DNA from: Knoellia flava TL1
GTDB lineage: Bacteria > Actinomycetota > Actinomycetes > Actinomycetales > Dermatophilaceae
Direction: 5' to 3'
DNA: 64,000 nucleotides
Assembly: GCF_000768675.1 (NCBI RefSeq)
Contig: NZ_AVPI01000001.1
Location: forward strand, 1-64,000
Part shown: one piece after another, positions 1-64,000 of the stretch
Layout of the letters: every line of letters starts with the position of its first letter
How positions within the stretch are numbered: the stretch's first letter is position 1
The notes under the pieces: generated by a model
Told to the model about the DNA's origin: nothing
Databases searched by the model: none
The model's input: only the letters and a program-made list of their open reading frames with translations
Program-made: the position numbers and the translations under genes

Positions 1-2
1 AG

Positions 3-1637
3 GTCGCGATGGTCCTGCGCCAGGGGCGGACCCACCGCGCGCCCCAGCTCGAGCCCCCGGAGGTGACCGGCCCGGCGCGCCGGGTCGAGGCCGTCGACGC
101 CGCGGCCGGGGCCGCCGCCTCGGAGGTGCTGGCACTGCTCGACGAGCTCCTCGACACCTGGTCGCAGGCTCCCCCGCGCGTCCTGCGCACCGGTGGCCTC
201 GCCGTCCGTGACCTCAAGTCCGCGGCGACGCGCCTCGACACGGGAGCGGAGCACACGGCATACCTCGTGGAGCTGGCGCTCGTCGCGGACCTCGTCGCCG
301 ACGACGGCGAGGTGGACCCGCACTGGGTGCCGACGGCGGAGTACGACGTGTGGCAGACCGAGCCCGGTGGCGAGCGGTGGGCTCGGCTCGCGCAGTCGTG
401 GCTCACGACGACCCGCGCGCCACACCGCGTCGGGTCGCGCACGGACGCGTCCTCGGTCGTCAACGCCCTCGGGGCCGACGCCCAGTGGCCGCCGATCCGG
501 GCGCTGCGCCGCGAGGTGCTCGAGCTCCTCGCCGCCGCGCCCTCCGGCGTCGCTCCCACGGCGCACGACCTCGCTGCGGCCGTCCGCTGGCGCCGTCCGC
601 GACGCGTCCCCCGGACGCTGGAGGCGGTCGTCGAGGCCGTCCTGCGCGAGGCCGCGTGGCTCGGGGTCACCGGACACGGCGCCCTCAGCGTCGCCGGTCG
701 CGCCCTGCTCGCCGCGGACGGGGACATCGCGCCGGTCGCCGAGTCGATCCACCCCCACCTGCCCGCGCCCGTCGAGGCCGTGCTGCTCCAGGCGGACCTC
801 ACCGCCATCGCGCCCGGACCGGTCACCGGGTCGCTCGCCGCCTTCCTGCGGCTCGTCGCCGACGTCGAGTCCCGCGGTGGCGCGACGGTCCACCGCTTCA
901 GCGAGGACTCGATCCGGCGCTGCCTCGACACCGGGTGGACCGGCGACGACATCCTCGCCGGCCTCCGCGACGCCAGCCGCACACCGGTGCCGCAGCCCCT
1001 CGACTACCTCGTCCGCGACGTCGCCCGACGCCACGGGACCGTGCGCGTGCGTGGAGTGAGCGCGGTCATCCGCAGCGAGGACGAGGCCGGGCTCGACGTC
1101 ATGCTCGCCCACCGCGGCCTCTCCTCGCTCCAGCTGCGCCGCATCGCCCCGACCGTCCTCACCTCCCCGGTGCGACCCGACGTCGTCCTCGAGGTGCTGC
1201 GCGAGGAGGGTTTCACCCCCGTCGCCGAGTCTGCCGCGGGCATGGTCACCGTGCCGACCCGGCCCGTGCGCCGCGTCGTCCGCCGCACAGCCGTCGACCC
1301 CGCCCTCGTCCAGGCCATGGACGAGGCGCAGGTGGCCTCGCTCGTCGCCGGCCTTCGTGCCGCCGAGTCCGAGGCTCGCGCCCGGGCCGCCGCAGCCCCC
1401 GCCGGTCGCACCGGCCCACCGATCCCGGCCAACGACCCGACAACCTCCGTGGCCGTCCTCCGCGAAGCCATCGCCGACGGTCGCCCGGTCTGGCTCGGCT
1501 ACTCCGACGGCGTCGGGCGCACCCAGCGCATGCTCTTCTATCCCGAGCGCCTCGACGGCGGCCGCGTCACCGGCGTCAGCGAGGGCGTGACCCGCACCCT
1601 CTCCGTCCACCGCATCACCGGCGTCGTCGCCGACTGA
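3..1637 (+). CDS. Helicase-associated (Helicase_C_3/WYL-like) protein, 5' end outside window
   Basis: The reading frame is open to the left edge, and the first in-window ATG (9) has no preceding stop or ribosome site, so this is probably the C-terminal ~540 residues of a longer protein. The region around residues 360-400 (RSEDEAGLDVMLAHRGLSSL) and the end (VWLGYSDGVGRTQRML, then the end RITGVVAD) match what I recall of the actinobacterial helicase-associated family with a terminal WYL-like fold. In mycobacteria such a gene sits beside the XPB helicase, as here two genes downstream. A nucleic-acid or repair role is inferred from that neighbourhood. Confidence 0.7.
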   Translation, partial: VAMVLRQGRTHRAPQLEPPEVTGPARRVEAVDAAAGAAASEVLALLDELLDTWSQAPPRVLRTGGLAVRDLKSAATRLDTGAEHTAYLVELALVADLVADDGEVDPHWVPTAEYDVWQTEPGGERWARLAQSWLTTTRAPHRVGSRTDASSVVNALGADAQWPPIRALRREVLELLAAAPSGVAPTAHDLAAAVRWRRPRRVPRTLEAVVEAVLREAAWLGVTGHGALSVAGRALLAADGDIAPVAESIHPHLPAPVEAVLLQADLTAIAPGPVTGSLAAFLRLVADVESRGGATVHRFSEDSIRRCLDTGWTGDDILAGLRDASRTPVPQPLDYLVRDVARRHGTVRVRGVSAVIRSEDEAGLDVMLAHRGLSSLQLRRIAPTVLTSPVRPDVVLEVLREEGFTPVAESAAGMVTVPTRPVRRVVRRTAVDPALVQAMDEAQVASLVAGLRAAESEARARAAAAPAGRTGPPIPANDPTTSVAVLREAIADGRPVWLGYSDGVGRTQRMLFYPERLDGGRVTGVSEGVTRTLSVHRITGVVAD

Positions 1638-1680
1638 CCGGCGGTCTGGGACCGGTACGCGGCGCACCCTGGTGGGTCGC

Positions 1681-1783
1681 ACCGGACCACTACCGATTCG
1701 CCGCAGTCCATCCGCACTCGCGCGCAGAGCGCGCTTCGCGCTCCCGCCAGGCCCAGCCAGCGGCGAATCGGCAGTGGCCCGGC
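1681..1783. repeat. Intergenic palindromic repeat, copy A
   Basis: Arms 1682-1704 and 1760-1782 are 23 bases with 21 pairing, enclosing a ~55-base core. The minus-strand core begins GGCTGGGCCTGGCGGGAG and closely matches the plus-strand core of copy B (5354-5455), although the outer arms of the two copies differ in sequence. It lies between convergent genes, where it could also act as a transcription terminator. Confidence 0.7.
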
Positions 1784-1821
1784 GCTCCCGGTGCCGCGCA
1801 GCGCCCCCGGGCGGTGCCGGG

Positions 1822-2766
1822 TCAGTCCGCGGCGGGGGTGAGGGCGCGGACCACGGCGGAGGGCGAGGGACGCCCGAGCTGCCGCGCCATCCACGCGCTG
1901 GTCGCGAGCAGTGCCTCGAGATCGACACCGGTGCGCACGCCCGCGCCCTCCATCGCCCAGACGAGGTCCTCGGTGGCGAGGTTGCCGGTGGCGCTCTCGG
2001 CGTAGGGGCAGCCACCGAGCCCGCCGGCGGAGGAGTCGACGACGGTGACGCCGTGGCGCAGGGCGACGAGGGTGTTGCTCAGCGCCTGGCCGTAGGTGTC
2101 GTGGAAGTGCACGCCGATGCGGTCGACTCCGATTCCCCTGTCCTGCAACGCATCGAGCAGGCGCGCAACGTGGCCGGAGGTGGCGACGCCGATGGTGTCG
2201 CCGAGCGACAGCTGGTCGCAGCCGAGGTCCATGAGGCGCTGGGCGACGTCGACGACCTGCGGCACGGGCACGGGCCCCTCCCACGGGTCGCCGAAGCACA
2301 TCGACACGTAGCCGCGCACCCAGAGTCCGGCCTCGTGCGAGCGGGCGACGACGGGCCGGAACATCTCGATGGACTCGTCGACGGTGCGGTTGAGGTTCTT
2401 GCGCGCGAAGGTCTCGGTGGCGCTGCCGAAGATCGCGACGGCGCCGACACCGGCATCGAGAGCGCGGTCGAGCCCGCGCTCGTTGGGGACGAGCACAGGG
2501 CGGCGAGGGCCGCGACCCTCGTCGCCGAGCATGTCGAGCACCTCCGTGGCGTCGGCGAGCTGGGGCACCCACTGCGGGTTGACGAAGGACGTCGTCTCGA
2601 TGGTGCCGAGGCCGGCGGACGCGAGGCGGCGGACGAACTCGGCCTTGACCTCGGCCGGCACGACCGCCTTCTCGTTCTGCAGCCCGTCGCGAGCGCCGAC
2701 CTCGTAGATCGTGATCTCCGCGGGGAGGGTCGGGTCCGGCTCGACCTGCGGGGTGCGCATGCTCAT
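1822..2766 (-). CDS. mvaB: Hydroxymethylglutaryl-CoA lyase
   Basis: The 314-residue product is full length for HMG-CoA lyase, which cleaves HMG-CoA to acetyl-CoA and acetoacetate at the end of leucine catabolism. It shows the TIM-barrel start EVGARDGLQNE with the catalytic Arg-Asp, the metal-binding HFHDTYG, and the GGLGGCPYA signature with the active-site cysteine. An alternative ATG lies two codons downstream (MRTPQ); neither has a strong ribosome site. It stands alone, convergent with the upstream gene, with no other leucine-pathway gene beside it. Confidence 0.9.
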   Translation of the reverse strand: MSMRTPQVEPDPTLPAEITIYEVGARDGLQNEKAVVPAEVKAEFVRRLASAGLGTIETTSFVNPQWVPQLADATEVLDMLGDEGRGPRRPVLVPNERGLDRALDAGVGAVAIFGSATETFARKNLNRTVDESIEMFRPVVARSHEAGLWVRGYVSMCFGDPWEGPVPVPQVVDVAQRLMDLGCDQLSLGDTIGVATSGHVARLLDALQDRGIGVDRIGVHFHDTYGQALSNTLVALRHGVTVVDSSAGGLGGCPYAESATGNLATEDLVWAMEGAGVRTGVDLEALLATSAWMARQLGRPSPSAVVRALTPAAD

Positions 2767-2845
2767 GCCTCATCCTGACACGCAGCGTGGGCGAGTCCTG
2801 CGGACCGTGGGAGCGGTGGCGGCCACGGCAGGTACGTTGTCGCCC

Positions 2846-3649
2846 ATGAGCGAGAACGACAAGGACCCGCAGCAGGGGGAGTACTCGGATCCGACGGCCA
2901 GTCCCGACTGGACGGTGCCCTCGTCCTCGCCGGACACCGGGTCCCAGGACACCCCTTCGTCCGCACCCACCGAGCAGATCCCGCAGGGCTCCGACGCCGA
3001 CAGGGGCACGTCGTCGAGCGAGCCCTTCGTGCCGCCGGTGCCGCCCGCACCTGCGACGCCGGGCCACGACGCGCCCTACACGCAGCCGGCCGGCGAGACC
3101 GACCCGTATGCCGGTGGCCAGCCCGCGAACCCCTATGCCGCCACGCCTCCCCCGCCGCCGCAGTCCCCCTACGGCTCCCCGCCGCCGTCGCCCTACGGCG
3201 CACCGCCACCGCCCCCCGCCTACGGGGCACCCCAGGCGCAGGACCCCTACGCCGGTCAGCAGCCGGCATACGACCCGTATGCCGCGAGCGGCGCCCAGGC
3301 GCAGCCGGGCGGCTACCCGCCCTACCAGCCGCCCGGGCAGTGGCAGGCCCCGCCGGTCGCCTACGGCGCTCCCCCGGCGCAGAACACGAGCGCCATCGTC
3401 CTGACGATTCTCTCGGGCATCGTCACGGTGAGCTGCTGCATCCCCGGCATCGTGCCGCTCATCCTCGGCATCATGGCCCTGACGAAGAACTCGACCGACC
3501 CCGAGGGCTCCCGCCGCCTCACGAAGTGGGGCTGGATCGCGTTCGCCATCGGCATCGCGCTCGCGGTCATCGGCGTCATCGTCTTCTTCGCGATCGGCGC
3601 CTCGGGTGGGTTCGACGGCGGGACCTACGACTCCGACTACTCCTACTGA
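2846..3649 (+). CDS. Proline-rich DUF4190-like membrane protein
   Basis: The 267-residue product has a ~175-residue low-complexity N-terminus rich in Pro, Tyr, Gly and Ala (repeated PYAG and YGAPPPP units), then two closely spaced membrane helices (IVLTILSGIVTVSCCIPGIV and WIAFAIGIALAVIGVIVFF) joined by a short charged loop, and an acidic Tyr-rich tail. That layout is typical of DUF4190 proteins. The start at 2846 is chosen over an in-frame upstream codon because TACGTT lies 7 bases before it, fitting a leaderless transcript. Function unknown; a membrane scaffold is only a guess. Confidence 0.75.
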   Translation: MSENDKDPQQGEYSDPTASPDWTVPSSSPDTGSQDTPSSAPTEQIPQGSDADRGTSSSEPFVPPVPPAPATPGHDAPYTQPAGETDPYAGGQPANPYAATPPPPPQSPYGSPPPSPYGAPPPPPAYGAPQAQDPYAGQQPAYDPYAASGAQAQPGGYPPYQPPGQWQAPPVAYGAPPAQNTSAIVLTILSGIVTVSCCIPGIVPLILGIMALTKNSTDPEGSRRLTKWGWIAFAIGIALAVIGVIVFFAIGASGGFDGGTYDSDYSY

Positions 3650-3655
3650 GGCCCC

Positions 3656-5293
3656 TTGACTGACGGCGCACTCATCGTCCAGAGCGACAAGACGCTCCTC
3701 CTCGAGGTCGACCATCCTCGGTCGGCGGAGGCGCGGCGGGCGATCGCACCGTTCGCCGAGCTCGAGCGAGCGCCCGAGCACATCCACACCTACCGGATCA
3801 CCCCGCTGGGTCTGTGGAACGCCCGGGCGGCCGGCCACGATGCCGAGCAGGTCGTCGACGCGCTGGTGACGCACAGCCGATACCCCGTGCCGCACGCGCT
3901 GCTCGTCGACGTCGCCGACACGATGGCACGCTACGGCCGGCTCACCCTCCTCAAGGACGACGACGGGCGGCTCGTCCTGCGCACCACCGACCGCGCCGTG
4001 CTCACGGAAGTGCTGCGGCACAGGCGGATCAAGCCGCTCATCGGCGAGCGCATCGACGACGACATCGTCGTCGTCCACCCGAGCGAGCGCGGTCACCTCA
4101 AGCAGGAGCTGCTCAAGGTCGGCTGGCCCGCGGAGGACGAGGCCGGCTACGTCGACGGCGAGGCGCACCCGATCGACCTCGACCGCACCGGCGGCTGGTC
4201 CATGCGGCCCTACCAGGAGCAGGCCGTGGACGGCTTCTGGGACGGCGGCTCCGGTGTCGTCGTGCTGCCGTGCGGCGCGGGCAAGACCCTCGTCGGCGCG
4301 GGTGCGATGGCCAAGGCCTCGGCGACGACGCTCATCCTCGTCACCAACACCGTGTCGGCGCGGCAGTGGAAGGACGAGCTCCTCCGCCGCACGAGCCTCA
4401 CCGAGGACGAGATCGGCGAGTACTCGGGTGCGCGCAAGGAGATCCGCCCGGTCACGATCGCGACCTACCAGGTGCTCACGACGCGCCGGAAGGGCGCCTA
4501 CACCCACCTCGACCTGCTCGACGCCCGCGACTGGGGCCTCATCGTCTACGACGAGGTCCACCTGCTGCCCGCACCGATCTTCCGGATGACCGCCGACCTC
4601 CAGGCCCGCCGGCGGCTCGGGCTCACCGCGACCCTCGTGCGCGAGGACGGCCTCGAGTCCGACGTCTTCTCGCTCATCGGCCCGAAGCGCTTCGACGCGC
4701 CGTGGAAGGACATCGAGGCGCAGGGCTACATCGCTCCCGCGGACTGCGTCGAGGTGCGGGTCACGCTCCCCGACGGACAACGGATGGCGTATGCCGTCGC
4801 GGAGCCGGACGACCGCTACCGCCTCGCCTCCTGCTCGGACGCCAAGCTGCCCGTCGTCGAGAGGCTCGTCGAACGTCACCGCGGCGAGCCGACCCTCGTC
4901 ATCGGCCAGTACCTCGACCAGCTCGATGAGCTCGCGCACCGCCTCGGGGCCGACGTCATCACGGGCGAGACGTCGGTGGCCGAGCGCCAGCGGCTCTACG
5001 GCGCCTTCCGCGACGGCGACATCAGCCTGCTCGTCGTCTCCAAGGTCGCGAACTTCTCGATCGACCTGCCGGAGGCGAGCGTCGCCATCCAGGTGTCCGG
5101 GACGTTCGGCTCGCGCCAGGAGGAGGCTCAGCGGCTCGGTCGGGTGCTCCGGCCCAAGGGCGACGGCCGCACGGCGCACTTCTACACCGTCGTCGCCCGC
5201 GACACCGTCGACGCCGACTTCGCTGCGCACCGCCAGCGCTTCCTCGCCGAGCAGGGCTACGCCTACCGCATCATCGACGCCACCGACCTCTGA
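3656..5293 (+). CDS. XPB-type superfamily 2 DNA helicase
   Basis: The 545-residue product is a full-length bacterial XPB helicase, a 3'-to-5' ATP-dependent translocase linked to DNA repair. Visible motifs are Walker A (LPCGAGKT, about residues 203-210), the DEVH box (298-301), and the RecA2 motif QRLGRVLRPK. The N-terminus MTDGALIVQSDKT resembles mycobacterial XPB, so the TTG start at 3656 is preferred; a GAGG overlapping the upstream stop codon can serve as ribosome site. The gap to the DUF4190 gene is only 6 bases, so they may be cotranscribed. Confidence 0.93.
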   Translation: MTDGALIVQSDKTLLLEVDHPRSAEARRAIAPFAELERAPEHIHTYRITPLGLWNARAAGHDAEQVVDALVTHSRYPVPHALLVDVADTMARYGRLTLLKDDDGRLVLRTTDRAVLTEVLRHRRIKPLIGERIDDDIVVVHPSERGHLKQELLKVGWPAEDEAGYVDGEAHPIDLDRTGGWSMRPYQEQAVDGFWDGGSGVVVLPCGAGKTLVGAGAMAKASATTLILVTNTVSARQWKDELLRRTSLTEDEIGEYSGARKEIRPVTIATYQVLTTRRKGAYTHLDLLDARDWGLIVYDEVHLLPAPIFRMTADLQARRRLGLTATLVREDGLESDVFSLIGPKRFDAPWKDIEAQGYIAPADCVEVRVTLPDGQRMAYAVAEPDDRYRLASCSDAKLPVVERLVERHRGEPTLVIGQYLDQLDELAHRLGADVITGETSVAERQRLYGAFRDGDISLLVVSKVANFSIDLPEASVAIQVSGTFGSRQEEAQRLGRVLRPKGDGRTAHFYTVVARDTVDADFAAHRQRFLAEQGYAYRIIDATDL

Positions 5294-5353
5294 CCAGAAC
5301 GGCCCTACGCGCAGCCCGAGATCCGAACGGAACGGTCAGCCCACCGCGCGGGA

Positions 5354-5455
5354 GCGCACGACGTCCGGTGCGGCGCTGGCTGGGTCTGGCGGGAGACCGG
5401 AGCGCGCCCAGCGCGCGGAGGTCGGATGGATGGCGGCGCACCGGACGTCGTGCGC
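5354..5455. repeat. Intergenic palindromic repeat, copy B
   Basis: Arms 5354-5376 and 5433-5455 are 23 bases with 22 pairing. The core (5377-5432) matches copy A in reverse orientation: GGCTGGGTCTGGCGGGAG, a GCGCGC pair, then GGATGGATGG. The outer stems of the two copies are unrelated, yet each is nearly perfectly self-complementary. It lies in the 236-base gap between the XPB helicase and the LURP-one gene. Confidence 0.7.
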
Positions 5456-5529
5456 GACCAACACGCCGCCGAGAAGGTGAGCGGACGGCATACGAGGTGG
5501 AGCGCGCAGCGTGTGTGAGAGTGGCGCGC

Positions 5530-6162
5530 ATGACGCAGCCGCCGCAGGGCACCCCGATCGAGCCCACCGCCTCCCCGACCCGTTTCCGGGTCCGCCAGAA
5601 GCTCACGATGATGGTCAACCGCTACGAGATCCACGGCGTGGGTCCCGACGGCAACGAGGTCGGCCTCTGGGCGTTCGCCGAGCAGAAGCGGCTCGCCTTC
5701 AAGGAGCAGGTGACGTTCTTCGCCGACGCGGGCAAGAGCCAGCCGGTCTTCGGGTTCAAGGCGCGCTCGCGGATGGACCTCGGCGCGACCTACGACGTCA
5801 CCGACGCGTCGGGCGCGCCGATCGGCCAGTTCCGCAAGGACTTCGGCAAGTCGCTGCTCCGCTCGACGTGGCACCTCACCGACGGAGCCGGCCGCACCTC
5901 GCTGGGCCAGGAGCGCAACCACGGCATCGCCATCCTGCGCCGCGTCTGGGACCTCGTCCCGGTGATCGGTGACATCCCGGTCCCCTTCCTCTTCCACTTC
6001 GACTTCACGCTGCCCGACGGACAGGTCGTCCTCAGCAGCACGAAGAAGGCGGCGCTGCGCGACGTCTACGAGGTCGAGCTGCCGCCCGTCGACGGCCATG
6101 CGCTCGACTGGCGCGTCGGTGCGGCCATGGCCGTCGCCCTCGACGCCCTCCAGTCCCGCTGA
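5530..6162 (+). CDS. LURP-one/scramblase-like family protein
   Basis: The 210-residue product is rich in beta strands and has the feel of the LURP-one-related (Tubby-like) fold: FRVRQKLTMMVNRYEIHG near the start, QEVTF-like strand KEQVTFF, then FGFKARSRMDLGATYDVTD and IGQFRKDF, ending with a hydrophobic helix (AAMAVALDAL). Family members bind lipids or act at membranes, but no bacterial function is established. The ATG at 5530 follows an open stretch; a possible earlier in-frame start lies inside repeat copy B and is unlikely. Confidence 0.65.
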   Translation: MTQPPQGTPIEPTASPTRFRVRQKLTMMVNRYEIHGVGPDGNEVGLWAFAEQKRLAFKEQVTFFADAGKSQPVFGFKARSRMDLGATYDVTDASGAPIGQFRKDFGKSLLRSTWHLTDGAGRTSLGQERNHGIAILRRVWDLVPVIGDIPVPFLFHFDFTLPDGQVVLSSTKKAALRDVYEVELPPVDGHALDWRVGAAMAVALDALQSR

Positions 6163-6175
6163 CCGAGGACCCCTC

Positions 6176-6252
6176 GACGGTTCGCGAACCGTCGGGTCGC
6201 TCGCGAACCCGTTCGGACGGGCTCACGAGCGACGATGCGGTTCGCGAACCGG
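6176..6252. promoter_or_regulatory. Three TCGCGA-centred palindromic boxes upstream of a response-regulator gene
   Basis: GACGGTTCGCGAACCGTC at 6176-6193 is a perfect 18-base palindrome, and CGGTTCGCGAACCG at 6238-6251 repeats its central 14 bases exactly 60 bases away, centre to centre. A weaker half-conserved copy (GCTCGCGAACCC) lies between them, centred at 6203/6204. The cluster ends about 70 bases before the response-regulator start, a normal place for an operator, possibly autoregulatory. Confidence 0.6.
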
Positions 6253-6322
6253 ATCGTGCAGCGCGGGCCAACACACGGCATACGTCCAGACAACTCCCAG
6301 ACTCGGCCGCCAGACTGGGCCC

Positions 6323-7036
6323 GTGAGCGCGAACCCAGCAACCCCCGAGGCCACGCTCCTCGTCGTCGAGGACGAGCCCAACATCCGTGAGCTCCTCGCG
6401 ACCTCCCTGAGGTTCGCGGGGTTCGAGGTCGTCACCGCGGCCACCGGCGCCGACGCCGTGCGGCTCGCCGACGACCGGCACCCCGACCTCTGCGTCCTCG
6501 ACGTCATGCTGCCCGACATGGACGGCTTCGACGTGACGCGCAGGCTGCGCGAGTCCGGCCGGCACGTGCCGATCGTCTTCGTCACCGCGCGCGACTCGGT
6601 CGACGACAAGATCAAGGGCCTCACCGTCGGCGGCGACGACTACGTCACCAAGCCGTTCAGCCTCGAGGAGGTCGTCGCCCGCATCCGTGCGGTCCTGCGA
6701 CGCACTCGCGGCGAGCTCGACGACGGCGCCTCGCTGCGCTTCGAGGACCTCGAGCTCGACGAGGACAGCCACGAGGTCCGCCGCGCCGGCAGGGTCATCG
6801 AGACGAGCCCGACCGAGTTCAAGCTGCTCCGCTACCTCATGCTCAACCCCAACCGCGTGCTGTCGAAGGCCCAGATCCTCGACCACGTGTGGGAGTACGA
6901 CTTCCGCGGCGAGAGCGGCATCGTCGAGTCCTACATCTCCTACCTGCGCCGCAAGATCGACACCGAGGGCCTGCCGCCGCTCATCCACACCAAGCGCGGT
7001 GTCGGCTACGTCCTGCGCCTGCCGCCGCAGACCTGA
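6323..7036 (+). CDS. OmpR-family response regulator
   Basis: The 237-residue product has a receiver domain (acidic pair near VVEDEPN, phospho-acceptor Asp60 in VLDVMLPD, Thr in FVTARD, Lys in YVTKPFS) followed by a winged helix (LSKAQILDHVW, then YISYLRRKID and TKRGVGYVL). It stops in an overlap with the kinase gene (TGATG), so the two are translationally coupled. With the HtrA protease gene next, the layout parallels mycobacterial mprA-mprB-pepD, suggesting an envelope-stress response. The GTG start is supported by CAGACT six bases upstream, as at 10080. Confidence 0.92.
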   Translation: MSANPATPEATLLVVEDEPNIRELLATSLRFAGFEVVTAATGADAVRLADDRHPDLCVLDVMLPDMDGFDVTRRLRESGRHVPIVFVTARDSVDDKIKGLTVGGDDYVTKPFSLEEVVARIRAVLRRTRGELDDGASLRFEDLELDEDSHEVRRAGRVIETSPTEFKLLRYLMLNPNRVLSKAQILDHVWEYDFRGESGIVESYISYLRRKIDTEGLPPLIHTKRGVGYVLRLPPQT

Positions 7037-8493
7037 TGGCCTCGGCTCCGGCATCCCAGGCCGTCGTCCGGCGGCTCGAGGCAATGCCGCTGAGGGTGCG
7101 CCTCGTCGCGATCGTCCTCGTCGTCCTCGCTGCCGCGCTGCTCTTCTCGAACCTCGCCACCGCCTACCTCATCCAGCGCGACCTCCTTGGTCGCGTCGAC
7201 ACCGAGCTCCGCGGCGTCGCCAAACCCGTTGCGACACAGGCGCTCGAGGACCTTCGCCGAGGCAACAACGCCAAGCCGACGAACTACGCGTTCGTCCTCT
7301 TCCCCGTCGACGGCGACACGATGAGCGTCAACCCCACGACAGAGCAGCGCCACCCCGACGTCCCCCGGCTCGAGCTCGACGACCCGTTGGTGACGAAGGG
7401 CCGACCCTTCACCGTGGGGTCCGTCGACGGCGACCTGGAGTGGCGGTTCATCGCCGGCACCGTCAACAGGAGGGAGGGCACCTTCGCGGTCGGCGTCCCG
7501 CTCCGGTCGGTGAAGCAGACCGTGACGCGGCTCCTCGTCACCACCGGTGTCCTCAGCGCTGTCGTCCTCGCCGGCTCGGCCCTGCTCGGTTGGTATGCCG
7601 TGCGCCGCGCCTTCCGCCCGCTCACCCAGATCGAGGACACCGCCGCCGCGATCGCCGGCGGGGACCTCACCCGGCGGATCCCCGTGCGGGCGGCCGACGA
7701 CGAGGTGACCTCGCTGTCCCGCAGCCTCAATGCGATGCTCGCGCAGATCGAGTCGTCCTTCGCCGTGCGCGAGGCGTCCGAGGACCGCATGCGCCAGTTC
7801 GTCGCCGACGCGAGCCACGAGCTGCGCACGCCGCTGGCCACGGTGCGCGGCTACGCCGAGCTGCACCGCCAGGGAGCGATCTCGAAGCCGGAGGACACCC
7901 GTGCCGCCATGGAGCGCATCGAGTCCGAGTCCGGTCGGATGAGCGGTCTCGTCGAGGATCTCCTCACCCTCGCCCGGCTCGACGAGGAGCCGACCGCGTC
8001 GATGGGCGAGGTCGACCTCACGGTCCTCGCGGCCGACGCGACGGCGGATGCCCGTGCCCGTGAACCCGCACGCCGCATCTCGCTCGCCGGCCTCGGCGGC
8101 CCCCTCGACGCGACCGTCGTCTGGGGGTCCGAGTCACGGCTCCGGCAGGTCGTCACCAACCTCGTCGCCAACGCGCTCCGCCACACGCCGCCCGGCACAC
8201 CGGTCGAGCTCGCGGTGGGCGTGGACGGACCCGACGGGGTCCTCGAGGTGCGCGACCATGGTGACGGAATCCCTTCTGGCACAGCGCATCGCGTCTTCGA
8301 GCGGTTCTACCGTGCCGACCCCTCACGTGGCCGCACGACCGGTGGCGGCAACGGCCTCGGGCTCGCCATCGTGGCCGCCATCGTCAGTGCCCACCGGGGG
8401 CGGGTGGGGGTTCAGGAGACGCCGGGTGGAGGCGCGACGTTCGTCGTCCGGATTCCCACAGCGCCCTCACAGGGACGGCCCAGCGGCTCTTGA
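7036..8493 (+). CDS. HAMP-domain sensor histidine kinase
   Basis: The 485-residue membrane kinase presumably phosphorylates the regulator encoded just upstream. It has a helix at residues ~20-45, an extracytoplasmic segment of ~120 residues, a second helix (VLSAVVLAGSALLGWYAV), a HAMP linker, the HisKA box with His261 in DASHELRTPL, and a complete ATPase domain with N box NLVANALRHTP, G1 box RDHGDGIP and G2 box GGGNGLGLAI. The ATG overlaps the regulator stop. The genuine start is 7036; the open frame reaching further upstream is an artefact of overlap. Confidence 0.93.
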   Translation: MASAPASQAVVRRLEAMPLRVRLVAIVLVVLAAALLFSNLATAYLIQRDLLGRVDTELRGVAKPVATQALEDLRRGNNAKPTNYAFVLFPVDGDTMSVNPTTEQRHPDVPRLELDDPLVTKGRPFTVGSVDGDLEWRFIAGTVNRREGTFAVGVPLRSVKQTVTRLLVTTGVLSAVVLAGSALLGWYAVRRAFRPLTQIEDTAAAIAGGDLTRRIPVRAADDEVTSLSRSLNAMLAQIESSFAVREASEDRMRQFVADASHELRTPLATVRGYAELHRQGAISKPEDTRAAMERIESESGRMSGLVEDLLTLARLDEEPTASMGEVDLTVLAADATADARAREPARRISLAGLGGPLDATVVWGSESRLRQVVTNLVANALRHTPPGTPVELAVGVDGPDGVLEVRDHGDGIPSGTAHRVFERFYRADPSRGRTTGGGNGLGLAIVAAIVSAHRGRVGVQETPGGGATFVVRIPTAPSQGRPSGS

Positions 8494-8540
8494 GGTCGAC
8501 GCACTTGAGTGGGACGTGCCACACCGACGAAGGAGAGACG

Positions 8541-9998
8541 ATGAGCGACCAGCAGCCCGGACCGACCGGACACCCGACCGGACCGACCCCCGAGGCTTCC
8601 CAGGGTCGAGAGGCCTCCGCCCCGACCCAGACGCTCCCGCAGCAGGCGACCCGCGAGCACGCGCCGGTCACCCCGCACGACCAGCGCCCGCAGGACCACG
8701 GCACGCCCTCGCACGACGCCTCCTCGTCGCAGCACTCTCAGCCCGCGCCGACCACGTGGTACGGCGCCCACGAGCCCGCCGGCCCGGTGTTCCCCCCACC
8801 GCCGGCCCCGGGAGCAGCGCCGCAGAGCCAACCCCCCACGCCGCAGCGACGGCGGCGGATGGGTGAGCTCGTCGCGGTGGCTGCGCTGACCGCCGCACTC
8901 GCGTCGGGCGGCACCTACGCCGCGACCCAGCTGGGGTCGCAGGATGCGCAGTCCCCCTCCACTGCGTCCTCCTCCTCCAGCCTGGGTCGCGGCACCCAGA
9001 CCGCGCCGGTCTCGCAGAGCAACCCGCAGTCGCCGAACTGGACGGCCACCGCCTCGGCCGTGTCGCCGAGCGTCGTCGCGATCAAGACCGACAGCGGCGA
9101 GGGGTCCGGCGTCATCATCGACGACAACGCGCACGTCCTCACCAACAACCACGTCGTGGCCGGTGCCGAGGAGCTCACCGTGACGCTCGCCGACGGGCGC
9201 ACGTTCAAGGGCAGGATCCAGGGGACCGACCCCTCGACCGACCTCGCGGTCGTGACGATCGAGGGCGCCCCCGACGACCTGCAGCCCATCGCGATCGGCG
9301 ACTCCGACGCCCTCAAGGTCGGCGACCCCGTCATGGCCGTCGGCAACCCGCTCGGGCTCGCCGGCACGGTGACGACGGGCATCGTGAGCGCACTCAACCG
9401 CCCCGTGACCACCGAGGCCGCCGAGCAGCAGCCGCAGCAGCAGAACCCGTTCGGCCAGCAGCAACAGCAGCAGTCGAGCAGCGAACCGGTGGTCACCAAC
9501 GCCATCCAGACCTCCGCCGCGATCAACCCGGGCAACAGCGGTGGCGCGCTCGTCAACGCCAACGGCCAGCTCGTCGGCATCAACTCGTCGATCGCCTCGC
9601 TCGGCTCGTCCGGCTCCTCGCAGGGCGGCAACATCGGCATCGGCTTCGCCATCCCGGTCAAGGAGGCAGCCAACATCGCCGAGCAGCTCATCGCCGACGG
9701 CACCGCCGAGCACGCCTACCTCGGCATCGGTCCGGCCGACGGCACCGCCTCCGACGGCAGTGCCACCCGCGCCGGCGCCCAGGTCCGCACCGTCCAGCCC
9801 GGCACCCCGGCGCAGAAGGCCGGGCTCGAGACGGGCGACGTCATCACCGAGGTCAACGGCGAGCGCGTCGACTCCGCCGAGTCGCTCGTCGCCCACATCC
9901 GCGAGTACTCCGTCGGCGACACGGTCAAGCTCACGGTTCTCCGCGACGGCAAGAGCCAGGAGATCTCGGCGACCCTCGTCGCCGCACCGACCAGCTGA
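8541..9998 (+). CDS. Membrane-anchored HtrA/DegP-like serine protease with PDZ domain
   Basis: The 485-residue product has a cytoplasmic Pro/Gln-rich tail (~110 residues), one membrane helix (LVAVAALTAALASG), an extracytoplasmic trypsin-like domain with triad His204 (NNHVVAG), Asp234 (STDLAV) and Ser333 (NPGNSGGAL), a Gln-rich surface loop, and a C-terminal PDZ domain. It should degrade or refold damaged envelope proteins. The start follows an AAGGAGA ribosome site. Position behind a two-component pair mirrors mycobacterial PepD, whose gene is controlled by MprAB; the same control is inferred here. Confidence 0.93.
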   Translation: MSDQQPGPTGHPTGPTPEASQGREASAPTQTLPQQATREHAPVTPHDQRPQDHGTPSHDASSSQHSQPAPTTWYGAHEPAGPVFPPPPAPGAAPQSQPPTPQRRRRMGELVAVAALTAALASGGTYAATQLGSQDAQSPSTASSSSSLGRGTQTAPVSQSNPQSPNWTATASAVSPSVVAIKTDSGEGSGVIIDDNAHVLTNNHVVAGAEELTVTLADGRTFKGRIQGTDPSTDLAVVTIEGAPDDLQPIAIGDSDALKVGDPVMAVGNPLGLAGTVTTGIVSALNRPVTTEAAEQQPQQQNPFGQQQQQQSSSEPVVTNAIQTSAAINPGNSGGALVNANGQLVGINSSIASLGSSGSSQGGNIGIGFAIPVKEAANIAEQLIADGTAEHAYLGIGPADGTASDGSATRAGAQVRTVQPGTPAQKAGLETGDVITEVNGERVDSAESLVAHIREYSVGDTVKLTVLRDGKSQEISATLVAAPTS

Positions 9999-10029
9999 CG
10001 CACGCACCACCCACCCGGGTGCCCACGGT

Positions 10030-10060
10030 GAGTACCCCGACTCATGGAGTCGGGGTACTC
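10030..10060. terminator. Perfect 14-base hairpin after the protease gene
   Basis: GAGTACCCCGACTC (10030-10043) pairs perfectly with 10047-10060 across a 3-base loop. There is no T-run. It lies 32 bases after the protease stop and 20 before the next start, so it may end one transcript while the CAGACT box at 10068 begins the next. Confidence 0.65.
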
Positions 10061-10079
10061 GTCGTTCCAGACTCGACCC

Positions 10080-11951
10080 ATGAACGATCAGCTGCAGGAC
10101 GTGCGGCGCCTCGAGAACGAGTTCGCCGACGCGATGAACCGCATGTATGCCGTCGGCAACGGGCTCGCCCGCCTGCGCGCCTCCCTCGAGGTCCAGACGT
10201 CCGCCGCTCCCGAGACGTGGGTGTCGCCGCACGCCCAGCCCGTCCCGGCTCCCGGCCCCACCACGACGGCGCCGGCGCCGGCGCCAGAGACGGCAGCACC
10301 TCGTCCGGCGCCTGCCGCACCCACCGCTGCGCAGGCCGTCCCGGCCACGGTCTTTGCCCCGCAACCGTCCTGGTGGCAGCGCGAGGGTGCCGTGACGCGC
10401 GTCCTCGCCCTCGCCGGTGCCGTCGTCACCCTCATCGGTGTCGCCCTCCTCCTCGCCCTGGCGATGCAGCAGGGCTGGTTCGTCCCCGAGCTGCGCGTCG
10501 CCCTCGGGGTGGCGCTCGCCCTCGGGCTCGTCGGGGCCGCTCACGTCGTACGGGCCCGCGAGATCGCACGAGGACGCTCCAGCGCCGCTCCCGTCGCCAT
10601 CGCCGCGACCGGGTATGCCGCCGGCTACCTCGACGTCGTCGCCGTCACCGCGGTCTACGGCTGGGTCCCCCGCACCGCCGGTCTCGCCATCGCCGCCGTC
10701 GTCGCCGTCTCCGGGCTCCTGCTCGCGCGCCGCTGGGACCGCCAGCTGCTCGCCGTCATCACTGTCCTCGGCGCCACCCTGCTCGCTCCTGTCGTCACCG
10801 ACGGTGTGGGCGACGAGGTGTCGCTCTTCGTCGTCGTCCTGTCCGGCGCTGCCCTCCTCGCCCGCGGTGACCGTGGGTGGCCGGCGCTCGCCCTGGCCCG
10901 GACCGTCCCCGCGACCGGCCTCGTGCTCCTCGGCATGGTGGCGGAGGACACCGACTTCACCTCGCCCGGCCGCCTGCCGATCCTCGCCGCCGGCGCACTC
11001 GCCCTCTTCGCCGTCGTGGGTGCCGTCTCGGAGGCCCGCCATGACCGCACCGACCTCATCGGCTGCGCCACCGTCGCCGTGTCGGCCGTCACGCTGCTCG
11101 GGACCTTCGGTGTCCACGGCGAGACCTTGCGGACCACCGGGTTCGCGCTCGTCGCCCTGGCCTTCGCGGTCCTCCTCGCCGTGACGTCGCGGCGCCCCGT
11201 CGGCCCGGTCCCCACGGCGCTCGCGACCACCTTCGGCGCAGTCAGCGGTGTCGCCGCACTGCTCGCGGTGACGAGCGGCGCCCCCGACCGCTTCGTCGTC
11301 TCCGGCATCGTCGCGACCGCCCTCGGGTATGCCGCGGCGGCCGTCACGACCCGCTCCCGCGTCACGCTGTGGGTCGCCGCCGGAACCACCGCGGTCGCCT
11401 CGGTCGCCTACCTCGTCCACCCGGCGGCATACGTCGACGTCTGGAGCGCGGGCAACCACGACGCGGCCGTCGCACTGCTCGACAGCGTGCTGGCCGGAGG
11501 AGTCGCCGCGCTCGGCGCGTGGGGTGTCGACGTGGTCCGCGGCGTCCCCGCACGGGTCCGGCGGCTCACCCGGGTCGCCGCGCTCATCGCGGGGCTCGCC
11601 ATCTCGGCCGTCGCCGTCGTCTCCGTCGGGCTGCTGCTCGGCGACGCGGTCGGCGCCACGACCGCGGGCTACCTCGCCGGGCACGCCCTCGCGACGGTGC
11701 TCTGGATGGTCACGTCGGCCTGGCTGCTGCTCCACGGGCTGCGGGCCGAGTCGCGGCGGGCGCTGTCGGTCCGCCTCGGGCTCGGGCTGGCGGCGGTGAG
11801 CGTCGCGAAGCTCTTCCTCTTCGACCTCGCGACCCTCGACGGGCTGTGGCGGGTCGTGGCGTTCATCGTCACGGGACTGCTCCTGCTGGCGAGCGGGACG
11901 GCATACGCGAAGGCACTGGAGCGCACGCGCGTCCCGGAGGCGACCGCCTGA
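10080..11951 (+). CDS. Large polytopic membrane protein (DUF2339-like)
   Basis: The 623-residue product starts with a short heptad-like cytoplasmic segment (QDVRRLENEFADAMNRMY), an Ala/Pro/Thr-rich linker to residue ~100, then about 14 or more hydrophobic helices running to the C-terminus. This layout and the low-complexity composition fit DUF2339 membrane proteins, whose function is unknown. Start 10080 is preferred over an earlier in-frame ATG (10044) that sits in the terminator loop; CAGACT six bases before it suggests a leaderless message. Confidence 0.7.
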   Translation: MNDQLQDVRRLENEFADAMNRMYAVGNGLARLRASLEVQTSAAPETWVSPHAQPVPAPGPTTTAPAPAPETAAPRPAPAAPTAAQAVPATVFAPQPSWWQREGAVTRVLALAGAVVTLIGVALLLALAMQQGWFVPELRVALGVALALGLVGAAHVVRAREIARGRSSAAPVAIAATGYAAGYLDVVAVTAVYGWVPRTAGLAIAAVVAVSGLLLARRWDRQLLAVITVLGATLLAPVVTDGVGDEVSLFVVVLSGAALLARGDRGWPALALARTVPATGLVLLGMVAEDTDFTSPGRLPILAAGALALFAVVGAVSEARHDRTDLIGCATVAVSAVTLLGTFGVHGETLRTTGFALVALAFAVLLAVTSRRPVGPVPTALATTFGAVSGVAALLAVTSGAPDRFVVSGIVATALGYAAAAVTTRSRVTLWVAAGTTAVASVAYLVHPAAYVDVWSAGNHDAAVALLDSVLAGGVAALGAWGVDVVRGVPARVRRLTRVAALIAGLAISAVAVVSVGLLLGDAVGATTAGYLAGHALATVLWMVTSAWLLLHGLRAESRRALSVRLGLGLAAVSVAKLFLFDLATLDGLWRVVAFIVTGLLLLASGTAYAKALERTRVPEATA

Positions 11952-11963
11952 GAGGCTTCCTGC

Positions 11964-12611
11964 ATGCTGCGGGACGAGATGTGGGAGGAGGCCGCGCGAG
12001 TCGTCAGGGGTGACGTGCGCGGCCTCCTCTTCCTGCGTGACGACCTCGTGCGCAGGTGGGCCGAGCCACACCGGGGCTACCACGACCTGCGCCACCTCGA
12101 CGAGGTCATGGCTGCGCTCGTCGTGCTGCGACCGGCGGCCATCGACACCGACACCGAGTGGGCGTCGGTGGTCCTCGCGGCGTGGTTCCACGACGCGGTC
12201 TACGACGTGGAGAGCCCGGGCGACAACGAACGGCTCAGCGCCGACCTCGCCCGAACCACCCTGTCGCGCAGCGGGATCCAGAGCGAGATCCTCGACGCGA
12301 CCTGCGCGCTCGTCGAGGCGTCGGCCGCCCACGACGTCACGGAACGGCGTGGTCCGCAGGCGGCCTTCCACGACGCGGACCTCTGGATCCTCAGCGCCCC
12401 GCAGGACCGGTTCGACGGCTACTGCGCCGACGTGCGGCGGGAGTATTCCGCTGTGCCCGACGCCGACTACGTGACCGGCCGGACGGCGATCCTGCGACCG
12501 TTCGTCGAGCGGGCGTCGGTCTACCGGACCGACCACGCGCGGCTGCACTGGGAGGCGGCAGCGCGGCGGAACCTGCGCAGGGAGCTCGACCGGCTCGCCG
12601 ACGTCGGCTGA
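11964..12611 (+). CDS. Predicted HD-superfamily metal-dependent phosphohydrolase
   Basis: The 215-residue product carries the HD signature of COG4339-type proteins: RGYHDLRHLDEVM with metal-binding His residues and AAWFHDAVYD with the His-Asp pair, plus a later Asp in FHDADLWIL. The substrate is unknown. It starts 13 bases after the preceding membrane protein and ends only 2 bases before the convergent dedA-like gene, so there is no room for a dedicated terminator. Confidence 0.8.
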   Translation: MLRDEMWEEAARVVRGDVRGLLFLRDDLVRRWAEPHRGYHDLRHLDEVMAALVVLRPAAIDTDTEWASVVLAAWFHDAVYDVESPGDNERLSADLARTTLSRSGIQSEILDATCALVEASAAHDVTERRGPQAAFHDADLWILSAPQDRFDGYCADVRREYSAVPDADYVTGRTAILRPFVERASVYRTDHARLHWEAAARRNLRRELDRLADVG

Positions 12612-12613
12612 CC

Positions 12614-13219
12614 TCAGGAACGCAGGACGCGCGCCGGGCGCTGGAGCACTCGGTCGACGACGAGCCCGAGGGCGCCGGCGAGGGCGATCCCACCGATGGC
12701 CCCGAGCAGCGGGTTCTGCTCGACCCAGTGCCCGGCCAGGGCGCCGATACCGACGGACCAGGCCGCCCAGCTGACCGCAGCCATCGCCGACAGGAGGACG
12801 AATCGCCTCGGGGAGAACGTGCCCGCGCCGGCCGTGACGTTGACACCGACCCGGCCGACGGGGATGTAGCGCGCAACGACGATGGCGAGACCGCCGCGAC
12901 GGTCGAGCTCGGCCTCGGCGCGAAGGAAGGTGTTGCGCACCCTCGGTCGTGGACTCGTGCGCAGGCGAGTCAGGCCGGAGCGACGGGCCACTGCGAACGT
13001 GAGGTTGTCACCGACGAAGGCACCCGCTGCTGCCACCGCACCGAGGGCGAGCAGGTGCGGCGACCCCGAGGCCGCGCCGAACGCCGCGAGGGTGATGACG
13101 ACCGACTCGCTCGGCACCGGCGGCAGAAGCGCGTCGAAGGTCGCCAGGAGGAAGAGCGCCGGGAGGACCCACAGTGCCGCGGCGTTCTGCTCGATGAGGG
13201 TGTTGACGGCCTCCAACAC
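12614..13219 (-). CDS. DedA-family membrane protein
   Basis: The 201-residue product has the DedA (SNARE-associated) pattern: a re-entrant segment with LPPVPSESVVITLAAFGA, the GDNLTFAVARRSG stretch, and the conserved ARYIPVGRVGVNVTAGAG arginine motif in the second half, followed by two helices. DedA proteins move lipid carriers or support proton-motive force. The GTG at 13219 is chosen over a much longer upstream frame because AAGGGGAG precedes it and the length then matches the family. Confidence 0.85.
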   Translation of the reverse strand: MLEAVNTLIEQNAAALWVLPALFLLATFDALLPPVPSESVVITLAAFGAASGSPHLLALGAVAAAGAFVGDNLTFAVARRSGLTRLRTSPRPRVRNTFLRAEAELDRRGGLAIVVARYIPVGRVGVNVTAGAGTFSPRRFVLLSAMAAVSWAAWSVGIGALAGHWVEQNPLLGAIGGIALAGALGLVVDRVLQRPARVLRS

Positions 13220-13407
13220 GCGAATCTCCCCTTGGCACAGGCGTTCCGGGCCCGACGACGGTCGGCGAGCGCTCCTGCACCTCCATCGTGGACGGCAGCT
13301 GCGCGGCCGACCATGGGGTGCGCCACCCGCTGCACCCTGAGAGCGGCGAGGCGGGCTCAGGGGCGGAGCTGACGAGGGCCGCGGAGCGTCCCGCGGTGGC
13401 CGTGGGG

Positions 13408-14175
13408 TCAGTGGCCGTGGCCGACGAGACCGTCGGCGCCGGGGGCGACGAGCGGCCACCAGTGCCGCTCCCCCAGCTCGACCTCCTGCTGCGCGGTGGG
13501 CAGCCACCGGCCGCCGGTGAGACCACCGGCGGGGAGTGCGAAGAGCGCGAAGCAGGCGGTCGGGACGGGCCACGGGTAGCCGGCGTCGGGCTCGCGGACG
13601 ACGTTGCGCACGTAGCCGATGAGCGGCGCCCGGTCCGACCCCAGCCCGAGCTCGTCACCCAGTGCGCGCAGGGCGTCGGACGGGCTCTCGCCGACGGCGA
13701 CGTGGCGCATGGGCAGGTCGAGCCCGCGCCCGTCCGCCCGCGCGACGACGTGGATCCCCCGTGCGTCGCGCAGCACCGCGCGCACGACGACCGTGCGCGG
13801 CGGCGCGTCGTCCTGGCGCGAGGCGATGACGTCGGCGCGGCCACCCGGCGGCAGCCAAGGGGCGTCGGGAGTGCTGAGGACGACGCGCTCGTGCTTGCGC
13901 TTGGGGATGCGAAGTCCGCTGTGCTGCAGGCGCCTCAACAGCTCACGACCGTCGATCGGCACCGCCCCTGCCGTGACGACGTCGTCGTAGCGCTCCTGCG
14001 GCACGTCGTAGTGGTCGCCCTCGAACCCACGACGCGGGATGCCGGCGCGCTGCGCGAACTCGTGCAGCTCCTCGAACGACGTGTCGCTCACGAGGTGCGA
14101 CCACAGCCGTCCGTGGGCCGGCCAGGCAGGCGGGTCGATGAGCAGCACCCCGCGATCGTATGCCGGGCCGCTCAC
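13408..14175 (-). CDS. DUF4031 protein with a C-terminal degenerate NUDIX domain
   Basis: The 255-residue product begins with a ~85-residue DUF4031-like segment (GVLLIDPPAWPAHGRLWSHL, FAQRAGIPRRGFEGDHYDVP) and continues into a NUDIX-like beta-rich domain. The expected NUDIX box is eroded: around GESPSDALRALGDELGLG the catalytic REXXEE glutamates are mostly missing, so hydrolase activity is doubtful. DUF4031 proteins have no established role. It is 188 bases downstream of the DedA gene in the same direction. Confidence 0.75.
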   Translation of the reverse strand: MSGPAYDRGVLLIDPPAWPAHGRLWSHLVSDTSFEELHEFAQRAGIPRRGFEGDHYDVPQERYDDVVTAGAVPIDGRELLRRLQHSGLRIPKRKHERVVLSTPDAPWLPPGGRADVIASRQDDAPPRTVVVRAVLRDARGIHVVARADGRGLDLPMRHVAVGESPSDALRALGDELGLGSDRAPLIGYVRNVVREPDAGYPWPVPTACFALFALPAGGLTGGRWLPTAQQEVELGERHWWPLVAPGADGLVGHGH

Positions 14176-14274
14176 GTGGGGCTGTGGACAACTCCGCGGC
14201 GGTCGCGGCCGATGTCCTTACCGTCGTCGGGAGAGGTCGCGCCACCGGGTGCGGCAGGAACAGAGGGGACCACC

Positions 14275-14565
14275 ATGGCAACGCAGTTCCAGGTCGACAC
14301 CGACCGCATTTCCGCGGCCTCGGGCGACATCAGCCGCATCTCGGGCGAGATCGAGGCCCAGGTCGGGCAGATGCTCGCCCGGCTCACGGCGCTCCAGGAC
14401 GCGTGGAAGGGCGGCGCGGCGACGCAGTTCCACGGTGTCGTCACGCAGTGGCAGGGCACCCAGCGCCAGGTGCAGGCCTCGCTCGACTCGATCGGTCGGG
14501 TGCTCGCTGCCGCCGGTGCGCAGTACGCCGAGACCGAGGCGCAGAACATGCGGATGTTCACCTGA
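14275..14565 (+). CDS. WXG100-family (ESX-type) small secreted protein
   Basis: The 96-residue helical-hairpin protein has the W-X-G turn at residues 44-46 (DAWKGGAA) and ends with the helix AAAGAQYAETEAQNMRMF. These proteins dimerise and leave the cell through type VII secretion. No EccC ATPase or other ESX component is encoded in this window, so it is an orphan here. A GAGGGGA ribosome site precedes the ATG. Two hairpins follow the stop. Confidence 0.9.
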   Translation: MATQFQVDTDRISAASGDISRISGEIEAQVGQMLARLTALQDAWKGGAATQFHGVVTQWQGTQRQVQASLDSIGRVLAAAGAQYAETEAQNMRMFT

Positions 14566-14593
14566 CACTGCTGAGAGCCCCCGAGACACCGGT

Positions 14594-14626
14594 GGCGGGA
14601 GCGACACCCCTGAGGCCGCTCCCGCC
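14594..14626 (+). terminator. Hairpin after the WXG100 gene
   Basis: GGCGGGAGCG (14594-14603) pairs with CGCTCCCGCC (14617-14626) across 13 bases, 28 bases after the WXG100 stop. No T-run. Confidence 0.55.
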
Positions 14627-14653
14627 ATCGGCCGTCTCGTCCGCCGCACACCT

Positions 14654-14715
14654 CGACTTCTTGCCCGGTTGCGACATCTCGCTGGCGCTCGATGTCGCAA
14701 CCGGGCAAGAAGTCG
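14654..14715. terminator. Perfect 25-base inverted repeat between convergent genes
   Basis: Arms 14654-14678 and 14691-14715 are perfectly complementary with a 12-base loop. The repeat ends 4 bases before the permease stop on the other strand and can terminate both converging transcripts. An exact 25-base stem is unusually long for this role. Confidence 0.75.
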
Positions 14716-14718
14716 GGG

Positions 14719-17262
14719 TCACTCGGTCGTGACCGCCCGGAGGATGTCGAGCCGCGAGGCCCGCCACCCCGGCCACCACGCGGCGAGGATGCCGACGAGC
14801 CCGGCGAGGCCGACGAAGAAGGCGAGCTGAGGCCACGGCACGGCGAGGACGTCGATGCCGTCGTCGGCGAGCGAACGCTGCAACGCCATGCCGAACGCCA
14901 CTCCGAGGCCGACACCGAGGGTCGCGCCGAGCAGGGCGATGACGATCGACTCGAGCCTCAACATGCGCTTGAGCTGGCGGCGGCTCAGCCCCACGGCACG
15001 CAGCAGCCCGATCTCACGGGTTCGCTCGATGACCGACAGCGCCAGGGTGTTGATGATGCCGAGGATCGCGATGATGACCGCCAGACCGAGCAGCGCATAG
15101 ATGAGGTAGAGCATCTGGTTGATCTGGCTCCGCTGCTCCTCGGCGAACTCGCCCTGGTCCTTCACCGTGACGACGGGCAGGTCCGCGAGCGCCGTGTCGA
15201 GGTCCCGGCCCACCTGCGCCGCCGACGTGCCGGCCTCACGGGTGATGAAGACGTAGGCGTCGGTGCGCGGGCTCCCGAGCGACTCGAGCCCGGGCAGGCT
15301 GAGCAGGTAGTCCGAGGACAGCAGTGTCGACTCCTTGTGGATCGCCGACACGGTGAACGGCTTCGTGACACCGCCACGGGTGAGCTCGAGGGTGCGGCCG
15401 ACCGTGATGCCCCGGGCCGTGGCCACCTCCTCCGACACCGACACCGACGTCGGCGTGAGCGCGTCGAGCCGCCCGGATGCCATGGGCGCGTCGCCGATGA
15501 CGTCGACGTGCTGCGGGTCGATGCCTGTGGCCGAGCCACGCTCGCCGTCGACATCGACCGCGTCCCAGCGGAAGGCGGCGACCTCGGCAACGCCCCTGAC
15601 CGACTCCAGCTCCCTGGTGACCTGGGCCGAGAACGGGATGCCCACCGCGCTCGACACGACGTAGTCGGCGACGAACTCCTTCTCGATGGCGGCGTCGATG
15701 CTCGCCTTCGCGCTCGCCCCGAAGACGGCCATCATCGACACGAGGGTCACGCCGATCATGAGCGCCGAGGCGGTGGCCCCGGTGCGGCGGGGGTTGCGCT
15801 GGGCGTTCTGCTGGGCCATGAGGCCGACGGCGCCGAAGGTCCGGCGATAGATCCAGCCGATGCCGGCGATGACCGGTCGCCCCACGAGCGGGCTGATGAG
15901 GGCCATGCCGAGGACGACGCCGAGGATGCCGCCGCCGACCCAGTAGGTCGGCTTCGGCACGTCCGCGAAGAGCCCTGTGCCGAGCAGCACCGCACCGACG
16001 ACGGTGAGGGTGGTGCCGACGATGACCCGCCCCCGCATCCCGCTCTCGGCGAGGACGGCGTCGTCACGCATCGCCGCGACGGGCGGGACCTTGCCGGCCT
16101 TGCGCGCCGGCAGGTAGGCCGCGACGAGCGTGACGACGAGCCCGACGACGAGCGAGACGAGGACGGTGCGCGGCGAGATGATGAGCGACTGCCCGCTGAG
16201 GTCGAGCCCGAAGGTCCCGAAGAGCGTCCGGATGCCCATGGCGATGACGACGCCGAGCCCGAGGCCGACGAGCGAGCCGATGGCCCCGACGACGGTCGCC
16301 TCGAAGAGGACGGAGCGCGCCACCTGTCGTCGCGTCGAGCCGAGGGCACGGAAGAGGGCGAGCTCACGCGACCGCTGCGCGACGAGGATGCTGAAGGTGT
16401 TGATGATGAGGAACGACCCGACGACGAGTGCGACGCCGGCGAAGATGAGCAGGAAGGTCGTGATGAAGCCGAGCGCCTCCTGGATGTCGGACGCCGCGGC
16501 CTTGGCGGCCGAGTCGCCGGTGACGGCCTCGACCCCGGCGGGCAGCTTCGCGGCGACCGCGTCGCGCAGCTCCTCCTGCGAGGTGCCGGGCGCTGCGGTC
16601 ACCCAGATGTCGTTGTAGGTGTCCTTGCCCTCCATGAAGAGGTCGCGCGCCTGGGCGGTGTCGAAGATCGACAGGCTCGCGCCGGCGGTCCCGCCCTCCA
16701 TCACCGCGATGCCGACGAGCTTGGCCGAGATGCGCGGCTGGCTGCCCGAGCTGACGATGTTGACCTTCTCGCCGATGAGGTAGCCCGCCTTGTCGGCCGT
16801 CCGCTCGTCGAGCACGACCTCGCCGGTCGCCTTCGGCCAGCGTCCGGCGTCGAGAGACAGCGGCTGGAGGCCCTTGGCGGCGGGACCGTCGGTGTAGTTG
16901 GCGCCGATGCCGGGCGGGCCGAACCCACCGATGAGCTTGCCGTCCTTGCCGACGACGAACGTGCCGAAGTTCGTGATGTTGCCGTCGGCGCGGGCGGCGC
17001 CGGGCGTGGAGGCGAGGTCCTTGACGAGCGAGCCCGGCAGCGTCTCGGACGACGGCTGCGACTCGATGTCGACGTCACCCGCGACGGGCCGCACGACGAC
17101 GTCGCCGACCGTGCTGTTCATGATCGAGTCGAAGCTGCGGCCGAGGGTGTCGGTGAAGACGAAGGAGCCGGCGACGAACGCGACTCCCAGGATGATCGCG
17201 AAGGCGCTCATGAACAGCCGCAGCTTGCGGGCCATGAGGCTCTTCCAGCTGGCGCGGAGCAT
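14719..17262 (-). CDS. FtsX/MacB-type ABC transporter permease
   Basis: The 847-residue product has an N-terminal helix (FMSAFAIILGVAFVAGSFVF), a ~230-residue extracytoplasmic domain, a block of three FtsX helices, a linker block, a second extracytoplasmic domain and a final FtsX helix triplet. This is the common actinobacterial 'two FtsX domains' exporter, which drives lipids, peptides or lipoproteins outward by mechanotransmission. The ATPase gene ends 3 bases upstream, so the two form an operon and a complex. Substrate unknown. Confidence 0.9.
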   Translation of the reverse strand: MLRASWKSLMARKLRLFMSAFAIILGVAFVAGSFVFTDTLGRSFDSIMNSTVGDVVVRPVAGDVDIESQPSSETLPGSLVKDLASTPGAARADGNITNFGTFVVGKDGKLIGGFGPPGIGANYTDGPAAKGLQPLSLDAGRWPKATGEVVLDERTADKAGYLIGEKVNIVSSGSQPRISAKLVGIAVMEGGTAGASLSIFDTAQARDLFMEGKDTYNDIWVTAAPGTSQEELRDAVAAKLPAGVEAVTGDSAAKAAASDIQEALGFITTFLLIFAGVALVVGSFLIINTFSILVAQRSRELALFRALGSTRRQVARSVLFEATVVGAIGSLVGLGLGVVIAMGIRTLFGTFGLDLSGQSLIISPRTVLVSLVVGLVVTLVAAYLPARKAGKVPPVAAMRDDAVLAESGMRGRVIVGTTLTVVGAVLLGTGLFADVPKPTYWVGGGILGVVLGMALISPLVGRPVIAGIGWIYRRTFGAVGLMAQQNAQRNPRRTGATASALMIGVTLVSMMAVFGASAKASIDAAIEKEFVADYVVSSAVGIPFSAQVTRELESVRGVAEVAAFRWDAVDVDGERGSATGIDPQHVDVIGDAPMASGRLDALTPTSVSVSEEVATARGITVGRTLELTRGGVTKPFTVSAIHKESTLLSSDYLLSLPGLESLGSPRTDAYVFITREAGTSAAQVGRDLDTALADLPVVTVKDQGEFAEEQRSQINQMLYLIYALLGLAVIIAILGIINTLALSVIERTREIGLLRAVGLSRRQLKRMLRLESIVIALLGATLGVGLGVAFGMALQRSLADDGIDVLAVPWPQLAFFVGLAGLVGILAAWWPGWRASRLDILRAVTTE

Positions 17263-17265
17263 CGG

Positions 17266-18048
17266 TCAGCCCTGCACCTTCGCGTCGAGGCTCTTCATCG
17301 TCTCGAGGATCCGCTCGGGGGTGGGCTCGCGCAGCTCGGTGACGATGCGACCGTCGGCGAGGAAGACGACGCGGTCGGTCCAGCTCGCGGCGCCGGGGTC
17401 GTGGGTCACCATGACGATGGTCTGGCCGAAGTCGTCGACCGAGCGGCGCAGGAAGCCGAGCACCTCGGCGCCCGAGGTCGAGTCGAGGTTGCCGGTCGGC
17501 TCGTCGGCGAAGATGATCTCGGGCCGGCTCACGAGGGCGCGGGCGCAGGCGACGCGCTGCTGCTGGCCGCCGGAGAGCTCGCCCGGCCGGTGACCCAGGC
17601 GGTCCCGGAGCCCGACCGTCGAGATGACGAGGTCGTACCACTCGCGGTCCGGCTTGCGACCGGCGATCGAGAGCGGCAGGAGGATGTTCTCCTCGGCGTT
17701 GAGCGTCGGGATGAGGTTGAAGGACTGGAAGACGAACCCGATGTGGTCGCGGCGGACACGGGTGAGGTCCTTCTCCTTGAGCGAGGTGAGCTCGATGTCG
17801 CCGAGGCGCACCGAGCCGCGCGTCACCGAGTCGAGCCCCGCCGCGCAGTGCATGAGGGTGGACTTGCCCGAGCCGGACGGGCCCATGATCGCGGTGAACT
17901 CACCGGCGACGATGTCGAGACTGACGCCCTTGAGGGCGGTGACGGCGGTGTCGCCGGAGCCGTAGGTCTTGACGAGGTCGGCGACGCGGGCGGCCACCTC
18001 GGGGGGCGCCATGGTGCCACGGCGGTCGGGGGCGAGGTCAGTGGTCAT
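17266..18048 (-). CDS. ABC transporter ATP-binding protein (MacB/LolD type)
   Basis: The 260-residue ATPase carries Walker [10 protein letters not shown], signature [15 protein letters not shown], Walker [13 protein letters not shown] and the His switch VTHD, with the FxxFNL motif of the LolD/MacB group ([16 protein letters not shown]). It powers the permease encoded immediately downstream. Start 18048 is preferred over an upstream frame because TACCGT lies 7 bases before this ATG, fitting a leaderless mRNA. Confidence 0.92.
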
Positions 18049-18140
18049 GCCGACAACGGTAGGAGGGCGGACGGCATACGGGCAGGGGGTTTCTCCCCGA
18101 GGGAACCCTGAGGAAACCCTGAACGCCCCACCCACGCCGA

Positions 18141-18170
18141 AGGGCGGCCTCCCCGTGGGGAGACCGCCCT
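18141..18170 (-). terminator. groEL terminator hairpin
   Basis: A 14-base stem with one mismatch (18141-18154 with 18157-18170, 2-base loop) lies about 40 bases after the groEL stop codon. GC-rich, no clear T-run. Confidence 0.7.
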
Positions 18171-18210
18171 CCTGCGGCGCGAACGGCCGAGGCCGCTCAG
18201 CGGGACGGGA

Positions 18211-19920
<1,710 letters not shown>

Positions 19921-19958
19921 TCATGCGCGCGTGCCGACCCTCACCGGTCTGGCCAGGA

Positions 19959-19985
19959 TTGTCACTCTCATGCCGAGAGTGCTAA
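19959..19985 (-). promoter_or_regulatory. CIRCE element 1 (HrcA operator)
   Basis: The form is TTGTCACTC, nine bases, GAGTGCTAA, close to the consensus TTAGCACTC-N9-GAGTGCTAA. It lies downstream of the groEL -10 box, in the region between the promoter and the gene. Confidence 0.9.
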
Positions 19986-19989
19986 CGCC

Positions 19990-20020
19990 ATTATTGGCAC
20001 TCTCACGTGGAGAGTGCAAA
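19990..20020 (-). promoter_or_regulatory. groEL promoter overlapped by CIRCE element 2
   Basis: CIRCE 2 (19994-20020) reads TTGGCACTC, nine bases, GAGTGCAAA, centred 35 bases from CIRCE 1. On the minus strand TTGCAC (20018-20013) and AATAAT (19995-19990) are separated by exactly 17 bases, a good vegetative promoter. HrcA bound to CIRCE 2 would cover the -35 and spacer. Confidence 0.85.
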
Positions 20021-20078
20021 CGACTGTCGTATGCCGTCCGCCCACCTTCGTCCGACCCGTCGCCCCCGCGCCCCTCCC

Positions 20079-20191
20079 GCAACGTCAGCGGGAACGGTCG
20101 CAAGAGCAACCCTTGTCGCTGACGTTGCGGACGGCTGCATTGCAACGTCAGCGGGAACGGTCGCCAGAGCAACCCTTGTCGCTGACGTTGC
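20079..20191. repeat. Two tandem 50-base hairpin repeats
   Basis: Units 20079-20128 and 20142-20191 differ at one base and are separated by 13 bases. Each unit begins GCAACGTCAGCG and ends CGCTGACGTTGC, a perfect 12-base stem, with partly pairing interior. They fill the gap downstream of the minus-strand gene at 20203 and upstream of the groEL promoter, so they may end that transcript or be mobile REP-like units. Confidence 0.75.
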
Positions 20192-20202
20192 GACGGGGCG
20201 GG

Positions 20203-20667
20203 TCAAAGGGTCGGGGCGTGGCCCTCGAAGGTCGCGCGCATCGCACCGTCGGCCTCGCTCGACACCGGGTCGTCGAGGTCGGCGACGAAGACCGCGACGA
20301 GTGTGCGTGCCGGGTTCGACGCGGCCTCGGCGAGCGCCTGCCGCCACGCGGCGAGGTTGGGGTGGTCGAGCGACGTGCACGCCTCGGCCGGCTCGAGCGA
20401 CTCGACGGCGGCCCGGAGCTGGGCGGTCGTGAGGTCGAGCGTCGCGGTCGACCCGTCGTGACGCAGGACGGTGGCGAGCACGACGGCGGGCAGGCCGTGC
20501 CGACCGCCGGGGACATTGACGTGGGCGAACTCCCACTCGACCGAGCTCGACGCGGGACTCAGCCCGACGGCATACGCGACCGGAGGGCGCCAGCCCTCGA
20601 TCTGCGAGGCGAGGTGGTCCTTGATGGCCGCGAGACCCTCGGGCGTGCTCCAGTCGAGCTCGGCCAC
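20203..20667 (-). CDS. Conserved hypothetical protein, 154 residues
   Basis: I do not recognise the family. The product starts MAELDWSTPEGLAAIKDHL, is acidic and soluble, and alternates beta-like stretches (VAYAVGLSP, WEFAHVNVPGG, ARTLVAVFVADLDDP) with Ala/Leu-rich helices (LAAWRQALAEAASN). There is no signal peptide or membrane segment. Its stop is next to the tandem hairpins. It starts only 3 bases after the DUF3263 gene ends, so the two are almost certainly cotranscribed. Confidence 0.65.
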   Translation of the reverse strand: MAELDWSTPEGLAAIKDHLASQIEGWRPPVAYAVGLSPASSSVEWEFAHVNVPGGRHGLPAVVLATVLRHDGSTATLDLTTAQLRAAVESLEPAEACTSLDHPNLAAWRQALAEAASNPARTLVAVFVADLDDPVSSEADGAMRATFEGHAPTL

Positions 20668-20670
20668 GGC

Positions 20671-20985
20671 TCAGCCCTGGGGCTGCAGCCCGAGGCGACG
20701 GGCGGAGCGGGCGCGCTGGCGGGTGGCGCGCTGGCGGCGCAGGCGCTTGACGAGCATCGGGTCGTGCTCGAGCGCGACGGGGCTGTCGATGAGCGCGTTG
20801 AGCACCTGGTAGTAGCGGGTCGGGCTCATGTCGAAGAGCTCCTTGATCGCCGACTCCTTGGACCCGGCGTACTTCCACCACTGCCGCTCGAAGTCGATGA
20901 TCCGGCGGTCGCGCTCGCTCAGGCCCGGGGCATCGGGCGTGGCGGACTGCTCATCGTGCACGGCGTTCACGGTTCGACCCTTCAT
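20671..20985 (-). CDS. DUF3263 protein (small helix-turn-helix-like)
   Basis: The 104-residue product matches DUF3263: LSERDRRIIDFERQWWKYAGSKESAI, then MSPTRYYQVLNALIDSPVAL, ending in a strongly basic tail (RLRRQRATRQRARSARR). The family is actinobacterial, conserved and uncharacterised; the basic tail and the sigma-like helical pattern suggest nucleic-acid binding. A start a few codons inside (NAVHDEQ has none with a good site) is possible. AT-richer sequence upstream (21000-21045) probably holds its promoter. Confidence 0.8.
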   Translation of the reverse strand: MKGRTVNAVHDEQSATPDAPGLSERDRRIIDFERQWWKYAGSKESAIKELFDMSPTRYYQVLNALIDSPVALEHDPMLVKRLRRQRATRQRARSARRLGLQPQG

Positions 20986-21074
20986 GGAGCGGCGGCTGCG
21001 ACACCCACCCTAACGGTCGAATGACACGACTGTCATTAGGGTCGGCGTGTCCGCTGGACACCCTTGACAGTGGC

Positions 21075-21752
21075 CTACTCAGGCGTCCCAGCAGTCACAT
21101 CCGTCCCGCCGAGCAGGTATGCCGTGAGCGCGTCGACGTCGTCGAACACCGCTTCCGGGAGGGTCGCCTCGAGGTCGGCTCGCTCCCCCGCACCCCACGT
21201 GACCGCAATGCCAGGCATCCCGGCGGCCCGGGCGGCGAGGATGTCGACGGTCGCGTCACCGACGTAGACCGCGGTGCTCGGGTCGACCCCGACGACGCGA
21301 GAGGCGGCGAGCAGCGGCTCGGCGTCGGGCTTGTGCCGGGTCGTGTCCTCGAGCGCCCCGACGACGTCGATGAGGTGGTCGATGCCGACTCCGGCGAGCG
21401 CGAGCCGGGCCGTCTCGCGCCGCTTGCTCGTGACGACGTGGACCTTCGCCCCCGCGGAGGTGAGCGCTTCCAGCATCTCGGGGACGCCGGCATACCGCTG
21501 GATGAGGCGCTCGGTGTTGGCGAGGTTCCACTCGCGGTAGGTCCGGTCGAGGTCGTGACCGCGCTCGGGGTCCTCCTCGAGCAGGGCCGCGAGGAGGGGG
21601 CGGCCGATCCAGGCGCGGGCGCGCGGCTCGTCGATCTCCTCGCCGCGCACCTCGCGGAAGGCGTGCTGGTAGCTCGCCACGATGAGCGGGATCGTGTTGG
21701 CGAGCGTGCCGTCGAGGTCGAAGAAGATGGTCTGCCAGCGGGGTGCGGTCAC
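21075..21752 (-). CDS. HAD-family phosphatase (phosphoglycolate phosphatase-like)
   Basis: The 225-residue product has HAD motif I FFDLDGTLANT, a helical cap, motif II VTSKRR, the Lys in TRHKPDAEPLL, and motif IV VYVGDATVDILAARAAG. It resembles the Gph/PpaX group, which hydrolyses small phosphoesters. The GTG at 21752 is the likely start; it lies 7 bases after the arsC stop on the same strand, so the gene may ride on the arsenic operon transcript, though nothing ties its chemistry to arsenic. Confidence 0.85.
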   Translation of the reverse strand: MTAPRWQTIFFDLDGTLANTIPLIVASYQHAFREVRGEEIDEPRARAWIGRPLLAALLEEDPERGHDLDRTYREWNLANTERLIQRYAGVPEMLEALTSAGAKVHVVTSKRRETARLALAGVGIDHLIDVVGALEDTTRHKPDAEPLLAASRVVGVDPSTAVYVGDATVDILAARAAGMPGIAVTWGAGERADLEATLPEAVFDDVDALTAYLLGGTDVTAGTPE

Positions 21753-21759
21753 CCGGCCA

Positions 21760-22227
21760 TCATTCCCGAGGGGGCGACGGCTCCTCCAACGGTGTCGCGT
21801 CGGCGACCGGCTCGACGCCGAGGCTGTCGAGCAGGTCGAGGACCCGGGCGCGGATCTCGTCGCGGATCGGGCGGACGGAGTCGACCCCCTTGCCGGCCGG
21901 GTCCTCGAGCGCCCAGTCCTCGTAGCGCTTGCCCGGGAAGAACGGGCAGGCGTCGCCGCACCCCATGGTGACGACGACGTCGGAGGCCTGCACGGCCTCC
22001 GACGTGAGGACCTTGGGCGAGGCGGCGGTGAGGTCGATGCCCACCTCCGCCATCGCCTCGACCGCGGCCGGGTTGACAGTGTCGGCGGGCGCACTGCCGG
22101 CGGAGCGAACCTCGACCCGGCCTCCGCCGAGAGCCTCGAGCCAGCCCGCGGCCATCTGCGATCGGCCGGCGTTGTGGACGCAGACGAAGAGCACGGAGGG
22201 TCGGTCGGTGGCGGCTTGGCCGGTCAT
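21760..22227 (-). CDS. arsC: Arsenate reductase (low-molecular-weight phosphatase fold)
   Basis: The 155-residue product has the P-loop FVCVHNAGRSQMAAG (nucleophile Cys16, Arg22) and a downstream Cys90/Cys94 pair (MGCGDACPFFPG), as in thioredoxin- or mycothiol-coupled ArsC enzymes that reduce arsenate to arsenite. An AAGGA site precedes the ATG. The start overlaps the arsenite-efflux gene stop by 4 bases (ATGA), so reduction and export are translationally linked. Confidence 0.92.
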   Translation of the reverse strand: MTGQAATDRPSVLFVCVHNAGRSQMAAGWLEALGGGRVEVRSAGSAPADTVNPAAVEAMAEVGIDLTAASPKVLTSEAVQASDVVVTMGCGDACPFFPGKRYEDWALEDPAGKGVDSVRPIRDEIRARVLDLLDSLGVEPVADATPLEEPSPPRE

Positions 22228-23303
22228 GCGGGATCCTTCGGGAAGAGACGGCTTCTCAGGTGGAGCGAGACGTAGACGAGGGCGACGAGCACCGGCACCT
22301 CGATGAGCGGGCCGACGACGCCCGCGAGCGCCTGGCCCGAGGTGACGCCGAAGGTCGCGATGGCGACGGCGATCGCGAGCTCGAAGTTGTTGCCGGCGGC
22401 GGTGAAGGCGAGCGTCGTCGTGCGCTCGTAGCCCAGCCCGAGCGCGCGCCCGAGCAGGAGGCCGCCACCCCACATGAGGGCGAAGTAGGCGAGCAGCGGC
22501 AGCGCGATCCGCGCGACGTCGAGGGGCCGCGACGTGACCTGGTCTCCCTGGAGCGCGAAGAGCACGACGATCGTGAAGAGCAGCCCGTAGAGCGCCCACG
22601 GCCCGACGCGCGGCAGGAACGACGTCTCGTATGCCGTCCGCCCCCAGCGCTTCTCCCCCACCCGTCGCGAGAGGTAGCCCAGGACGAGCGGGACACCGAG
22701 GAAGACGAGGACGCTCGAGGCGATCTGCCACGTCGAGACGTCGAGCGAGTCCTGCTCGAGCCCGAGACGACCCGGCAGCCACGACAGGTAGAACCAGCCG
22801 AGTCCCGCGAAGGCGACGACCTGGAAGAGCGAGTTGAGGGCGACGAGCACCGCGGCCGCCTCGCGGTCGCCGCAGGCGAGGTCGTTCCAGATGATGACCA
22901 TGGCGATGCAACGGGCGAGGCCGACGACGACGAGGCCGGTGCGGTACTCCGGGAGGTCGGGCAGGAGCAGCCACGCCAGGGCGAACATGAGCGCCGGGCC
23001 GACGACCCAGTTGAGGACGAGCGAGGCGGCGAGCATCCGCCGGTCGCCGGTGACCGAGTCGAGCCGGTCGTAGCGGACCTTGGCCAGCACCGGGTACATC
23101 ATGACGAGAAGGCCGATCGCGATGGGCAGGCTCACCCCGTCGACCTCGACGGCGCCGAGGGCGTCGCCGAGACCCGGTACCGCCCTCCCCAGCCCGAGAC
23201 CGACGGCCATGGCGATGCCGATCCAGACGGGGAGGAAGCGGTCGAGGGTCGAGAGCCGCGGGGAAGCGACGTCGGGCGCAGGGCGGGTGTCGGTCACGCT
23301 CAT
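22224..23303 (-). CDS. acr3: ACR3-family arsenite efflux permease
   Basis: The 359-residue product has ten membrane helices with the ACR3 hallmarks: GLARCIAMVIIWNDLACGD with the essential cysteine, VALNSLFQ, and FTAAGNNFELAIAVAIATFG. It extrudes arsenite or antimonite using the proton gradient. It overlaps arsI and arsC by ATGA junctions on both sides, giving a tight arsI-acr3-arsC operon. Confidence 0.95.
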   Translation of the reverse strand: MSVTDTRPAPDVASPRLSTLDRFLPVWIGIAMAVGLGLGRAVPGLGDALGAVEVDGVSLPIAIGLLVMMYPVLAKVRYDRLDSVTGDRRMLAASLVLNWVVGPALMFALAWLLLPDLPEYRTGLVVVGLARCIAMVIIWNDLACGDREAAAVLVALNSLFQVVAFAGLGWFYLSWLPGRLGLEQDSLDVSTWQIASSVLVFLGVPLVLGYLSRRVGEKRWGRTAYETSFLPRVGPWALYGLLFTIVVLFALQGDQVTSRPLDVARIALPLLAYFALMWGGGLLLGRALGLGYERTTTLAFTAAGNNFELAIAVAIATFGVTSGQALAGVVGPLIEVPVLVALVYVSLHLRSRLFPKDPA

Positions 23304-23791
23304 GCGCTCGCGGTGCAGCAGGCGGCGCCGTCGGGCTGGCGCCCGGAGACGTCGAGGACCTCGAGGCTCGCCGTCGCGGGGCGCGCACCTGCGGGGTTCT
23401 CGTCCTTGACGGTGTAGACCTCCCACGGCGCGCCGGCCGGGTCGTGGACCCAGACCTTGTCCTGCAGGGCGTAGCAGCAGGTCGTGTCGTTCTCGTCGAA
23501 GGCGGCGAGACCGGCCTGGGCGAACCGCTCGCGCGAGGCGGCCACGCCCTCGACGGATGGGACCTCGACGCCGAGGTGGTTGAGCGCACCGGCCGTGCCG
23601 GACCCGCGCACGTCGTCGGTGGTCTCGATGAGGACGAGCTTGAGCGGCGGCTCGGCGACGGCGAAGTTCGCGTAGCCCGGGCGGCGCTTGGCCGGCTCGA
23701 CGCCGAACATCGCCGAGTAGAACGCGATCGACGCCTCGAGGTCGGTGACGTTGAGGGCGAGCTGGACGCGAGAGCTGGACGTGGTGGTCAT
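23300..23791 (-). CDS. arsI: ArsI/CadI-type organoarsenical C-As lyase
   Basis: The 163-residue vicinal-oxygen-chelate protein shows the metal ligands and arsenic site of ArsI: LNVTDLEASIAFYSAMFG, NHLGVEV (His72), DTTCCYALQDKVWVHDP (Cys105-Cys106) and PWEVYTVK (Glu124). ArsI removes the methyl or aryl group from trivalent organoarsenicals in an oxygen-dependent step; the C-terminal CC (AACC) may bind more metal. It leads the operon, with a GAAGGGA ribosome site, and is divergent from arsR. Confidence 0.88.
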   Translation of the reverse strand: MTTTSSSRVQLALNVTDLEASIAFYSAMFGVEPAKRRPGYANFAVAEPPLKLVLIETTDDVRGSGTAGALNHLGVEVPSVEGVAASRERFAQAGLAAFDENDTTCCYALQDKVWVHDPAGAPWEVYTVKDENPAGARPATASLEVLDVSGRQPDGAACCTASA

Positions 23792-23807
23792 CGGCGGGTC
23801 CCTTCGG

Positions 23808-23869
23808 ATAGATTGACGGACGTCGATATGAAGAGCAAACCGCAAATATCGATGTTCGTCAATATCTAT
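23808..23869. promoter_or_regulatory. ArsR operator: AT-rich inverted repeat between arsI and arsR
   Basis: ATAGATTGACGGACGTCGATAT (23808-23829) is repeated in reverse at 23846-23869 with two mismatches and a 2-base insertion. Each arm holds an ATTGAC-type half of the ArsR/SmtB consensus, so one site faces each divergent promoter. The stretch is far lower in GC than its surroundings. Confidence 0.8.
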
Positions 23870-23907
23870 GGTGGCACCATGTCGCACAGCCGAGGGGAAG
23901 GGCCCGC

Positions 23908-24276
23908 ATGACGACGACGACCGCGCCGAACGCGCCGAGCGCGAGCGCACCGAGCGCGACCACGACGACCGCGTGCTGCGGCATCACGACGCCGGGCGGG
24001 CTGACGCGGGAGCAGGCCGAGACCAACGCCACCCTCCTCAAGGCAGTCGCCGACCCGGTCCGCCTGCGGCTGCTCAGCATCATCCGTGACAGCGAGGGCG
24101 GCGAGGCGTGCGTCTGCGACCTCACTCCGGCGGTCGGGCTCGCCCAGCCGACGGTGAGCCACCATCTCAAGGTCCTCACCGAGGCCGGGCTCATCGAGCG
24201 CGAGAAGCGCGGCACCTGGGCGTGGTTCCGGGTCGTGCCGAGCCGGCTCGAGGACGTGCGCTCGATCTTCGCCTGA
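23908..24276 (+). CDS. arsR: ArsR-family arsenic-responsive repressor
   Basis: The 122-residue winged-helix protein has LLKAVADPVRLRLLSIIR, the metal-binding loop ACVCDL (Cys68, Cys70) and recognition helix QPTVSHHLKVL. A Thr/Ala-rich N-terminal extension adds a vicinal pair, Cys23-Cys24, which could complete a three-cysteine As(III) site. It should bind the paired operator just upstream and repress both itself and the arsI operon. The ribosome site is GGGGAAGGG. Confidence 0.92.
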   Translation: MTTTTAPNAPSASAPSATTTTACCGITTPGGLTREQAETNATLLKAVADPVRLRLLSIIRDSEGGEACVCDLTPAVGLAQPTVSHHLKVLTEAGLIEREKRGTWAWFRVVPSRLEDVRSIFA

Positions 24277-24286
24277 AGCACGACCG

Positions 24287-24340
24287 AGTGTCGGGACTCC
24301 GGGCCCTCCCCCGCTGGGATGAGCCCGGACTTCCGACTCT
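24287..24340. terminator. Imperfect inverted repeat between convergent arsR and SRPBCC gene
   Basis: The 17-base arms 24287-24303 and 24324-24340 (AGTGTCGGGACTCCGGG and its imperfect partner) lie between converging stop codons. They plausibly form a bidirectional terminator. Confidence 0.45.
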
Positions 24341-24373
24341 CGACGCGGTCGGCGACGGCGCCTCGCGGCTCGG

Positions 24374-24868
24374 TCAGGCGGCGTCGGCCCGCAGCGCTTC
24401 GTCGAGCTGTCCGACGGCCTGGGTCAGCCCCTCCTCCATGCCCATGTCGAGGACCTTCTGGAGATCGTCGGCCGAGCCGTAGACCGTCGTCGACGAGACC
24501 CGCGTCCCGCCGTCATGCTCGGTGAACTCGACGACGGTGTCACCGGCCGGCATCCCCTCGGCGGGGTTGCCCTCGGCGTCGGCGAAGCCGTCGACGTAGG
24601 CGAGCCGGCTCGTCGGCTCGACGGCCGTGACGTCCCAGTAGCCGCCGAACTTCTCACCCTCCGGCGAGGTCATGTAGTAGGTCATCCGGCCGCCCTCGCG
24701 CAGGTCGTGCGAGGTGACCGTGAGCGGGTAGCCGGGCGGGCCGAACCAGCGCTCGAGCTGGCGCGGGTCGGTCCAGAAGTCCCAGATGCGGTCGACGGGA
24801 GCCGCGAAGTCGCACGTGACGACGATCGAGCGCTCGTCGCTGTCGGTCGTGATGTCGGTGACGGGCAT
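24374..24868 (-). CDS. SRPBCC/AHSA1-domain protein
   Basis: The 164-residue product is an Aha1/START-like fold: [30 protein letters not shown], then [13 protein letters not shown] and [20 protein letters not shown], ending in a long helix. Such proteins bind hydrophobic ligands. The gene has a strong GGAGAAGGAG site and starts 5 bases after the ArsR-type regulator gene ends, the usual pairing for this family. Confidence 0.88.
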
Positions 24869-24873
24869 GGGTC

Positions 24874-25278
24874 CTACTCCTTCTCCTGGTGGGTGTGCTG
24901 ACGTTCCTCCGGGTCCTGACGGCCTCTCTGGTCGTTGGTGGCGTCGTGGAGGCCGGCGAGGAGGTCGTCGATCCGCCCGATGCGACCGCGCCACACGGCC
25001 TCGAGCTCGGACAGCATCGAGGCGACCGAACGCAGCGCCTCGACCTCGCCGCTGGCGAGCGCCTCGCGTCCGCTGCGGCGCTTGCTGACGAGCCCTGCCC
25101 GCTCGAGCACGGCGACGTGCTTCTGCACCGCGGCGAAGCTCATGTCGTAGCCGCGGGCGAGAGCGGAGACCGAGTGCTCCCCGACGAGGACGCGACGGAG
25201 GATGTCGCGCCGGGTCCGGTCGGCGAGCGCGTGGAAGAGGGCGTCCGCCCGGTCCTCGTGCACCTCCTCGGTGGTCAT
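24874..25278 (-). CDS. ArsR-type winged-helix regulator of the SRPBCC gene
   Basis: The 134-residue repressor has [42 protein letters not shown] and an acidic, Gln/Glu-rich tail. It lacks metal-binding cysteines, unlike the ArsR at 23908, so it probably senses another signal or is a simple partner of the SRPBCC protein. An inverted repeat sits directly upstream of its start and suggests autoregulation of the two-gene operon. Confidence 0.88.
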
Positions 25279-25287
25279 GGCGACAAC

Positions 25288-25307
25288 CTACAACCGTTAG
25301 GTTGTAG
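25288..25307. promoter_or_regulatory. Operator-like inverted repeat before the ArsR-type gene
   Basis: CTACAACC (25288-25295) and GGTTGTAG (25300-25307) are perfect 8-base arms 10 bases upstream of the ATG at 25278. Extra ACAACCT and GATTGTC flanks extend the symmetry. Confidence 0.65.
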
Positions 25308-25359
25308 ATTGTCAACCCCTCCACGTGGAGGACCTCCCGGCGTGGATACGGTGGGACGC

Positions 25360-26037
25360 GTGACCAGCCGCCCCCTCGCCGAGATCGTCCACCCGTCATG
25401 GGCTCGGGCCCTGGCGCCGGTCGAGGAGACGCTCACCGAGCTCGGGGCCTTCCTGCGCGAGGAGATTGCCGCCGGCCGCGGCTACCTGCCGGGCGGGGCC
25501 CACGTCCTGCGGGCGTTCGAGCAACCGCTCGACGACGTGCGCGTCCTCGTCGTCGGCCAGGACCCCTACCCGACTCCGGGGCACCCGATCGGGCTGAGCT
25601 TCGCGGTCGCCCCCGACGTCCGGCCCATCCCCCGAAGCCTCGTCAACATCTACACCGAGCTCCAGAGCGACCTCGGCGTCCCCCCACCCACGAGTGGCGA
25701 CCTCACGCCGTGGGCCGAGCGGGGCGTCCTCCTCCTCAACCGGGTCCTCACCGTCCGGCCCGGCACACCGGCGAGCCACCGCGGCAAGGGCTGGGAGCAG
25801 GTCACCGACTGCGCCATCGACGCCCTCGTCACTCGCGGTGGACCGCTCGTCGCGATCCTGTGGGGCAGGGACGCGCGCTCGCTGCGGAGCCGGCTGGACG
25901 GCATACCGTGTGTGGAGAGCCCACACCCCTCTCCCCTGTCGGCGCGCAGCGGCTTCTTCGGGTCGCGCCCGTTCAGCAGGGTCAACCACCTCCTTGAGCA
26001 GCAGGGAGCCACACCGCTCGACTGGAGTCTGCCGTGA
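25360..26037 (+). CDS. ung: Uracil-DNA glycosylase (family 1)
   Basis: The 225-residue enzyme removes uracil from DNA in base-excision repair. Motif A is [16 protein letters not shown] with catalytic Asp68, and motif B is [10 protein letters not shown] with His189. The GTG start is supported by TACGGT seven bases upstream (leaderless). The stop codon overlaps the GTG start of the GDSL gene (GTGA), so the two are coupled. Confidence 0.95.
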
Positions 26038-26858
26038 TCCCCGCACCGTCCACACCCACCCGCGTCTGGAGCAGCTACGTCGCCATCGGCGACTCGTTCA
26101 CCGAGGGGATGTCGGACCCCGACCCCGAGAAGGACGACTCCTGGATCGGGTGGGCCGACCGCCTCGCCGAGTCGCTCCACGACCTCGCCGAGCTCGAGCA
26201 CCTGCCCTTCAGCTACGCCAACCTCGCCGTCCGCGGCCGGCTGCTCGACGACGTCGTCGGCTCCCAGCTCGACCGCGCGCTGCAGATGGCCCCCGACCTC
26301 GTCTCGATGGTCGGTGGTGGCAACGACCTGCTGCGCCCCGGTGTCGACACCAACGCACTCATGGAACGGCTCGAGGCGGCCGTGGTCCGGTTGCGGCAGA
26401 ACGGTTCCGACGTCCTCCTCGCGACGCCGGTCGACCCGCAGGAGGCCGGGCTGCTCAAGCCGCTGCGCGGTCGTCACGCGGTCCACGCGGCCAACATCTT
26501 CACGATCGCCCAGCGCCACGGCTGCTACGTCCTCAACCTCTGGGGCATGCCGGCACTGCGCGACTGGCGCCTGTGGGCCGGCGACCGCATCCACCTCACG
26601 ACCGAGGGGCACCGCCGGGTCGCGCTCGCCGCGCTCGCCGCCCTCGGTCACGCCACCGACGAGGAGGACTGGCGCACACCGCTGCCCGTCGGCGACGCGA
26701 CGACCCGCCGCCAGGAGCTGCGCGCCCACGCCGCGTGGGCCCGCGAGCACCTTGCGCCATGGGTGCAGCGACGGATGAAGGGCCAGTCGAGCGGGGACCA
26801 CCTCGACCCCAAGCGTCCCGAGCTGTCCCCGATGCGTCCCTTCGTCGACGGTCCCTGA
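26034..26858 (+). CDS. SGNH/GDSL-family hydrolase
   Basis: The 274-residue product has block [11 protein letters not shown] (Ser21), block [13 protein letters not shown] and block [12 protein letters not shown] with the catalytic Asp and His, so it should be an active esterase or lipase. There is no signal peptide, so it is probably cytoplasmic. Overlap with ung by 4 bases gives a two-gene operon; a link between the two activities is not evident. Confidence 0.9.
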
Positions 26859-26900
26859 GGCCCGTCCGGTGCCGCTCGCACTGGCGTTACAGTCGCGGGT

Positions 26901-28067
26901 ATGCCGGTCACCCGCCTCATGCCCACCACCGACGGTGACGACCTCATCGCCCTCACCCGCGAGATCTGCGACAAGGAGCTGCGCCCGCGCGTCGACGACG
27001 CCGAGCGCGAGGCGGCGGAGGGCGAGTCCTTCCCGACCGAGGTCTTCCGGACTCTGGGGCGGGCGGGCCTGCTGTCGCTGCCGCACCCCGAGGAGCACGG
27101 CGGCGGCGGGCAGCCCTACGAGGTCTACCTCCAGGTCGTCGAGGAGATCGCCGCGGCGTGGATGAGCGTCGCCGTCGGCGTCTCGGTGCACTCGCTCACC
27201 GCCTACCCCGTGACGACGTTCGGCACGGCCGAGCAGCAGGCGGCGCTCCTGCCCGGGATGCTCTCCGGCGAGCAGCTCGGCGCCTACTGCCTCTCCGAGC
27301 CGCTCGCCGGGTCCGACGTCGGGTCGATGACGACGAAGGCGACGCGGACCGACAGCGGTGACGGGCCGGCATACGGGATCAAGGGACGCAAGGCGTGGAT
27401 CAGCCACGCCGGTCATGCCGACTACTACACGACGTTCGCGCGCACCTCCGACGACGGCGGGCGCGGCATCTCGTGCTTCATCGTCCCGGCCGGCTCCGAC
27501 GCGATGACGTTCGGCGCGCCCGAGAAGAAGATGGGCCTGCACTGCGACACCGTGCGGGAGGTGATCTTCGACGGTGTGCCCGTCGACGAGGCCCACCGCA
27601 TCGGCGACGAGGGGCAGGGAATGGCCATCGCCCTGTCAGCGCTCGACGCAGGTCGTCTCGGCATCGCTTCTGCCGCAACGGGTCTCGCCCAGTCAGCGCT
27701 CGACGTCGCCGCGACCTACGCGAAGGAGCGCGAGCAGTTCGGGCGGCCGATCGCGTCGAACCAGGGCCTCGCGTTCCTCATCGCCGACATGGAGGCCGCG
27801 GTCTCGGGGGCTCGCTCGGCCTACCTTCACGCCGCGCGGCTCAAGGACGCAGGCCGGCCCTTCGCCAAGGAGGCGGCGGTCGCCAAGCTGCTCGCCACCG
27901 ACGCCGCGATGAAGGTGACGACCGACGCGATCCAGGTGCTCGGCGGGGCCGGCTACACCGCCGACTTCCCCGTCGAGCGGATGTTCCGCGAGGCGAAGGT
28001 GACCCAGATCTTCGAGGGGACCAACCAGATCCAGCGGCTCGTCATCAGCCGCCACGTCCTGCGCTGA
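26901..28067 (+). CDS. Acyl-CoA dehydrogenase
   Basis: The 388-residue flavoenzyme oxidises acyl-CoA to enoyl-CoA. It shows AYCLSEPLAGSDVGS, the KGRKAWISHAG flavin-contact region, the EREQFGRPIASNQGLAF signature, GGAGYTADFPVERMFRE and the C-terminal IFEGTNQIQRL with the catalytic glutamate. TACAGT seven bases before the ATG indicates a leaderless transcript. A terminator follows. Chain-length preference cannot be read from the sequence. Confidence 0.95.
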   Translation: MPVTRLMPTTDGDDLIALTREICDKELRPRVDDAEREAAEGESFPTEVFRTLGRAGLLSLPHPEEHGGGGQPYEVYLQVVEEIAAAWMSVAVGVSVHSLTAYPVTTFGTAEQQAALLPGMLSGEQLGAYCLSEPLAGSDVGSMTTKATRTDSGDGPAYGIKGRKAWISHAGHADYYTTFARTSDDGGRGISCFIVPAGSDAMTFGAPEKKMGLHCDTVREVIFDGVPVDEAHRIGDEGQGMAIALSALDAGRLGIASAATGLAQSALDVAATYAKEREQFGRPIASNQGLAFLIADMEAAVSGARSAYLHAARLKDAGRPFAKEAAVAKLLATDAAMKVTTDAIQVLGGAGYTADFPVERMFREAKVTQIFEGTNQIQRLVISRHVLR

Positions 28068-28094
28068 GGCCCCGACCGACCCCCGGCAACGTCA

Positions 28095-28123
28095 GACCGG
28101 GCCGTCTCATACACGGCCCGGTC
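28095..28123 (+). terminator. Terminator after the acyl-CoA dehydrogenase gene
   Basis: GACCGGGCCGT (28095-28105) pairs perfectly with ACGGCCCGGTC (28113-28123), then ACTTCTTTAT supplies a short T-rich tail. This is the most canonical intrinsic terminator in the window. Confidence 0.85.
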
Positions 28124-28271
28124 ACTTCTTTATAGGTCGCGCGAGTGCCCGGGCAGGTGACCGACACGCGTCTGCGGGATGACGCGTTGGCAACCTCTTC
28201 TCCCGGGCCGGGCGACGGCGCTAGCCTGAAACATTCGGTGTCCGGCCGAGGACACCATCGGGGAGTGTGGG

Positions 28272-28808
28272 GTGGTTGGGGTGAGTCCAAGGTCCACGCG
28301 TGGCTCGGACGCGGTCGCGCAGCTCAAGTCGGATCTCGGCAGCGACATCAAGGAACGCGGGCCGCAGGCGCAGGACGAGCTGACGGCCGAGGGTACCTAC
28401 GAGCCCACCGCCGACGAGGCCAAGACGATGCTCGAGGCCGTCAGGAAGCGCGCGGACGGATGGCGCAACGGGATCGGCGCGACCTTCACCCTCATCCTGG
28501 CCAGCCTGGCGATCAAGCCCGGCGAAGGCTTCATGAAGTACACCGGCGACACCCGGACGGCCCTGATGGCCGTCCTCGGGCTGTCGATCGCCAGCGCTCT
28601 GGCGGGCCTCCTCCTGCTCGTGCGCGCCGCCAACGGGCCCTCGTGGCTCACCGAGCTCGTAGGTCCGGATGCAACCCCCGAGCGCTACCTGCACCGGGTG
28701 GCCGGAGCTCGACAGGACATGAGACGCGGCCAGCTCGCCTGGGGGCTCTCGCTCGTCCTGTTCTGCATCGCCGTCGGCGTCACGTGGTTCTCGGCCTCAC
28801 CCACCTGA
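28272..28808 (+). CDS. Hypothetical membrane protein, 178 residues
   Basis: I do not recognise the family. An acidic, helical cytoplasmic N-terminus (~70 residues, DELTAEGTYEPTADEAKTML) leads into about three helices (FTLILASLAIKPG is weak; ALMAVLGLSIASALAGLLLL and LAWGLSLVLFCIAVGVTWF are strong). A second GTG three codons downstream (28281) is an equally good start. A TAGCCT at 28222 could be its -10 box. Confidence 0.6.
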   Translation: MVGVSPRSTRGSDAVAQLKSDLGSDIKERGPQAQDELTAEGTYEPTADEAKTMLEAVRKRADGWRNGIGATFTLILASLAIKPGEGFMKYTGDTRTALMAVLGLSIASALAGLLLLVRAANGPSWLTELVGPDATPERYLHRVAGARQDMRRGQLAWGLSLVLFCIAVGVTWFSASPT

Positions 28809-28904
28809 GCAGCAAGACGGCACCGCGGTGGCGGGATGGATGTCTCAGCCGGAAGAGCCCGCTGTGGCCGTCGTCGACTGTCGCCCTCCCACCGGACGCC
28901 GGGG

Positions 28905-30248
28905 TCAGTCGGGGTCGCGCGAGATCCCGGGCAGCAGGGTGTCCCCGGCGCGCAGCGCGTCCAGCGCGCCGGGGTGGTCGCCGATGAACTCGAGACCCTT
29001 GTGGCGGTAGCGCCATATCTGGAACGCGCCGAGGGACCACAGCAGGAACTGGACCGACATCGCGACCTTGAAGTCGTCGAGCTCGTAGGAGCCCGGCCCC
29101 TCCGGCACGCGGTGGTCGAGGATGAAGCCGATGAGCGCCATCGTCACGAGCGAGGCGAAGAAGCCACCGATGTTGATGACGCCGGACGCGCGGCCGAGCC
29201 GGTCGGAGGGGTGGAAGCTGCGGGCGAGGTCGAAGCCGACCATCGACCCGGGCCCGCCGCACCCGGTGACGCAGACGAGCAGGACGAGCAGGGGCAGCGG
29301 TGCCCGCCCCGGCCAGAGCAGGACGAGGGCCCACGTGCTCGCGATCGCCGCGACGATGGTGAGGACGATCTGCGAGCGCCGGTAGGGCAGCCGCCCGGTG
29401 AGGTGGCCGACGACCGGACCCGCCACCATCGACGCGAGGGTGAGCGTGATGAGCAGGCTGCCCGCCGTCGTCGGGCTGAGGCCCTGGCCCTCGACGAGGA
29501 ACGGGTAGCCCCAGAGCATCGTGAAGACGGTCGCGCCGAACTGCCCGGTGAAGTGGATCCACATCCCGAGCCGGGTCCCGGGGTTGCCCCAGACCTCGCC
29601 GAGCGTGCGGGCCAGCGCGCGCACCTTGATCTTCTCGACGGCGACGCCCGCGTAGGGCGAGTCCTTGACGACGAGGAAGAGCGCGACCGAGAGCAGTGCA
29701 CCCGCACCCGCCGCGATGCCGAACGACCGCTCCCACCCGTAGCGGTCGAGGGCCGCCGCGAGCGGGGTGGCGGCCGCGACCGCTCCGAGCTGGCCGACCA
29801 TGCCGCTCAGCTGCGTGATGACCGGCGCCTGCTTGACCCGGAACCACAACGCGACGAGCCGGAGCATGCTCGTGAAGATCATCGCGTCTCCCATGCCGAG
29901 CAGCACGCGCGCCGCGAGCCCGACCCCGAAGCTGCCCGCGAAGGCGAACCACAGCTGCCCGATGGAGATGAGCGCCAGCCCGACGAGGAGGAGCCGGCGC
30001 GAGCCGAAGCGGTCGAGGAGCACACCCACGGGGATCTGCATGCCGGCATACACGACGAGCTGGACGACCGTGAAGGTCGCGAGCTGCGACGCCGTGATGT
30101 CGAACCGCTGTGCCGCAACGAGACCGGCGACACCGAGCGACGTGCGGTGGAAGACGGCGACGGTGTAGACCGAGAGCGCGACGACCCAGATGACCCAGGC
30201 CCGGCGACGCCCGATGTCGTGGATCTGCCGTCGCAGGGGTCGCGTCAC
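28905..30248 (-). CDS. Major facilitator superfamily transporter
   Basis: The 447-residue product has twelve predicted helices, with the MFS loop signature GVLLDRFGSRRLLLVG between helices 2 and 3. It resembles nitrate/drug-type MFS carriers in general, but the substrate is not evident. A GTG starts the gene. No regulator lies alongside. Confidence 0.85.
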   Translation of the reverse strand: MTRPLRRQIHDIGRRRAWVIWVVALSVYTVAVFHRTSLGVAGLVAAQRFDITASQLATFTVVQLVVYAGMQIPVGVLLDRFGSRRLLLVGLALISIGQLWFAFAGSFGVGLAARVLLGMGDAMIFTSMLRLVALWFRVKQAPVITQLSGMVGQLGAVAAATPLAAALDRYGWERSFGIAAGAGALLSVALFLVVKDSPYAGVAVEKIKVRALARTLGEVWGNPGTRLGMWIHFTGQFGATVFTMLWGYPFLVEGQGLSPTTAGSLLITLTLASMVAGPVVGHLTGRLPYRRSQIVLTIVAAIASTWALVLLWPGRAPLPLLVLLVCVTGCGGPGSMVGFDLARSFHPSDRLGRASGVINIGGFFASLVTMALIGFILDHRVPEGPGSYELDDFKVAMSVQFLLWSLGAFQIWRYRHKGLEFIGDHPGALDALRAGDTLLPGISRDPD

Positions 30249-30315
30249 CGCTCGATTCTATGGACGACCCTCGTATGCCGTCCGCGCCGTCCACGCCGCG
30301 GCTCGCCCCGGGTGG

Positions 30316-30774
30316 TCAGCCCACGGGGATGAGGACCCGCGTGCGCCACGTCGCCGGGTCGGGCGCAGTGGTCGGGTCGGTGAGGTACTCCTCCCACATG
30401 TCGCCCCCGCTGCTCAGGCCGTGCTCCCCCGCCCAGCGCAGGGCCTCGTCGTAGGTACGGCCGAGGGTCTCGTAGGGACCGACGTGCATGGCCTCGACGG
30501 CTCGGCAGGCCGGCAGTGCGCCCGCCCGGACGTCGTCCTCGGCCCGGACGAACGCGGACGTGGGGAACCCGGCCTCCACCTCGACCGTCGTGGTGGGTGC
30601 GCCGAGGTAGCGGGTGAAGGGCGGCCCGGTGACCTTCACGCCCTGGCGGGCAGTCGTGGCCATCACCGAAGAGAAGGCTTCGCCGACGAAGTCGGCGATC
30701 TCGGTCATCGGCACCACGTCCGCCACCACGGCGACCGCCTGTTGCTCGAGCTCCACGATCCTCGGCTCCGTCAT
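30316..30774 (-). CDS. GyrI-like effector-binding domain protein
   Basis: The 152-residue product is a stand-alone GyrI/SOUL-like small-molecule binding domain: PRIVELEQQAVAVVADVV, GPPFTRYLG, ACRAVEAMHVGPYETLGRTYDEALRWA and a TRVLIPVG end. These domains bind drugs or act as inhibitors, and here no AraC-type DNA-binding part is attached. The start is the ATG at 30774; the much longer open frame upstream crosses the tRNA gene and is not real. Confidence 0.8.
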   Translation of the reverse strand: MTEPRIVELEQQAVAVVADVVPMTEIADFVGEAFSSVMATTARQGVKVTGPPFTRYLGAPTTTVEVEAGFPTSAFVRAEDDVRAGALPACRAVEAMHVGPYETLGRTYDEALRWAGEHGLSSGGDMWEEYLTDPTTAPDPATWRTRVLIPVG

Positions 30775-30927
30775 GGCTCCACCGTGGCCCCGCCGCCCTC
30801 GCGACGTCAGGGACGTTCGTCCCGCCGAAGCGGGCCTGCACTCGGGGGCGCGGCAGTGACGACTCCCCACACCGGAGTCGGCAGGTAGAGTGCAGGACGC
30901 CGTCGGGGGCATCGCTCGCCGACGCGC

Positions 30928-31000
30928 GCTGGCGTGGCGCAATCGGTAGCGCACCTGTCTTGTAAACAGGTGGTTGAGAGTTCGAGTCTCTTCGCCAGCT
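30928..31000 (+). tRNA. tRNA-Thr (anticodon TGT)
   Basis: All arms pair: acceptor GCTGGCG/CGCCAGC, D stem GCGC/GCGC, anticodon stem CCTGT/ACAGG with loop CTTGTAA (anticodon 30961-30963), and T stem GAGAG/CTCTT with loop TTCGAGT; no encoded CCA. TAGAGT at 30886 may be the -10 box. Its 3' half is the left attachment site of the genomic island. The T stem is A/T-rich with a G-T pair, unlike the two remnants downstream, suggesting that this end came from the element. Confidence 0.97.
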
Positions 31001-31002
31001 CT
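30957..31002 (+). other. attL: left boundary of the genomic island in tRNA-Thr
   Basis: The 46 bases from the anticodon arm to AGCTCT just past the tRNA end reappear at 51841-51886 and, more diverged, at 54131-54176. Placement at the 3' end of a tRNA gene is the classic tyrosine-integrase target. Confidence 0.85.
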
Positions 31003-31174
31003 GTGCTTGAGGCCCCGGATAGTGCCCCTGACCTGTGGTCTTGCCTCTATGAGTGGTGAGTCGAGGCGCGGACACGAGTGGGCACAGGGCAGGACTCCAC
31101 TCTGGGATCGCACAGGGATAGCACAAAACGAGCGGGACTGCTGACGATTTGATTGACACTTCGGGTGTGGTGAT

Positions 31175-32047
31175 TCAGGCCGCGTGTGTCGGCCAGTAGA
31201 TGGTCTCAAACTCGACCGGGGTGGTCTTGCCGAGGGAGCGCTGCCGGCGTCGGCGGTGGTAGGTCCGTTCGATCCAGGTGACGATCGCCAGGCGCAGCTG
31301 GTCGCGGGTGTCCCAGCGGCGGCTGTTGAGGACGTTCTTCTGCAGGAGCGCGAAGAAGGACTCCATCGCGGCGTTGTCGGCGCTGGAGGCGACCCGGCCC
31401 ATGGACCCGAGCAGGCCGTGGTGGTGCAACGCGGCGACGTAGGGCCGGGAGCGGAACTGGCTGCCGCGGTCGGCGTGGATCACGCAGCCGGTGACCGTGT
31501 GAGGTCCGCGGCGGGCGACGGCCATCTCGAGGGCGTTCACGGCCAGCGCGGCGGGCATCCGGTCCCCGATGGAGTAACCGACGATCCGCCGGGACCAGAC
31601 GTCCTTGACCGCGCACAGGTACAGCTTCCCCTCGGCGGTGGGGTGCTCGGTGATGTCGGTCAGCCACAACCGGTTCGGGCCCTCGGCGGTGAAGTCGCGT
31701 TCGACGAGGTCGTCGTGCACCGGCGGGCCCGGCTTCTTCCACCGGCCCCGGCTACGGGCGTGCGCGGACACGATTCGGGCCTGCGAGCAGATCTTCCACA
31801 CTCGCCGTTCCGACAGCTGATGGCCGGCGGCGGCGAGCTCGTCGGCGATGAACCGGTATCCGAAGCCCGGGTCGTCGGCGTGCACCTCGAACGCGGCATG
31901 CGTGGCGTACGCGTCGACCAGGTCCCGGTCACTGACCGGATCGGCCTGCCAGGCGTAGAACGCTTGCGGCGAGAACTTCAGCACCCGGCAGGTCACCACG
32001 ACAGGGATCCCGTCGGCGGCAAGGTCACGGACCAGCGGGTACGTCAT
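31175..32047 (-). CDS. IS3-family transposase OrfB
   Basis: The 290-residue catalytic part has the HTH_21 segment and the DDE integrase core: LWLTDITEHP (first Asp), VIHADRGSQF (second Asp) and SADNAAMESFF with the catalytic Glu. The ATG at 32047 overlaps the end of the orfA frame (AAAATGA), the usual place for a -1 frameshift making the fused transposase. OrfB looks intact, but the fusion cannot form normally because orfA carries a stop codon. Confidence 0.93.
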   Translation of the reverse strand: MTYPLVRDLAADGIPVVVTCRVLKFSPQAFYAWQADPVSDRDLVDAYATHAAFEVHADDPGFGYRFIADELAAAGHQLSERRVWKICSQARIVSAHARSRGRWKKPGPPVHDDLVERDFTAEGPNRLWLTDITEHPTAEGKLYLCAVKDVWSRRIVGYSIGDRMPAALAVNALEMAVARRGPHTVTGCVIHADRGSQFRSRPYVAALHHHGLLGSMGRVASSADNAAMESFFALLQKNVLNSRRWDTRDQLRLAIVTWIERTYHRRRRQRSLGKTTPVEFETIYWPTHAA

Positions 32048-32343
32048 TTTGGGGACTGGCCCAGCCTCAGGTTCGCCTGCGACAGGTACGCCGCCGCACG
32101 GCGCAGGACCTCGTTCTCCTGCTCCAGCAGGCGAATCTTCTTCTTCGCCTCGCGCAGGTCTTCGGACTCGGCCTTGGTCACGCCGGGACGGTGACCGTCT
32201 TCGACATCGGCCTAGCGGAGCCAGTTCCGCAGACACGACTCGGAGATCCCGAAGTCCTTCGCGAGCTGGGCGATCGGAGCCTCGCGACGACGCGCGACTG
32301 CGACCACGTCATCACGGAACTCCTTGGGGTGGGCTGCTGGCAT
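32044..32343 (-). pseudogene. IS3 orfA interrupted by an amber codon
   Basis: Starting at ATG 32343 (site GGAAGGATG) the frame reads MPAAHPKEFRDDVV and a helix-turn-helix (IAQLAKDFGISESCLRNWLR), then TAG at 32214-32212, then continues in the same frame as ADVEDGHRPG and the leucine-zipper (KKKIRLLEQENEVLRRAAAYL) to the normal end at 32044. The stop falls right after the HTH, so only a 43-residue fragment is made. Confidence 0.85.
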
Positions 32344-32506
32344 GTCGACATCCTTCCAGCGGCGACCGCATGTCCCCACAGTCCAGGTGTCAACCGAACC
32401 TTCAGCAGTCCCACCTGTACAAGCGGCCACGCTTCCTTAGACCGCTTGGAACGCTCTCTCAGACAAACCTCAGTGGGCCACGCTGAACGTGTCCTACAGT
32501 TCCGGC

Positions 32507-33145
32507 GTGGCAATCTTTCAGGAACTCACAGGCCAGGGTCGGGTGGTCGGCGGGCATCTGGCAACGGGCACAGTCGTGGCAGGCGGGGCAGGCCCGTTCT
32601 CCAAGAACAACGACCTCTCCATTCAGCACGCCTCCAATCCGTTCAAACGCCACAGGATCAACGCCGACACCATCACGGAGTGGGAAGAGATCCAGACGAA
32701 AGAGGGCCTCGCAGGGGCAGTGGGTCGAGCCGCGGCCGGTGCCGCCATTCCCGGTCGAATCGGCAAGGCGGTCGGGGCAGGCCTTGGCGCAGCAGTCAGT
32801 TCTGGACATACCGTGCGCGTCATCTGGGCTGATGGCAAGCAGTCGATCATCGAACTCCCCGAGAAGCAGTTCATGGTCATGTCCGTGATCCTGAAGGACC
32901 TCCAGATAGTTGCTGACCTTCCAGTCCAGGAAGTCCCTGAATCACAGCCCGGCGTGGGCGGAAAGTTTGCTGACCTCGCGGCATCGGTACTCGGGAGGTC
33001 CCGCGCACCCATCGCCACAGCAGACACTGCCACCGCGCCAGATCCCGCCGACCAGATCGCGAAGCTGGCGGCGCTCCATGCCCAAGGCATCCTCACGGAC
33101 ACGGAGTTCGCCGACAAGAAGGCCGAGCTCCTCAGGCGCCTCTAG
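32507..33145 (+). CDS. SHOCT-domain protein
   Basis: The 212-residue product ends with a short C-terminal domain (SHOCT): DQIAKLAALHAQGILTDTEF, then DKKAELLRRL. Residues 80-110 form a Gly/Ala-rich hydrophobic patch (LAGAVGRAAAGAAIPGRIGK) and the middle is beta-rich. The GTG at 32507 is chosen because TACAGT lies six bases upstream, implying a leaderless mRNA, instead of an earlier GTG (32489) lying in the promoter. SHOCT domains often mediate oligomerisation; the function here is unknown. Confidence 0.75.
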   Translation: MAIFQELTGQGRVVGGHLATGTVVAGGAGPFSKNNDLSIQHASNPFKRHRINADTITEWEEIQTKEGLAGAVGRAAAGAAIPGRIGKAVGAGLGAAVSSGHTVRVIWADGKQSIIELPEKQFMVMSVILKDLQIVADLPVQEVPESQPGVGGKFADLAASVLGRSRAPIATADTATAPDPADQIAKLAALHAQGILTDTEFADKKAELLRRL

Positions 33146-33305
33146 CGGCGCAACGAGATCACTGGCGCCTGGCGAGATCTCCGAGATCCACGGTGTGAGC
33201 GTATGGATGAACCCAACGTTGCCCGGCTTGAACGGGCGGCCCCCTCGCCAAAGGCGGATGGACGGTCTGGGTGAAGCGGAGCGCGGTGAAAGACCCCCAT
33301 CGCCT

Positions 33306-33875
33306 CTAATTCTGTGTCCGGTGATGTGGGTCTTCTTCTCGTCGCCACTGGGCGAAATGGACCAGTTTGGTCACCTTCGCCGTCACCAGGCTTTGCTGTA
33401 GATGCCGCATGGCGTACTCCAGATACGTCGCGGATATGTCTTGCCAGTATGGATCAGGTTTGCTGAGCGGGTAGCCGCGCATCTCGGCATCGATGGCGGC
33501 AAGTGCAGAGCTACCGAAGTAGTTTCCAATCGCCGCTCTAACGTCACGCTGGAGACTTGAGAGTTCTCGAGGGAGAGCCGCCGCGTGCTGCATGCATACC
33601 TCTTCGAATGCGTAGACGGCGAGAGACACCGCATTGGGCGTCGGAGGCGTGGCAGTGGACTCATGGACGAGTGCTCGGAGCTGTGCCATGGCTGGAAGAA
33701 GACGGTCAACAGCTTGGACGTGAGCGTCGGACGCACGCTTGGCCCGTCCCGAGCTCTTCGCCAGTGTCCATGCCCCGATCCAGGACAACGCCATCGTGAG
33801 CAGACCCCACGCCACCTCCGCCCAAGTCATGGAGCGATCATGTACCTGAGCTCGGACATTGACGCTCACCGGCAC
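33306..33875 (-). CDS. Hypothetical protein with one N-terminal membrane helix
   Basis: The 189-residue product is unrecognised. After ~15 residues it has one helix (WAEVAWGLLTMALSWIGAWTL), then a soluble helical domain (AVDRLLPAMAQLRALVHE; AVYAFEEVCMQHAAALPREL; YLEYAMRHLQQSL). The GTG at 33875 has a GGAAGGGG site; an ATG at 33830 is an alternative that would remove the leader. GC is lower than in the surrounding chromosome. Confidence 0.55.
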   Translation of the reverse strand: MPVSVNVRAQVHDRSMTWAEVAWGLLTMALSWIGAWTLAKSSGRAKRASDAHVQAVDRLLPAMAQLRALVHESTATPPTPNAVSLAVYAFEEVCMQHAAALPRELSSLQRDVRAAIGNYFGSSALAAIDAEMRGYPLSKPDPYWQDISATYLEYAMRHLQQSLVTAKVTKLVHFAQWRREEDPHHRTQN

Positions 33876-33944
33876 GCGGCCCCTTCCTACCTTCTCAGGC
33901 TCCGCGGAGAACCCGTTGGCCCGAAGCCGACAGAAGCTGCCAGC

Positions 33945-34697
33945 TCAGCTCGCGGTATTGGCGATCCACGCCCTCATGCGGCGTTGGCGCTGCTTGATGA
34001 GTGACAGCGTGGCTTCCATACAGGTCACATACTCGTCGACGGTCCGCGGTGTGCCTGTCCGGGCGAAGTCCTCGAGCGGCACATAGAACCGGACCTTTTC
34101 GTAGTCGGGGGTGACCAGGTCCTGGAAGTGGAAGAAGGTCACGAATTCGTCGAAGCCCTCGAACAACGCGAAGAAGTCCTCGTACGCGGCCAGAACATCC
34201 GCGAGAGGGCTGTCTTCCTGCCCCTGATAGTGGCGCCGAATGCACTCGAGGGTGAGGTCCATGCGATCGGCGATGGCTGAGCGGGTTCCTCTTGCCTGAT
34301 TGATGGTTGGCCGGTCCTTCGGCCTCACTAGCCAGATCATGGTGCTTCCGACTGTGTACGGCGGATTCAAGTAGCGAGTCTTCTGCTCCGAGCTCAATGC
34401 CGCGATCGAGTCCACAAGCGCCTTCGGTCGCAACCAACCCGTGTAGGAATTGGTGATCGCATCACTGCCGAACCAATGCTGATCACCTGAGGCATCCGTG
34501 TAGATGAGGTATCCCTCGCGCCGGGTCGCGGGCGCCTCCAGAGCGAACACGTTCCCCGACCTCAAAGGCTTGGACCACAACAGCTGGTGATATCGGCGCA
34601 GCGTCGGGCTGTCACTGTCGGCATCGGGCCTTGTCGCTCGCGGTTGGTCCGTCTCGAAGTTGAACCCATCATCGAAATCAGGCTCGGCCGGAGGCAT
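33945..34697 (-). CDS. DUF6994-like hypothetical protein
   Basis: The 250-residue product resembles what I recall of DUF6994: FDDGFNFETDQP, SPTLRRYHQLLWSKPLRSG, then TVGSTMIWLVRP and INQARGTRSAIADRMDLTLECIRRHY. It is soluble, aromatic-rich and ends with a basic helix (SLIKQRQRRMRAWI). Members occur scattered in actinobacterial accessory DNA, with no known role. It starts 69 bases upstream of nothing recognisable and ends 70 bases before the preceding minus-strand gene. Confidence 0.6.
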   Translation of the reverse strand: MPPAEPDFDDGFNFETDQPRATRPDADSDSPTLRRYHQLLWSKPLRSGNVFALEAPATRREGYLIYTDASGDQHWFGSDAITNSYTGWLRPKALVDSIAALSSEQKTRYLNPPYTVGSTMIWLVRPKDRPTINQARGTRSAIADRMDLTLECIRRHYQGQEDSPLADVLAAYEDFFALFEGFDEFVTFFHFQDLVTPDYEKVRFYVPLEDFARTGTPRTVDEYVTCMEATLSLIKQRQRRMRAWIANTAS

Positions 34698-35037
34698 AGC
34701 GACATGCTCTCAGGGATCCTGCTGCTTCGGCAGGTTCTCGTTACCTGCGCCGTTAGCTTCGGTTCCGATGGCGGGTAACGCAGCTTCATCATGGCTCGAG
34801 GCCGATGAACCCGAACGTCAACGCACGACGGGCTGAAGTGCCGCAAGTTTTCACGTCCAAGTCGCGGCTCGCCAGCACATTATCCATTCTCGGACACCCG
34901 ATTGGTCCGCCATCCGGTTGCTAGCCGGCACGTGGCGGAGTGGCGTCACTGGCCGCCTCGTGCTTCAGATGTGGCGCTCGCTGAATGGGACAACGGGATT
35001 CCCTGCGCCGGCCCGCATGGCTGGCTAGCGTGATGAC
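34698..35037. other. 340-base gene-free stretch in the island
   Basis: This is AT-richer than the chromosome. It holds the divergent promoters of the genes at 34697 (minus) and 35038 (plus); TAGCGT at 35026-35031 is a good -10 box for the latter. No hairpin, RNA gene or reading frame with good support was seen. Confidence 0.5.
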
Positions 35038-35724
35038 ATGCTCGAACCGACGGTGGCTGAGGCGGCATCTTGGGGGCTCGCGGCTGCACTGGCGAGACGT
35101 CATCCTGAACTTGTTGTGCGACGCGAGCACCCCGGAGGCGGTCAGTACGACGTGTTGGCTGTTCGCAGTCTTCAGGGCTGCGCGGTGATGTTGAACCGCA
35201 CCGGAACGATCCAGGTGCACAAGCGCGATGACGGTCGCGAACCGGACTGGGAACCGTTGTCATGGGCGTCGGCGCTCGAGCTTGACCAGAAGGACCTGTG
35301 CCGCCAACTGGAGTCGGCCGCAGGGTTGCGGAGTGTGTCGGCAACGCCCCAGTCGACTCAACGTGTGCTGGTCTATAGAGTCCTGGCGGCCATAGCCGGG
35401 CTCCACATACTGCGCCCAAGGGTCGAGATCACGATGGGTGCCATCGACACGTCCGGTTCCTTCGGGGGCCCCGCCGAATGGCTTGTGCGGTTTCCCGAGA
35501 TCGCCGCAATTGTGAAGCGCGACCAAAGGCGCGGTGAAGAACCACGGTTCGCCTATTGGCACGCAGGTGCCCGCGACTTCGAAGTCGCATTCGACGTGAA
35601 CACGGGGGATGTGTGGTCCTTGGCGGGTCGCAGGTCGAATCTCTTGGTCGCGTATACGAAAGGTGGGCGACGCATGCCGGCCCTGGTGTCACAGGTTCTG
35701 TCCATGGGGACGGACACGCGATGA
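35038..35724 (+). CDS. T3SS/YbjN-like peptide-chaperone family protein
   Basis: The 228-residue product begins AAALARRHPELVV, then REHPGGGQYDVLAV and LNRTGTIQVH, a pattern I associate with the actinobacterial T3SS-chaperone/YbjN-like (TY-Chap2) domain. The family name is tentative. A later helical part (LVYRVLAAIAGLHIL) is followed by a beta-rich end. TAGCGT six bases before the ATG suggests a leaderless message. The stop overlaps the start of a 50-codon gene (ATGA). Confidence 0.6.
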   Translation: MLEPTVAEAASWGLAAALARRHPELVVRREHPGGGQYDVLAVRSLQGCAVMLNRTGTIQVHKRDDGREPDWEPLSWASALELDQKDLCRQLESAAGLRSVSATPQSTQRVLVYRVLAAIAGLHILRPRVEITMGAIDTSGSFGGPAEWLVRFPEIAAIVKRDQRRGEEPRFAYWHAGARDFEVAFDVNTGDVWSLAGRRSNLLVAYTKGGRRMPALVSQVLSMGTDTR

Positions 35725-35873
35725 GGACGACCCGCCAAGCGGAATTGTGGCCTGAGGACGAACTGGAGGTTCAGCGACGATTACTCAGTTCAGCCGCGCT
35801 CATTCGCTTCGCCATCCAGTCTTCTGAGCTTCATCCTGAACACCGGGAGATGCGGAGGGTGGCTGGCGGTTGA
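35721..35873 (+). CDS. Small coupled protein, 50 residues
   Basis: The ATG overlaps the upstream stop by four bases, so translation is coupled. The product (MRTTRQAELWPEDELEVQRR, then a helix LLSSAALIRFAIQSSEL) is short, acidic-to-basic and helical. Codon use is plausible and the overlap supports it as real. It could be a partner of the chaperone-like protein; the family is not recognised. Confidence 0.5.
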   Translation: MRTTRQAELWPEDELEVQRRLLSSAALIRFAIQSSELHPEHREMRRVAGG

Positions 35874-36020
35874 GGGGGCCATGATCCAGGCAGGCAACTG
35901 GACGCCGCCGAAGTTCAGGCTCGGTGACACGGCGAAGGAGTCTCTTTTGAGGCGTACTCCAAGACGTGGCTGCGCGATAGACGGCTCAAGCCGCGGACCC
36001 GAGAGGGCTCTGCGGAGTGA
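35860..36020 (+). pseudogene. Remnant of a tyrosine integrase (N-terminal arm and core-binding region)
   Basis: In one frame WLAVEGAMIQAGNWTPPKF, continuing RLGDTAKES, reads like the arm-binding end of actinobacterial integrases; from 35943, in another frame, SFEAYSKTWLRDRRLKPRTR reads like the start of the SAM-like core-binding domain. A stop (TGA 35925-35927) lies in the second frame before it and another soon after. No catalytic domain (R..HxxR..Y) follows. This is the only trace of an integrase in the island. Confidence 0.6.
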
Positions 36021-36115
36021 CCCGGTGCGGTCCGCTGGATCTCGTCGAGTGGCCCGCATAGAGCAGGCCGGCCAGCCAGAATCAGCCGTTATCAGGCCCT
36101 AGCGAGGTAATCAGG

Positions 36116-36820
36116 ATGATCAAGGATCGATTCACGGCCCTACCGGAAAGCTGGACAGTCGCCGACGAGACAACGGTGAGCAAAAGCCTCGAAGCGGTTG
36201 GCGCCGCCCTAACTGCTCCCGCCGTAGTCGACAATCTGGTGGCCTACTACGCCCGAGACCGCAATTTCGCGGGAGCCACCTTCCTCGATCTGGACCCCGT
36301 CAGTCCGTGGGACCTGAATTCGTCGGACTTGCTAGCCCTGAACCTTCTGTCGGTCCAAGCGCCGCCGTACTCTGTTCGACGCCTGCTCGAGCCATCACCC
36401 GACCGCAACCTAGTGCTACGTCTCCTGTCCGAGGACTCGCTCCCCTTGGACGCCGACTTGGCGACGGCAGACCCCGCGACAATGACGGCAATGGCAGACC
36501 TGCACGAGGCGATCAAGGCCTGCCTCTCACCCGCCCACGTCAAGACGAAGAACTCTTGGGTGACCGCGTCAAAACTGTGTGCCAGGAAACGACCTGACCT
36601 GTTTCCAGTTCGGGACAGTGTGGTGTGTGGCTACTTAGGACTCGGCAACAACTACCAGGTCGACTGGCAGGTCTTCCGCAGGATCGTTCAGGAGACAAGC
36701 ATCCGAACTGCGATCGACGAGCGCATCGACGCCGCAGCGGCCAAGGGCGCAGCAATCGGCCATCCCAACCGGCGGCTTCGACACCTCGACGCCATCCTCT
36801 GGATGCACGCCAGGACCTGA
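36116..36820 (+). CDS. DUF6308-like hypothetical protein
   Basis: The 234-residue product resembles DUF6308: WDLNSSDLLALNLLSVQAPP, VRRLLEPSPDRNLVLRLL, then the basic core ASKLCARKRPDLFPVRDSVV and a C-terminal helix (RLRHLDAILWMHA). This is a soluble, mainly helical actinobacterial family of unknown function. A GAGG site precedes the ATG. Confidence 0.65.
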   Translation: MIKDRFTALPESWTVADETTVSKSLEAVGAALTAPAVVDNLVAYYARDRNFAGATFLDLDPVSPWDLNSSDLLALNLLSVQAPPYSVRRLLEPSPDRNLVLRLLSEDSLPLDADLATADPATMTAMADLHEAIKACLSPAHVKTKNSWVTASKLCARKRPDLFPVRDSVVCGYLGLGNNYQVDWQVFRRIVQETSIRTAIDERIDAAAAKGAAIGHPNRRLRHLDAILWMHART

Positions 36821-37250
36821 CGACACCCGGGCCCAAGAACGGTGACGAGGCCAGACCCGTTGCATCACCCCGAGTGATGTCGCACCCGTCCTGACGGCCC
36901 GAAACGGTGGATATCGAGGGACGTCCGCCGATGATCCTGGTGAAGGCTGAAGACGACCGCCACCGCTCGCTGGTGTTCGCGGTTTTTCAGTCGTGCCCCC
37001 CCGGGCGCGGGCTCCCTTACGACACTTGTCCCGCCGACCGGCCGGGAGTCGAAGGTTTGTCCTGGCTTCTCCCGTCCGTTTGAACGGGCGATGCCGGTGG
37101 CTGTGGAGGTGCCGCAGCGACTCCTTGGCGTCCTTCGCCGCGGCGGCTGTTCCGTCCGGGTCTGGGTGGGTGGGTGGGTGACACGGGAGCGGGGTTGTGG
37201 CCGGTATGTGCCTGTGTCCGCACCATCCGCTCGTCCCGGAGGTACCCGCC
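36821..37250. other. 430-base gene-free stretch with a G-quadruplex motif
   Basis: No reading frame here looks real. GGGTGGGTGGGTGGG at 37164-37178 (plus strand) is a textbook G-quadruplex motif with single-base loops, about 70 bases before the NYN gene. The part before it looks like decayed sequence; the ribosome site CCGGAGG is at 37237-37243. Confidence 0.55.
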
Positions 37251-37760
37251 ATGACGACCCACCCGACCACCCCTACCCCCGCCCCGACCGCTCGATCCGA
37301 CGCGGCACTCCCGGCCGCGCGGGGGCGCACGTTGCATCTGGTCGACATCGAAAATCTTGTCCTGGGCCGGCCTACCCCCGCGAACGTGCAGCGCGCTTGG
37401 GCCGCGTATCAGCGCATCGTGGGCGTCTCTGCTGGCGACCAGGTCCGGATCGCCTGCGCTGACGCGGCCGCGGCCGCGGTCGCGTTCTCCATCTCGACCG
37501 GGCGGCAACTCCTGCTTGCTGGCCACGGCCCCAACGCCGCTGACCTGGCCCTGATCGAGTCAGTCGACATCGACTACACCGCACGCCGGTGGGGCCATGT
37601 CGTCATCGCTTCCGCCGACCACATCTTCGCCCCCCTTGCCGGCGCGTTGACCCGCGCGGGCTGCACCGTGTCGGCCGCGCACCTCACCCCGTGCGCGGCC
37701 GCCCTGCGGTTGGCCACCCACACGCAGCACCAGCTGCGGTATTGCCTCACCCTCCACTGA
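37251..37760 (+). CDS. NYN-domain (PIN-like) protein
   Basis: The 169-residue product has the spaced acidic residues of NYN nucleases: LHLVDIENLV (Asp near 32), GPNAADLALI (Asp near 98) and VVIASADHIFAPLAGALTRAG (Asp near 124), after a Pro/Thr-rich N-terminus. It may be an RNase. A GGAGG site supports the ATG. It opens a run of co-directional genes continuing to 49.3 kb. Confidence 0.7.
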   Translation: MTTHPTTPTPAPTARSDAALPAARGRTLHLVDIENLVLGRPTPANVQRAWAAYQRIVGVSAGDQVRIACADAAAAAVAFSISTGRQLLLAGHGPNAADLALIESVDIDYTARRWGHVVIASADHIFAPLAGALTRAGCTVSAAHLTPCAAALRLATHTQHQLRYCLTLH

Positions 37761-37879
37761 TCCATGTCCGGGACCGGCGGACAGCCCATCCGGCCGGTCT
37801 CGGTGACACACCGTGCTTCCCAGTTCAGGTACTCGCCATTGACCCACATCACCAGCGTCACCAGACCCAGGAGAACCTC

Positions 37880-38563
37880 ATGTCTCGCACCACCACGACT
37901 TCACACCCTGCCACCGACGCGGCCCTGCTCCTTCGCCAACCCGACCGGCCCCTGCCGTACCCACTGCTCCTGCGCATCGCCGACGTCCTGGCGGGACGCC
38001 GCGATGGCCGCAGCGGCCTAGCCGGTGACTTGGTCGCGTACTGCCTGGCCGACGACGCGACGACCTGGCTGAGGCACAACCAGCACCGCCTCACCGAACG
38101 CGTCCACTCCGAGACCGTTCGTCACGACGCACTGGCCCTGAGCCTCCACCAAGAAGCCGCTGCCCTCCCGGGACAGATCAAGGACACCAAACGGGAACTA
38201 CGAGCCGCCCACGCAGCCCTCGCCGAGCTGCCTCCCACCCCCAGCAATCCGACCGCGCGCCGCGCCACCGAAGCTCACACCGACGCGACCGTCGTTACGG
38301 CCCGCCGCGCCCGCGAACACCACGACACGGTCTTGGCCCCTGCCCGCGCCCGAGTCGCCAATGCAGAACACGCACTGTCCGAGCTCCGAACCCGACGCCG
38401 CGACATCATCGCGACCCTGACGGCCCTAGCCCAGGTTCACGCCCAACGCACCGGCCGCCTCACCGAGTTCCACGCCCGACGCGCACACGCATACGAGCGC
38501 GCATACCTTCGCCGCCTCGCCGGCACCCACAACGACCCCACAACCACGGCCACAGTCGCCTGA
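37880..38563 (+). CDS. Coiled-coil hypothetical protein, 227 residues
   Basis: The family is not recognised. Two helical, charged and Ala-rich segments (residues ~85-110, HQEAAALPGQIKDTKRELRA, and ~150-200, ARVANAEHALSELRTRRRDI) suggest coiled coils. There is no signal peptide or membrane helix. The codon use is His/Thr/Ala rich like its neighbours downstream. An AGGAG site lies before the ATG. Confidence 0.6.
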   Translation: MSRTTTTSHPATDAALLLRQPDRPLPYPLLLRIADVLAGRRDGRSGLAGDLVAYCLADDATTWLRHNQHRLTERVHSETVRHDALALSLHQEAAALPGQIKDTKRELRAAHAALAELPPTPSNPTARRATEAHTDATVVTARRAREHHDTVLAPARARVANAEHALSELRTRRRDIIATLTALAQVHAQRTGRLTEFHARRAHAYERAYLRRLAGTHNDPTTTATVA

Positions 38564-38706
38564 CCCGCCCCGGCGAGGCGCAGCCTGCGTGCCCGACCAC
38601 CGCCCACCCCGAGGAGAACCCACCTGGTGACACGGTCAGCCCAACGCACCCGGTATACGCCGGCACCACCACCCCACACCGACCTGCACCACGACTGGAG
38701 CCCGCC

Positions 38707-39957
38707 ATGAACCGCAACACCACCCACTCCCCCACTACCGTCGCCACAACCCGCATCGCCTCGCTTCTGGCCGCAGTAGCCATGGCCATCTGGGGCGCGG
38801 GCTGCTCGGCCCCGGCCAACCCTGCCCGTGACTGCCTTACCCAGCCGCTGCCACCTGCTCCAGGCGCCCTAATCGTGCTCGTGGGTGTTCACGCGAACAC
38901 CCCCGCCCCGGCCTTGCCGGCCCCCGCCGCGCCGATACTGCAGGCAACCCTTGCCGCCGGGAACCCGGTCAAGGTTGTCGCGGTCGACGGCACCCCCAGC
39001 ACATTGCCGATCTCAGCGACAATGACCGTCGCACGAAGTACCTGCGACACCTTCGACACCGACCTCGCGGTCGCGACCAACGCCGTAATCGACACGATCA
39101 CGGCTGCGACCGCCGACAGTGACGGGGACAACCTGTTCGCCGCCATGGACATGGCTGGGCGCACCATCGCCGCCGGCGGCTGGTCCAACGCCACGATCCT
39201 GGTCATCGACTCAGGCCTGGCCGAGCGCCCCAATTCCCCGATCAACTTCGCCCAGCCCGGGATGACAAGCCTCAACGACGACCAGATCACCGCCGCCGCC
39301 GACTTCGCCACGACAAACCAGCCTCTGGACCTCAAGGGCGTCACTGTTGCCTTCCATGGCCTGGCCGCGACCGCCGCGCCACAACCCTCACTCTCGCCTG
39401 CCGAAGCCCAGGTCATCGCCAAACTGTGGGTCGAGATCGCCAAGAACGCTGGTGCCGACTCCGTCACGGCAGTCCCCACGCCGCGCACCGGCCCCGGGCC
39501 CCAAACCCGGTACATCACCACTGTCATCCCGCCCGCGGACGTGTCCACATTCGAACCGCCGACCCCCGGGAACCCGACGAGGGCCAAGTTCGGCGAGGAG
39601 GACATCCACTTCGCCTTCGACTCCGCCACCATCACCGACCCAGGCGCCGCCACTGCCAAGCTGGCGCAGTTGACGGCGTGGCTCGCTGACGACCCCACCC
39701 ACCGAGTCCAGCTGCGCGGACGCACCGATTCCTCGGGCACTCCCGGCCACAACGAGGATCTGGCCGGTCGTCGCGCGACGTCCGTCAAAGCGTTGATCCT
39801 GACCGCCGACCCGAGGATCAGCCCCAGCCAGATCAGCACGTTCGCTGACGGTGAATCCTTCAAAGGGGCCCTGCCCGACACCCGCCCCGACGGCTCGCTC
39901 GACCCAATCCCCGCAGCAATGAACCGCCACGTCCTAGCCATGGCCACCACCGATTGA
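38707..39957 (+). CDS. Lipoprotein with C-terminal OmpA-type domain
   Basis: The 416-residue product has a signal peptide with lipobox WGAGC (Cys33), a ~240-residue von Willebrand-like region (ALIVLVGVHANTP; ATILVIDSGLAERP), lacking the metal-binding DxSxS, and a C-terminal OmpA/MotB domain (HFAFDSATITDPGAA; VQLRGRTDSSGTPGHNEDLAGRR). It should sit on the outer face of the membrane and touch peptidoglycan. A hairpin follows the stop. Confidence 0.75.
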   Translation: MNRNTTHSPTTVATTRIASLLAAVAMAIWGAGCSAPANPARDCLTQPLPPAPGALIVLVGVHANTPAPALPAPAAPILQATLAAGNPVKVVAVDGTPSTLPISATMTVARSTCDTFDTDLAVATNAVIDTITAATADSDGDNLFAAMDMAGRTIAAGGWSNATILVIDSGLAERPNSPINFAQPGMTSLNDDQITAAADFATTNQPLDLKGVTVAFHGLAATAAPQPSLSPAEAQVIAKLWVEIAKNAGADSVTAVPTPRTGPGPQTRYITTVIPPADVSTFEPPTPGNPTRAKFGEEDIHFAFDSATITDPGAATAKLAQLTAWLADDPTHRVQLRGRTDSSGTPGHNEDLAGRRATSVKALILTADPRISPSQISTFADGESFKGALPDTRPDGSLDPIPAAMNRHVLAMATTD

Positions 39958-39960
39958 AAT

Positions 39961-39990
39961 GGCGGCGCCCTGACACCTTCGGGCGCCGCC
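39961..39990 (+). terminator. Hairpin after the OmpA-domain lipoprotein gene
   Basis: GGCGGCGCCC (39961-39970) pairs perfectly with 39981-39990 across a 10-base loop, 3 bases after the stop. Confidence 0.65.
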
Positions 39991-40114
39991 AGCTGGGGCC
40001 ACTCCCCCGAGGCCACTCGAACGGTTGACACAGCCGGGACGCTTCCGCCGGTTCTCACCGTGACACCAGACACACCACAACCCACCGCCCACACGTGGAA
40101 GGGACACCCCGCCA

Positions 40115-40561
40115 ATGGCCACCCGCACCGCCTGGACCCAGCTGTACATGGACGTGCTCCACCACCGCCTTGGACTGAACGCCGTCGCCGAACCGGGCCA
40201 CCTCCACGTCACCGACGGCAGCGACTGGCACTACCTCCTCGCCACAGACCCCGACACCACCCCCCACCACCTCCAGATCAGTTTCCCCGTCAGCTACGGC
40301 GGCTTCGACGTCCTGGACACCCAACCCCGTCTCATGGGCAGCATCGGAATCCGCCTCAACACCGCCACCGACCTGGTCAAAGTCGCCCCGACCAGCCCAA
40401 CCGGCTGTCTCTACATCATTCACGCCCATCTCGCCGCCCCCGGAACCCTGCCCAGCCCCGATCTCCTCGCCGCGCTCCTGCCCTCCTGGTTCGCCCTTCT
40501 GGTCGACGCCCACCAGCAACTCCTCACCGAGATCGAGGCCGCGACCCTCTACAGCGCCTGA
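40115..40561 (+). CDS. YbjN/T3SS-chaperone-like small protein
   Basis: The 148-residue product alternates beta strands (HLHVTDGSDWHYLLA; HHLQISFPVSYGGFDV; GSIGIRLNTATDLVKV) with a C-terminal helical pair (LLAALLPSWFALLVDAHQQLL). This pattern recalls YbjN or type III chaperone-like domains, but no signature decides it. It is 155 bases downstream of the lipoprotein and 88 upstream of the next gene. Confidence 0.5.
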   Translation: MATRTAWTQLYMDVLHHRLGLNAVAEPGHLHVTDGSDWHYLLATDPDTTPHHLQISFPVSYGGFDVLDTQPRLMGSIGIRLNTATDLVKVAPTSPTGCLYIIHAHLAAPGTLPSPDLLAALLPSWFALLVDAHQQLLTEIEAATLYSA

Positions 40562-40648
40562 TTGCCCATCGTTCGACACACACGGCATCGGTTCGCCGGT
40601 ACCCCGATTGTCCGAACCAGCACCCCCCAACACGAAAGCAGACCTGTC

Positions 40649-41566
40649 ATGGACCGCACCACCACCTCCTCCGACCCCGCGCGCGCGGCTGTTCTCCCGT
40701 CGTCGCCCTCGCCGGGCCGGTACGCACCACCGGCCACGCACGGCACCCCCGACCAGAGCCCCGCCCAGCACGCCCGGACCTCCGCGTTCTACTTCACCAC
40801 GACCGTCGTCTTGGGGACGGTCGACGCCATCCTCATCAAGACCGTCTGGAACGTCGTCCTCAAAGACAACGAAATCATCTCCTGGACCATGGCGATCCTG
40901 ACCGCGCTCGGCGCCTCCGCTCTGGCATGGACGGCGGGCCGATTCGCCGCTGTCGGGCTCACCGACCGACACCGCACCCACGTCGTCGGCGCCGCCTTGG
41001 CCGCCCTCACTTGGGCAGGCCTGGGAGCAGCCCTCTTCCTGCTCCGGTGGAACGCCGGCGCCCTCACCGGCACCACCATCCGGACAGAAGGGGCCAGCAC
41101 CGCCGCCGCGGACAGCGCGACGGCAATCCACCACCTCTTGGCTCTGTGCCTCATCGCGCTGTACGCGCTTCCCGGCGTCCTGGCCACCCTCCACGGCTGG
41201 GAAGCCGGGAACCCCGTCGCCGCCCGTCAACGCCAAGCCCACACCACCCTGACCCGACTGACCGGCGAACTGCGCCACGCGGAGGCGCGCCTCCACGAAC
41301 TCAGCGCCCTCACCACCCAACACCACAACAGCAAAGCCCGTGTCGACGACGAAGCCGGGCTCGCCCACGACCAAGCCGACGCCCTCGCCGCCGAGCTCAA
41401 GGCCTACACCCGCATCCGCATCGCCCACGCCCTCGCCGACCCCACCGGCGTCCCAGGGCCCCCCGCCACCACCGTCGGGAACAACCCGCACCACCTGAAC
41501 CGAAGCGACGCACCCGACGACACCAACGACCCCGCCCCCGAACAGCACCAATCTCACGCCGCCTGA
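40649..41566 (+). CDS. Membrane protein with C-terminal coiled coil
   Basis: The 305-residue product has about four helices (residues ~45-160, e.g. AILTALGASALAWTAGRFAA, AALAALTWAGLGAALFLL, LLALCLIALYALPGVLATL) and a long heptad-like cytoplasmic tail (LTRLTGELRHAEARLHELSA; LAHDQADALAAELKAYT) ending in a Pro/Asp/His-rich tip. The family is not recognised. The ATG at 40649 is preferred over an upstream in-frame start 29 codons earlier. Confidence 0.6.
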   Translation: MDRTTTSSDPARAAVLPSSPSPGRYAPPATHGTPDQSPAQHARTSAFYFTTTVVLGTVDAILIKTVWNVVLKDNEIISWTMAILTALGASALAWTAGRFAAVGLTDRHRTHVVGAALAALTWAGLGAALFLLRWNAGALTGTTIRTEGASTAAADSATAIHHLLALCLIALYALPGVLATLHGWEAGNPVAARQRQAHTTLTRLTGELRHAEARLHELSALTTQHHNSKARVDDEAGLAHDQADALAAELKAYTRIRIAHALADPTGVPGPPATTVGNNPHHLNRSDAPDDTNDPAPEQHQSHAA

Positions 41567-41655
41567 CCCCACTGCCCAGCGCCACTCACGACACAGAACA
41601 AGCGTGCGCACCGGTACCCACCGTCACGTGCGCCCACCCTGGAAGGAAAGACCCC

Positions 41656-42228
41656 ATGCGAAACCTGATCATCACCCTCACCACCCGCCTGCGCGCCCGC
41701 CGCGACCAACGCCGCTCGACCGACCACGAACCCGTTCTGCTCCACGGCACCGACACCACGGATCACCACGACCCGGCAGGCACCCCCAGCGCCGGATACC
41801 CCCACCACTACGTCCCCACCGGTCATCTCGGCACCACCGGCGAACCCCACCGCGACGAAGAACTCGCTTGGATCGACGCCGAAATCGCACACGCCCTCGA
41901 AAGCGGCATCCTCGACGAGGGCAACCACCACTACCTCGACGCTCTCATCGATCACCGGACCACCCAATGGCACGCCGCGATCGAAACAGTCGCCCACCGC
42001 CGTCGCCACGCCGCCGACGGTCTCATCGCCACCGCCACCTACTACCTTGCACTCGCCCGCCATGACCTGGCCACCACCCGCCTCGCCCACGCCACAGCGG
42101 CAGCCGCACACGCCCACCTCACCACCCAACTCGCCGGCACCCACCCCGCACCCATCAATCACGAACCCACCCCCATCCCTTCACCCCTCACCGCCACCCT
42201 GCACGCCGACCCACCCTGCGCGAAGTAG
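41656..42228 (+). CDS. Hypothetical helical protein, 190 residues
   Basis: The product begins MRNLIITLTTRLRARRDQRR, which could be a weak amphipathic membrane anchor, then has a His/Pro-rich stretch and helices (DEELAWIDAEIAHALESGI; YYLALARHDLATTRLAHA). It is His-rich overall. The family is unknown. The GGAAGGAAAG site strongly supports the ATG. Confidence 0.55.
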   Translation: MRNLIITLTTRLRARRDQRRSTDHEPVLLHGTDTTDHHDPAGTPSAGYPHHYVPTGHLGTTGEPHRDEELAWIDAEIAHALESGILDEGNHHYLDALIDHRTTQWHAAIETVAHRRRHAADGLIATATYYLALARHDLATTRLAHATAAAAHAHLTTQLAGTHPAPINHEPTPIPSPLTATLHADPPCAK

Positions 42229-42307
42229 GCGCCGGCCCGCCGGCTCGGGACCTAGGGAAAACCACAAAACCCTGCGACACCCACCGCCCACCCGAAAAGA
42301 TCACCCC

Positions 42308-43540
42308 ATGACAACCCCCTGCGGCCTGGCCACCGTGTCGGCTTGTCGCGGCACAGCTGACGCAATGCTGCACACCCACCAACTGCCCCCTGAAGAGGAG
42401 CGGCACAGTTTCGGCTCACGCACGGTCCACCCCGCAGCACAGCGGCGCGGATTCGACCAACTCGACGCTGGGACCAGCAACTGGTGTCCGATCTGCCAAT
42501 CCACCCTCATGCGCTGCTACCGGGCGGGTTGCTCGAACGCCGCCGCTGAAGCCATGAGTTACGCCTACCTCGCCGCCGTCTATGCCCTCAACATCACGCG
42601 AGGCAAGTACGGCCGGGCATGGAGCAGCGAAGAGGAAGACTGGGCGACCCACGTGGCCCACCGCAGAGCGAAGTCACGAGTGACAGGCAACTCCGGAGAC
42701 CCCGACAGGTGGCCAACCCCGCCCAGCAGTTTGGTCAACTGGTTCGCCGGCTGGGTCCAACGGGACATCAAGACCGAGCTGGAGAGAAAGTTCGGCATCA
42801 ACAGTGACGACGACCTTGACGACCCCAGCACGGGCGGCGATCACGACCCCGACCCCGTTACAAACCCCATCAGTGGCGAGGGCACCCCAAGCGGGGGACC
42901 GAATCCCTCGACCCTCCGTCCCAATAGATCGTACCCATCCAACAGATCCGCCTCAGGTTCACCGACCTACCTCGAAGATCAGAGCGGAGGCATCGACGTG
43001 CTCGGCCCTCCCACAGGTCGCCGTGGCCAACCAAGTTTGATGCCCGGCACTACTTCGCCCTTCCGGGGGCCGGAGCAGGCCGCCTTGATCAAGGAATACA
43101 ACGAACTCCTCAGCGGAGAACTCACCGGACTGGTAGACGTCCTGCTGCGCGAACTCACCGGACTCGAACCACGAGGAGACAGCCCCACACCCCGAGAGCT
43201 CATGCTCACCTACATCGCCAACATCGTGGAGCAATGTCGGCGCGTCGACGGCAGCCCCTGGAAATCCGAACGCAGCATCGTCACCGATCGCCTCAAGGTG
43301 CTGAACCCCGAAAGTAAGGCCACGCAACGGGACATCAACCGCTTGCAAAGCCAAGTCCGTCGCACCCGCACCGAGGTCCTGACCCCCGCCTGCTCAGCGC
43401 TCATCGAAGATCGAAACAACACCCTCACCGATCGCCAACGATCCGCGCTCCAACACCTGCTCCACCACATCAACGGCGACCGCATCACCATCGCTACCAC
43501 CCATGACGAAAAGAATGACACCGAAGTAGGCCCCCGATGA
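42308..43540 (+). CDS. Cys-cluster protein, first gene of a three-gene overlapping operon
   Basis: The 410-residue product is not recognised. Residues ~60-80 carry CPICQSTLMRCYRAGC, a probable zinc site, and the region after it (EAMSYAYLAAVYALNITRGK; RDIKTELERKFG) is helical. The middle is a Ser/Pro/Gly-rich disordered linker (~165-260), and a helical C-terminal domain follows (ELMLTYIANIVEQCRR). The last four bases (ATGA) overlap the start of the next gene, so the products may act together. Confidence 0.65.
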   Translation: MTTPCGLATVSACRGTADAMLHTHQLPPEEERHSFGSRTVHPAAQRRGFDQLDAGTSNWCPICQSTLMRCYRAGCSNAAAEAMSYAYLAAVYALNITRGKYGRAWSSEEEDWATHVAHRRAKSRVTGNSGDPDRWPTPPSSLVNWFAGWVQRDIKTELERKFGINSDDDLDDPSTGGDHDPDPVTNPISGEGTPSGGPNPSTLRPNRSYPSNRSASGSPTYLEDQSGGIDVLGPPTGRRGQPSLMPGTTSPFRGPEQAALIKEYNELLSGELTGLVDVLLRELTGLEPRGDSPTPRELMLTYIANIVEQCRRVDGSPWKSERSIVTDRLKVLNPESKATQRDINRLQSQVRRTRTEVLTPACSALIEDRNNTLTDRQRSALQHLLHHINGDRITIATTHDEKNDTEVGPR

Positions 43541-44379
43541 ACCCGCTAGAGCCACTCCCCAGAGACGTCACCGCCTACGAAACGCTCCTCTACAGCTACA
43601 TCACCAGCCACGACACCACGCTTCCCCACCCACTCACCTACCTCGACGAGGAACCCGCCTACTGGGCCGCCAGCAACGGACCCCGAACGCCTGAAGAAGC
43701 CACCCACATCCTCAATACCCCCCACCTGCTCACGTTGCTCACCGAACTCTGGTACGAAACGCCACCAAGCCTCGAAGCCATCGCCGTTTGCAGGGCCACC
43801 CCTCAAGGGAGCACGCTCCTCACCGCTACCGGGCATTCCCGAGCCCTAGACGCCCAACAAGAAGTCGGGGACACCCTGGTCGCAGACTCCATCCCTGGCC
43901 CTGACGATTTCCTAACTCTCCTACTTTCCAAGCGGTCAACCCACCACATCGCGGTGCCGCTCTCACATGCGGCGGCGAGTGACGACCTACCCCTCCTCGA
44001 ACAGATCCGCGAGGGCGATATTGACCTCACGGCGCAGGTTCGCGGGCGCGCCGGCGACTTCACAGTCACCGTGACGGCTGACGGTCGGGGTGGCCGCTTC
44101 GGCATCCTCCAGGTTGGGAATCATTCCCGTGCGACCTTCGTCCTGCCGCTTGGCGACGGCGCCCGAGTCACACTCGCGCTGACTTCAATCAAGGGTGGCA
44201 TCCGTCTCGCAGTACTCCCTGACCTCGCTTCGGTGCTCGCGGAGAAGGCTTTTGGGGAGATTATCGCCCACAGCGTTCGCGCCTCCGACGGCACCACACA
44301 GGAGGTGTGGCGAGATCTAGCAATGGCGGCGGGCGCAGGCAGCATTCTTTACACAGCAGTCGCAGACGGCCTCCGATGA
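43537..44379 (+). CDS. Hypothetical protein, second gene of the three-gene operon
   Basis: The 280-residue product overlaps both neighbours by ATGA junctions. It has a helical N-terminal part (LEPLPRDVTAYETLLYSYI; HLLTLLTELWYETPP) and a beta-rich C-terminal part (FTVTVTADGRGGRFGILQVG; RVTLALTSIKGGIRLAVLP), without signal peptide or membrane helix. The family is not recognised. Its position suggests a partner or regulator of the giant protein that follows. Confidence 0.65.
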   Translation: MNPLEPLPRDVTAYETLLYSYITSHDTTLPHPLTYLDEEPAYWAASNGPRTPEEATHILNTPHLLTLLTELWYETPPSLEAIAVCRATPQGSTLLTATGHSRALDAQQEVGDTLVADSIPGPDDFLTLLLSKRSTHHIAVPLSHAAASDDLPLLEQIREGDIDLTAQVRGRAGDFTVTVTADGRGGRFGILQVGNHSRATFVLPLGDGARVTLALTSIKGGIRLAVLPDLASVLAEKAFGEIIAHSVRASDGTTQEVWRDLAMAAGAGSILYTAVADGLR

Positions 44380-47300
44380 CCTCTGAGCGACGATCGACTA
44401 ACAGAGAGTCCGAAGGGGTGGAGCACCTGCCAACCTCCCCGTTAGAGAGAAGACTCCTCGGGTCCGAAGTGGCGTGGCTGGGGTATGCGCGTGCAGGTCT
44501 CGCTGGAACCGGCAACTTCCTCACCGACGAAGTGAAGACGGCGCTCGCGCGCGACACCCACCGCAACCGGATCGGGCAGGACAGCATGCGCTGGCCATTG
44601 GTCGCGCGAGCAGTCGCGGGCGGGCTCGACCAAGTGATCGTGGATCTTCGTAGGGGGAGTGACGTAATCGGGTCAAGACATCTTCCCGATCTACTCGATC
44701 TGTTTGCGGCTCACGGTCTCGTCTCCGCGCAGAACGCCGAGCGAAATGAACCCAAGCAGGGGGCCCGCCATGGCGTTCAATTACCGCAGGCTGTGGAAGC
44801 CGGGGCTCGGTGGGCAGCAGACATGTCTCAACACCCGGCTGGCGCCTTCGGGGCCCTCCTACTCAGGGTCCTTGCCACCGAGGACAGTGCCGCTGGCCGT
44901 GGCCAACTCAGCGTGTCCATGCCCGTGCTCCTCTACCGCGAAGGCGGTCACGATGAGGCAGAGAACAGAGGTCTCGTTGGGACGCTATCCGTGTCCCTGT
45001 GGCCGGGCGGTCCACCGGGGCTCCATCCCGACCCTCGCGTCATGACTTTCTCGACGGTCGAAGCCGATGCACGGCAGGGCTTCGACCGAGCGTTCGCTGC
45101 TTCCGAGCACCCTGTTGCTGGCACGTGCCTAACCTGGTCGGTGCGAGACGAGGGCGGGGCTCCCCTGCGCGCAATCCGGGGGGATTCGCTCGCAGCTGCA
45201 GTTGGTCTCCTGCTCCGGGAGCTCACGACGCGGCAGGCGACGTTGGCCCACGTCGCTTGGCGGGTTCGTCCTCAGCGTCTGGACCGCTCGTGGTGCATCA
45301 CTGCAGGTCTCGACGAAGACCGACTCACCACAGTCAAGCACTACGACAGCAAAATCAAGGCGGTGGCGCAGCTCACTAGGCCCCTGAAGGTCATTACGGC
45401 GGCGCCCGAGACCGGTCAGATGGGCGTTGCCCACGGCGTCGAGGTCCGCGTGCTCGACACGCTGGGTGCCGCTGTTTCTGCGACTCGAACCCTCAACCGG
45501 GGTTTCGTCGCAGCGCTTCTGGCGGTGGTGGTGGCCCTTGGCACTGTGGCCGGTGCGGGGGCGTGGGTCCGAGCCACGCAGCTCGCCGCGGCAAAACGTG
45601 ACACCGCCACCACGCTTATGCAATACGCACGCTCCACCCTGAACACCGACCCGCGTATCGCAGCTTTGTCAGCTCTGGCTGCGGATGACTTCGACCCGTC
45701 CCTCCGCACTCAGGAGGTGATGGCGGAGGTTCTCGAAGCGAATCAGAGCATTGCAGGTGTCATCGACCTTGGCGATCCTGTAGTCCGGGACCTTCAGGTC
45801 ATCGGTGACACCCTCCTCGTGCTCGACGTTCGTGGCCGGGTGACTGCTTGGGACCTCAGGACTCGGACCAGCTTGGGCACCCTCGTCAAGTCTGGTGCTG
45901 GGGCCATCGGTCCTTACGGCTACTCCGGGGCGGTCATCCTCGTGGAGAGGACCCTGCATCGCTATCTGACGGCGACCGGTTACCGACCCGTCGAGGTTGA
46001 GACCATTGAGACCGGTCTGACAAATAGCATTCTTATGGGTGGGATCTTCCAGTCGGGGGAAGGGGTTCTTGTCCTAAATGCCGCATTCGAGGGCGTCTAC
46101 CACGACGGCTCTTTGGACGCCCCCATCAAATTCGACTTCGGAGACGACCCACGCCTCGAGCGAGACCCGGCTCGTAGGGGAATCTCGGTGCGAGCCGCGA
46201 CCCCCGGCTTCGGCAACAATGATGTTTTCCTCGCGACAACAGCAAGGCAAATCCTTTCATTGGATGTGGTGCACGACTATGTCGGCGCCGGTGCACCGAA
46301 AGTTACTCTCGAAGTGATTATGACCGGCTCCCTAGTTCCCGCCGCGCCCACCGCATTAGCCACGGGGGCCGGCGAGACCCTGCTCATCGGCACAGATCGC
46401 GGAGTGCAATGGGTCGACGTAAAGGAAGGGAAACAGAAGGAATTTCCCTACGCTGGCTGGTCTCAGAGGGTTTTGGATATCGCCAACTCTGACAGTTCCA
46501 ATCATGCAATCGCCTCCGTCGACGGCCTCTCTTACGTCACGGAGCCGACCGACGACCAACCGCGACCGGCCCCAACCCGCATGGCCTTCCCGGATTCTCC
46601 AATCACCGCCATCGCCACCCATGAATCGCCCGGAGGACCTCAGGTCTTTGTTGCTCAGGAAAACGGGACGATGACCATCGTCGACCCCACGGATTCGCGG
46701 TTCGGCCCACGCCCCATACCAGGGTTAGTCTTTGCCTCATTCACTCCTTCCGGGCACGTGCTGGGCGCTCCCCCATACAGCGCGAACGCTTCGAGCTCCC
46801 TGACCGCTCGCAATCCCCTCCCTCCTTCGCCTGAAAGCGGCGTGGTGGACCCCTACGCAATCACCTACTCTCTTCCCCAGCGGGGAGGCCATTACCCCTA
46901 CGTGAATTACGGGGAAGCGACCCAGGATTGGGTTGTCGGATCAGGTCGTCGCGCAGATGGTCATGGCGCCTTCTGGGTGTGGCCCATCAGCGGATTCGGG
47001 GCACCTCGTGAGGTTAGTTTCGGATACGGTGAGTCGACCGCGGACGACGTGCCCGACATCGTCCAGAATGTCTATTTCGTCGCGGCTGGCAAGGAGATTG
47101 TCGCCCTGAATTCTGCGTTTGGTCGGCTGGGCTTCTGGGACGTGACGACCCTCGAGGAACTCGGCACAGTAGCCGTACCCCGCTACAACACCTTCAGCGA
47201 ATCCGGCTCGGTAATTATGGTGACGTCTGCCGACGGCAAGACCGTTGCGGTCAAGACCGCACCAAAGACGATAATGGTGGTGGACGTTGCGACACACAAG

Positions 47301-48734
47301 GTGACGCATACCTTGAATCTCTCGGATGTATCTCTCACGAACCTCGCACTCAACCGTGATGGATCCGAGTTGGCTCTCATTGACAACTTCACAACCCTGC
47401 TCCGCGTCAAAACGAAGCCCGACAAGGGAGGGGCCACCGTGGTTCTTGATCGACGAGACCTCAAGTCGGTCGTCCGCGACCTGGCCTATGACCCCGCGGG
47501 CACCCACCTCGCCATCGCGGAGACGGTTGCCAGGAAAGTCCAATTGCTCGACGCCCGCACCCTGGAACCGGTCGGTCCGAAGTGGGCTGTGCCGGACGGT
47601 CAGCACCCCATGGGTCTCTCTTGGGCTCCGGACGGAAGATCACTTGTCGTGGCGACGATGGTCTATTCCGGGGAAGTGGCCAAGACAAATACCACCAGAG
47701 TCATCGATGCGGGGATGCTGACGTGGCGTAAGCAATTATGCTCCATAGCCTCCCGACCCTTCTCCGCAGAGGAGTGGAAAACCGCCTCAGCCTCTGGACT
47801 GGACCGCCCAGACTCATGCGCGAACGCCGGTGAGCCCAGGGGGGCAGGTTCGTCCGCCACAGCTGCCCAAAGCGGAAGCACCCGCCCGACCGATGACCGC
47901 TCGACACGGCCCGTCAATTCCGACGAGGCGGGTGGGGTGACGCGTGACGTGCTCATGGCCGGAGCACCGATACCGGAAATGTGTGGGCACCCGGCACAAG
48001 CGATGGTTCTAGGGCAGATGGCGAGCCCACCTCCGAACGGCGGCAACGTCTGGTTGCAGGATGTGACGAGAGGTGATCTCAACGGTGACGGTACTCCGGA
48101 GGCTATTGGAACAGTGGGGTGCTCGGCCGGCGGTGCCAGTTGGGCGCCTTGGATAATCGCGTGGACTCTCAACGACGCGGGAGACCCGCAGATTCTGGCG
48201 ATGATCGAGTCAAGCGACAAAGAACTGATGCGCCTGTCCCCCGAAGGGGGGCTGCGGCCCAGTGTCACCGATGTCACTATTCAGGGGGGGCGGGTGAAAG
48301 TGAGCCTGAGAGCAGGGCTGCCCTCGGACTCGAACGCAAACCCGAGACTGCCCCTGGAGGCTATTCTAGACCTCGACACCGACTCGGGCGCCTTTACGGT
48401 TGACCAAGTGGACGCGCGATTCGACTTGGCGGCCACCACCACCCTCTTCGAGGAGCTTCGCTATCCGACCGGGCTGGAGGCCGCAGCCGATCCCCGCGTC
48501 ACGAACGCCATTCGGGGCTTCTTGACCGACAACATCGGCGTGGAGGTCGGCACGTGTGAAGAATTCGCGGACCTTCCCAAAGACCTCCGTGCACGGGTCG
48601 GAACTGGTAAGGCGACAGGTGCGAGCCGCTACTGCACTCTCGTCACTTCGCCGCTTCGGAAGTCAAAACCCCTCCTCCTGAGAGTTGTCCCGAAGGTCGG
48701 CGCAGTCAATGAGGTAGTGGAGGCCTTCCCGTGA
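44376..48734 (+). CDS. Giant membrane-anchored beta-propeller protein with Lon-like N-terminal domain
   Basis: The 1452-residue product has an N-terminal ~370-residue cytoplasmic domain; around GDSLAAAVGLLL (Ser271) and KHYDSKIKAVAQL (Lys326), with ITAGLDED between, it resembles the Ser-Lys core of Lon (S16) peptidases. One membrane helix follows (residues ~376-398). An AALSALAADDFDPSL helical motif like that before the WD40 repeats of NACHT-type proteins leads into a ~750-residue propeller. Near the end, DLNGDGTPEA (1234-1243) is an EF-hand-like calcium loop. The Lon match is my inference. It starts by an ATGA overlap. Confidence 0.6.
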   Translation: MTSERRSTNRESEGVEHLPTSPLERRLLGSEVAWLGYARAGLAGTGNFLTDEVKTALARDTHRNRIGQDSMRWPLVARAVAGGLDQVIVDLRRGSDVIGSRHLPDLLDLFAAHGLVSAQNAERNEPKQGARHGVQLPQAVEAGARWAADMSQHPAGAFGALLLRVLATEDSAAGRGQLSVSMPVLLYREGGHDEAENRGLVGTLSVSLWPGGPPGLHPDPRVMTFSTVEADARQGFDRAFAASEHPVAGTCLTWSVRDEGGAPLRAIRGDSLAAAVGLLLRELTTRQATLAHVAWRVRPQRLDRSWCITAGLDEDRLTTVKHYDSKIKAVAQLTRPLKVITAAPETGQMGVAHGVEVRVLDTLGAAVSATRTLNRGFVAALLAVVVALGTVAGAGAWVRATQLAAAKRDTATTLMQYARSTLNTDPRIAALSALAADDFDPSLRTQEVMAEVLEANQSIAGVIDLGDPVVRDLQVIGDTLLVLDVRGRVTAWDLRTRTSLGTLVKSGAGAIGPYGYSGAVILVERTLHRYLTATGYRPVEVETIETGLTNSILMGGIFQSGEGVLVLNAAFEGVYHDGSLDAPIKFDFGDDPRLERDPARRGISVRAATPGFGNNDVFLATTARQILSLDVVHDYVGAGAPKVTLEVIMTGSLVPAAPTALATGAGETLLIGTDRGVQWVDVKEGKQKEFPYAGWSQRVLDIANSDSSNHAIASVDGLSYVTEPTDDQPRPAPTRMAFPDSPITAIATHESPGGPQVFVAQENGTMTIVDPTDSRFGPRPIPGLVFASFTPSGHVLGAPPYSANASSSLTARNPLPPSPESGVVDPYAITYSLPQRGGHYPYVNYGEATQDWVVGSGRRADGHGAFWVWPISGFGAPREVSFGYGESTADDVPDIVQNVYFVAAGKEIVALNSAFGRLGFWDVTTLEELGTVAVPRYNTFSESGSVIMVTSADGKTVAVKTAPKTIMVVDVATHKVTHTLNLSDVSLTNLALNRDGSELALIDNFTTLLRVKTKPDKGGATVVLDRRDLKSVVRDLAYDPAGTHLAIAETVARKVQLLDARTLEPVGPKWAVPDGQHPMGLSWAPDGRSLVVATMVYSGEVAKTNTTRVIDAGMLTWRKQLCSIASRPFSAEEWKTASASGLDRPDSCANAGEPRGAGSSATAAQSGSTRPTDDRSTRPVNSDEAGGVTRDVLMAGAPIPEMCGHPAQAMVLGQMASPPPNGGNVWLQDVTRGDLNGDGTPEAIGTVGCSAGGASWAPWIIAWTLNDAGDPQILAMIESSDKELMRLSPEGGLRPSVTDVTIQGGRVKVSLRAGLPSDSNANPRLPLEAILDLDTDSGAFTVDQVDARFDLAATTTLFEELRYPTGLEAAADPRVTNAIRGFLTDNIGVEVGTCEEFADLPKDLRARVGTGKATGASRYCTLVTSPLRKSKPLLLRVVPKVGAVNEVVEAFP

Positions 48735-48795
48735 TCCAGTCGCGTTTCCCCTGTGCCGCATCGAGAGAACGTCCCCCGACAGTTGGGAACAGGCC

Positions 48796-49266
48796 ATGAC
48801 GGCGAGCCAAGCATGGACGACAACTATTGGAGCGCTTCTGTGCGCGGTCCTTATAAGCTCGTGTGGTACCCGGTCGGATGCGACGCTTGGACAATCAGCC
48901 TCCCCGTCCCCCACGAAAGCCTCCGGTGCAACGAATACAGGGGTGGGAACCGGCGGTGAACCGGTCGACGGTGTCTCGAGCGGGGAGACTCCACCGGAGA
49001 CTGGGCGGTGTAACGTCGAAACAGTCGCGCAGGACCTGGGTGATGAGAGTGCTGAACGTGGCGATGCGCGGCCAACTGTCGTGGCATGCGACGGAGCTTG
49101 GGCCATTTTTCAGACGGGCTATCTGCCACAGTCCTGGCTGATGGCCAAGTGGACCGGCAGCGCCTGGGAGGCAGCGTTCGGATTTCCCACAGCGAACTGC
49201 CGCGATGACTTTATCGGCATGGGAGGCAGCCCCAAAATTGCCGCCGTGCCGAATTGGAGCTGTTGA
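48796..49266 (+). CDS. Small lipoprotein
   Basis: The 156-residue product has a lipoprotein signal peptide with lipobox LISSC (Cys23), a Ser/Thr/Gly-rich stalk to about residue 70, and a small domain with three further cysteines (RCNVETVA; VVACDGAWA; ANCRDDF; ending NWSC) that could form disulfides. It follows the giant protein by 61 bases and may be its extracytoplasmic partner. The family is not recognised. Confidence 0.65.
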   Translation: MTASQAWTTTIGALLCAVLISSCGTRSDATLGQSASPSPTKASGATNTGVGTGGEPVDGVSSGETPPETGRCNVETVAQDLGDESAERGDARPTVVACDGAWAIFQTGYLPQSWLMAKWTGSAWEAAFGFPTANCRDDFIGMGGSPKIAAVPNWSC

Positions 49267-49556
49267 AGCGTCGGCACTTTCGTGCCGTCCACGTGCGGTT
49301 GCTCCAGCCGGGTTGGGTCCTCGACCCTCGCCGCCTGCGATCGCGTACGACTGCTGGCCCGAGGACTGTCCCTGCCTCGGCCCGACGACCGCGAAGCCAC
49401 CCAGCCGACCGGGGACTCAGCTGATGGTGATGGCAGCGCGCACAACGGCATCCCTTAGACACACCGCGTCTACCTGACACATCGGCAGTTGAACCGCCGG
49501 TACCCCTCACTGAACGGACCGATTGGCTCGCTCACCCCAACCCCCAAGGACCCACC

Positions 49557-49703
49557 ATGCACAGCACCGTCATCCACAACCTCTTCCGCCTGTGGCCGCA
49601 CTTCGGGCCGCTGTCAGCCTACGTATGCCGCGGCTGTGGCACCGAGATCGTGAACAAGAACGCCTACCGCAAGTGTCCGGTCTGCGGTATCAAGTACGAC
49701 TGA
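49557..49703 (+). CDS. Small zinc-ribbon protein, 48 residues
   Basis: This reads MHSTVIHNLFRLWPHFGPLS, then two CxxC knuckles, CRGCG and CPVCG, spaced 15 residues apart, a good zinc ribbon. AAGGA lies at the right distance before the ATG. The product is too short to pass ordinary length filters. It contains the only GTATGCCG 8-mer seen inside the island. Role unknown; it could bind nucleic acid or protein. Confidence 0.65.
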   Translation: MHSTVIHNLFRLWPHFGPLSAYVCRGCGTEIVNKNAYRKCPVCGIKYD

Positions 49704-50058
49704 GTTCTCGCAATCAGCGGTGGAGTTCGTCGAAGTCAGGGATCTGATGGTTCCGTTGATGACCGCGCGGTCTCATTCGTAGTCTCATTCGCGCCGGTGG
49801 CTCTGGGTTCGCGACCTTCACCCGGCAGCCTCGTGTGCAGGGCCGATGTCGCCAGACCTGTCGCGAACGCCCTGTCGTGGTTCAGATCCCACCGCCACCA
49901 CTCGCTGGGGTTCACGACCAATTGGTCGTGAACCCCAGCGCACATGAGCACGCACGTCCTCGCGAAGAACCGACGAGGCCAATAGACGGGACCGTCTCCG
50001 TCGCCCTGGCTCCTGAGAGTTTGCGGACTACCGCCGCGGCAGCACCCCGATGCATCCG
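49704..50058. other. 355-base gene-free stretch
   Basis: The only clear structure is the perfect 38-base palindrome at 49903-49940. The sequence before it (GTTCAGATCCCACCGCCACCA) resembles the T-arm end of a tRNA gene, but no other arm is present. No reading frame is convincing. Confidence 0.45.
49903..49940. repeat. Perfect 38-base palindrome without spacer
   Basis: CGCTGGGGTTCACGACCAA is followed directly by its exact reverse complement. With no loop it is a poor terminator but a strong candidate for a dimeric protein site or a cruciform. It lies near the end of the first island unit. Confidence 0.75.
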
Positions 50059-50565
50059 CTAGGCGCCCAGACCATCGAAGAAGGCTTCGAGGTAGGCGGC
50101 AACCACTTCGTCGCTTGAGCGGCCCCCCAGCAGACCCGCTGACTCGACACAGAAGATCAGCCGCTCGCCGAACCCTCTGGCCAAGCCCTCGGCGCGGCCT
50201 TCGGTCACCTCGCGTTCGATCCAGGTCAGCGCCTGACGCGGATTGTGAGCTACGTACGCGCTCAGGATCGCGTTGATAGCAACGCCTCCTTCGTGGCGCC
50301 ACGGAACTACGCGCGACAGGACGGCTACGACGGTCCGTCCCTGCCGCCCCATCTCCTCTGCGAGCAATGCACATGCAGACGCGTTAAGCACGCCGGCCGC
50401 CACGAGTCCCGGCGTCCCAAGCGACAGAACTTGGCTGGTGAACTCAGTTAGAGGCTCCCCATCCGGCTTGCCGCCGTCCGTACGGGTCAGTAGTTTCACG
50501 GCGCTGGGTCGCAGCTCGGCCAGCGTTAGGAGTGTCTCCGCGCTGTGTTCACCGCTCATCGCCAT
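50059..50565 (-). CDS. Hypothetical protein, last gene of a minus-strand trio
   Basis: The 168-residue product (MAMSGEHSAETLLTLAELRP) is helical and soluble (AAGVLNASACALLAEEMGR; EVVAAYLEAFFDGLGA). The ATG at 50565 is the first usable start after the upstream stop codon; longer frames would overlap the gene at 50619 for over 100 bases. There is no good ribosome site, so a frameshift joining the two genes is possible. The family is not recognised. Confidence 0.5.
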   Translation of the reverse strand: MAMSGEHSAETLLTLAELRPSAVKLLTRTDGGKPDGEPLTEFTSQVLSLGTPGLVAAGVLNASACALLAEEMGRQGRTVVAVLSRVVPWRHEGGVAINAILSAYVAHNPRQALTWIEREVTEGRAEGLARGFGERLIFCVESAGLLGGRSSDEVVAAYLEAFFDGLGA

Positions 50566-50618
50566 AACGCTGTCACGGTAGCGCTGCGCTACTAACCGAT
50601 TGGCGACGTCGTCGTGGG

Positions 50619-51077
50619 TTAATTTCGGGCCGATGGAGGCGGCGGGCCTAGAGGGTCGGCGCAAACCACGGGGCGCCCGTCGGGATGCATGTCGCTCAGG
50701 ATTCTCGCCAGGATGTCCGTTAACCATCGAAACATGGCCGCAAGGCGCTGGGTCTGATCGACGGTGATGATGCGCTGCGCCGTTCCTTCCTGCTTCTTTT
50801 CCGCCTTGTGTAGGAAGGCTCGCTCGCCGGACCACGCTGGCGTAGCCGTGGCGTGCACCATCCAGTTGCGCCACTCGATGGCTCCGTCCTCACCGCCTGC
50901 GGCGGCGCACATCTTGAGGATTCGTGCCTCAAGATGTGGCCATCGATAGGCGTTATTCTTGAAGAGTTTGATGAGGTCCGCCGGGGGAGTCTTCCTGCGT
51001 TTCGCCGGTGGCTCATGCATGAGGATGGCGAACGCTCCGCTAAGGGAGGCCTCCCATTCCGCGGCGCGGCTGATCAT
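50619..51077 (-). CDS. Hypothetical protein, middle gene of a minus-strand trio
   Basis: The 152-residue product begins MISRAAEWEASLSGAFAILM and contains basic stretches (PAKRRKTPPADLIKLFKN) and helices (TQRLAAMFRWLTDILARIL). It is soluble. Its ATG abuts the upstream gene stop directly (no gap), so translation is linked. The family is not recognised. Confidence 0.55.
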   Translation of the reverse strand: MISRAAEWEASLSGAFAILMHEPPAKRRKTPPADLIKLFKNNAYRWPHLEARILKMCAAAGGEDGAIEWRNWMVHATATPAWSGERAFLHKAEKKQEGTAQRIITVDQTQRLAAMFRWLTDILARILSDMHPDGRPVVCADPLGPPPPSARN

Positions 51078-51437
51078 CTAACCCAGCGCGTAATAGTGCT
51101 CGTGCCATGCAGCCTCCTGAGGGCTGGTCGCGAACCTGCGCACGCCCATGTACCGAGCCTGATGCCACCACACCAGATTGAACTGTTCATCCCAGCCATC
51201 CGCAGCCCCGCGCAAATCAGTGGACTCTTGGCGCTGCCGCAGCAGCCGCTGGATCTCCTCGCGGCGCCCCTCGCGAGTAGCCCAGAACTCTTCCTCACAC
51301 TCCGCGGTACAGAAAAGGTCCTGCGTCTCGCGCTCGGATCCCCGAGCGAACGCGTCGACGCCTTTCCAATAGACCGACCCGCCGCACCCCGGGCGCCTGC
51401 AGGGAGCTACTGGAGGCAGCGACCCGCGCCACTCCAT
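51078..51437 (-). CDS. Zinc-finger-like protein, first gene of a minus-strand trio
   Basis: The 119-residue product (start MEWRGSLPPVAPC) has a four-cysteine set in CRRPGCGG and LFCTAECEEEF, consistent with a treble-clef or similar zinc site, then a helical region (REEIQRLLRQRQES) and a Trp-rich end (LVWWHQARYMGV). A longer version from 51536 is open but adds an unconvincing leader. Together with the next two genes it looks like one small operon at the right end of island unit 1. Confidence 0.55.
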   Translation of the reverse strand: MEWRGSLPPVAPCRRPGCGGSVYWKGVDAFARGSERETQDLFCTAECEEEFWATREGRREEIQRLLRQRQESTDLRGAADGWDEQFNLVWWHQARYMGVRRFATSPQEAAWHEHYYALG

Positions 51438-52069
51438 CGAGCCTGCGCCTGTCGCCTCATATGGCACGGTGCTAACGCTACTTCGGACCGACAACACAAC
51501 TGCCCAAATTGTAGGATCCGTCTGACTTCGTGGCACGCGGAACTCATACGAGTCTGACTCCGACCGGAGTAGTCCGCGGCTTGTATCGCGGCATCATGCC
51601 TTTGATTCGAAGGCCCGACTTTCGGCATGTGCGAGCGTTGTCAAACGTCAGGTGGCCTGCGACGCACTCGCGCGGTTGGGGCGCCTCCGGACGCAGGTCG
51701 GGGAACGTGGAGTCAGGCACAGCAGTGGACAGGGATGGTCATGGCTAATCGCATGTGTATCGCACGAGCCAGGGATCGCACCGAAAGGCCACCGACGTCT
51801 ATGCAGATCACCGACGGTTTTATGGTTCAGCAGGCCGCAAGTCTTGTAAACAGGTGGTTAGGGGTTCAAGTCCCCTCGCCAGCTCTCACACGAATGCGCA
51901 GGTCGGGGTATGTTTCGGGCTCGAGAATTCGAATCAATCGAGGCGTTTGCAGGGCCGTTTCAAGGCCGGTACGTCGAAACGATCGACATGAGTCGGCGCG
52001 CCGACCGTCGGACCGGGTCGGCCCAAGGCATGATGCGACGCATTCAGCGCTGAAGGGGGAGTTCAAGCC
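51438..52069. other. Gene-free stretch carrying the first right attachment site
   Basis: This ~630-base stretch holds attR1 (51841-51886). The sequence on both sides gives only broken frames. The ribosome site AAGGGGGAG of the next gene is at 52053-52061. Confidence 0.5.
51841..51886 (+). other. attR1: partial tRNA-Thr copy between two island units
   Basis: The first 19 bases (GTCTTGTAAACAGGTGGTT) are identical to tRNA-Thr 30957-30975. The T arm then changes but still pairs (AGGGG/CCCCT with loop TTCAAGT), and CGCCAGCTCT is again identical. No 5' half is present. Confidence 0.85.
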
Positions 52070-53005
52070 GTGGCCACCAAAGATCGCCGAGTCGTGTTTG
52101 CGAGGATCAATCGCCGCCAACCCGAACAGGGCGCTCTTCAGGTTCGACCTTTTGCGGAGGACTTGGCACGACTCGCGGAAAGTCGCAAGATGACCCACGT
52201 CCAGCGGAAGACATCCACGCATCCACAGCGGCAGTGGTTCGCCGCCGACATGACGATCATCCCTTCCGGAGACTTCATGATGGGCACGCTGGGCTACGCA
52301 GAGCAGTTGACTCAGGTTGAGTTCGACCCCGACGCCTGGAGTTGGATCAAGGGCGCAACCCGATCCGACGACACCGGCTCGGAACAGACCGTGGTTCCCT
52401 TCGCCATTGACCTCCGCGAGAGCGAGCGCTGGGTGGCCTTTGCCCCTACCGGCCGTATGCAACCGAGACAGTTCGTCAGCGGGTTCCAGAGGGTCCTTAA
52501 CGAAGCCGTTGTCGAGGCCGGACTCCTCCCCGTCGATTGGGAAGTGGACTTGGTGACATCGGAGGGCCGAATCGAGGCCTGGCTCCATGACCACCCGCGA
52601 GTGTTCTGGATGAGGCGCACCATCAAGTTCAGCAACCCCGGCAAAGACCTTAGTGACGACGAGGCCGAGATGCGCGCGCTCGCAGCAAACCGCAAGACTG
52701 AGGAGTTCGCCGCGCCTCGTGGGCAAACCTTGAACACAGAAGTCGATGACTTCCGCGAGAAAATCGAGGGCACCGGGCGCGGGAATCTTGACATCATCCT
52801 CAAGGCCCGAAGCCTCCGCGGGCAGTCCAAGCAGGTTTTCAACAGTCGGAACTCTGCCGACTACACCTACGTGGACGACTTCGGAACGAACCTTGAGCAA
52901 GGCATCGAAACTGTGTTGAGGGCACTGCGCGAGTACGTTGACAAGGTTCGTGGGCTGGGACAATCACGGCTTTCGGCCGCTGACGACGAGGGCCCCGACC
53001 ACTAA
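52070..53005 (+). CDS. Hypothetical soluble protein, 311 residues, of a two-gene cassette
   Basis: The family is not recognised. The product is charged and soluble; residues 20-75 (LARLAESRKMTHVQRKTS; FAADMTIIPSGDFMMGTLGY) look like a folded beta/alpha unit, and the last third is helical (DDFREKIEGTGRGNLDIILK; LRALREYVDKVRGL). The GTG has a strong AAGGGGGAG site. It is followed 60 bases later by a four-helix membrane protein, the layout of a sensor/effector defence pair. Confidence 0.6.
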   Translation: MATKDRRVVFARINRRQPEQGALQVRPFAEDLARLAESRKMTHVQRKTSTHPQRQWFAADMTIIPSGDFMMGTLGYAEQLTQVEFDPDAWSWIKGATRSDDTGSEQTVVPFAIDLRESERWVAFAPTGRMQPRQFVSGFQRVLNEAVVEAGLLPVDWEVDLVTSEGRIEAWLHDHPRVFWMRRTIKFSNPGKDLSDDEAEMRALAANRKTEEFAAPRGQTLNTEVDDFREKIEGTGRGNLDIILKARSLRGQSKQVFNSRNSADYTYVDDFGTNLEQGIETVLRALREYVDKVRGLGQSRLSAADDEGPDH

Positions 53006-53064
53006 GGTGGAGTGTCAGCCCTCGCACCTAGCGTGGAGAAGCAACGAGGGAAGGGCGACTGGCG

Positions 53065-53604
53065 ATGGCATCAGTGACACGGCACCTATGGCGTGCCATC
53101 GACCTCAAGTTGAGCGAGATCCTGCAGTTCGACCTATGGGTGGGCGTTGCCGGTGGCGCGGGTGCCGTTGCGGCGGCGCTGGTGGCGCCTTCGGCACTCC
53201 TGAACACCCTCGGAGTCGCCTCGCAGGTCATGGGCATCGTTGTCGGGGCAGTCATCGCGGGTGTATCGATACAGGCGGCGTTCTTCGACCAGGCGTTCTT
53301 ACGCAAGTTGCGCGCCATCAGTCGTGATCCGGTCTCCTACCTCGCCCCGTTCCTGTTCACGGCCGTGCTCGGTGTGGCCGCAATGATCGGCATGTTGGTT
53401 CTGTCGGCCCTGACCCCGACGACGATCCCAGCGGTCCTTGCCACCATCGGAGGCATCACGGGACTTCTCACCGTATGGGCCCTCGCCAGCATTCTTCCGT
53501 GCTTGGCGACCTTAGTTCAGTTCATCGGGCTGAAAGTAGCCGCTTTGGACGTACCCGATGACATCGACGTTCAGATCAAACCCAAGCGTGCGGCCGAGGG
53601 CTGA
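53065..53604 (+). CDS. Four-helix membrane protein of the two-gene cassette
   Basis: The 179-residue product has four clear helices (VGVAGGAGAVAAALVAPSAL; VMGIVVGAVIAGVSIQAAFF; LAPFLFTAVLGVAAMIGMLV; VLATIGGITGLLTVWALASI) and short cytoplasmic ends. The family is not recognised. The GAAGGG ribosome site is good. With the gene at 52070 it fills most of island unit 2. Confidence 0.65.
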   Translation: MASVTRHLWRAIDLKLSEILQFDLWVGVAGGAGAVAAALVAPSALLNTLGVASQVMGIVVGAVIAGVSIQAAFFDQAFLRKLRAISRDPVSYLAPFLFTAVLGVAAMIGMLVLSALTPTTIPAVLATIGGITGLLTVWALASILPCLATLVQFIGLKVAALDVPDDIDVQIKPKRAAEG

Positions 53605-53634
53605 ATGGCCACGGCCCACGAGCGGTACGCGCCA

Positions 53635-54048
53635 TCAATTCCGCGCTATAAGGGCGGCCACGATAGTGGCACCGATGAGCGCTGCGGTGAAAACGACGAG
53701 GGCCCAGGTTGCTCGTGCTGTCGCAAGTGCTGCGCGCACTTGTAGGGCAGGGACGACGCTGGCAGCCAGCTGGCCCAACACACGCCACAGGTCCTCGCGC
53801 TCCTCTTGGATAGCCTCGATCAGCCGTCGTTGATCCTTGACCGCTTGCTGATCGTCAGCCAGCCACTTGCGCAAAACAGTCGTGCCCTGAGGCTGGGCGT
53901 TCTCCGAAGCCACCGCCTCCAGCGTGCCGAGTTTCCGTCGAGCCTCTGCTTCCTTTAGGTCTAGGTCTGCCAGTCGCCCGGACAGATCGACGATGTTTCG
54001 CACTCGCGCCCGATCTGTTACGCGCTTCCGCCCTTGCCACAGGTTCAC
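53635..54048 (-). CDS. Coiled-coil protein with C-terminal membrane anchor
   Basis: The 137-residue product has two charged helical segments (VDLSGRLADLDLKEAEARRK; DQQAVKDQRRLIEAIQEERE) and one C-terminal helix (ATWALVVFTAALIGATIVAAL). It is convergent with the four-helix protein gene and overlaps no other feature. The family is not recognised. It could be part of the cassette's membrane complex or an unrelated passenger. Confidence 0.5.
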   Translation of the reverse strand: MNLWQGRKRVTDRARVRNIVDLSGRLADLDLKEAEARRKLGTLEAVASENAQPQGTTVLRKWLADDQQAVKDQRRLIEAIQEEREDLWRVLGQLAASVVPALQVRAALATARATWALVVFTAALIGATIVAALIARN

Positions 54049-54130
54049 GTGCCGCCATCTCTCACAATCGGGCGCGTAGGAGTTGCTCTCCTCTCGCGGT
54101 TCGGAAAGGCTAACGGCCTGAACCTCGCTT

Positions 54131-54176
54131 GTCTCCTAACCAAGTGGTCAGGGGTTCCAGTCCCCTTGCCAGCTCT
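54131..54176 (+). other. attR2: second, diverged tRNA-Thr 3' remnant (right end of island)
   Basis: This aligns without gaps to attR1 over 46 bases, with most changes in the anticodon arm; AGGGG/CCCCT still pairs in the T arm, and GCCAGCTCT is retained. It ends on the stop codon of the chromosomal gene at 54176, so it is probably the original chromosomal end. Confidence 0.75.
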
Positions 54177-54391
54177 CAGCCCGAGTGCGACCCGTCGCCC
54201 GCCGGGTCCGGGTCAGGGGTCTGGGTGGACTCGCGGCGTGTCTCCTCGGGGTGCTCGGTGCGCTCCTCCGACTCGGCGAGGATCGCCCTCGCCTGTGCGT
54301 CGGGGTCGTCGCTGCCGACCGCCTGCTCCTCCGGCAGGAGCTCGGCCCGGCTGCCCACCTTGTCGTCGTCGTCGCCCTCGGTCTCACGTCC
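54176..54391 (-). CDS. Small acidic disordered protein, 71 residues
   Basis: The product (MGRETEGDDDDKVGSRAELL) is highly acidic, rich in Asp, Glu, Pro and Ser, and lacks hydrophobic core, so is probably disordered. TACGGT six bases before the ATG gives a leaderless start. Its last codons lie in the attR2 repeat, so island insertion may have changed its C-terminus. Confidence 0.6.
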   Translation of the reverse strand, partial: GRETEGDDDDKVGSRAELLPEEQAVGSDDPDAQARAILAESEERTEHPEETRRESTQTPDPDPAGDGSHSG

Positions 54392-54428
54392 CATCCCCCG
54401 ACCGTACCCACCGAAGGGTGACTGACGC

Positions 54429-55337
54429 TCAGTCGTTGAGCAGGTCGTAATAGATGAGGTCGTCGCCCGACGCGACGTCGACCGCGAGAATGGTGGCCTG
54501 ATGGCCACCGGCTCCGCCGGGCGGGACGAGCCTCGTCACCGTGGCGGTGGAGGTCCTCCTGGTCGTCGTCTCGACGGGTCCGTCGTGCTGGCGCGCCTGC
54601 TCTGCGTAGGCCGCCGCGACCTCCGCCACGTCCGCCTCCGACGAGACCCGCAGCAGCACGCCGAACCCGCCGGTCTGGGAGCCCCGGGAGTACTGGACGA
54701 GCAGCTCGCTGCCCGCGAGCAGGACGTAGCGGCCACAGTCCTTGCGGTCCGCCAGGGTCTCGGTCGCCAACGGCTCCCCCGTCCCGGGCCGGGGTCGAGC
54801 CCCAGGTGCCTCCGGGACGTCCCCGCCGGGCCACGAGGGGAGGTCTCCGGGCGGGGTCGTGCCCCCGTCCTCGCCGGTGAGGACGATCGTCCACCGCCCC
54901 GTCACGTCACCCTCGACCCGCTCGATCCTCGCCCCCACGAGGGAGGTCCGTCCGCTGCTGGAGGACCCGGCCACGTCGAGGGCGCAGGTGAGGCCGTCCT
55001 CGCGCGTGCAGCCGGGGACCGAGCTGGTGTCGAGGGACAGACCGAGGGTGTCGTCGAGGGTTCCGACCAAGCTCCGCCACGCGCGCAGCGGATCGTCGTC
55101 CACGAGCAGGACCGCCCGCCAGCCGGGAACCCCTTCCGCCGTCACGGTTGCGGCGGGCTGCCCGACGAGACGGCTGCCGACGGGCACCACGAGACCGTCG
55201 GGGAGGGAGGTGCCTGCCGGCGAGAGGGCATCGGCGGGCACGCCGGGCCGTTCCGGGGCCCTGACGACGCGCCACCAGACGGTGGCCGCCACGACGACGA
55301 GAAGGACAGCGAGCCCGGCGACCACCCGGCGGCGCAT
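54429..55337 (-). CDS. Hypothetical protein with one N-terminal membrane helix
   Basis: The 302-residue product has an anchor or signal helix at residues 5-25 (VVAGLAVLLVVVAATVWW) and an extracytoplasmic domain with two cysteines (SVPGCTREDGLTCAL) and a third later (DRKDCGRY). The family is not recognised. It starts 6 bases after the truncated kinase gene ends, so it belongs to the same transcript and may be its sensory partner. Confidence 0.65.
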   Translation of the reverse strand: MRRRVVAGLAVLLVVVAATVWWRVVRAPERPGVPADALSPAGTSLPDGLVVPVGSRLVGQPAATVTAEGVPGWRAVLLVDDDPLRAWRSLVGTLDDTLGLSLDTSSVPGCTREDGLTCALDVAGSSSSGRTSLVGARIERVEGDVTGRWTIVLTGEDGGTTPPGDLPSWPGGDVPEAPGARPRPGTGEPLATETLADRKDCGRYVLLAGSELLVQYSRGSQTGGFGVLLRVSSEADVAEVAAAYAEQARQHDGPVETTTRRTSTATVTRLVPPGGAGGHQATILAVDVASGDDLIYYDLLND

Positions 55338-55343
55338 CGGCCC

Positions 55344-56183
55344 TCAGCCGTCGAGACCGACGTCGGACCGGCGCTGCTCGCGCGCTGTGTCGAGGTACTG
55401 CGTCACCGCGGCGCTGAGCCGCTTGAGCTCGGGGATGTAGCGGCGGAGCTCGTCAGCCACCGCGGGCGGGGTCTCGGGCCACATCGAGAGGTCCTCGAGC
55501 TCGAGGCGCAGCGCCGCGATGGGCGTGCGCAGCTCGTGGGAGGCGTTGACGGCGAGGTCTCGCTCGCGCTGGAGGAGCATGTCGAGCTGCGCCCCACCAC
55601 GGCGCAGGGCGTCGCCGATCGCCTCGGCCTCGGGCACGGAGTAGTGCGGTACCTCGACGTCGAACCGACCGCGGCCGATCTCCTCGGCGACGGTCGCCAG
55701 CTCGGTGAACGGCCGCGACAGGCGCCGCGCAAGCCAGGCGCCCACGACGGCGGCCGCAACGAGGAGGCCGACGCCGAGCAGGACGAGGGGCAGGACGGCG
55801 TCGGAGATCCGGTCCTCGACGACGGCGCCCGACCGCCACACGGTGAGCCGACCGCCACCCGCGAGTGGGCGGGTGGCGGACAGGTCGCTGGGACCGGTGC
55901 TTCCGCTGTCGCCGGCCACCGTCGTCGCACCGCTGGGCGAGACGTACTCGACCGCCTCGTCCGGACCGATGAGCGGCTCGAGCGAACCCTCGGTCACGGC
56001 ACCCGGGGCGGTGGAGTTCTGGCGTTCGGCGAGCAGCTGCGAGATGAGGTCGGCGGACCGCTCGACACTGCGCACCTCGCTGTCGCGGACGAGGTCACCG
56101 ACGAAGTAGGCGCGTGGGATGCCGTAGAGCGCGATGACGGCGACCGTGAGGCCCACGAGGACGGCGACGAGACGCTCACGCAT
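55344..56183 (-). CDS. Histidine kinase lacking the ATPase domain
   Basis: The 279-residue product has two helices (residues ~5-28 and ~130-150), an extracytoplasmic sensor segment, a HAMP linker and a HisKA helix with His216 in NASHELRTPI. It then ends after only ~60 residues, without N, G1, F or G2 boxes, so it cannot bind ATP alone. No frameshift into an ATPase domain is visible before the next gene. The ATG overlaps the response-regulator stop by 8 bases. Confidence 0.85.
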   Translation of the reverse strand: MRERLVAVLVGLTVAVIALYGIPRAYFVGDLVRDSEVRSVERSADLISQLLAERQNSTAPGAVTEGSLEPLIGPDEAVEYVSPSGATTVAGDSGSTGPSDLSATRPLAGGGRLTVWRSGAVVEDRISDAVLPLVLLGVGLLVAAAVVGAWLARRLSRPFTELATVAEEIGRGRFDVEVPHYSVPEAEAIGDALRRGGAQLDMLLQRERDLAVNASHELRTPIAALRLELEDLSMWPETPPAVADELRRYIPELKRLSAAVTQYLDTAREQRRSDVGLDG

Positions 56184-56883
56184 CCGGGACGTCCTCGAGG
56201 CGGAAGCCCACACCGCGCACCGTCGTGATGCGCGCGGGAGCGTCGACCTCCTCGAGCTTCTGGCGCAGGCGACCGATCGTCGCGTCGAGGGTCTTGGTCG
56301 ACCCGAACCAGTTCTCGTCCCAGATGTCGTTGATGAGCTGCTCGCGGCTGATGACGGCGCCGCGTTTGGAGTCGAGCAGCGCCATGACGTCGAACTCCTT
56401 CGACGTCACCGGCAGCTCGGTGTCGGCGACCCAGACCCGGCGCGCGTCGACGTCGACCCGCACACCCGTCGTCGGCGCCGGGGCGGGAGTGGCCGGGGCA
56501 GCAGCCGGCCCGGCGTCGATGCCGTGGCGCCTGAAGAGGGCGCGGACCCGGGCCAGGAGGACCGAGAGGCCGAACGGCTTCGCGAGGTAGTCGTCGGCAC
56601 CGACGTCGAGGCCGACGACGAGGTCGAGCTCGCCGTCGCGGGCGGTGAGGATGATGATGCCGCCCCGGTAGCCGTTGTCACGGACCTGCCGACAGACGTC
56701 GAGACCGTCCATGTCGGGCAGGCCGAGGTCGAGGAGGACGAGGTCCACGTCCTGCTCGCGGACCCTGTCGATCGCGGGCATCCCCTCGGCGACGCGCTCC
56801 ACGGTGTAGCCCTCGCGCTCGAGGGTGCGCACGAGCGGGGCTGCGATCTTGTCGTCGTCCTCGACGACCAGCACGTGGGGCAT
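56176..56883 (-). CDS. OmpR-family response regulator
   Basis: The 235-residue product has a receiver domain with Asp52 (VLLDLGLPD), Thr (IILTARD) and Lys (YLAKPFG), a Pro/Ala-rich linker and a winged helix (SREQLINDIW; ATIGRLRQKLEEV; TTVRGVGFRL). The ATG at 56883 is preferred over a GTG two codons earlier because TATGCT lies 8 bases upstream. It should be partnered by the truncated kinase encoded next, or by another kinase. Confidence 0.9.
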   Translation of the reverse strand: MPHVLVVEDDDKIAAPLVRTLEREGYTVERVAEGMPAIDRVREQDVDLVLLDLGLPDMDGLDVCRQVRDNGYRGGIIILTARDGELDLVVGLDVGADDYLAKPFGLSVLLARVRALFRRHGIDAGPAAAPATPAPAPTTGVRVDVDARRVWVADTELPVTSKEFDVMALLDSKRGAVISREQLINDIWDENWFGSTKTLDATIGRLRQKLEEVDAPARITTVRGVGFRLEDVPDA

Positions 56884-56885
56884 GG

Positions 56886-57272
56886 TCACCGAGCATAGGT
56901 GCCGGACGAGGCGTCCCGCACGGATCTCGTGGGCGCGGCCAGCCGCAGCAGGACGAGCGTGGCAACGCTGAGGACGACGACGAGCAGCTCCCTCACCGTC
57001 ACCCCTCCCGCGCCCGACCCCGGTGCGCCGAACACCATCCCGACGACGGCGAGGACGAGGCTGACCGCCGAGACGACGGCGGCCACCAGGCGGGCTTCGA
57101 AGCCGCCTCCCCTCACGAGGCCGACGACGGCGAGGACGACCGCCGCACAGCCGATCCCGGCGATGACCGCGATCGAGCTCGTCGCCGTGCGGGCCACGTC
57201 GACGAGGACGACCCCGAGGAGGCCGACCGCGACCGCGACGCGGAGGAGCGCGGCGGCCGGTCGAGCTCGCAT
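56886..57272 (-). CDS. Small membrane protein with about four helices
   Basis: The 128-residue product is nearly all membrane: helices around VAVGLLGVVLVDVA, IAVIAGIGCAAVVLAVVGLV, LVAAVVSAVSLVLAVVGMVF and LLVVVLSVATLVLLRLA. The family is not recognised. The stop is 2 bases from the regulator start and its own start overlaps the Ig-like gene stop, so all three may be one transcript. Confidence 0.6.
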   Translation of the reverse strand: MRARPAAALLRVAVAVGLLGVVLVDVARTATSSIAVIAGIGCAAVVLAVVGLVRGGGFEARLVAAVVSAVSLVLAVVGMVFGAPGSGAGGVTVRELLVVVLSVATLVLLRLAAPTRSVRDASSGTYAR

Positions 57273-59080
57273 CAGAGGTCCCGGTCGAGCGTGCCGGTCT
57301 CGGTGACCGGTGCCGTGGAACAGGTCCGGCCCGTGGCGTCGGTGACGGCTCCCGAGGGCGACCAGACCATGGCGCCGGCGACGGTGGTCGTCCGCAGGCT
57401 GGCGGTCTGCCCCGAGGCGACCGTGCCCAGGCGCAGGGTGACCGTCGTCCGCTGCACGCCGCCGACCGTCACGGTGCCCGCGGTCATCGTCGCGTTGAAG
57501 GTCACGGTCTTGTTCGTCTTGACGAACTCCTCCTTGAGGTTGACCGAGCCGAGGTTGACGGTCGAGCCGCTGCGCTGGACGTCGAGGGTGTCACCCCGGT
57601 TGCCGGTGCCGACGAGGTTGCCGTCGCGCACCCGGACGGTGACCGCCTGGGCCGCGCCGTTCCAGCCGCTCGTCACCGAGGCGAGGTTGATCTGGTCCGT
57701 CCACGTGAAGGTGAGCGAGTCACCGTTCTCGAGCCGGCCGGCATACGCACCGCCGTTCGTCGACTGGACGTCGGCTCCACGCAGCGGGGTGTTGTCGACC
57801 TTCGCACCCGTGATCGTCGCGGAGGTCGTCGTGCCGCCCGCGCCGTCGACGAGGACCGCGCGGAAGGAGTAGGTGCCGTCGGCGACCTTCGTCGTGTCCC
57901 AGGAGCAGGTGAAGGGCGAGCTCGTGTCGGTGCACACGTCGGTCCAGGACGACGAGCCACTCGGCGCGTACTGGATGCGGACCGAGGAGACGCCCGACGT
58001 CGACGTTGCGCTGGCGGTGAGGCTGACCGTGCCCGTGAGGAACGCGCCCGGGTCCTCCATCGAGACCGAGGAGACGGTGTTGTCGACCTGGCGGCTCGTG
58101 ACCACGGCGGACGTCGTCGTGTTGCCGGCGTTGTCGGTCGCGACGGCCCGGAAGCCGTAGCTGCCGTCGGGGATCGTCGTCGTGTCGAAGCGGCACGACC
58201 AGGGGTCGACCGTCGCCGTGCAGAGGACCTTCCACGTCGAGCTGCCGGTGAGCGCGTACTGGAGGACGACCTGCGCGACACCCGAGTGGGCGTCGGTCGC
58301 CGTCGCGGCGAAGGTGCGCACGCCCTGCAGCGGGGTGCCGGGGTCGGTCATGGTGACGACAGGGGCGAGGTTGTCGACGGAGATGTCCGGCAGCACGGTC
58401 GAGATGAGCGTCGAGCCGCCCGAGGTCGCCACGGCGCGCAGGTCGTAGTCGGCGTTGGCGTAGGTCGTCGTGGCCCACGAGCAGGAGTAGGGCGCCGAGA
58501 GGCCGGAGCAGAGGGTCTTCCACTGGGTCGTGCCGGCCGGCGCGTACTCGATCCTGACGCTCCACGTGAGGGCGCCCGGGTTGTAGACCGTCGCCGACAG
58601 CGGCACGGTGGCGCGGACGAGGTCGCCCGGGTCGCCCAGCACGACCATCGTCGTGTTGGCGACGGTGACCCGGACCGGCTCCGACGTCGTCGCGTAGCCG
58701 GCGCGGTCGGTCGCGCGGGCACGGACGTCGTAGGGGCCGTCGGCGACGAGCTTGGTGTTCCACGAGCACGACCAGGGGGCGGCCGTGGCGGTGCAGACCG
58801 TGACCCACGAGCCACCGGCGGCGGGCTGCGCCTCGATGACGACGTCCTTGACGCCGCTCTCACCGTCGGTGGCGTTGGCCGTGAGGGTCACGGTGTCTTT
58901 GGCAGGGGTGGCGATGCTCGCCATCGCGACGGACGGCGGCGTCCAGTCGGACGCCGCCGTGATCGTCACCTGGCTCGAGCTCGCCGACGTGAATGTCGCC
59001 GAGGAGAAGCCGGGAGCCGCGAGACCGAGCACGACCGCGAGCGCCACCACGAGGAGCGAGGCTGCACGGCGGTCGAACAC
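57272..59080 (-). CDS. Secreted protein with bacterial Ig-like repeats
   Basis: The 602-residue product has a signal peptide (ASLLVVALAVVLGLAAPG) followed by ATFTSASSSQ, a form common after SipW-type signals. About four repeats of ~90 residues follow, each with a shared DPWSCSWDTT-like core, a DGSYxxRAVATD turn and a VDNT linker, with two cysteines in each repeat, and a distinct ~150-residue C-terminal domain. It is a surface adhesin or matrix component by architecture. GTG start, ribosome site GGAGGAG. Confidence 0.85.
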   Translation of the reverse strand: MFDRRAASLLVVALAVVLGLAAPGFSSATFTSASSSQVTITAASDWTPPSVAMASIATPAKDTVTLTANATDGESGVKDVVIEAQPAAGGSWVTVCTATAAPWSCSWNTKLVADGPYDVRARATDRAGYATTSEPVRVTVANTTMVVLGDPGDLVRATVPLSATVYNPGALTWSVRIEYAPAGTTQWKTLCSGLSAPYSCSWATTTYANADYDLRAVATSGGSTLISTVLPDISVDNLAPVVTMTDPGTPLQGVRTFAATATDAHSGVAQVVLQYALTGSSTWKVLCTATVDPWSCRFDTTTIPDGSYGFRAVATDNAGNTTTSAVVTSRQVDNTVSSVSMEDPGAFLTGTVSLTASATSTSGVSSVRIQYAPSGSSSWTDVCTDTSSPFTCSWDTTKVADGTYSFRAVLVDGAGGTTTSATITGAKVDNTPLRGADVQSTNGGAYAGRLENGDSLTFTWTDQINLASVTSGWNGAAQAVTVRVRDGNLVGTGNRGDTLDVQRSGSTVNLGSVNLKEEFVKTNKTVTFNATMTAGTVTVGGVQRTTVTLRLGTVASGQTASLRTTTVAGAMVWSPSGAVTDATGRTCSTAPVTETGTLDRDL

Positions 59081-59306
59081 GGCTCCTCCTTCGGGTGCTT
59101 GGGCGGCTCGGACGGTTCGGGACGGGTGGGGAGCACGCGTGCTGCGTGCTGGGAACGACGTTACGGAGAGGCGCTCGACGGGGAGTCCACAGAACGTCCC
59201 CTGCGGTTCCCCGGTTTGCTACGCGGGGGACGCCCGGTGCGTGGTGGACGGCATACGGGTGGTTCCGCGACCGCTGGGCCGGAGAGGTGACGAGGTCACG
59301 ACGAGG

Positions 59307-59876
59307 TCAGGTCGTCGCGACCGGGCGACCCCTCCGTCGCGCCGTCACGGACGACCCGATGTTCTTCACGAGCTCGACGAGGGCGAGCAGCGCGATGATG
59401 GCGGCCGGCACGCCGATGACGAGCATCCGGGTCTCCCGGTCGGCGAGGGCGATGAAGACGTAGCCGGCTCGCGGCACCGAGAACTGCACGACCGGCTGCT
59501 CGTCCGCGACGAGCGAGAAGGTCCACGGGTCGACGTTGTCGTTCGCGTCGCCCTGGGTGCGCAGCCGGGTCGCGCCCGTGGCGTCGGTGCCCATCTCGAC
59601 GATGCGGTGGGTGACGAGGTTGGCGACCCCGCTGTCCGGCGGCGGCAGGTAGGTGATGACGTCACCGACCGCGAGGTCCTCGACCGCGACCGGCTTCTCG
59701 AAGGCGATCGACCCCTTCGAGATCGACCCGGTCATCGAGCCGCCCGTGATGACGTAGCGCTCGTAGCCGAAGAGGGACGGAAGCAGGTATGCCGTGCACG
59801 CGAGCGTGAGTGCCACCAGGGCCACATTCGTCAGGGTTCGCGCGAGACGCGACAGCGAGGAGGCGAGATGCTTCAT
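59307..59876 (-). CDS. sipW: SipW-type signal peptidase I
   Basis: The 189-residue product has an N-terminal helix, catalytic Ser47 in TGGSMTGSI, and His90 in VTHRIVEM in place of the lysine of ordinary bacterial enzymes, which marks the ER/SipW class (S26B). A C-terminal helix (MLVIGVPAAIIALLALVELV) closes it. In bacilli SipW processes TasA; here the TasA-like gene is 137 bases upstream and the Ig-like gene follows, so both are likely substrates. Confidence 0.88.
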   Translation of the reverse strand: MKHLASSLSRLARTLTNVALVALTLACTAYLLPSLFGYERYVITGGSMTGSISKGSIAFEKPVAVEDLAVGDVITYLPPPDSGVANLVTHRIVEMGTDATGATRLRTQGDANDNVDPWTFSLVADEQPVVQFSVPRAGYVFIALADRETRMLVIGVPAAIIALLALVELVKNIGSSVTARRRGRPVATT

Positions 59877-60012
59877 GGGAGGGCTCCTGCTCGGTGCGGT
59901 CGGGATGGGCCGGCGCCGGCTCAGGGAGGCCGGCGCCAGGGACTGCGGGGAGGTGCGGGTGGAAAGGACGGTGACCGGGGGCGCCGGTGGTGGTGGCGCC
60001 CCCGTCACGGGG

Positions 60013-60546
60013 TCACTGTGCGAACGTCTCGCCCGCGAGCTGGACCGAGTTCCAGGTGTAGGTCGCGGTGGCGGTCTTGTTCTGGTCGTCGTTGGTGGTC
60101 TCCTGAGCCAGCGTGACCGTGAAGGAGTAGTCGACAGCAGCGCCGGCCCCGATCTGGCCGAGGTCGGTCTTGGTCCCGTCGACGAGGCCACCGAAGGTGC
60201 CGTCGAAGATCGTCTTCCCGTTGGTGACGTCCTTGATGGCGAGCTTGAGGTTGCTGCCGGTGAAGGCGTTCGTGGACGAGGTCTCCGTCAGGGAGAACGT
60301 CGCCGGGAGGGAGCCCGTGTTCGTGATCTTCACGGCGCCGGTGAGGGTGTCACCCGGCTTGAGGTTGGTGAGGTTGAAGATCTGCGCACCGTTCTTGGAG
60401 TTTGTGTGGAGCAGCGTGCCCGAGGTGACGGTGCTGATCGTGTTGCTCGTCTCGGAGCTGAAGGTCGCACCCGACCCGACGGCGAGGGCGCCGGCGGCGA
60501 GGAGGACGGTGAGGGGGACGAGGACCTTCTTGGCGGCGATGCTCAT
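60013..60546 (-). CDS. TasA/camelysin-family secreted protein
   Basis: The 177-residue product has a SipW-type signal peptide (LVPLTVLLAAGALAVGSGAT, then FSSETSNTIS), and a beta-rich domain with KPGDTLTGAVKITNTGSLPA, a hallmark of the TasA/CotN/camelysin family, whose members form biofilm fibres or act as metalloproteases. An AGGAG site precedes the ATG. It starts the minus-strand run with the peptidase and Ig-like protein. Confidence 0.85.
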   Translation of the reverse strand: MSIAAKKVLVPLTVLLAAGALAVGSGATFSSETSNTISTVTSGTLLHTNSKNGAQIFNLTNLKPGDTLTGAVKITNTGSLPATFSLTETSSTNAFTGSNLKLAIKDVTNGKTIFDGTFGGLVDGTKTDLGQIGAGAAVDYSFTVTLAQETTNDDQNKTATATYTWNSVQLAGETFAQ

Positions 60547-60688
60547 GGCGTTTCTGCTCCTGGCTTGTGGTGTTCCGGCTGACCGGAGGGGATACCAAGA
60601 ACGTTAGGGAGCGCCCTTCCACGGCTTCTCCACACGAGTTACCCGCGAGTTCCCCAGTTCCGCCCCGATGCGGAACGCACCGACACGC

Positions 60689-61933
60689 TCAGCGTGCGGT
60701 CGACTCCGGCCGCGTGAGGTCCTCAGGACGCTCGGGCAGCTCGAACCACACGGTCGTCCCGACGTCCTGCGTGCTGTCGACGCCGACGCGCCCACCGTGT
60801 GCCTCGACGATCCGGCTCACCGTCGCCAGCCCCACGCCGTGCCCGTCGACCTCGTCCTCGGACTCCTCGCCGGCGAGCCGGACGTAGGGGCGGAAGACGT
60901 CCTCCCTGTGCTCGTCGGGGATGCCGATCCCCTCGTCGCGCACGAGCACACGCCACCAGCCGTCGTGCCGGATCGCGCTCACCTCGACGGTCGGGCTCGT
61001 CCCCGGCCGGGTGAACTTCAGGGCGTTGCCCACGAGGTTGAGCGCGACGGCATACAGGAGGTCCGGGTCCCCCGAGACGGACGGAAGGTCGCCGACGGTC
61101 ACGTTCGCGCCAGAGCTGCCGACGACCGTGCGGAGGTCCGCGACGGCCTGGCCGAAGACGCGACCGAGCGGCACGGGGTCGAACGCGGCGGCGCCGTTGC
61201 CGCGTGCGTGGCTGAGGACGCTGCGGATGAGACGGTTCATCCGCAGGCCGGCGTCGCTGATCTCGCCGACCATCTCCGCGAGGTCGGGGTTGTCGGCGAC
61301 CGCCGGCTCCATCGAGAGCATCTCGGCGTTGGCGCTGATGACCATGAGGGGGTTGCGCAGGTCGTGGCTCACCTGGCCGGCGAAGTGCACGAGCGCCTCG
61401 TTGGAGCGGCGCAGCTCGTCGCGGGTTCGGGTGAGCTCGTCGACGGAGTGCGCGACCTCGCGGTTGCGCAGGCGCAGCTCGATGACGTCCATGACGCGCT
61501 GGGCGAGGACGACGAGGGCCCGCTGCTGCTCCGGCGTGGACTCGCGCGGCTGCTCGTCGAAGACACAGAGCCGGCCGAGCGTGATGCCACCGGGGGTGAC
61601 GAGGGGCGCGGACGCATAGAACCGGACCGACCCGATCTCACCGGTGACGAAGGGGTTGTCGGCGAAGCGGTCGTCGCGGCTCGCATCGGACACGACGACG
61701 GCGCCCGGATGGTCGACGACGGCCGCGCACATCGAGTCCTCGCGCGAGCAGATCGACGGCTCGAACCCGGCTGTCGCGACCTGGTGCTGCTCGTCGCTCG
61801 TGATGAGGTTGATGGCCGCGGTCTCGACGCCGAAGAAGTCAGCGGCGAGCTCGACGAGGGCCTGCAGGTCACGACCGGCGGGTTCACTGAGCACGCCGTA
61901 GCGCTGGATCTCGGAATCGCTCACGGACGTCAT
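60689..61933 (-). CDS. GAF-domain sensor histidine kinase
   Basis: The 414-residue soluble kinase has an N-terminal GAF domain (residues ~15-160, with ICSREDSMCAAVV), a helical linker, HisKA with VSHDLRNPLMVIS and a full ATPase domain (N box NLVGNALKF, G1 DEGIGIP, G2 GHGVGLATV). No response regulator is adjacent, so it is an orphan, maybe signalling through another partner. ATG 61933 (site AGAGGG) is preferred over the GTG five codons earlier. Confidence 0.9.
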   Translation of the reverse strand: MTSVSDSEIQRYGVLSEPAGRDLQALVELAADFFGVETAAINLITSDEQHQVATAGFEPSICSREDSMCAAVVDHPGAVVVSDASRDDRFADNPFVTGEIGSVRFYASAPLVTPGGITLGRLCVFDEQPRESTPEQQRALVVLAQRVMDVIELRLRNREVAHSVDELTRTRDELRRSNEALVHFAGQVSHDLRNPLMVISANAEMLSMEPAVADNPDLAEMVGEISDAGLRMNRLIRSVLSHARGNGAAAFDPVPLGRVFGQAVADLRTVVGSSGANVTVGDLPSVSGDPDLLYAVALNLVGNALKFTRPGTSPTVEVSAIRHDGWWRVLVRDEGIGIPDEHREDVFRPYVRLAGEESEDEVDGHGVGLATVSRIVEAHGGRVGVDSTQDVGTTVWFELPERPEDLTRPESTAR

Positions 61934-62031
61934 GGTCGCCCTCTGCACACCTCACTCCCTCCGGTTCCCGTTCATTTTTCCAGAAGGAGCGAGGCTCTGC
62001 TCGCCGGCCACCGGGCAGTAGCCTCGGACCC

Positions 62032-62286
62032 ATGGCAGGCACCGAGTTCGACAAGGCCGTCAAGGCCGTGGACGCCCTCGACGAGGACCCCGGCAGCGAC
62101 ACCAAGCTGCGCCTCTACGCGCTCTACAAGCAGGCCACGGTCGGCGACGTCGACGGCAAGCGCCCCGGCTTCACCAACCCGGTGGGCCGGGCGAAGTACG
62201 ACGCGTGGGCTGCGCTGGCCGGCACGTCGACCGAGCAGGCGGAGGCCGACTACGTCGCCGAAGCGGGCCGTCTCACCGGCGCCTGA
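62032..62286 (+). CDS. Acyl-CoA-binding protein
   Basis: The 84-residue four-helix protein has the ACBP core LRLYALYKQATVGDVDGK, then PVGRAKYDAWAALAG, with the Tyr and Lys that bind CoA. It buffers cytosolic acyl-CoA. TAGCCT seven bases before the ATG marks a leaderless transcript. Confidence 0.93.
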   Translation: MAGTEFDKAVKAVDALDEDPGSDTKLRLYALYKQATVGDVDGKRPGFTNPVGRAKYDAWAALAGTSTEQAEADYVAEAGRLTGA

Positions 62287-62339
62287 CTCGTTTCAGGGCT
62301 CACCGGCGCGGAGGCGCGCAGCGGCGGATGCTCCCTCGC

Positions 62340-63071
<732 letters not shown>

Positions 63072-63235
63072 TCACTTCTGTCACATAATTCAATCAAGTC
63101 ACAGAACTACACAAATGTAACTCACGTACCACGCTGGTGCAACCGCACGCCTACGGCGTGTCCCGTATGCCGTCCGCCCTCGCCATGCGCCCACCTCCGT
63201 CCGCCACCTCCCCCACGGCGAGGGCGGACAGCGGC

Positions 63236-64000
63236 TCAGACGCGGGCGCGGCGGCGCGCCCGGCCGACGCGGCTGTCCCACCGCGAGGCGACGATCTCGC
63301 CGAGCGTCGTCCCCGTCGCGATGGCGAGGAGGACGCCGGCCGCCCCGAGCAGGGTGGCGACACCGGCCTGGAACGACAGCGTGCCGATGGACGAGGCGCT
63401 CTCCCCCACGAGCTCGTAGAGACCACGGAAGATCGTCAGACCCGGCAACAGCCCGAACGTCGCCGGGACGACGACGACCATCGCCGGCGCCCCGAGCCGT
63501 AGCGCGACGAGCCGGCCGACGAGGCCGAGGCTCACGGCGGCGATCCCGGTCGCAGTCACCGACCCCACCTCGGCCACGCGGGTCAGGGCGGCGAAGACGC
63601 CGGTGCCGGCGAGCGAGAGGAGCGCCGTGGGCAGGAGGAGCCCGCGCCGACTCTGCATCGTGATCGCACCGCACGAGCCGACGATGAGCGAGCCGAGGAC
63701 GGCGGCCCACCACTCCGACTGCGAGGTCCGCAGGTCGAGCACCGACGGCGAGACGAAGGAGACGTCCAGGGCGTCGGTGAGCCGGATCGTCAGACCCAGC
63801 GCGACAGCGATGCCGATGATGAGGCCGGTGAGCGACACGATGACGGCGAGCAGACGGCCGGCGCCGGTCACGGCATACCCCGAGATGACGTCCTCGACCG
63901 CGGAGGCCATCGTCCGTCCGGGAAGGAGGGCGACGATGCCGCCGGCGACGATGAACGCGAAGTCCTTGCCCCCCACCGGTATCCACCCCATCGCACCTGC
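63236..64000 (-). CDS. ThrE-family threonine/serine exporter, cut by window edge
   Basis: The frame is open to the right edge, so the N-terminal part, including the hydrolase-like first half of ThrE, lies outside. The visible ~250 residues have about eight helices, with FAFIVAGGIVALLPGRTMAS and PATFGLLPGLTIFRGLYEL as in the ThrE C-terminal domain, and a basic tail. ThrE exports threonine and serine by proton antiport. An internal ATG at 63991 is unlikely to be the true start. Confidence 0.75.
   Translation of the reverse strand, partial: AGAMGWIPVGGKDFAFIVAGGIVALLPGRTMASAVEDVISGYAVTGAGRLLAVIVSLTGLIIGIAVALGLTIRLTDALDVSFVSPSVLDLRTSQSEWWAAVLGSLIVGSCGAITMQSRRGLLLPTALLSLAGTGVFAALTRVAEVGSVTATGIAAVSLGLVGRLVALRLGAPAMVVVVPATFGLLPGLTIFRGLYELVGESASSIGTLSFQAGVATLLGAAGVLLAIATGTTLGEIVASRWDSRVGRARRRARV

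Follow-up and report, generated by a model that had tools for sequence, protein, structure and literature searches.

A Lon-type peptidase domain and a propeller on either side of a predicted membrane helix in a three-gene operon of Knoellia flava TL1

The 64,000-nucleotide stretch of Knoellia flava TL1 analyzed here (the window; contig NZ_AVPI01000001.1, positions 1 to 64,000) carries three overlapping genes, the last of which encodes a 1452-residue protein whose N-terminal domain is, judging from its family profile and a predicted structure, a Lon-type Ser-Lys peptidase domain without an ATPase, and presumably active. The presence of Lon-propeller genes and gene 2 beside a sigma factor in relatives suggests a membrane alarm that would cut its own partner. 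The coordinates and frames of the operon proposed from the sequence alone are exact, with an ATGA overlap at both junctions (Table 1). The tRNA linkage put forward in that sequence-only reading also holds: with tRNA-Thr at one side and its partial copy at the other, the trio lies inside a tRNA-bounded stretch of approximately 21 kb, and these boundary repeats mark the island as one of mobile type. The accompanying statement that no housekeeping genes are present was checked for the window ORFs scanned.

Table 1. Features of the three-gene locus and its boundaries in the window
Feature	Position	Strand	Basis or remark
Gene 1, 410 aa, CPICQ...C cysteine cluster	42308..43540	+	ORF coordinates
Gene 2, 280 aa, distant member of conserved partner family	43537..44379	+	hhalign vs family profile
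Gene 3, 1452 aa: Lon-like domain, membrane helix, helical linker, propeller, C-terminal extension of ~300 aa	44376..48734	+	
Gene 3 Lon-like proteolytic core, residues 180-363, with Ser271 and Lys326	44913..45464	+	
Gene 3 predicted membrane helix, residues 376-394	45501..45557	+	hydropathy scan
Lipoprotein-like gene 3' of gene 3, 156 aa, signal with lipobox LISSC	48796..49266	+	
tRNA-Thr(TGT)	30928..31002	+	3' part 30957-31002 = left boundary repeat
Right boundary repeat, 46-base partial copy of tRNA-Thr 3' part, 87%	51841..51886	+	

A Lon-like spacing of Ser271 (in GDSLAAAV, starting at residue 269), ITAGLD (308), and Lys326 (in SKIKAV, starting at 325) had been noticed in the N-terminal domain, and this likeness was borne out by a family profile, a fold model, and residue conservation, which all agree. 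When a profile of 26 N-domain sequences was compared with the PDB, all 42 sequences matched at an E value of ≤1 were Lon (best, 5e-6), and the serine of Lon GPSAG and the lysine of EKL aligned in register with the N-domain Ser and Lys. The first profile, of six sequences, picked a protein reading as LonA besides the window (E = 1e-4). The Pfam family Lon_C was detected in 14 of the 26 family members (best, 7.1e-6); the window's own N-domain had no Lon_C match and, searched alone against the PDB, matched no Lon, so it is the family profile and the structure model that carry the assignment. The predicted model of the domain (pLDDT, 81.3; pTM, 0.84) was compared with the PDB using Foldseek, and the best 50 of 63 matches (E ≤ 0.001) were all Lon, RadA, or CalpL, with TM scores against Lon proteolytic domains of up to 0.74 by target length among the matches listed and the CalpL structure 7qda at rank 44. 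All 31 Lon-propeller proteins retain Ser271 and Lys326, with no homologue lacking either, and 29 retain Thr309, though many of these relatives are close kin (Nocardia, Streptomyces) and the counts are thus not independent events. Two further loci, L038 (a 191-codon frame) and L039 (Palleronia, 576 codons), lie outside all counts. Pfam searches at an E value of ≤1 identified no AAA+ ATPase family in full-length gene 3, no SAVED sensor domain, and no NTPase family ahead of the propeller of the kind present in nSTAND/NACHT-WD40 sensors.

The single membrane helix proposed after the N-domain coincides with the top hydrophobic stretch beyond that domain, at residues 376 to 394, in a scan that by construction always yields a best peak; extra hydrophobic peaks were present in L033, L035, and L036. 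The propeller-like region that follows is weak in the window protein, where the best Pfam match is the THOC3 propeller (E = 9.9e-9, residues 894 to 1003, under the curated cutoff), but clear in relatives, where WD40 matches exceed the cutoff (4e-18 for P0006; 1.2e-15 for the protein of L006). A calcium-loop motif, DLNGDGTPE, starts at residue 1234, and the last 281 residues match no Pfam family.

The side of the membrane on which the propeller lies was approached through cysteines, charge, and neighboring genes. Among the 29 full-length proteins (the truncated L014, 617 aa, and L036, 560 aa, were left out, and the L034 helix was taken at position 397), the post-helix cysteine count is even in 27, and a cysteine pair 25 to 27 residues apart is found at the propeller end in all 29; as a control, N-domain counts are also even in 18 of these 29, which weakens the argument. 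Charge flanking the helix is similar on both sides in many members and does not settle the topology. A signal-bearing or lipoprotein gene lies immediately 3' of the Lon-propeller gene in 13 of the 31 loci (14 were first flagged for a signal-like downstream frame, and L017, L026, and L036 were removed by eye), and other lipoprotein families hold the same place in other loci. Taken together, the paired cysteines and the lipoprotein genes on the 3' side suggest that the propeller faces outward, where it would act as the sensor, with the 156-aa lipoprotein of the window as a possible surface partner.

That the trio would be conserved together stood for gene 2, as its family adjoins 28 of the 31 Lon-propeller genes (no homologue was found in L005, L031, and L033), but not for gene 1, which is not one family, and eight Nocardia loci have the sigma and gene-2 genes oriented divergently from the gene for the protease. 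The gene 2 family carries the C-terminal pattern VR.S....WR..A......AV..GLR. Window gene 2 was not found by hmmsearch with the family profile at an E value of ≤0.1; hhalign gave a score of 31.1 (E = 0.00073, at a probability of only 26%), compared with a top score of 21.6 among 117 control proteins and 17.7 among 60 shuffles. Matches to the PDB were absent by profile at an E value of ≤10 and by fold, using the family model, at ≤0.001; thus, an anti-sigma fold is not supported. In line with the view that the two partner genes have no recognized family, genes 1 and 2 yielded zero Pfam, NCBIfam, and PADLOC families at an E value of ≤1.

Swapping of gene 1 was observed directly across the 31 loci, with its slot occupied by a sigma-like gene in 11 (in each case together with gene 2), a small membrane protein with two hydrophobic stretches, identified by eye, in 11, and a caspase in 1 (L033), where the caspase gene precedes the gene-2 position. 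Whether window gene 1 is itself a sigma factor was also considered. A likeness to sigma regions seen by eye was unsupported by Pfam and NCBIfam, phmmer against the PDB gave six nuclear-receptor matches (E = 0.4 to 1), and the score against the Nocardia sigma profile (15.9) was below the best of 117 controls (40.9, 23.4, and 23.1).

Close relatives of the window's own trio were sought in several sequence collections. None were found in plasmid DNA, and neither gene 1 (P0001) nor the trio protein P0002 matched plasmids; P0001, P0002, P0003, and A3 (which excludes L003 to L007) had no match among viral contigs, P0003 alone had none in a genome-contig search, and the N-domain of one relative had none among phage records. 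P0002 was found only as the window's own copy among 297 genomes of the order, as was P0001 among 396 genomes of the phylum sample. Of 396 genomes of the order, a single one, the source genome, had a full-length N-domain match, and 80 others matched partially, across the Lon portion. Profile A5, for gene 2, matched 0 of 396 genomes and missed even the window's own, so this search says nothing on gene-2 distribution.

These observations are best read as a relay that works like CalpL/T/S and Csx29/Csx30/sigma but is membrane-bound and apart from CRISPR. Gene 3 would be a single-pass membrane receptor-protease with a cytosolic N-terminal Lon-type Ser-Lys peptidase, and its propeller, outside, would sense an envelope or extracellular signal, perhaps together with the lipoprotein. 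Clustering or rearrangement driven by the signal would switch on the peptidase, which would then cut the gene-2 protein, an adaptor probably translated in step with gene 3, and this cleavage may free the gene-1 product, sigma-like in the Nocardia relatives and something else in the window. As the product differs between the two, the output appears to be a switchable slot. We give this whole reading, from outward propeller to gene-1 release, a probability of roughly 0.48. More tentative is a stricter version in which an extracytoplasmic propeller would directly switch the cytosolic peptidase within one chain, without intramembrane proteolysis, cutting one conserved adaptor with interchangeable outputs (sigma-like, membrane protein, or caspase).

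WD40-type propellers are often cytosolic scaffolds, and both halves of gene 3 could lie in the cytosol, with the helix a mere anchor, the propeller recruiting substrates, and the protease serving general stress or phage defense. Such an arrangement would suit the similar charges beside the helix and the even N-domain cysteines (18/29), and the Streptomyces plasmid copies L004 and L007 adjoin type I-E cas genes; the propeller-end cysteine pair in every full-length protein and the lipoprotein or signal-bearing gene immediately 3' in 13 loci speak against it, and we consider it unlikely. A defense role, as proposed from the sequence, gained no direct support, since the three window proteins matched none of the known anti-phage systems (PADLOC 2.0.0; 0 families at E ≤ 1) and the relatives point at least equally to gene regulation.

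The 11 small proteins with two hydrophobic stretches, the caspase gene of L033, and the mobile type of the island would fit a suicide or conflict module, in which the activated peptidase cuts its partner and releases a toxic membrane protein or caspase, leading to cell death. This is somewhat less probable again, as a sigma-like partner, present in 11 of the 31 loci, speaks for a role in transcription and window gene 1 matches no family. The Lon-like domain might instead be a pseudo-protease, retained for structure or binding as in RadA, which is not known to be a protease. RadA is among the structural matches, and the divergent window sequence matched no Lon alone; however, a binding module has no evident need for exactly the dyad that all 31 diverged proteins preserve, making this reading very unlikely.

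CRISPR loci already provide examples of protease-adaptor-sigma cascades built on a Lon-type protease. In the CalpL/CalpT/CalpS triad of type III CRISPR (PMC11417357), a precedent for a protease-inhibitor-sigma arrangement, a Lon-type peptidase is likewise fused to a sensor and accompanied by a partner gene, with a sigma-like neighbor paralleled in the Nocardia relatives. It differs in having SAVED as its sensor, rather than a propeller across a membrane helix; in being CRISPR-linked, whereas no CRISPR gene was recognized among the window ORFs scanned; and in its ECF sigma partner, as window gene 1 is not supported as a sigma factor and its counterparts are sigma-like in 11 of 31 loci. CalpT is a cleavable anti-sigma factor. 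Gene 2 is a conserved partner, and its family model lacks a PDB match at an E value of ≤0.001. The Csx29/Csx30/CASP-sigma triad of type III-E CRISPR (PMC10028731) shares the logic of protease, cleaved inhibitor, and sigma factor, but Csx29 is a CHAT protease switched on by target RNA via Cas7-11. In DegS/RseA and similar pathways, an envelope signal also reaches a sigma factor by proteolysis (PMC10028731), whereas the gene 3 peptidase would be intracellular, with its receptor in the same chain. EACC, VMAP, and TRADD-N conflict systems combine peptidases and propellers, some in neighborhoods with ECF sigma (PMC7159879, PMC8195603), but the peptidases described there are mainly trypsin or caspase type, and the word Lon does not occur in the main text of either article. 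Compared with LonA and LonB, gene 3 has the proteolytic fold and Ser-Lys dyad in common but lacks an AAA+ family (Pfam, E ≤ 1) and has a propeller beyond a single helix.

A literature search found no description of such a Lon-propeller receptor-protease. With a dyad, a partner, and a substrate candidate in hand, the system is testable at once. If the reading is true, proteins that now carry a hypothetical or WD40 repeat annotation would gain a possible role, and there would be a direct cross-membrane route from signal to protease. The Calp cascade would then have a general counterpart outside CRISPR, on actinobacterial plasmids, islands, and chromosomes, and the Lon peptidase would be a reusable switch in bacterial signaling.

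The three genes of the window overlap by ATGA at both junctions, as the sequence-only reading had stated, and the coordinates likewise bear out the 1452 residues of gene 3 and its motif positions: GDSLAAAV from residue 269 (Ser271), ITAGLD from 308 and SKIKAV from 325 (Lys326). A DLNGDGTPE motif starts at residue 1234. The propeller-like region stood as a Pfam-detected propeller, weakly so in the window's own protein (best E = 9.9e-9, residues 894-1003), and NCBIfam gave one weak propeller match (E = 0.052). Pfam returned nothing at E ≤ 1 for genes 1 and 2, agreeing with their description as lacking a recognised family, and a PADLOC scan of the trio proteins gave no match.

Features of the window in and around the trio
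Feature	Coordinates	Strand	Remarks
tRNA-Thr	30928-31001
tRNA-Thr 3' part, left repeat	30957-31002
IS3-like transposase (Pfam rve, HTH_21)	31175-32236		directly adjoins tRNA
DUF6994 and DUF6308 proteins	33945-34697 and 36116-36820
TY-Chap2 peptide-binding chaperone family protein	35038-35724		E = 6.5e-38
Gene row ahead of trio	37197-42228	+	NYN-like (weak), OmpA-type protein (38707-39957), unassigned genes
Gene 1	42308-43540	+	410 aa
Gene 2	43537-44379	+	280 aa
Gene 3	44376-48734	+	1452 aa
Gene with signal or lipobox	48796-49266		directly downstream of gene 3
Partial tRNA-Thr copy	51841-51886		46 bases, 87%

Sequence profiles and a structural model show that the N-terminal domain of gene 3 (N-domain) belongs to the Lon-type family, with a predicted Lon-type fold. 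A first profile, built from six sequences with no known Lon among them, matched ten PDB sequences at E ≤ 10: the five best were Lon (E = 0.016 to 0.071), each with its lysine in register, and the rest were four Lon sequences and one flagellar protein. This profile matched 2 of 396 genomes of the phylum, the window's own and one with a hit that reads as LonA (E = 1e-4). Using a 26-sequence profile, all 42 PDB sequences matched at E ≤ 1 were Lon (best 5e-6), and the alignment set the GPSAG serine of Lon against Ser271 and the EKL lysine against Lys326. Taken singly, 14 of the 26 members matched Pfam Lon_C (best 7.1e-6); the window's own N-domain had no Lon_C match and phmmer against the PDB returned no Lon for it, so it is regarded as a divergent copy. 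An AlphaFold2 model of residues 1-373 (pLDDT 81.3, pTM 0.84) gave 63 Foldseek matches at E ≤ 0.001, and all 50 matches listed were Lon, RadA or CalpL. Despite only 20 to 31% identity between the window's N-domain and those of 25 relatives, Ser271 and Lys326 were identical in all 31 proteins, and Thr309, aligned with the threonine of Lon's AMTG motif, was the same in 29. The Lon-type Ser-Lys dyad, originally proposed from one divergent sequence, is upheld by profile register and conservation.

Relatives of gene 3 were found on plasmids and chromosomes. A tblastn search of 72,556 plasmid records matched three, the best being Nocardia sp. NBC_01377 (E = 3e-7, within residues 180-372). On the Nocardia plasmid, a gene annotated as sigma-70 family is followed by a 223-aa hypothetical and then by a WD40 protein, with overlapping ends; in Streptomyces sp. 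Alt3 a 173-aa protein comes first, then a 233-aa hypothetical, then a large hypothetical protein. Further plasmid members were found beyond these records, and a pattern scan of species genomes based on a five-sequence alignment identified 27 loci in Nocardia, Mycolicibacterium, Mycobacterium, Streptomyces, Kitasatospora, Actinoplanes/Paractinoplanes, Pseudonocardia and Actinokineospora, with Palleronia doubtful. The set of 31 loci comprises the window, L003 to L007 and L013 to L037 (L038 and L039 were left out). Among 396 genomes of the order, only the window's had a full-length N-domain.

Homologues of gene 2 adjoin the Lon-propeller gene in 27 of the 30 related loci by profile search; as the two profiles were made from most of those sequences, independent evidence comes only from L029, L036 and the cross-matches of the profiles, which match each other at E = 1.9e-5. 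L005, L031 and L033 yielded no family member. The family profile search at E ≤ 0.1 did not find the window's gene-2 protein; in a profile comparison it scored 31.1 (E = 0.00073, probability 26%), against 21.6 for the best of 117 control proteins and 17.7 for the best of 60 shuffles. Because of this comparison, a matching C-terminus and its place, it was counted as a member (28 of 31). The predicted structure of one Nocardia member (pLDDT 78, pTM 0.63) combines helices with a beta domain and has three helices at its C-terminus; no PDB entry matched it at E ≤ 0.001.

What fills the gene 1 position varies between loci, which makes it a swappable slot. Gene 1 is sigma-like in 11 of 31, including the Nocardia plasmid locus L003, where it is annotated as sigma-70 family; in another 11 it encodes a small protein in which two hydrophobic stretches were seen by eye. 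Two sigma-like proteins tested matched Pfam Sigma70_r4 at E = 2e-4, slightly short of the curated cut-off. With a 12-sequence sigma-like profile, 14 of 15 PDB matches were sigma-factor entries (best of them E = 0.012); the top match, 8vd6, is unrelated. In L033 (3864-7497), a caspase gene (Peptidase_C14, E = 4.5e-12) stands ahead of the gene-2 position; a 610-aa gene and then the Lon-propeller gene come next. In the window, as in the loci outside these groups, gene 1 has no assigned family. The sigma gene, gene 2 and gene 3 share one orientation in L003 and L023, and also in L006, with an opposite-strand gene in between; in eight Nocardia loci gene 3 and the sigma/gene-2 pair are transcribed divergently. 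Immediately 5' of gene 3, the loci L006, L013, L016, L017 and L019 to L022 have a conserved opposite-strand gene of about 160 aa. Directly after the first Lon-propeller gene, L019 (10895-15543) carries a second sigma/gene-2 pair and a 1101-aa WD40 protein.

The strongest hydrophobic stretch in gene 3 spans residues 376-394. Across the 31 proteins the hydropathy peak after the N-domain ranged from 1.74 to 2.77, in a scan that always returns a best peak by construction; L033, L035 and L036 have further peaks. Of the 29 full-length proteins, 27 have an even number of cysteines after the helix, but the number is also even in the N-domains of 18 of these proteins, and the topology argument is therefore carried by a cysteine pair, 25 to 27 residues apart, that closes the propeller in all 29. 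The window's pair (at -331 and -305) lies far from the C-terminus because the protein is extended there by a part that has two further cysteine pairs. In 11 loci, the window included, gene 3 is directly followed by a gene bearing a signal or lipobox, after three flagged loci were removed by eye; relatives of the Streptomyces lipoprotein in L027 and L028 raise the total to 13 of 31. Charge counts flanking the helix do not decide topology; the cysteine pair and the downstream genes favour a propeller facing outward and a protease facing inward. Two conserved lipoprotein families were seen directly 3' of gene 3, one in L004, L007, L027, L028, L030 and L032 and the other in L005, L029 and L031.

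The trio sits between tRNA-Thr and a partial copy of its 3' part, which enclose about 21 kb. Changes in the T-stem of the copy are paired, as if it had come with an element; the window ORFs scanned included none recognised as an integrase. GC content is 61 to 69% over 32-54 kb (2-kb windows) versus 68 to 77% outside, and GC skew is strongly negative from 38 to 44 kb. The left flank was matched in all nine genus genomes, the window's included. A second tRNA-end copy occurs further on in two of them (about 10 kb in G286, about 2 kb in G267), indicating that the site is recurrent, and in genome G122 DNA like the right flank starts about 6 kb after the tRNA. On the Streptomyces linear plasmids L004 and L007, the trio adjoins type I-E cas genes, with a frame of repeated peptide units, CRISPR-like by eye, in between in L004.

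In the mostly non-subscription literature searched, no description of this trio, or of a helix linking a Lon domain to a propeller, was found, which is weak evidence of absence. PMC8999054 gives CHAT, subtilase and carboxypeptidase as ECF54 neighbours, and PMC7159879 and PMC8195603 give trypsin or caspase as conflict-system peptidases. Two further papers describe tested precedents: CalpL cuts CalpT, an anti-sigma factor in complex with CalpS (PMC11417357), and Csx29 cuts Csx30, which inhibits a sigma factor (PMC10028731). The gene 3 system has a conserved dyad, a hydrophobic helix, a propeller and a conserved partner. Leaning on these precedents, we infer that the propeller would sense outward and that an active peptidase would cleave the gene-2 protein, releasing the gene 1 product. 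With a membrane receptor added, this triad logic matches the Nocardia loci best. For the window, the gene-2 protein is the probable target and gene 1 the probable output, and our claim extends to that point. A defence role is possible, as a candidate. Gene 3 is read as a membrane-bound, propeller-bearing Lon-type protease, and it is probably a cascade switch.
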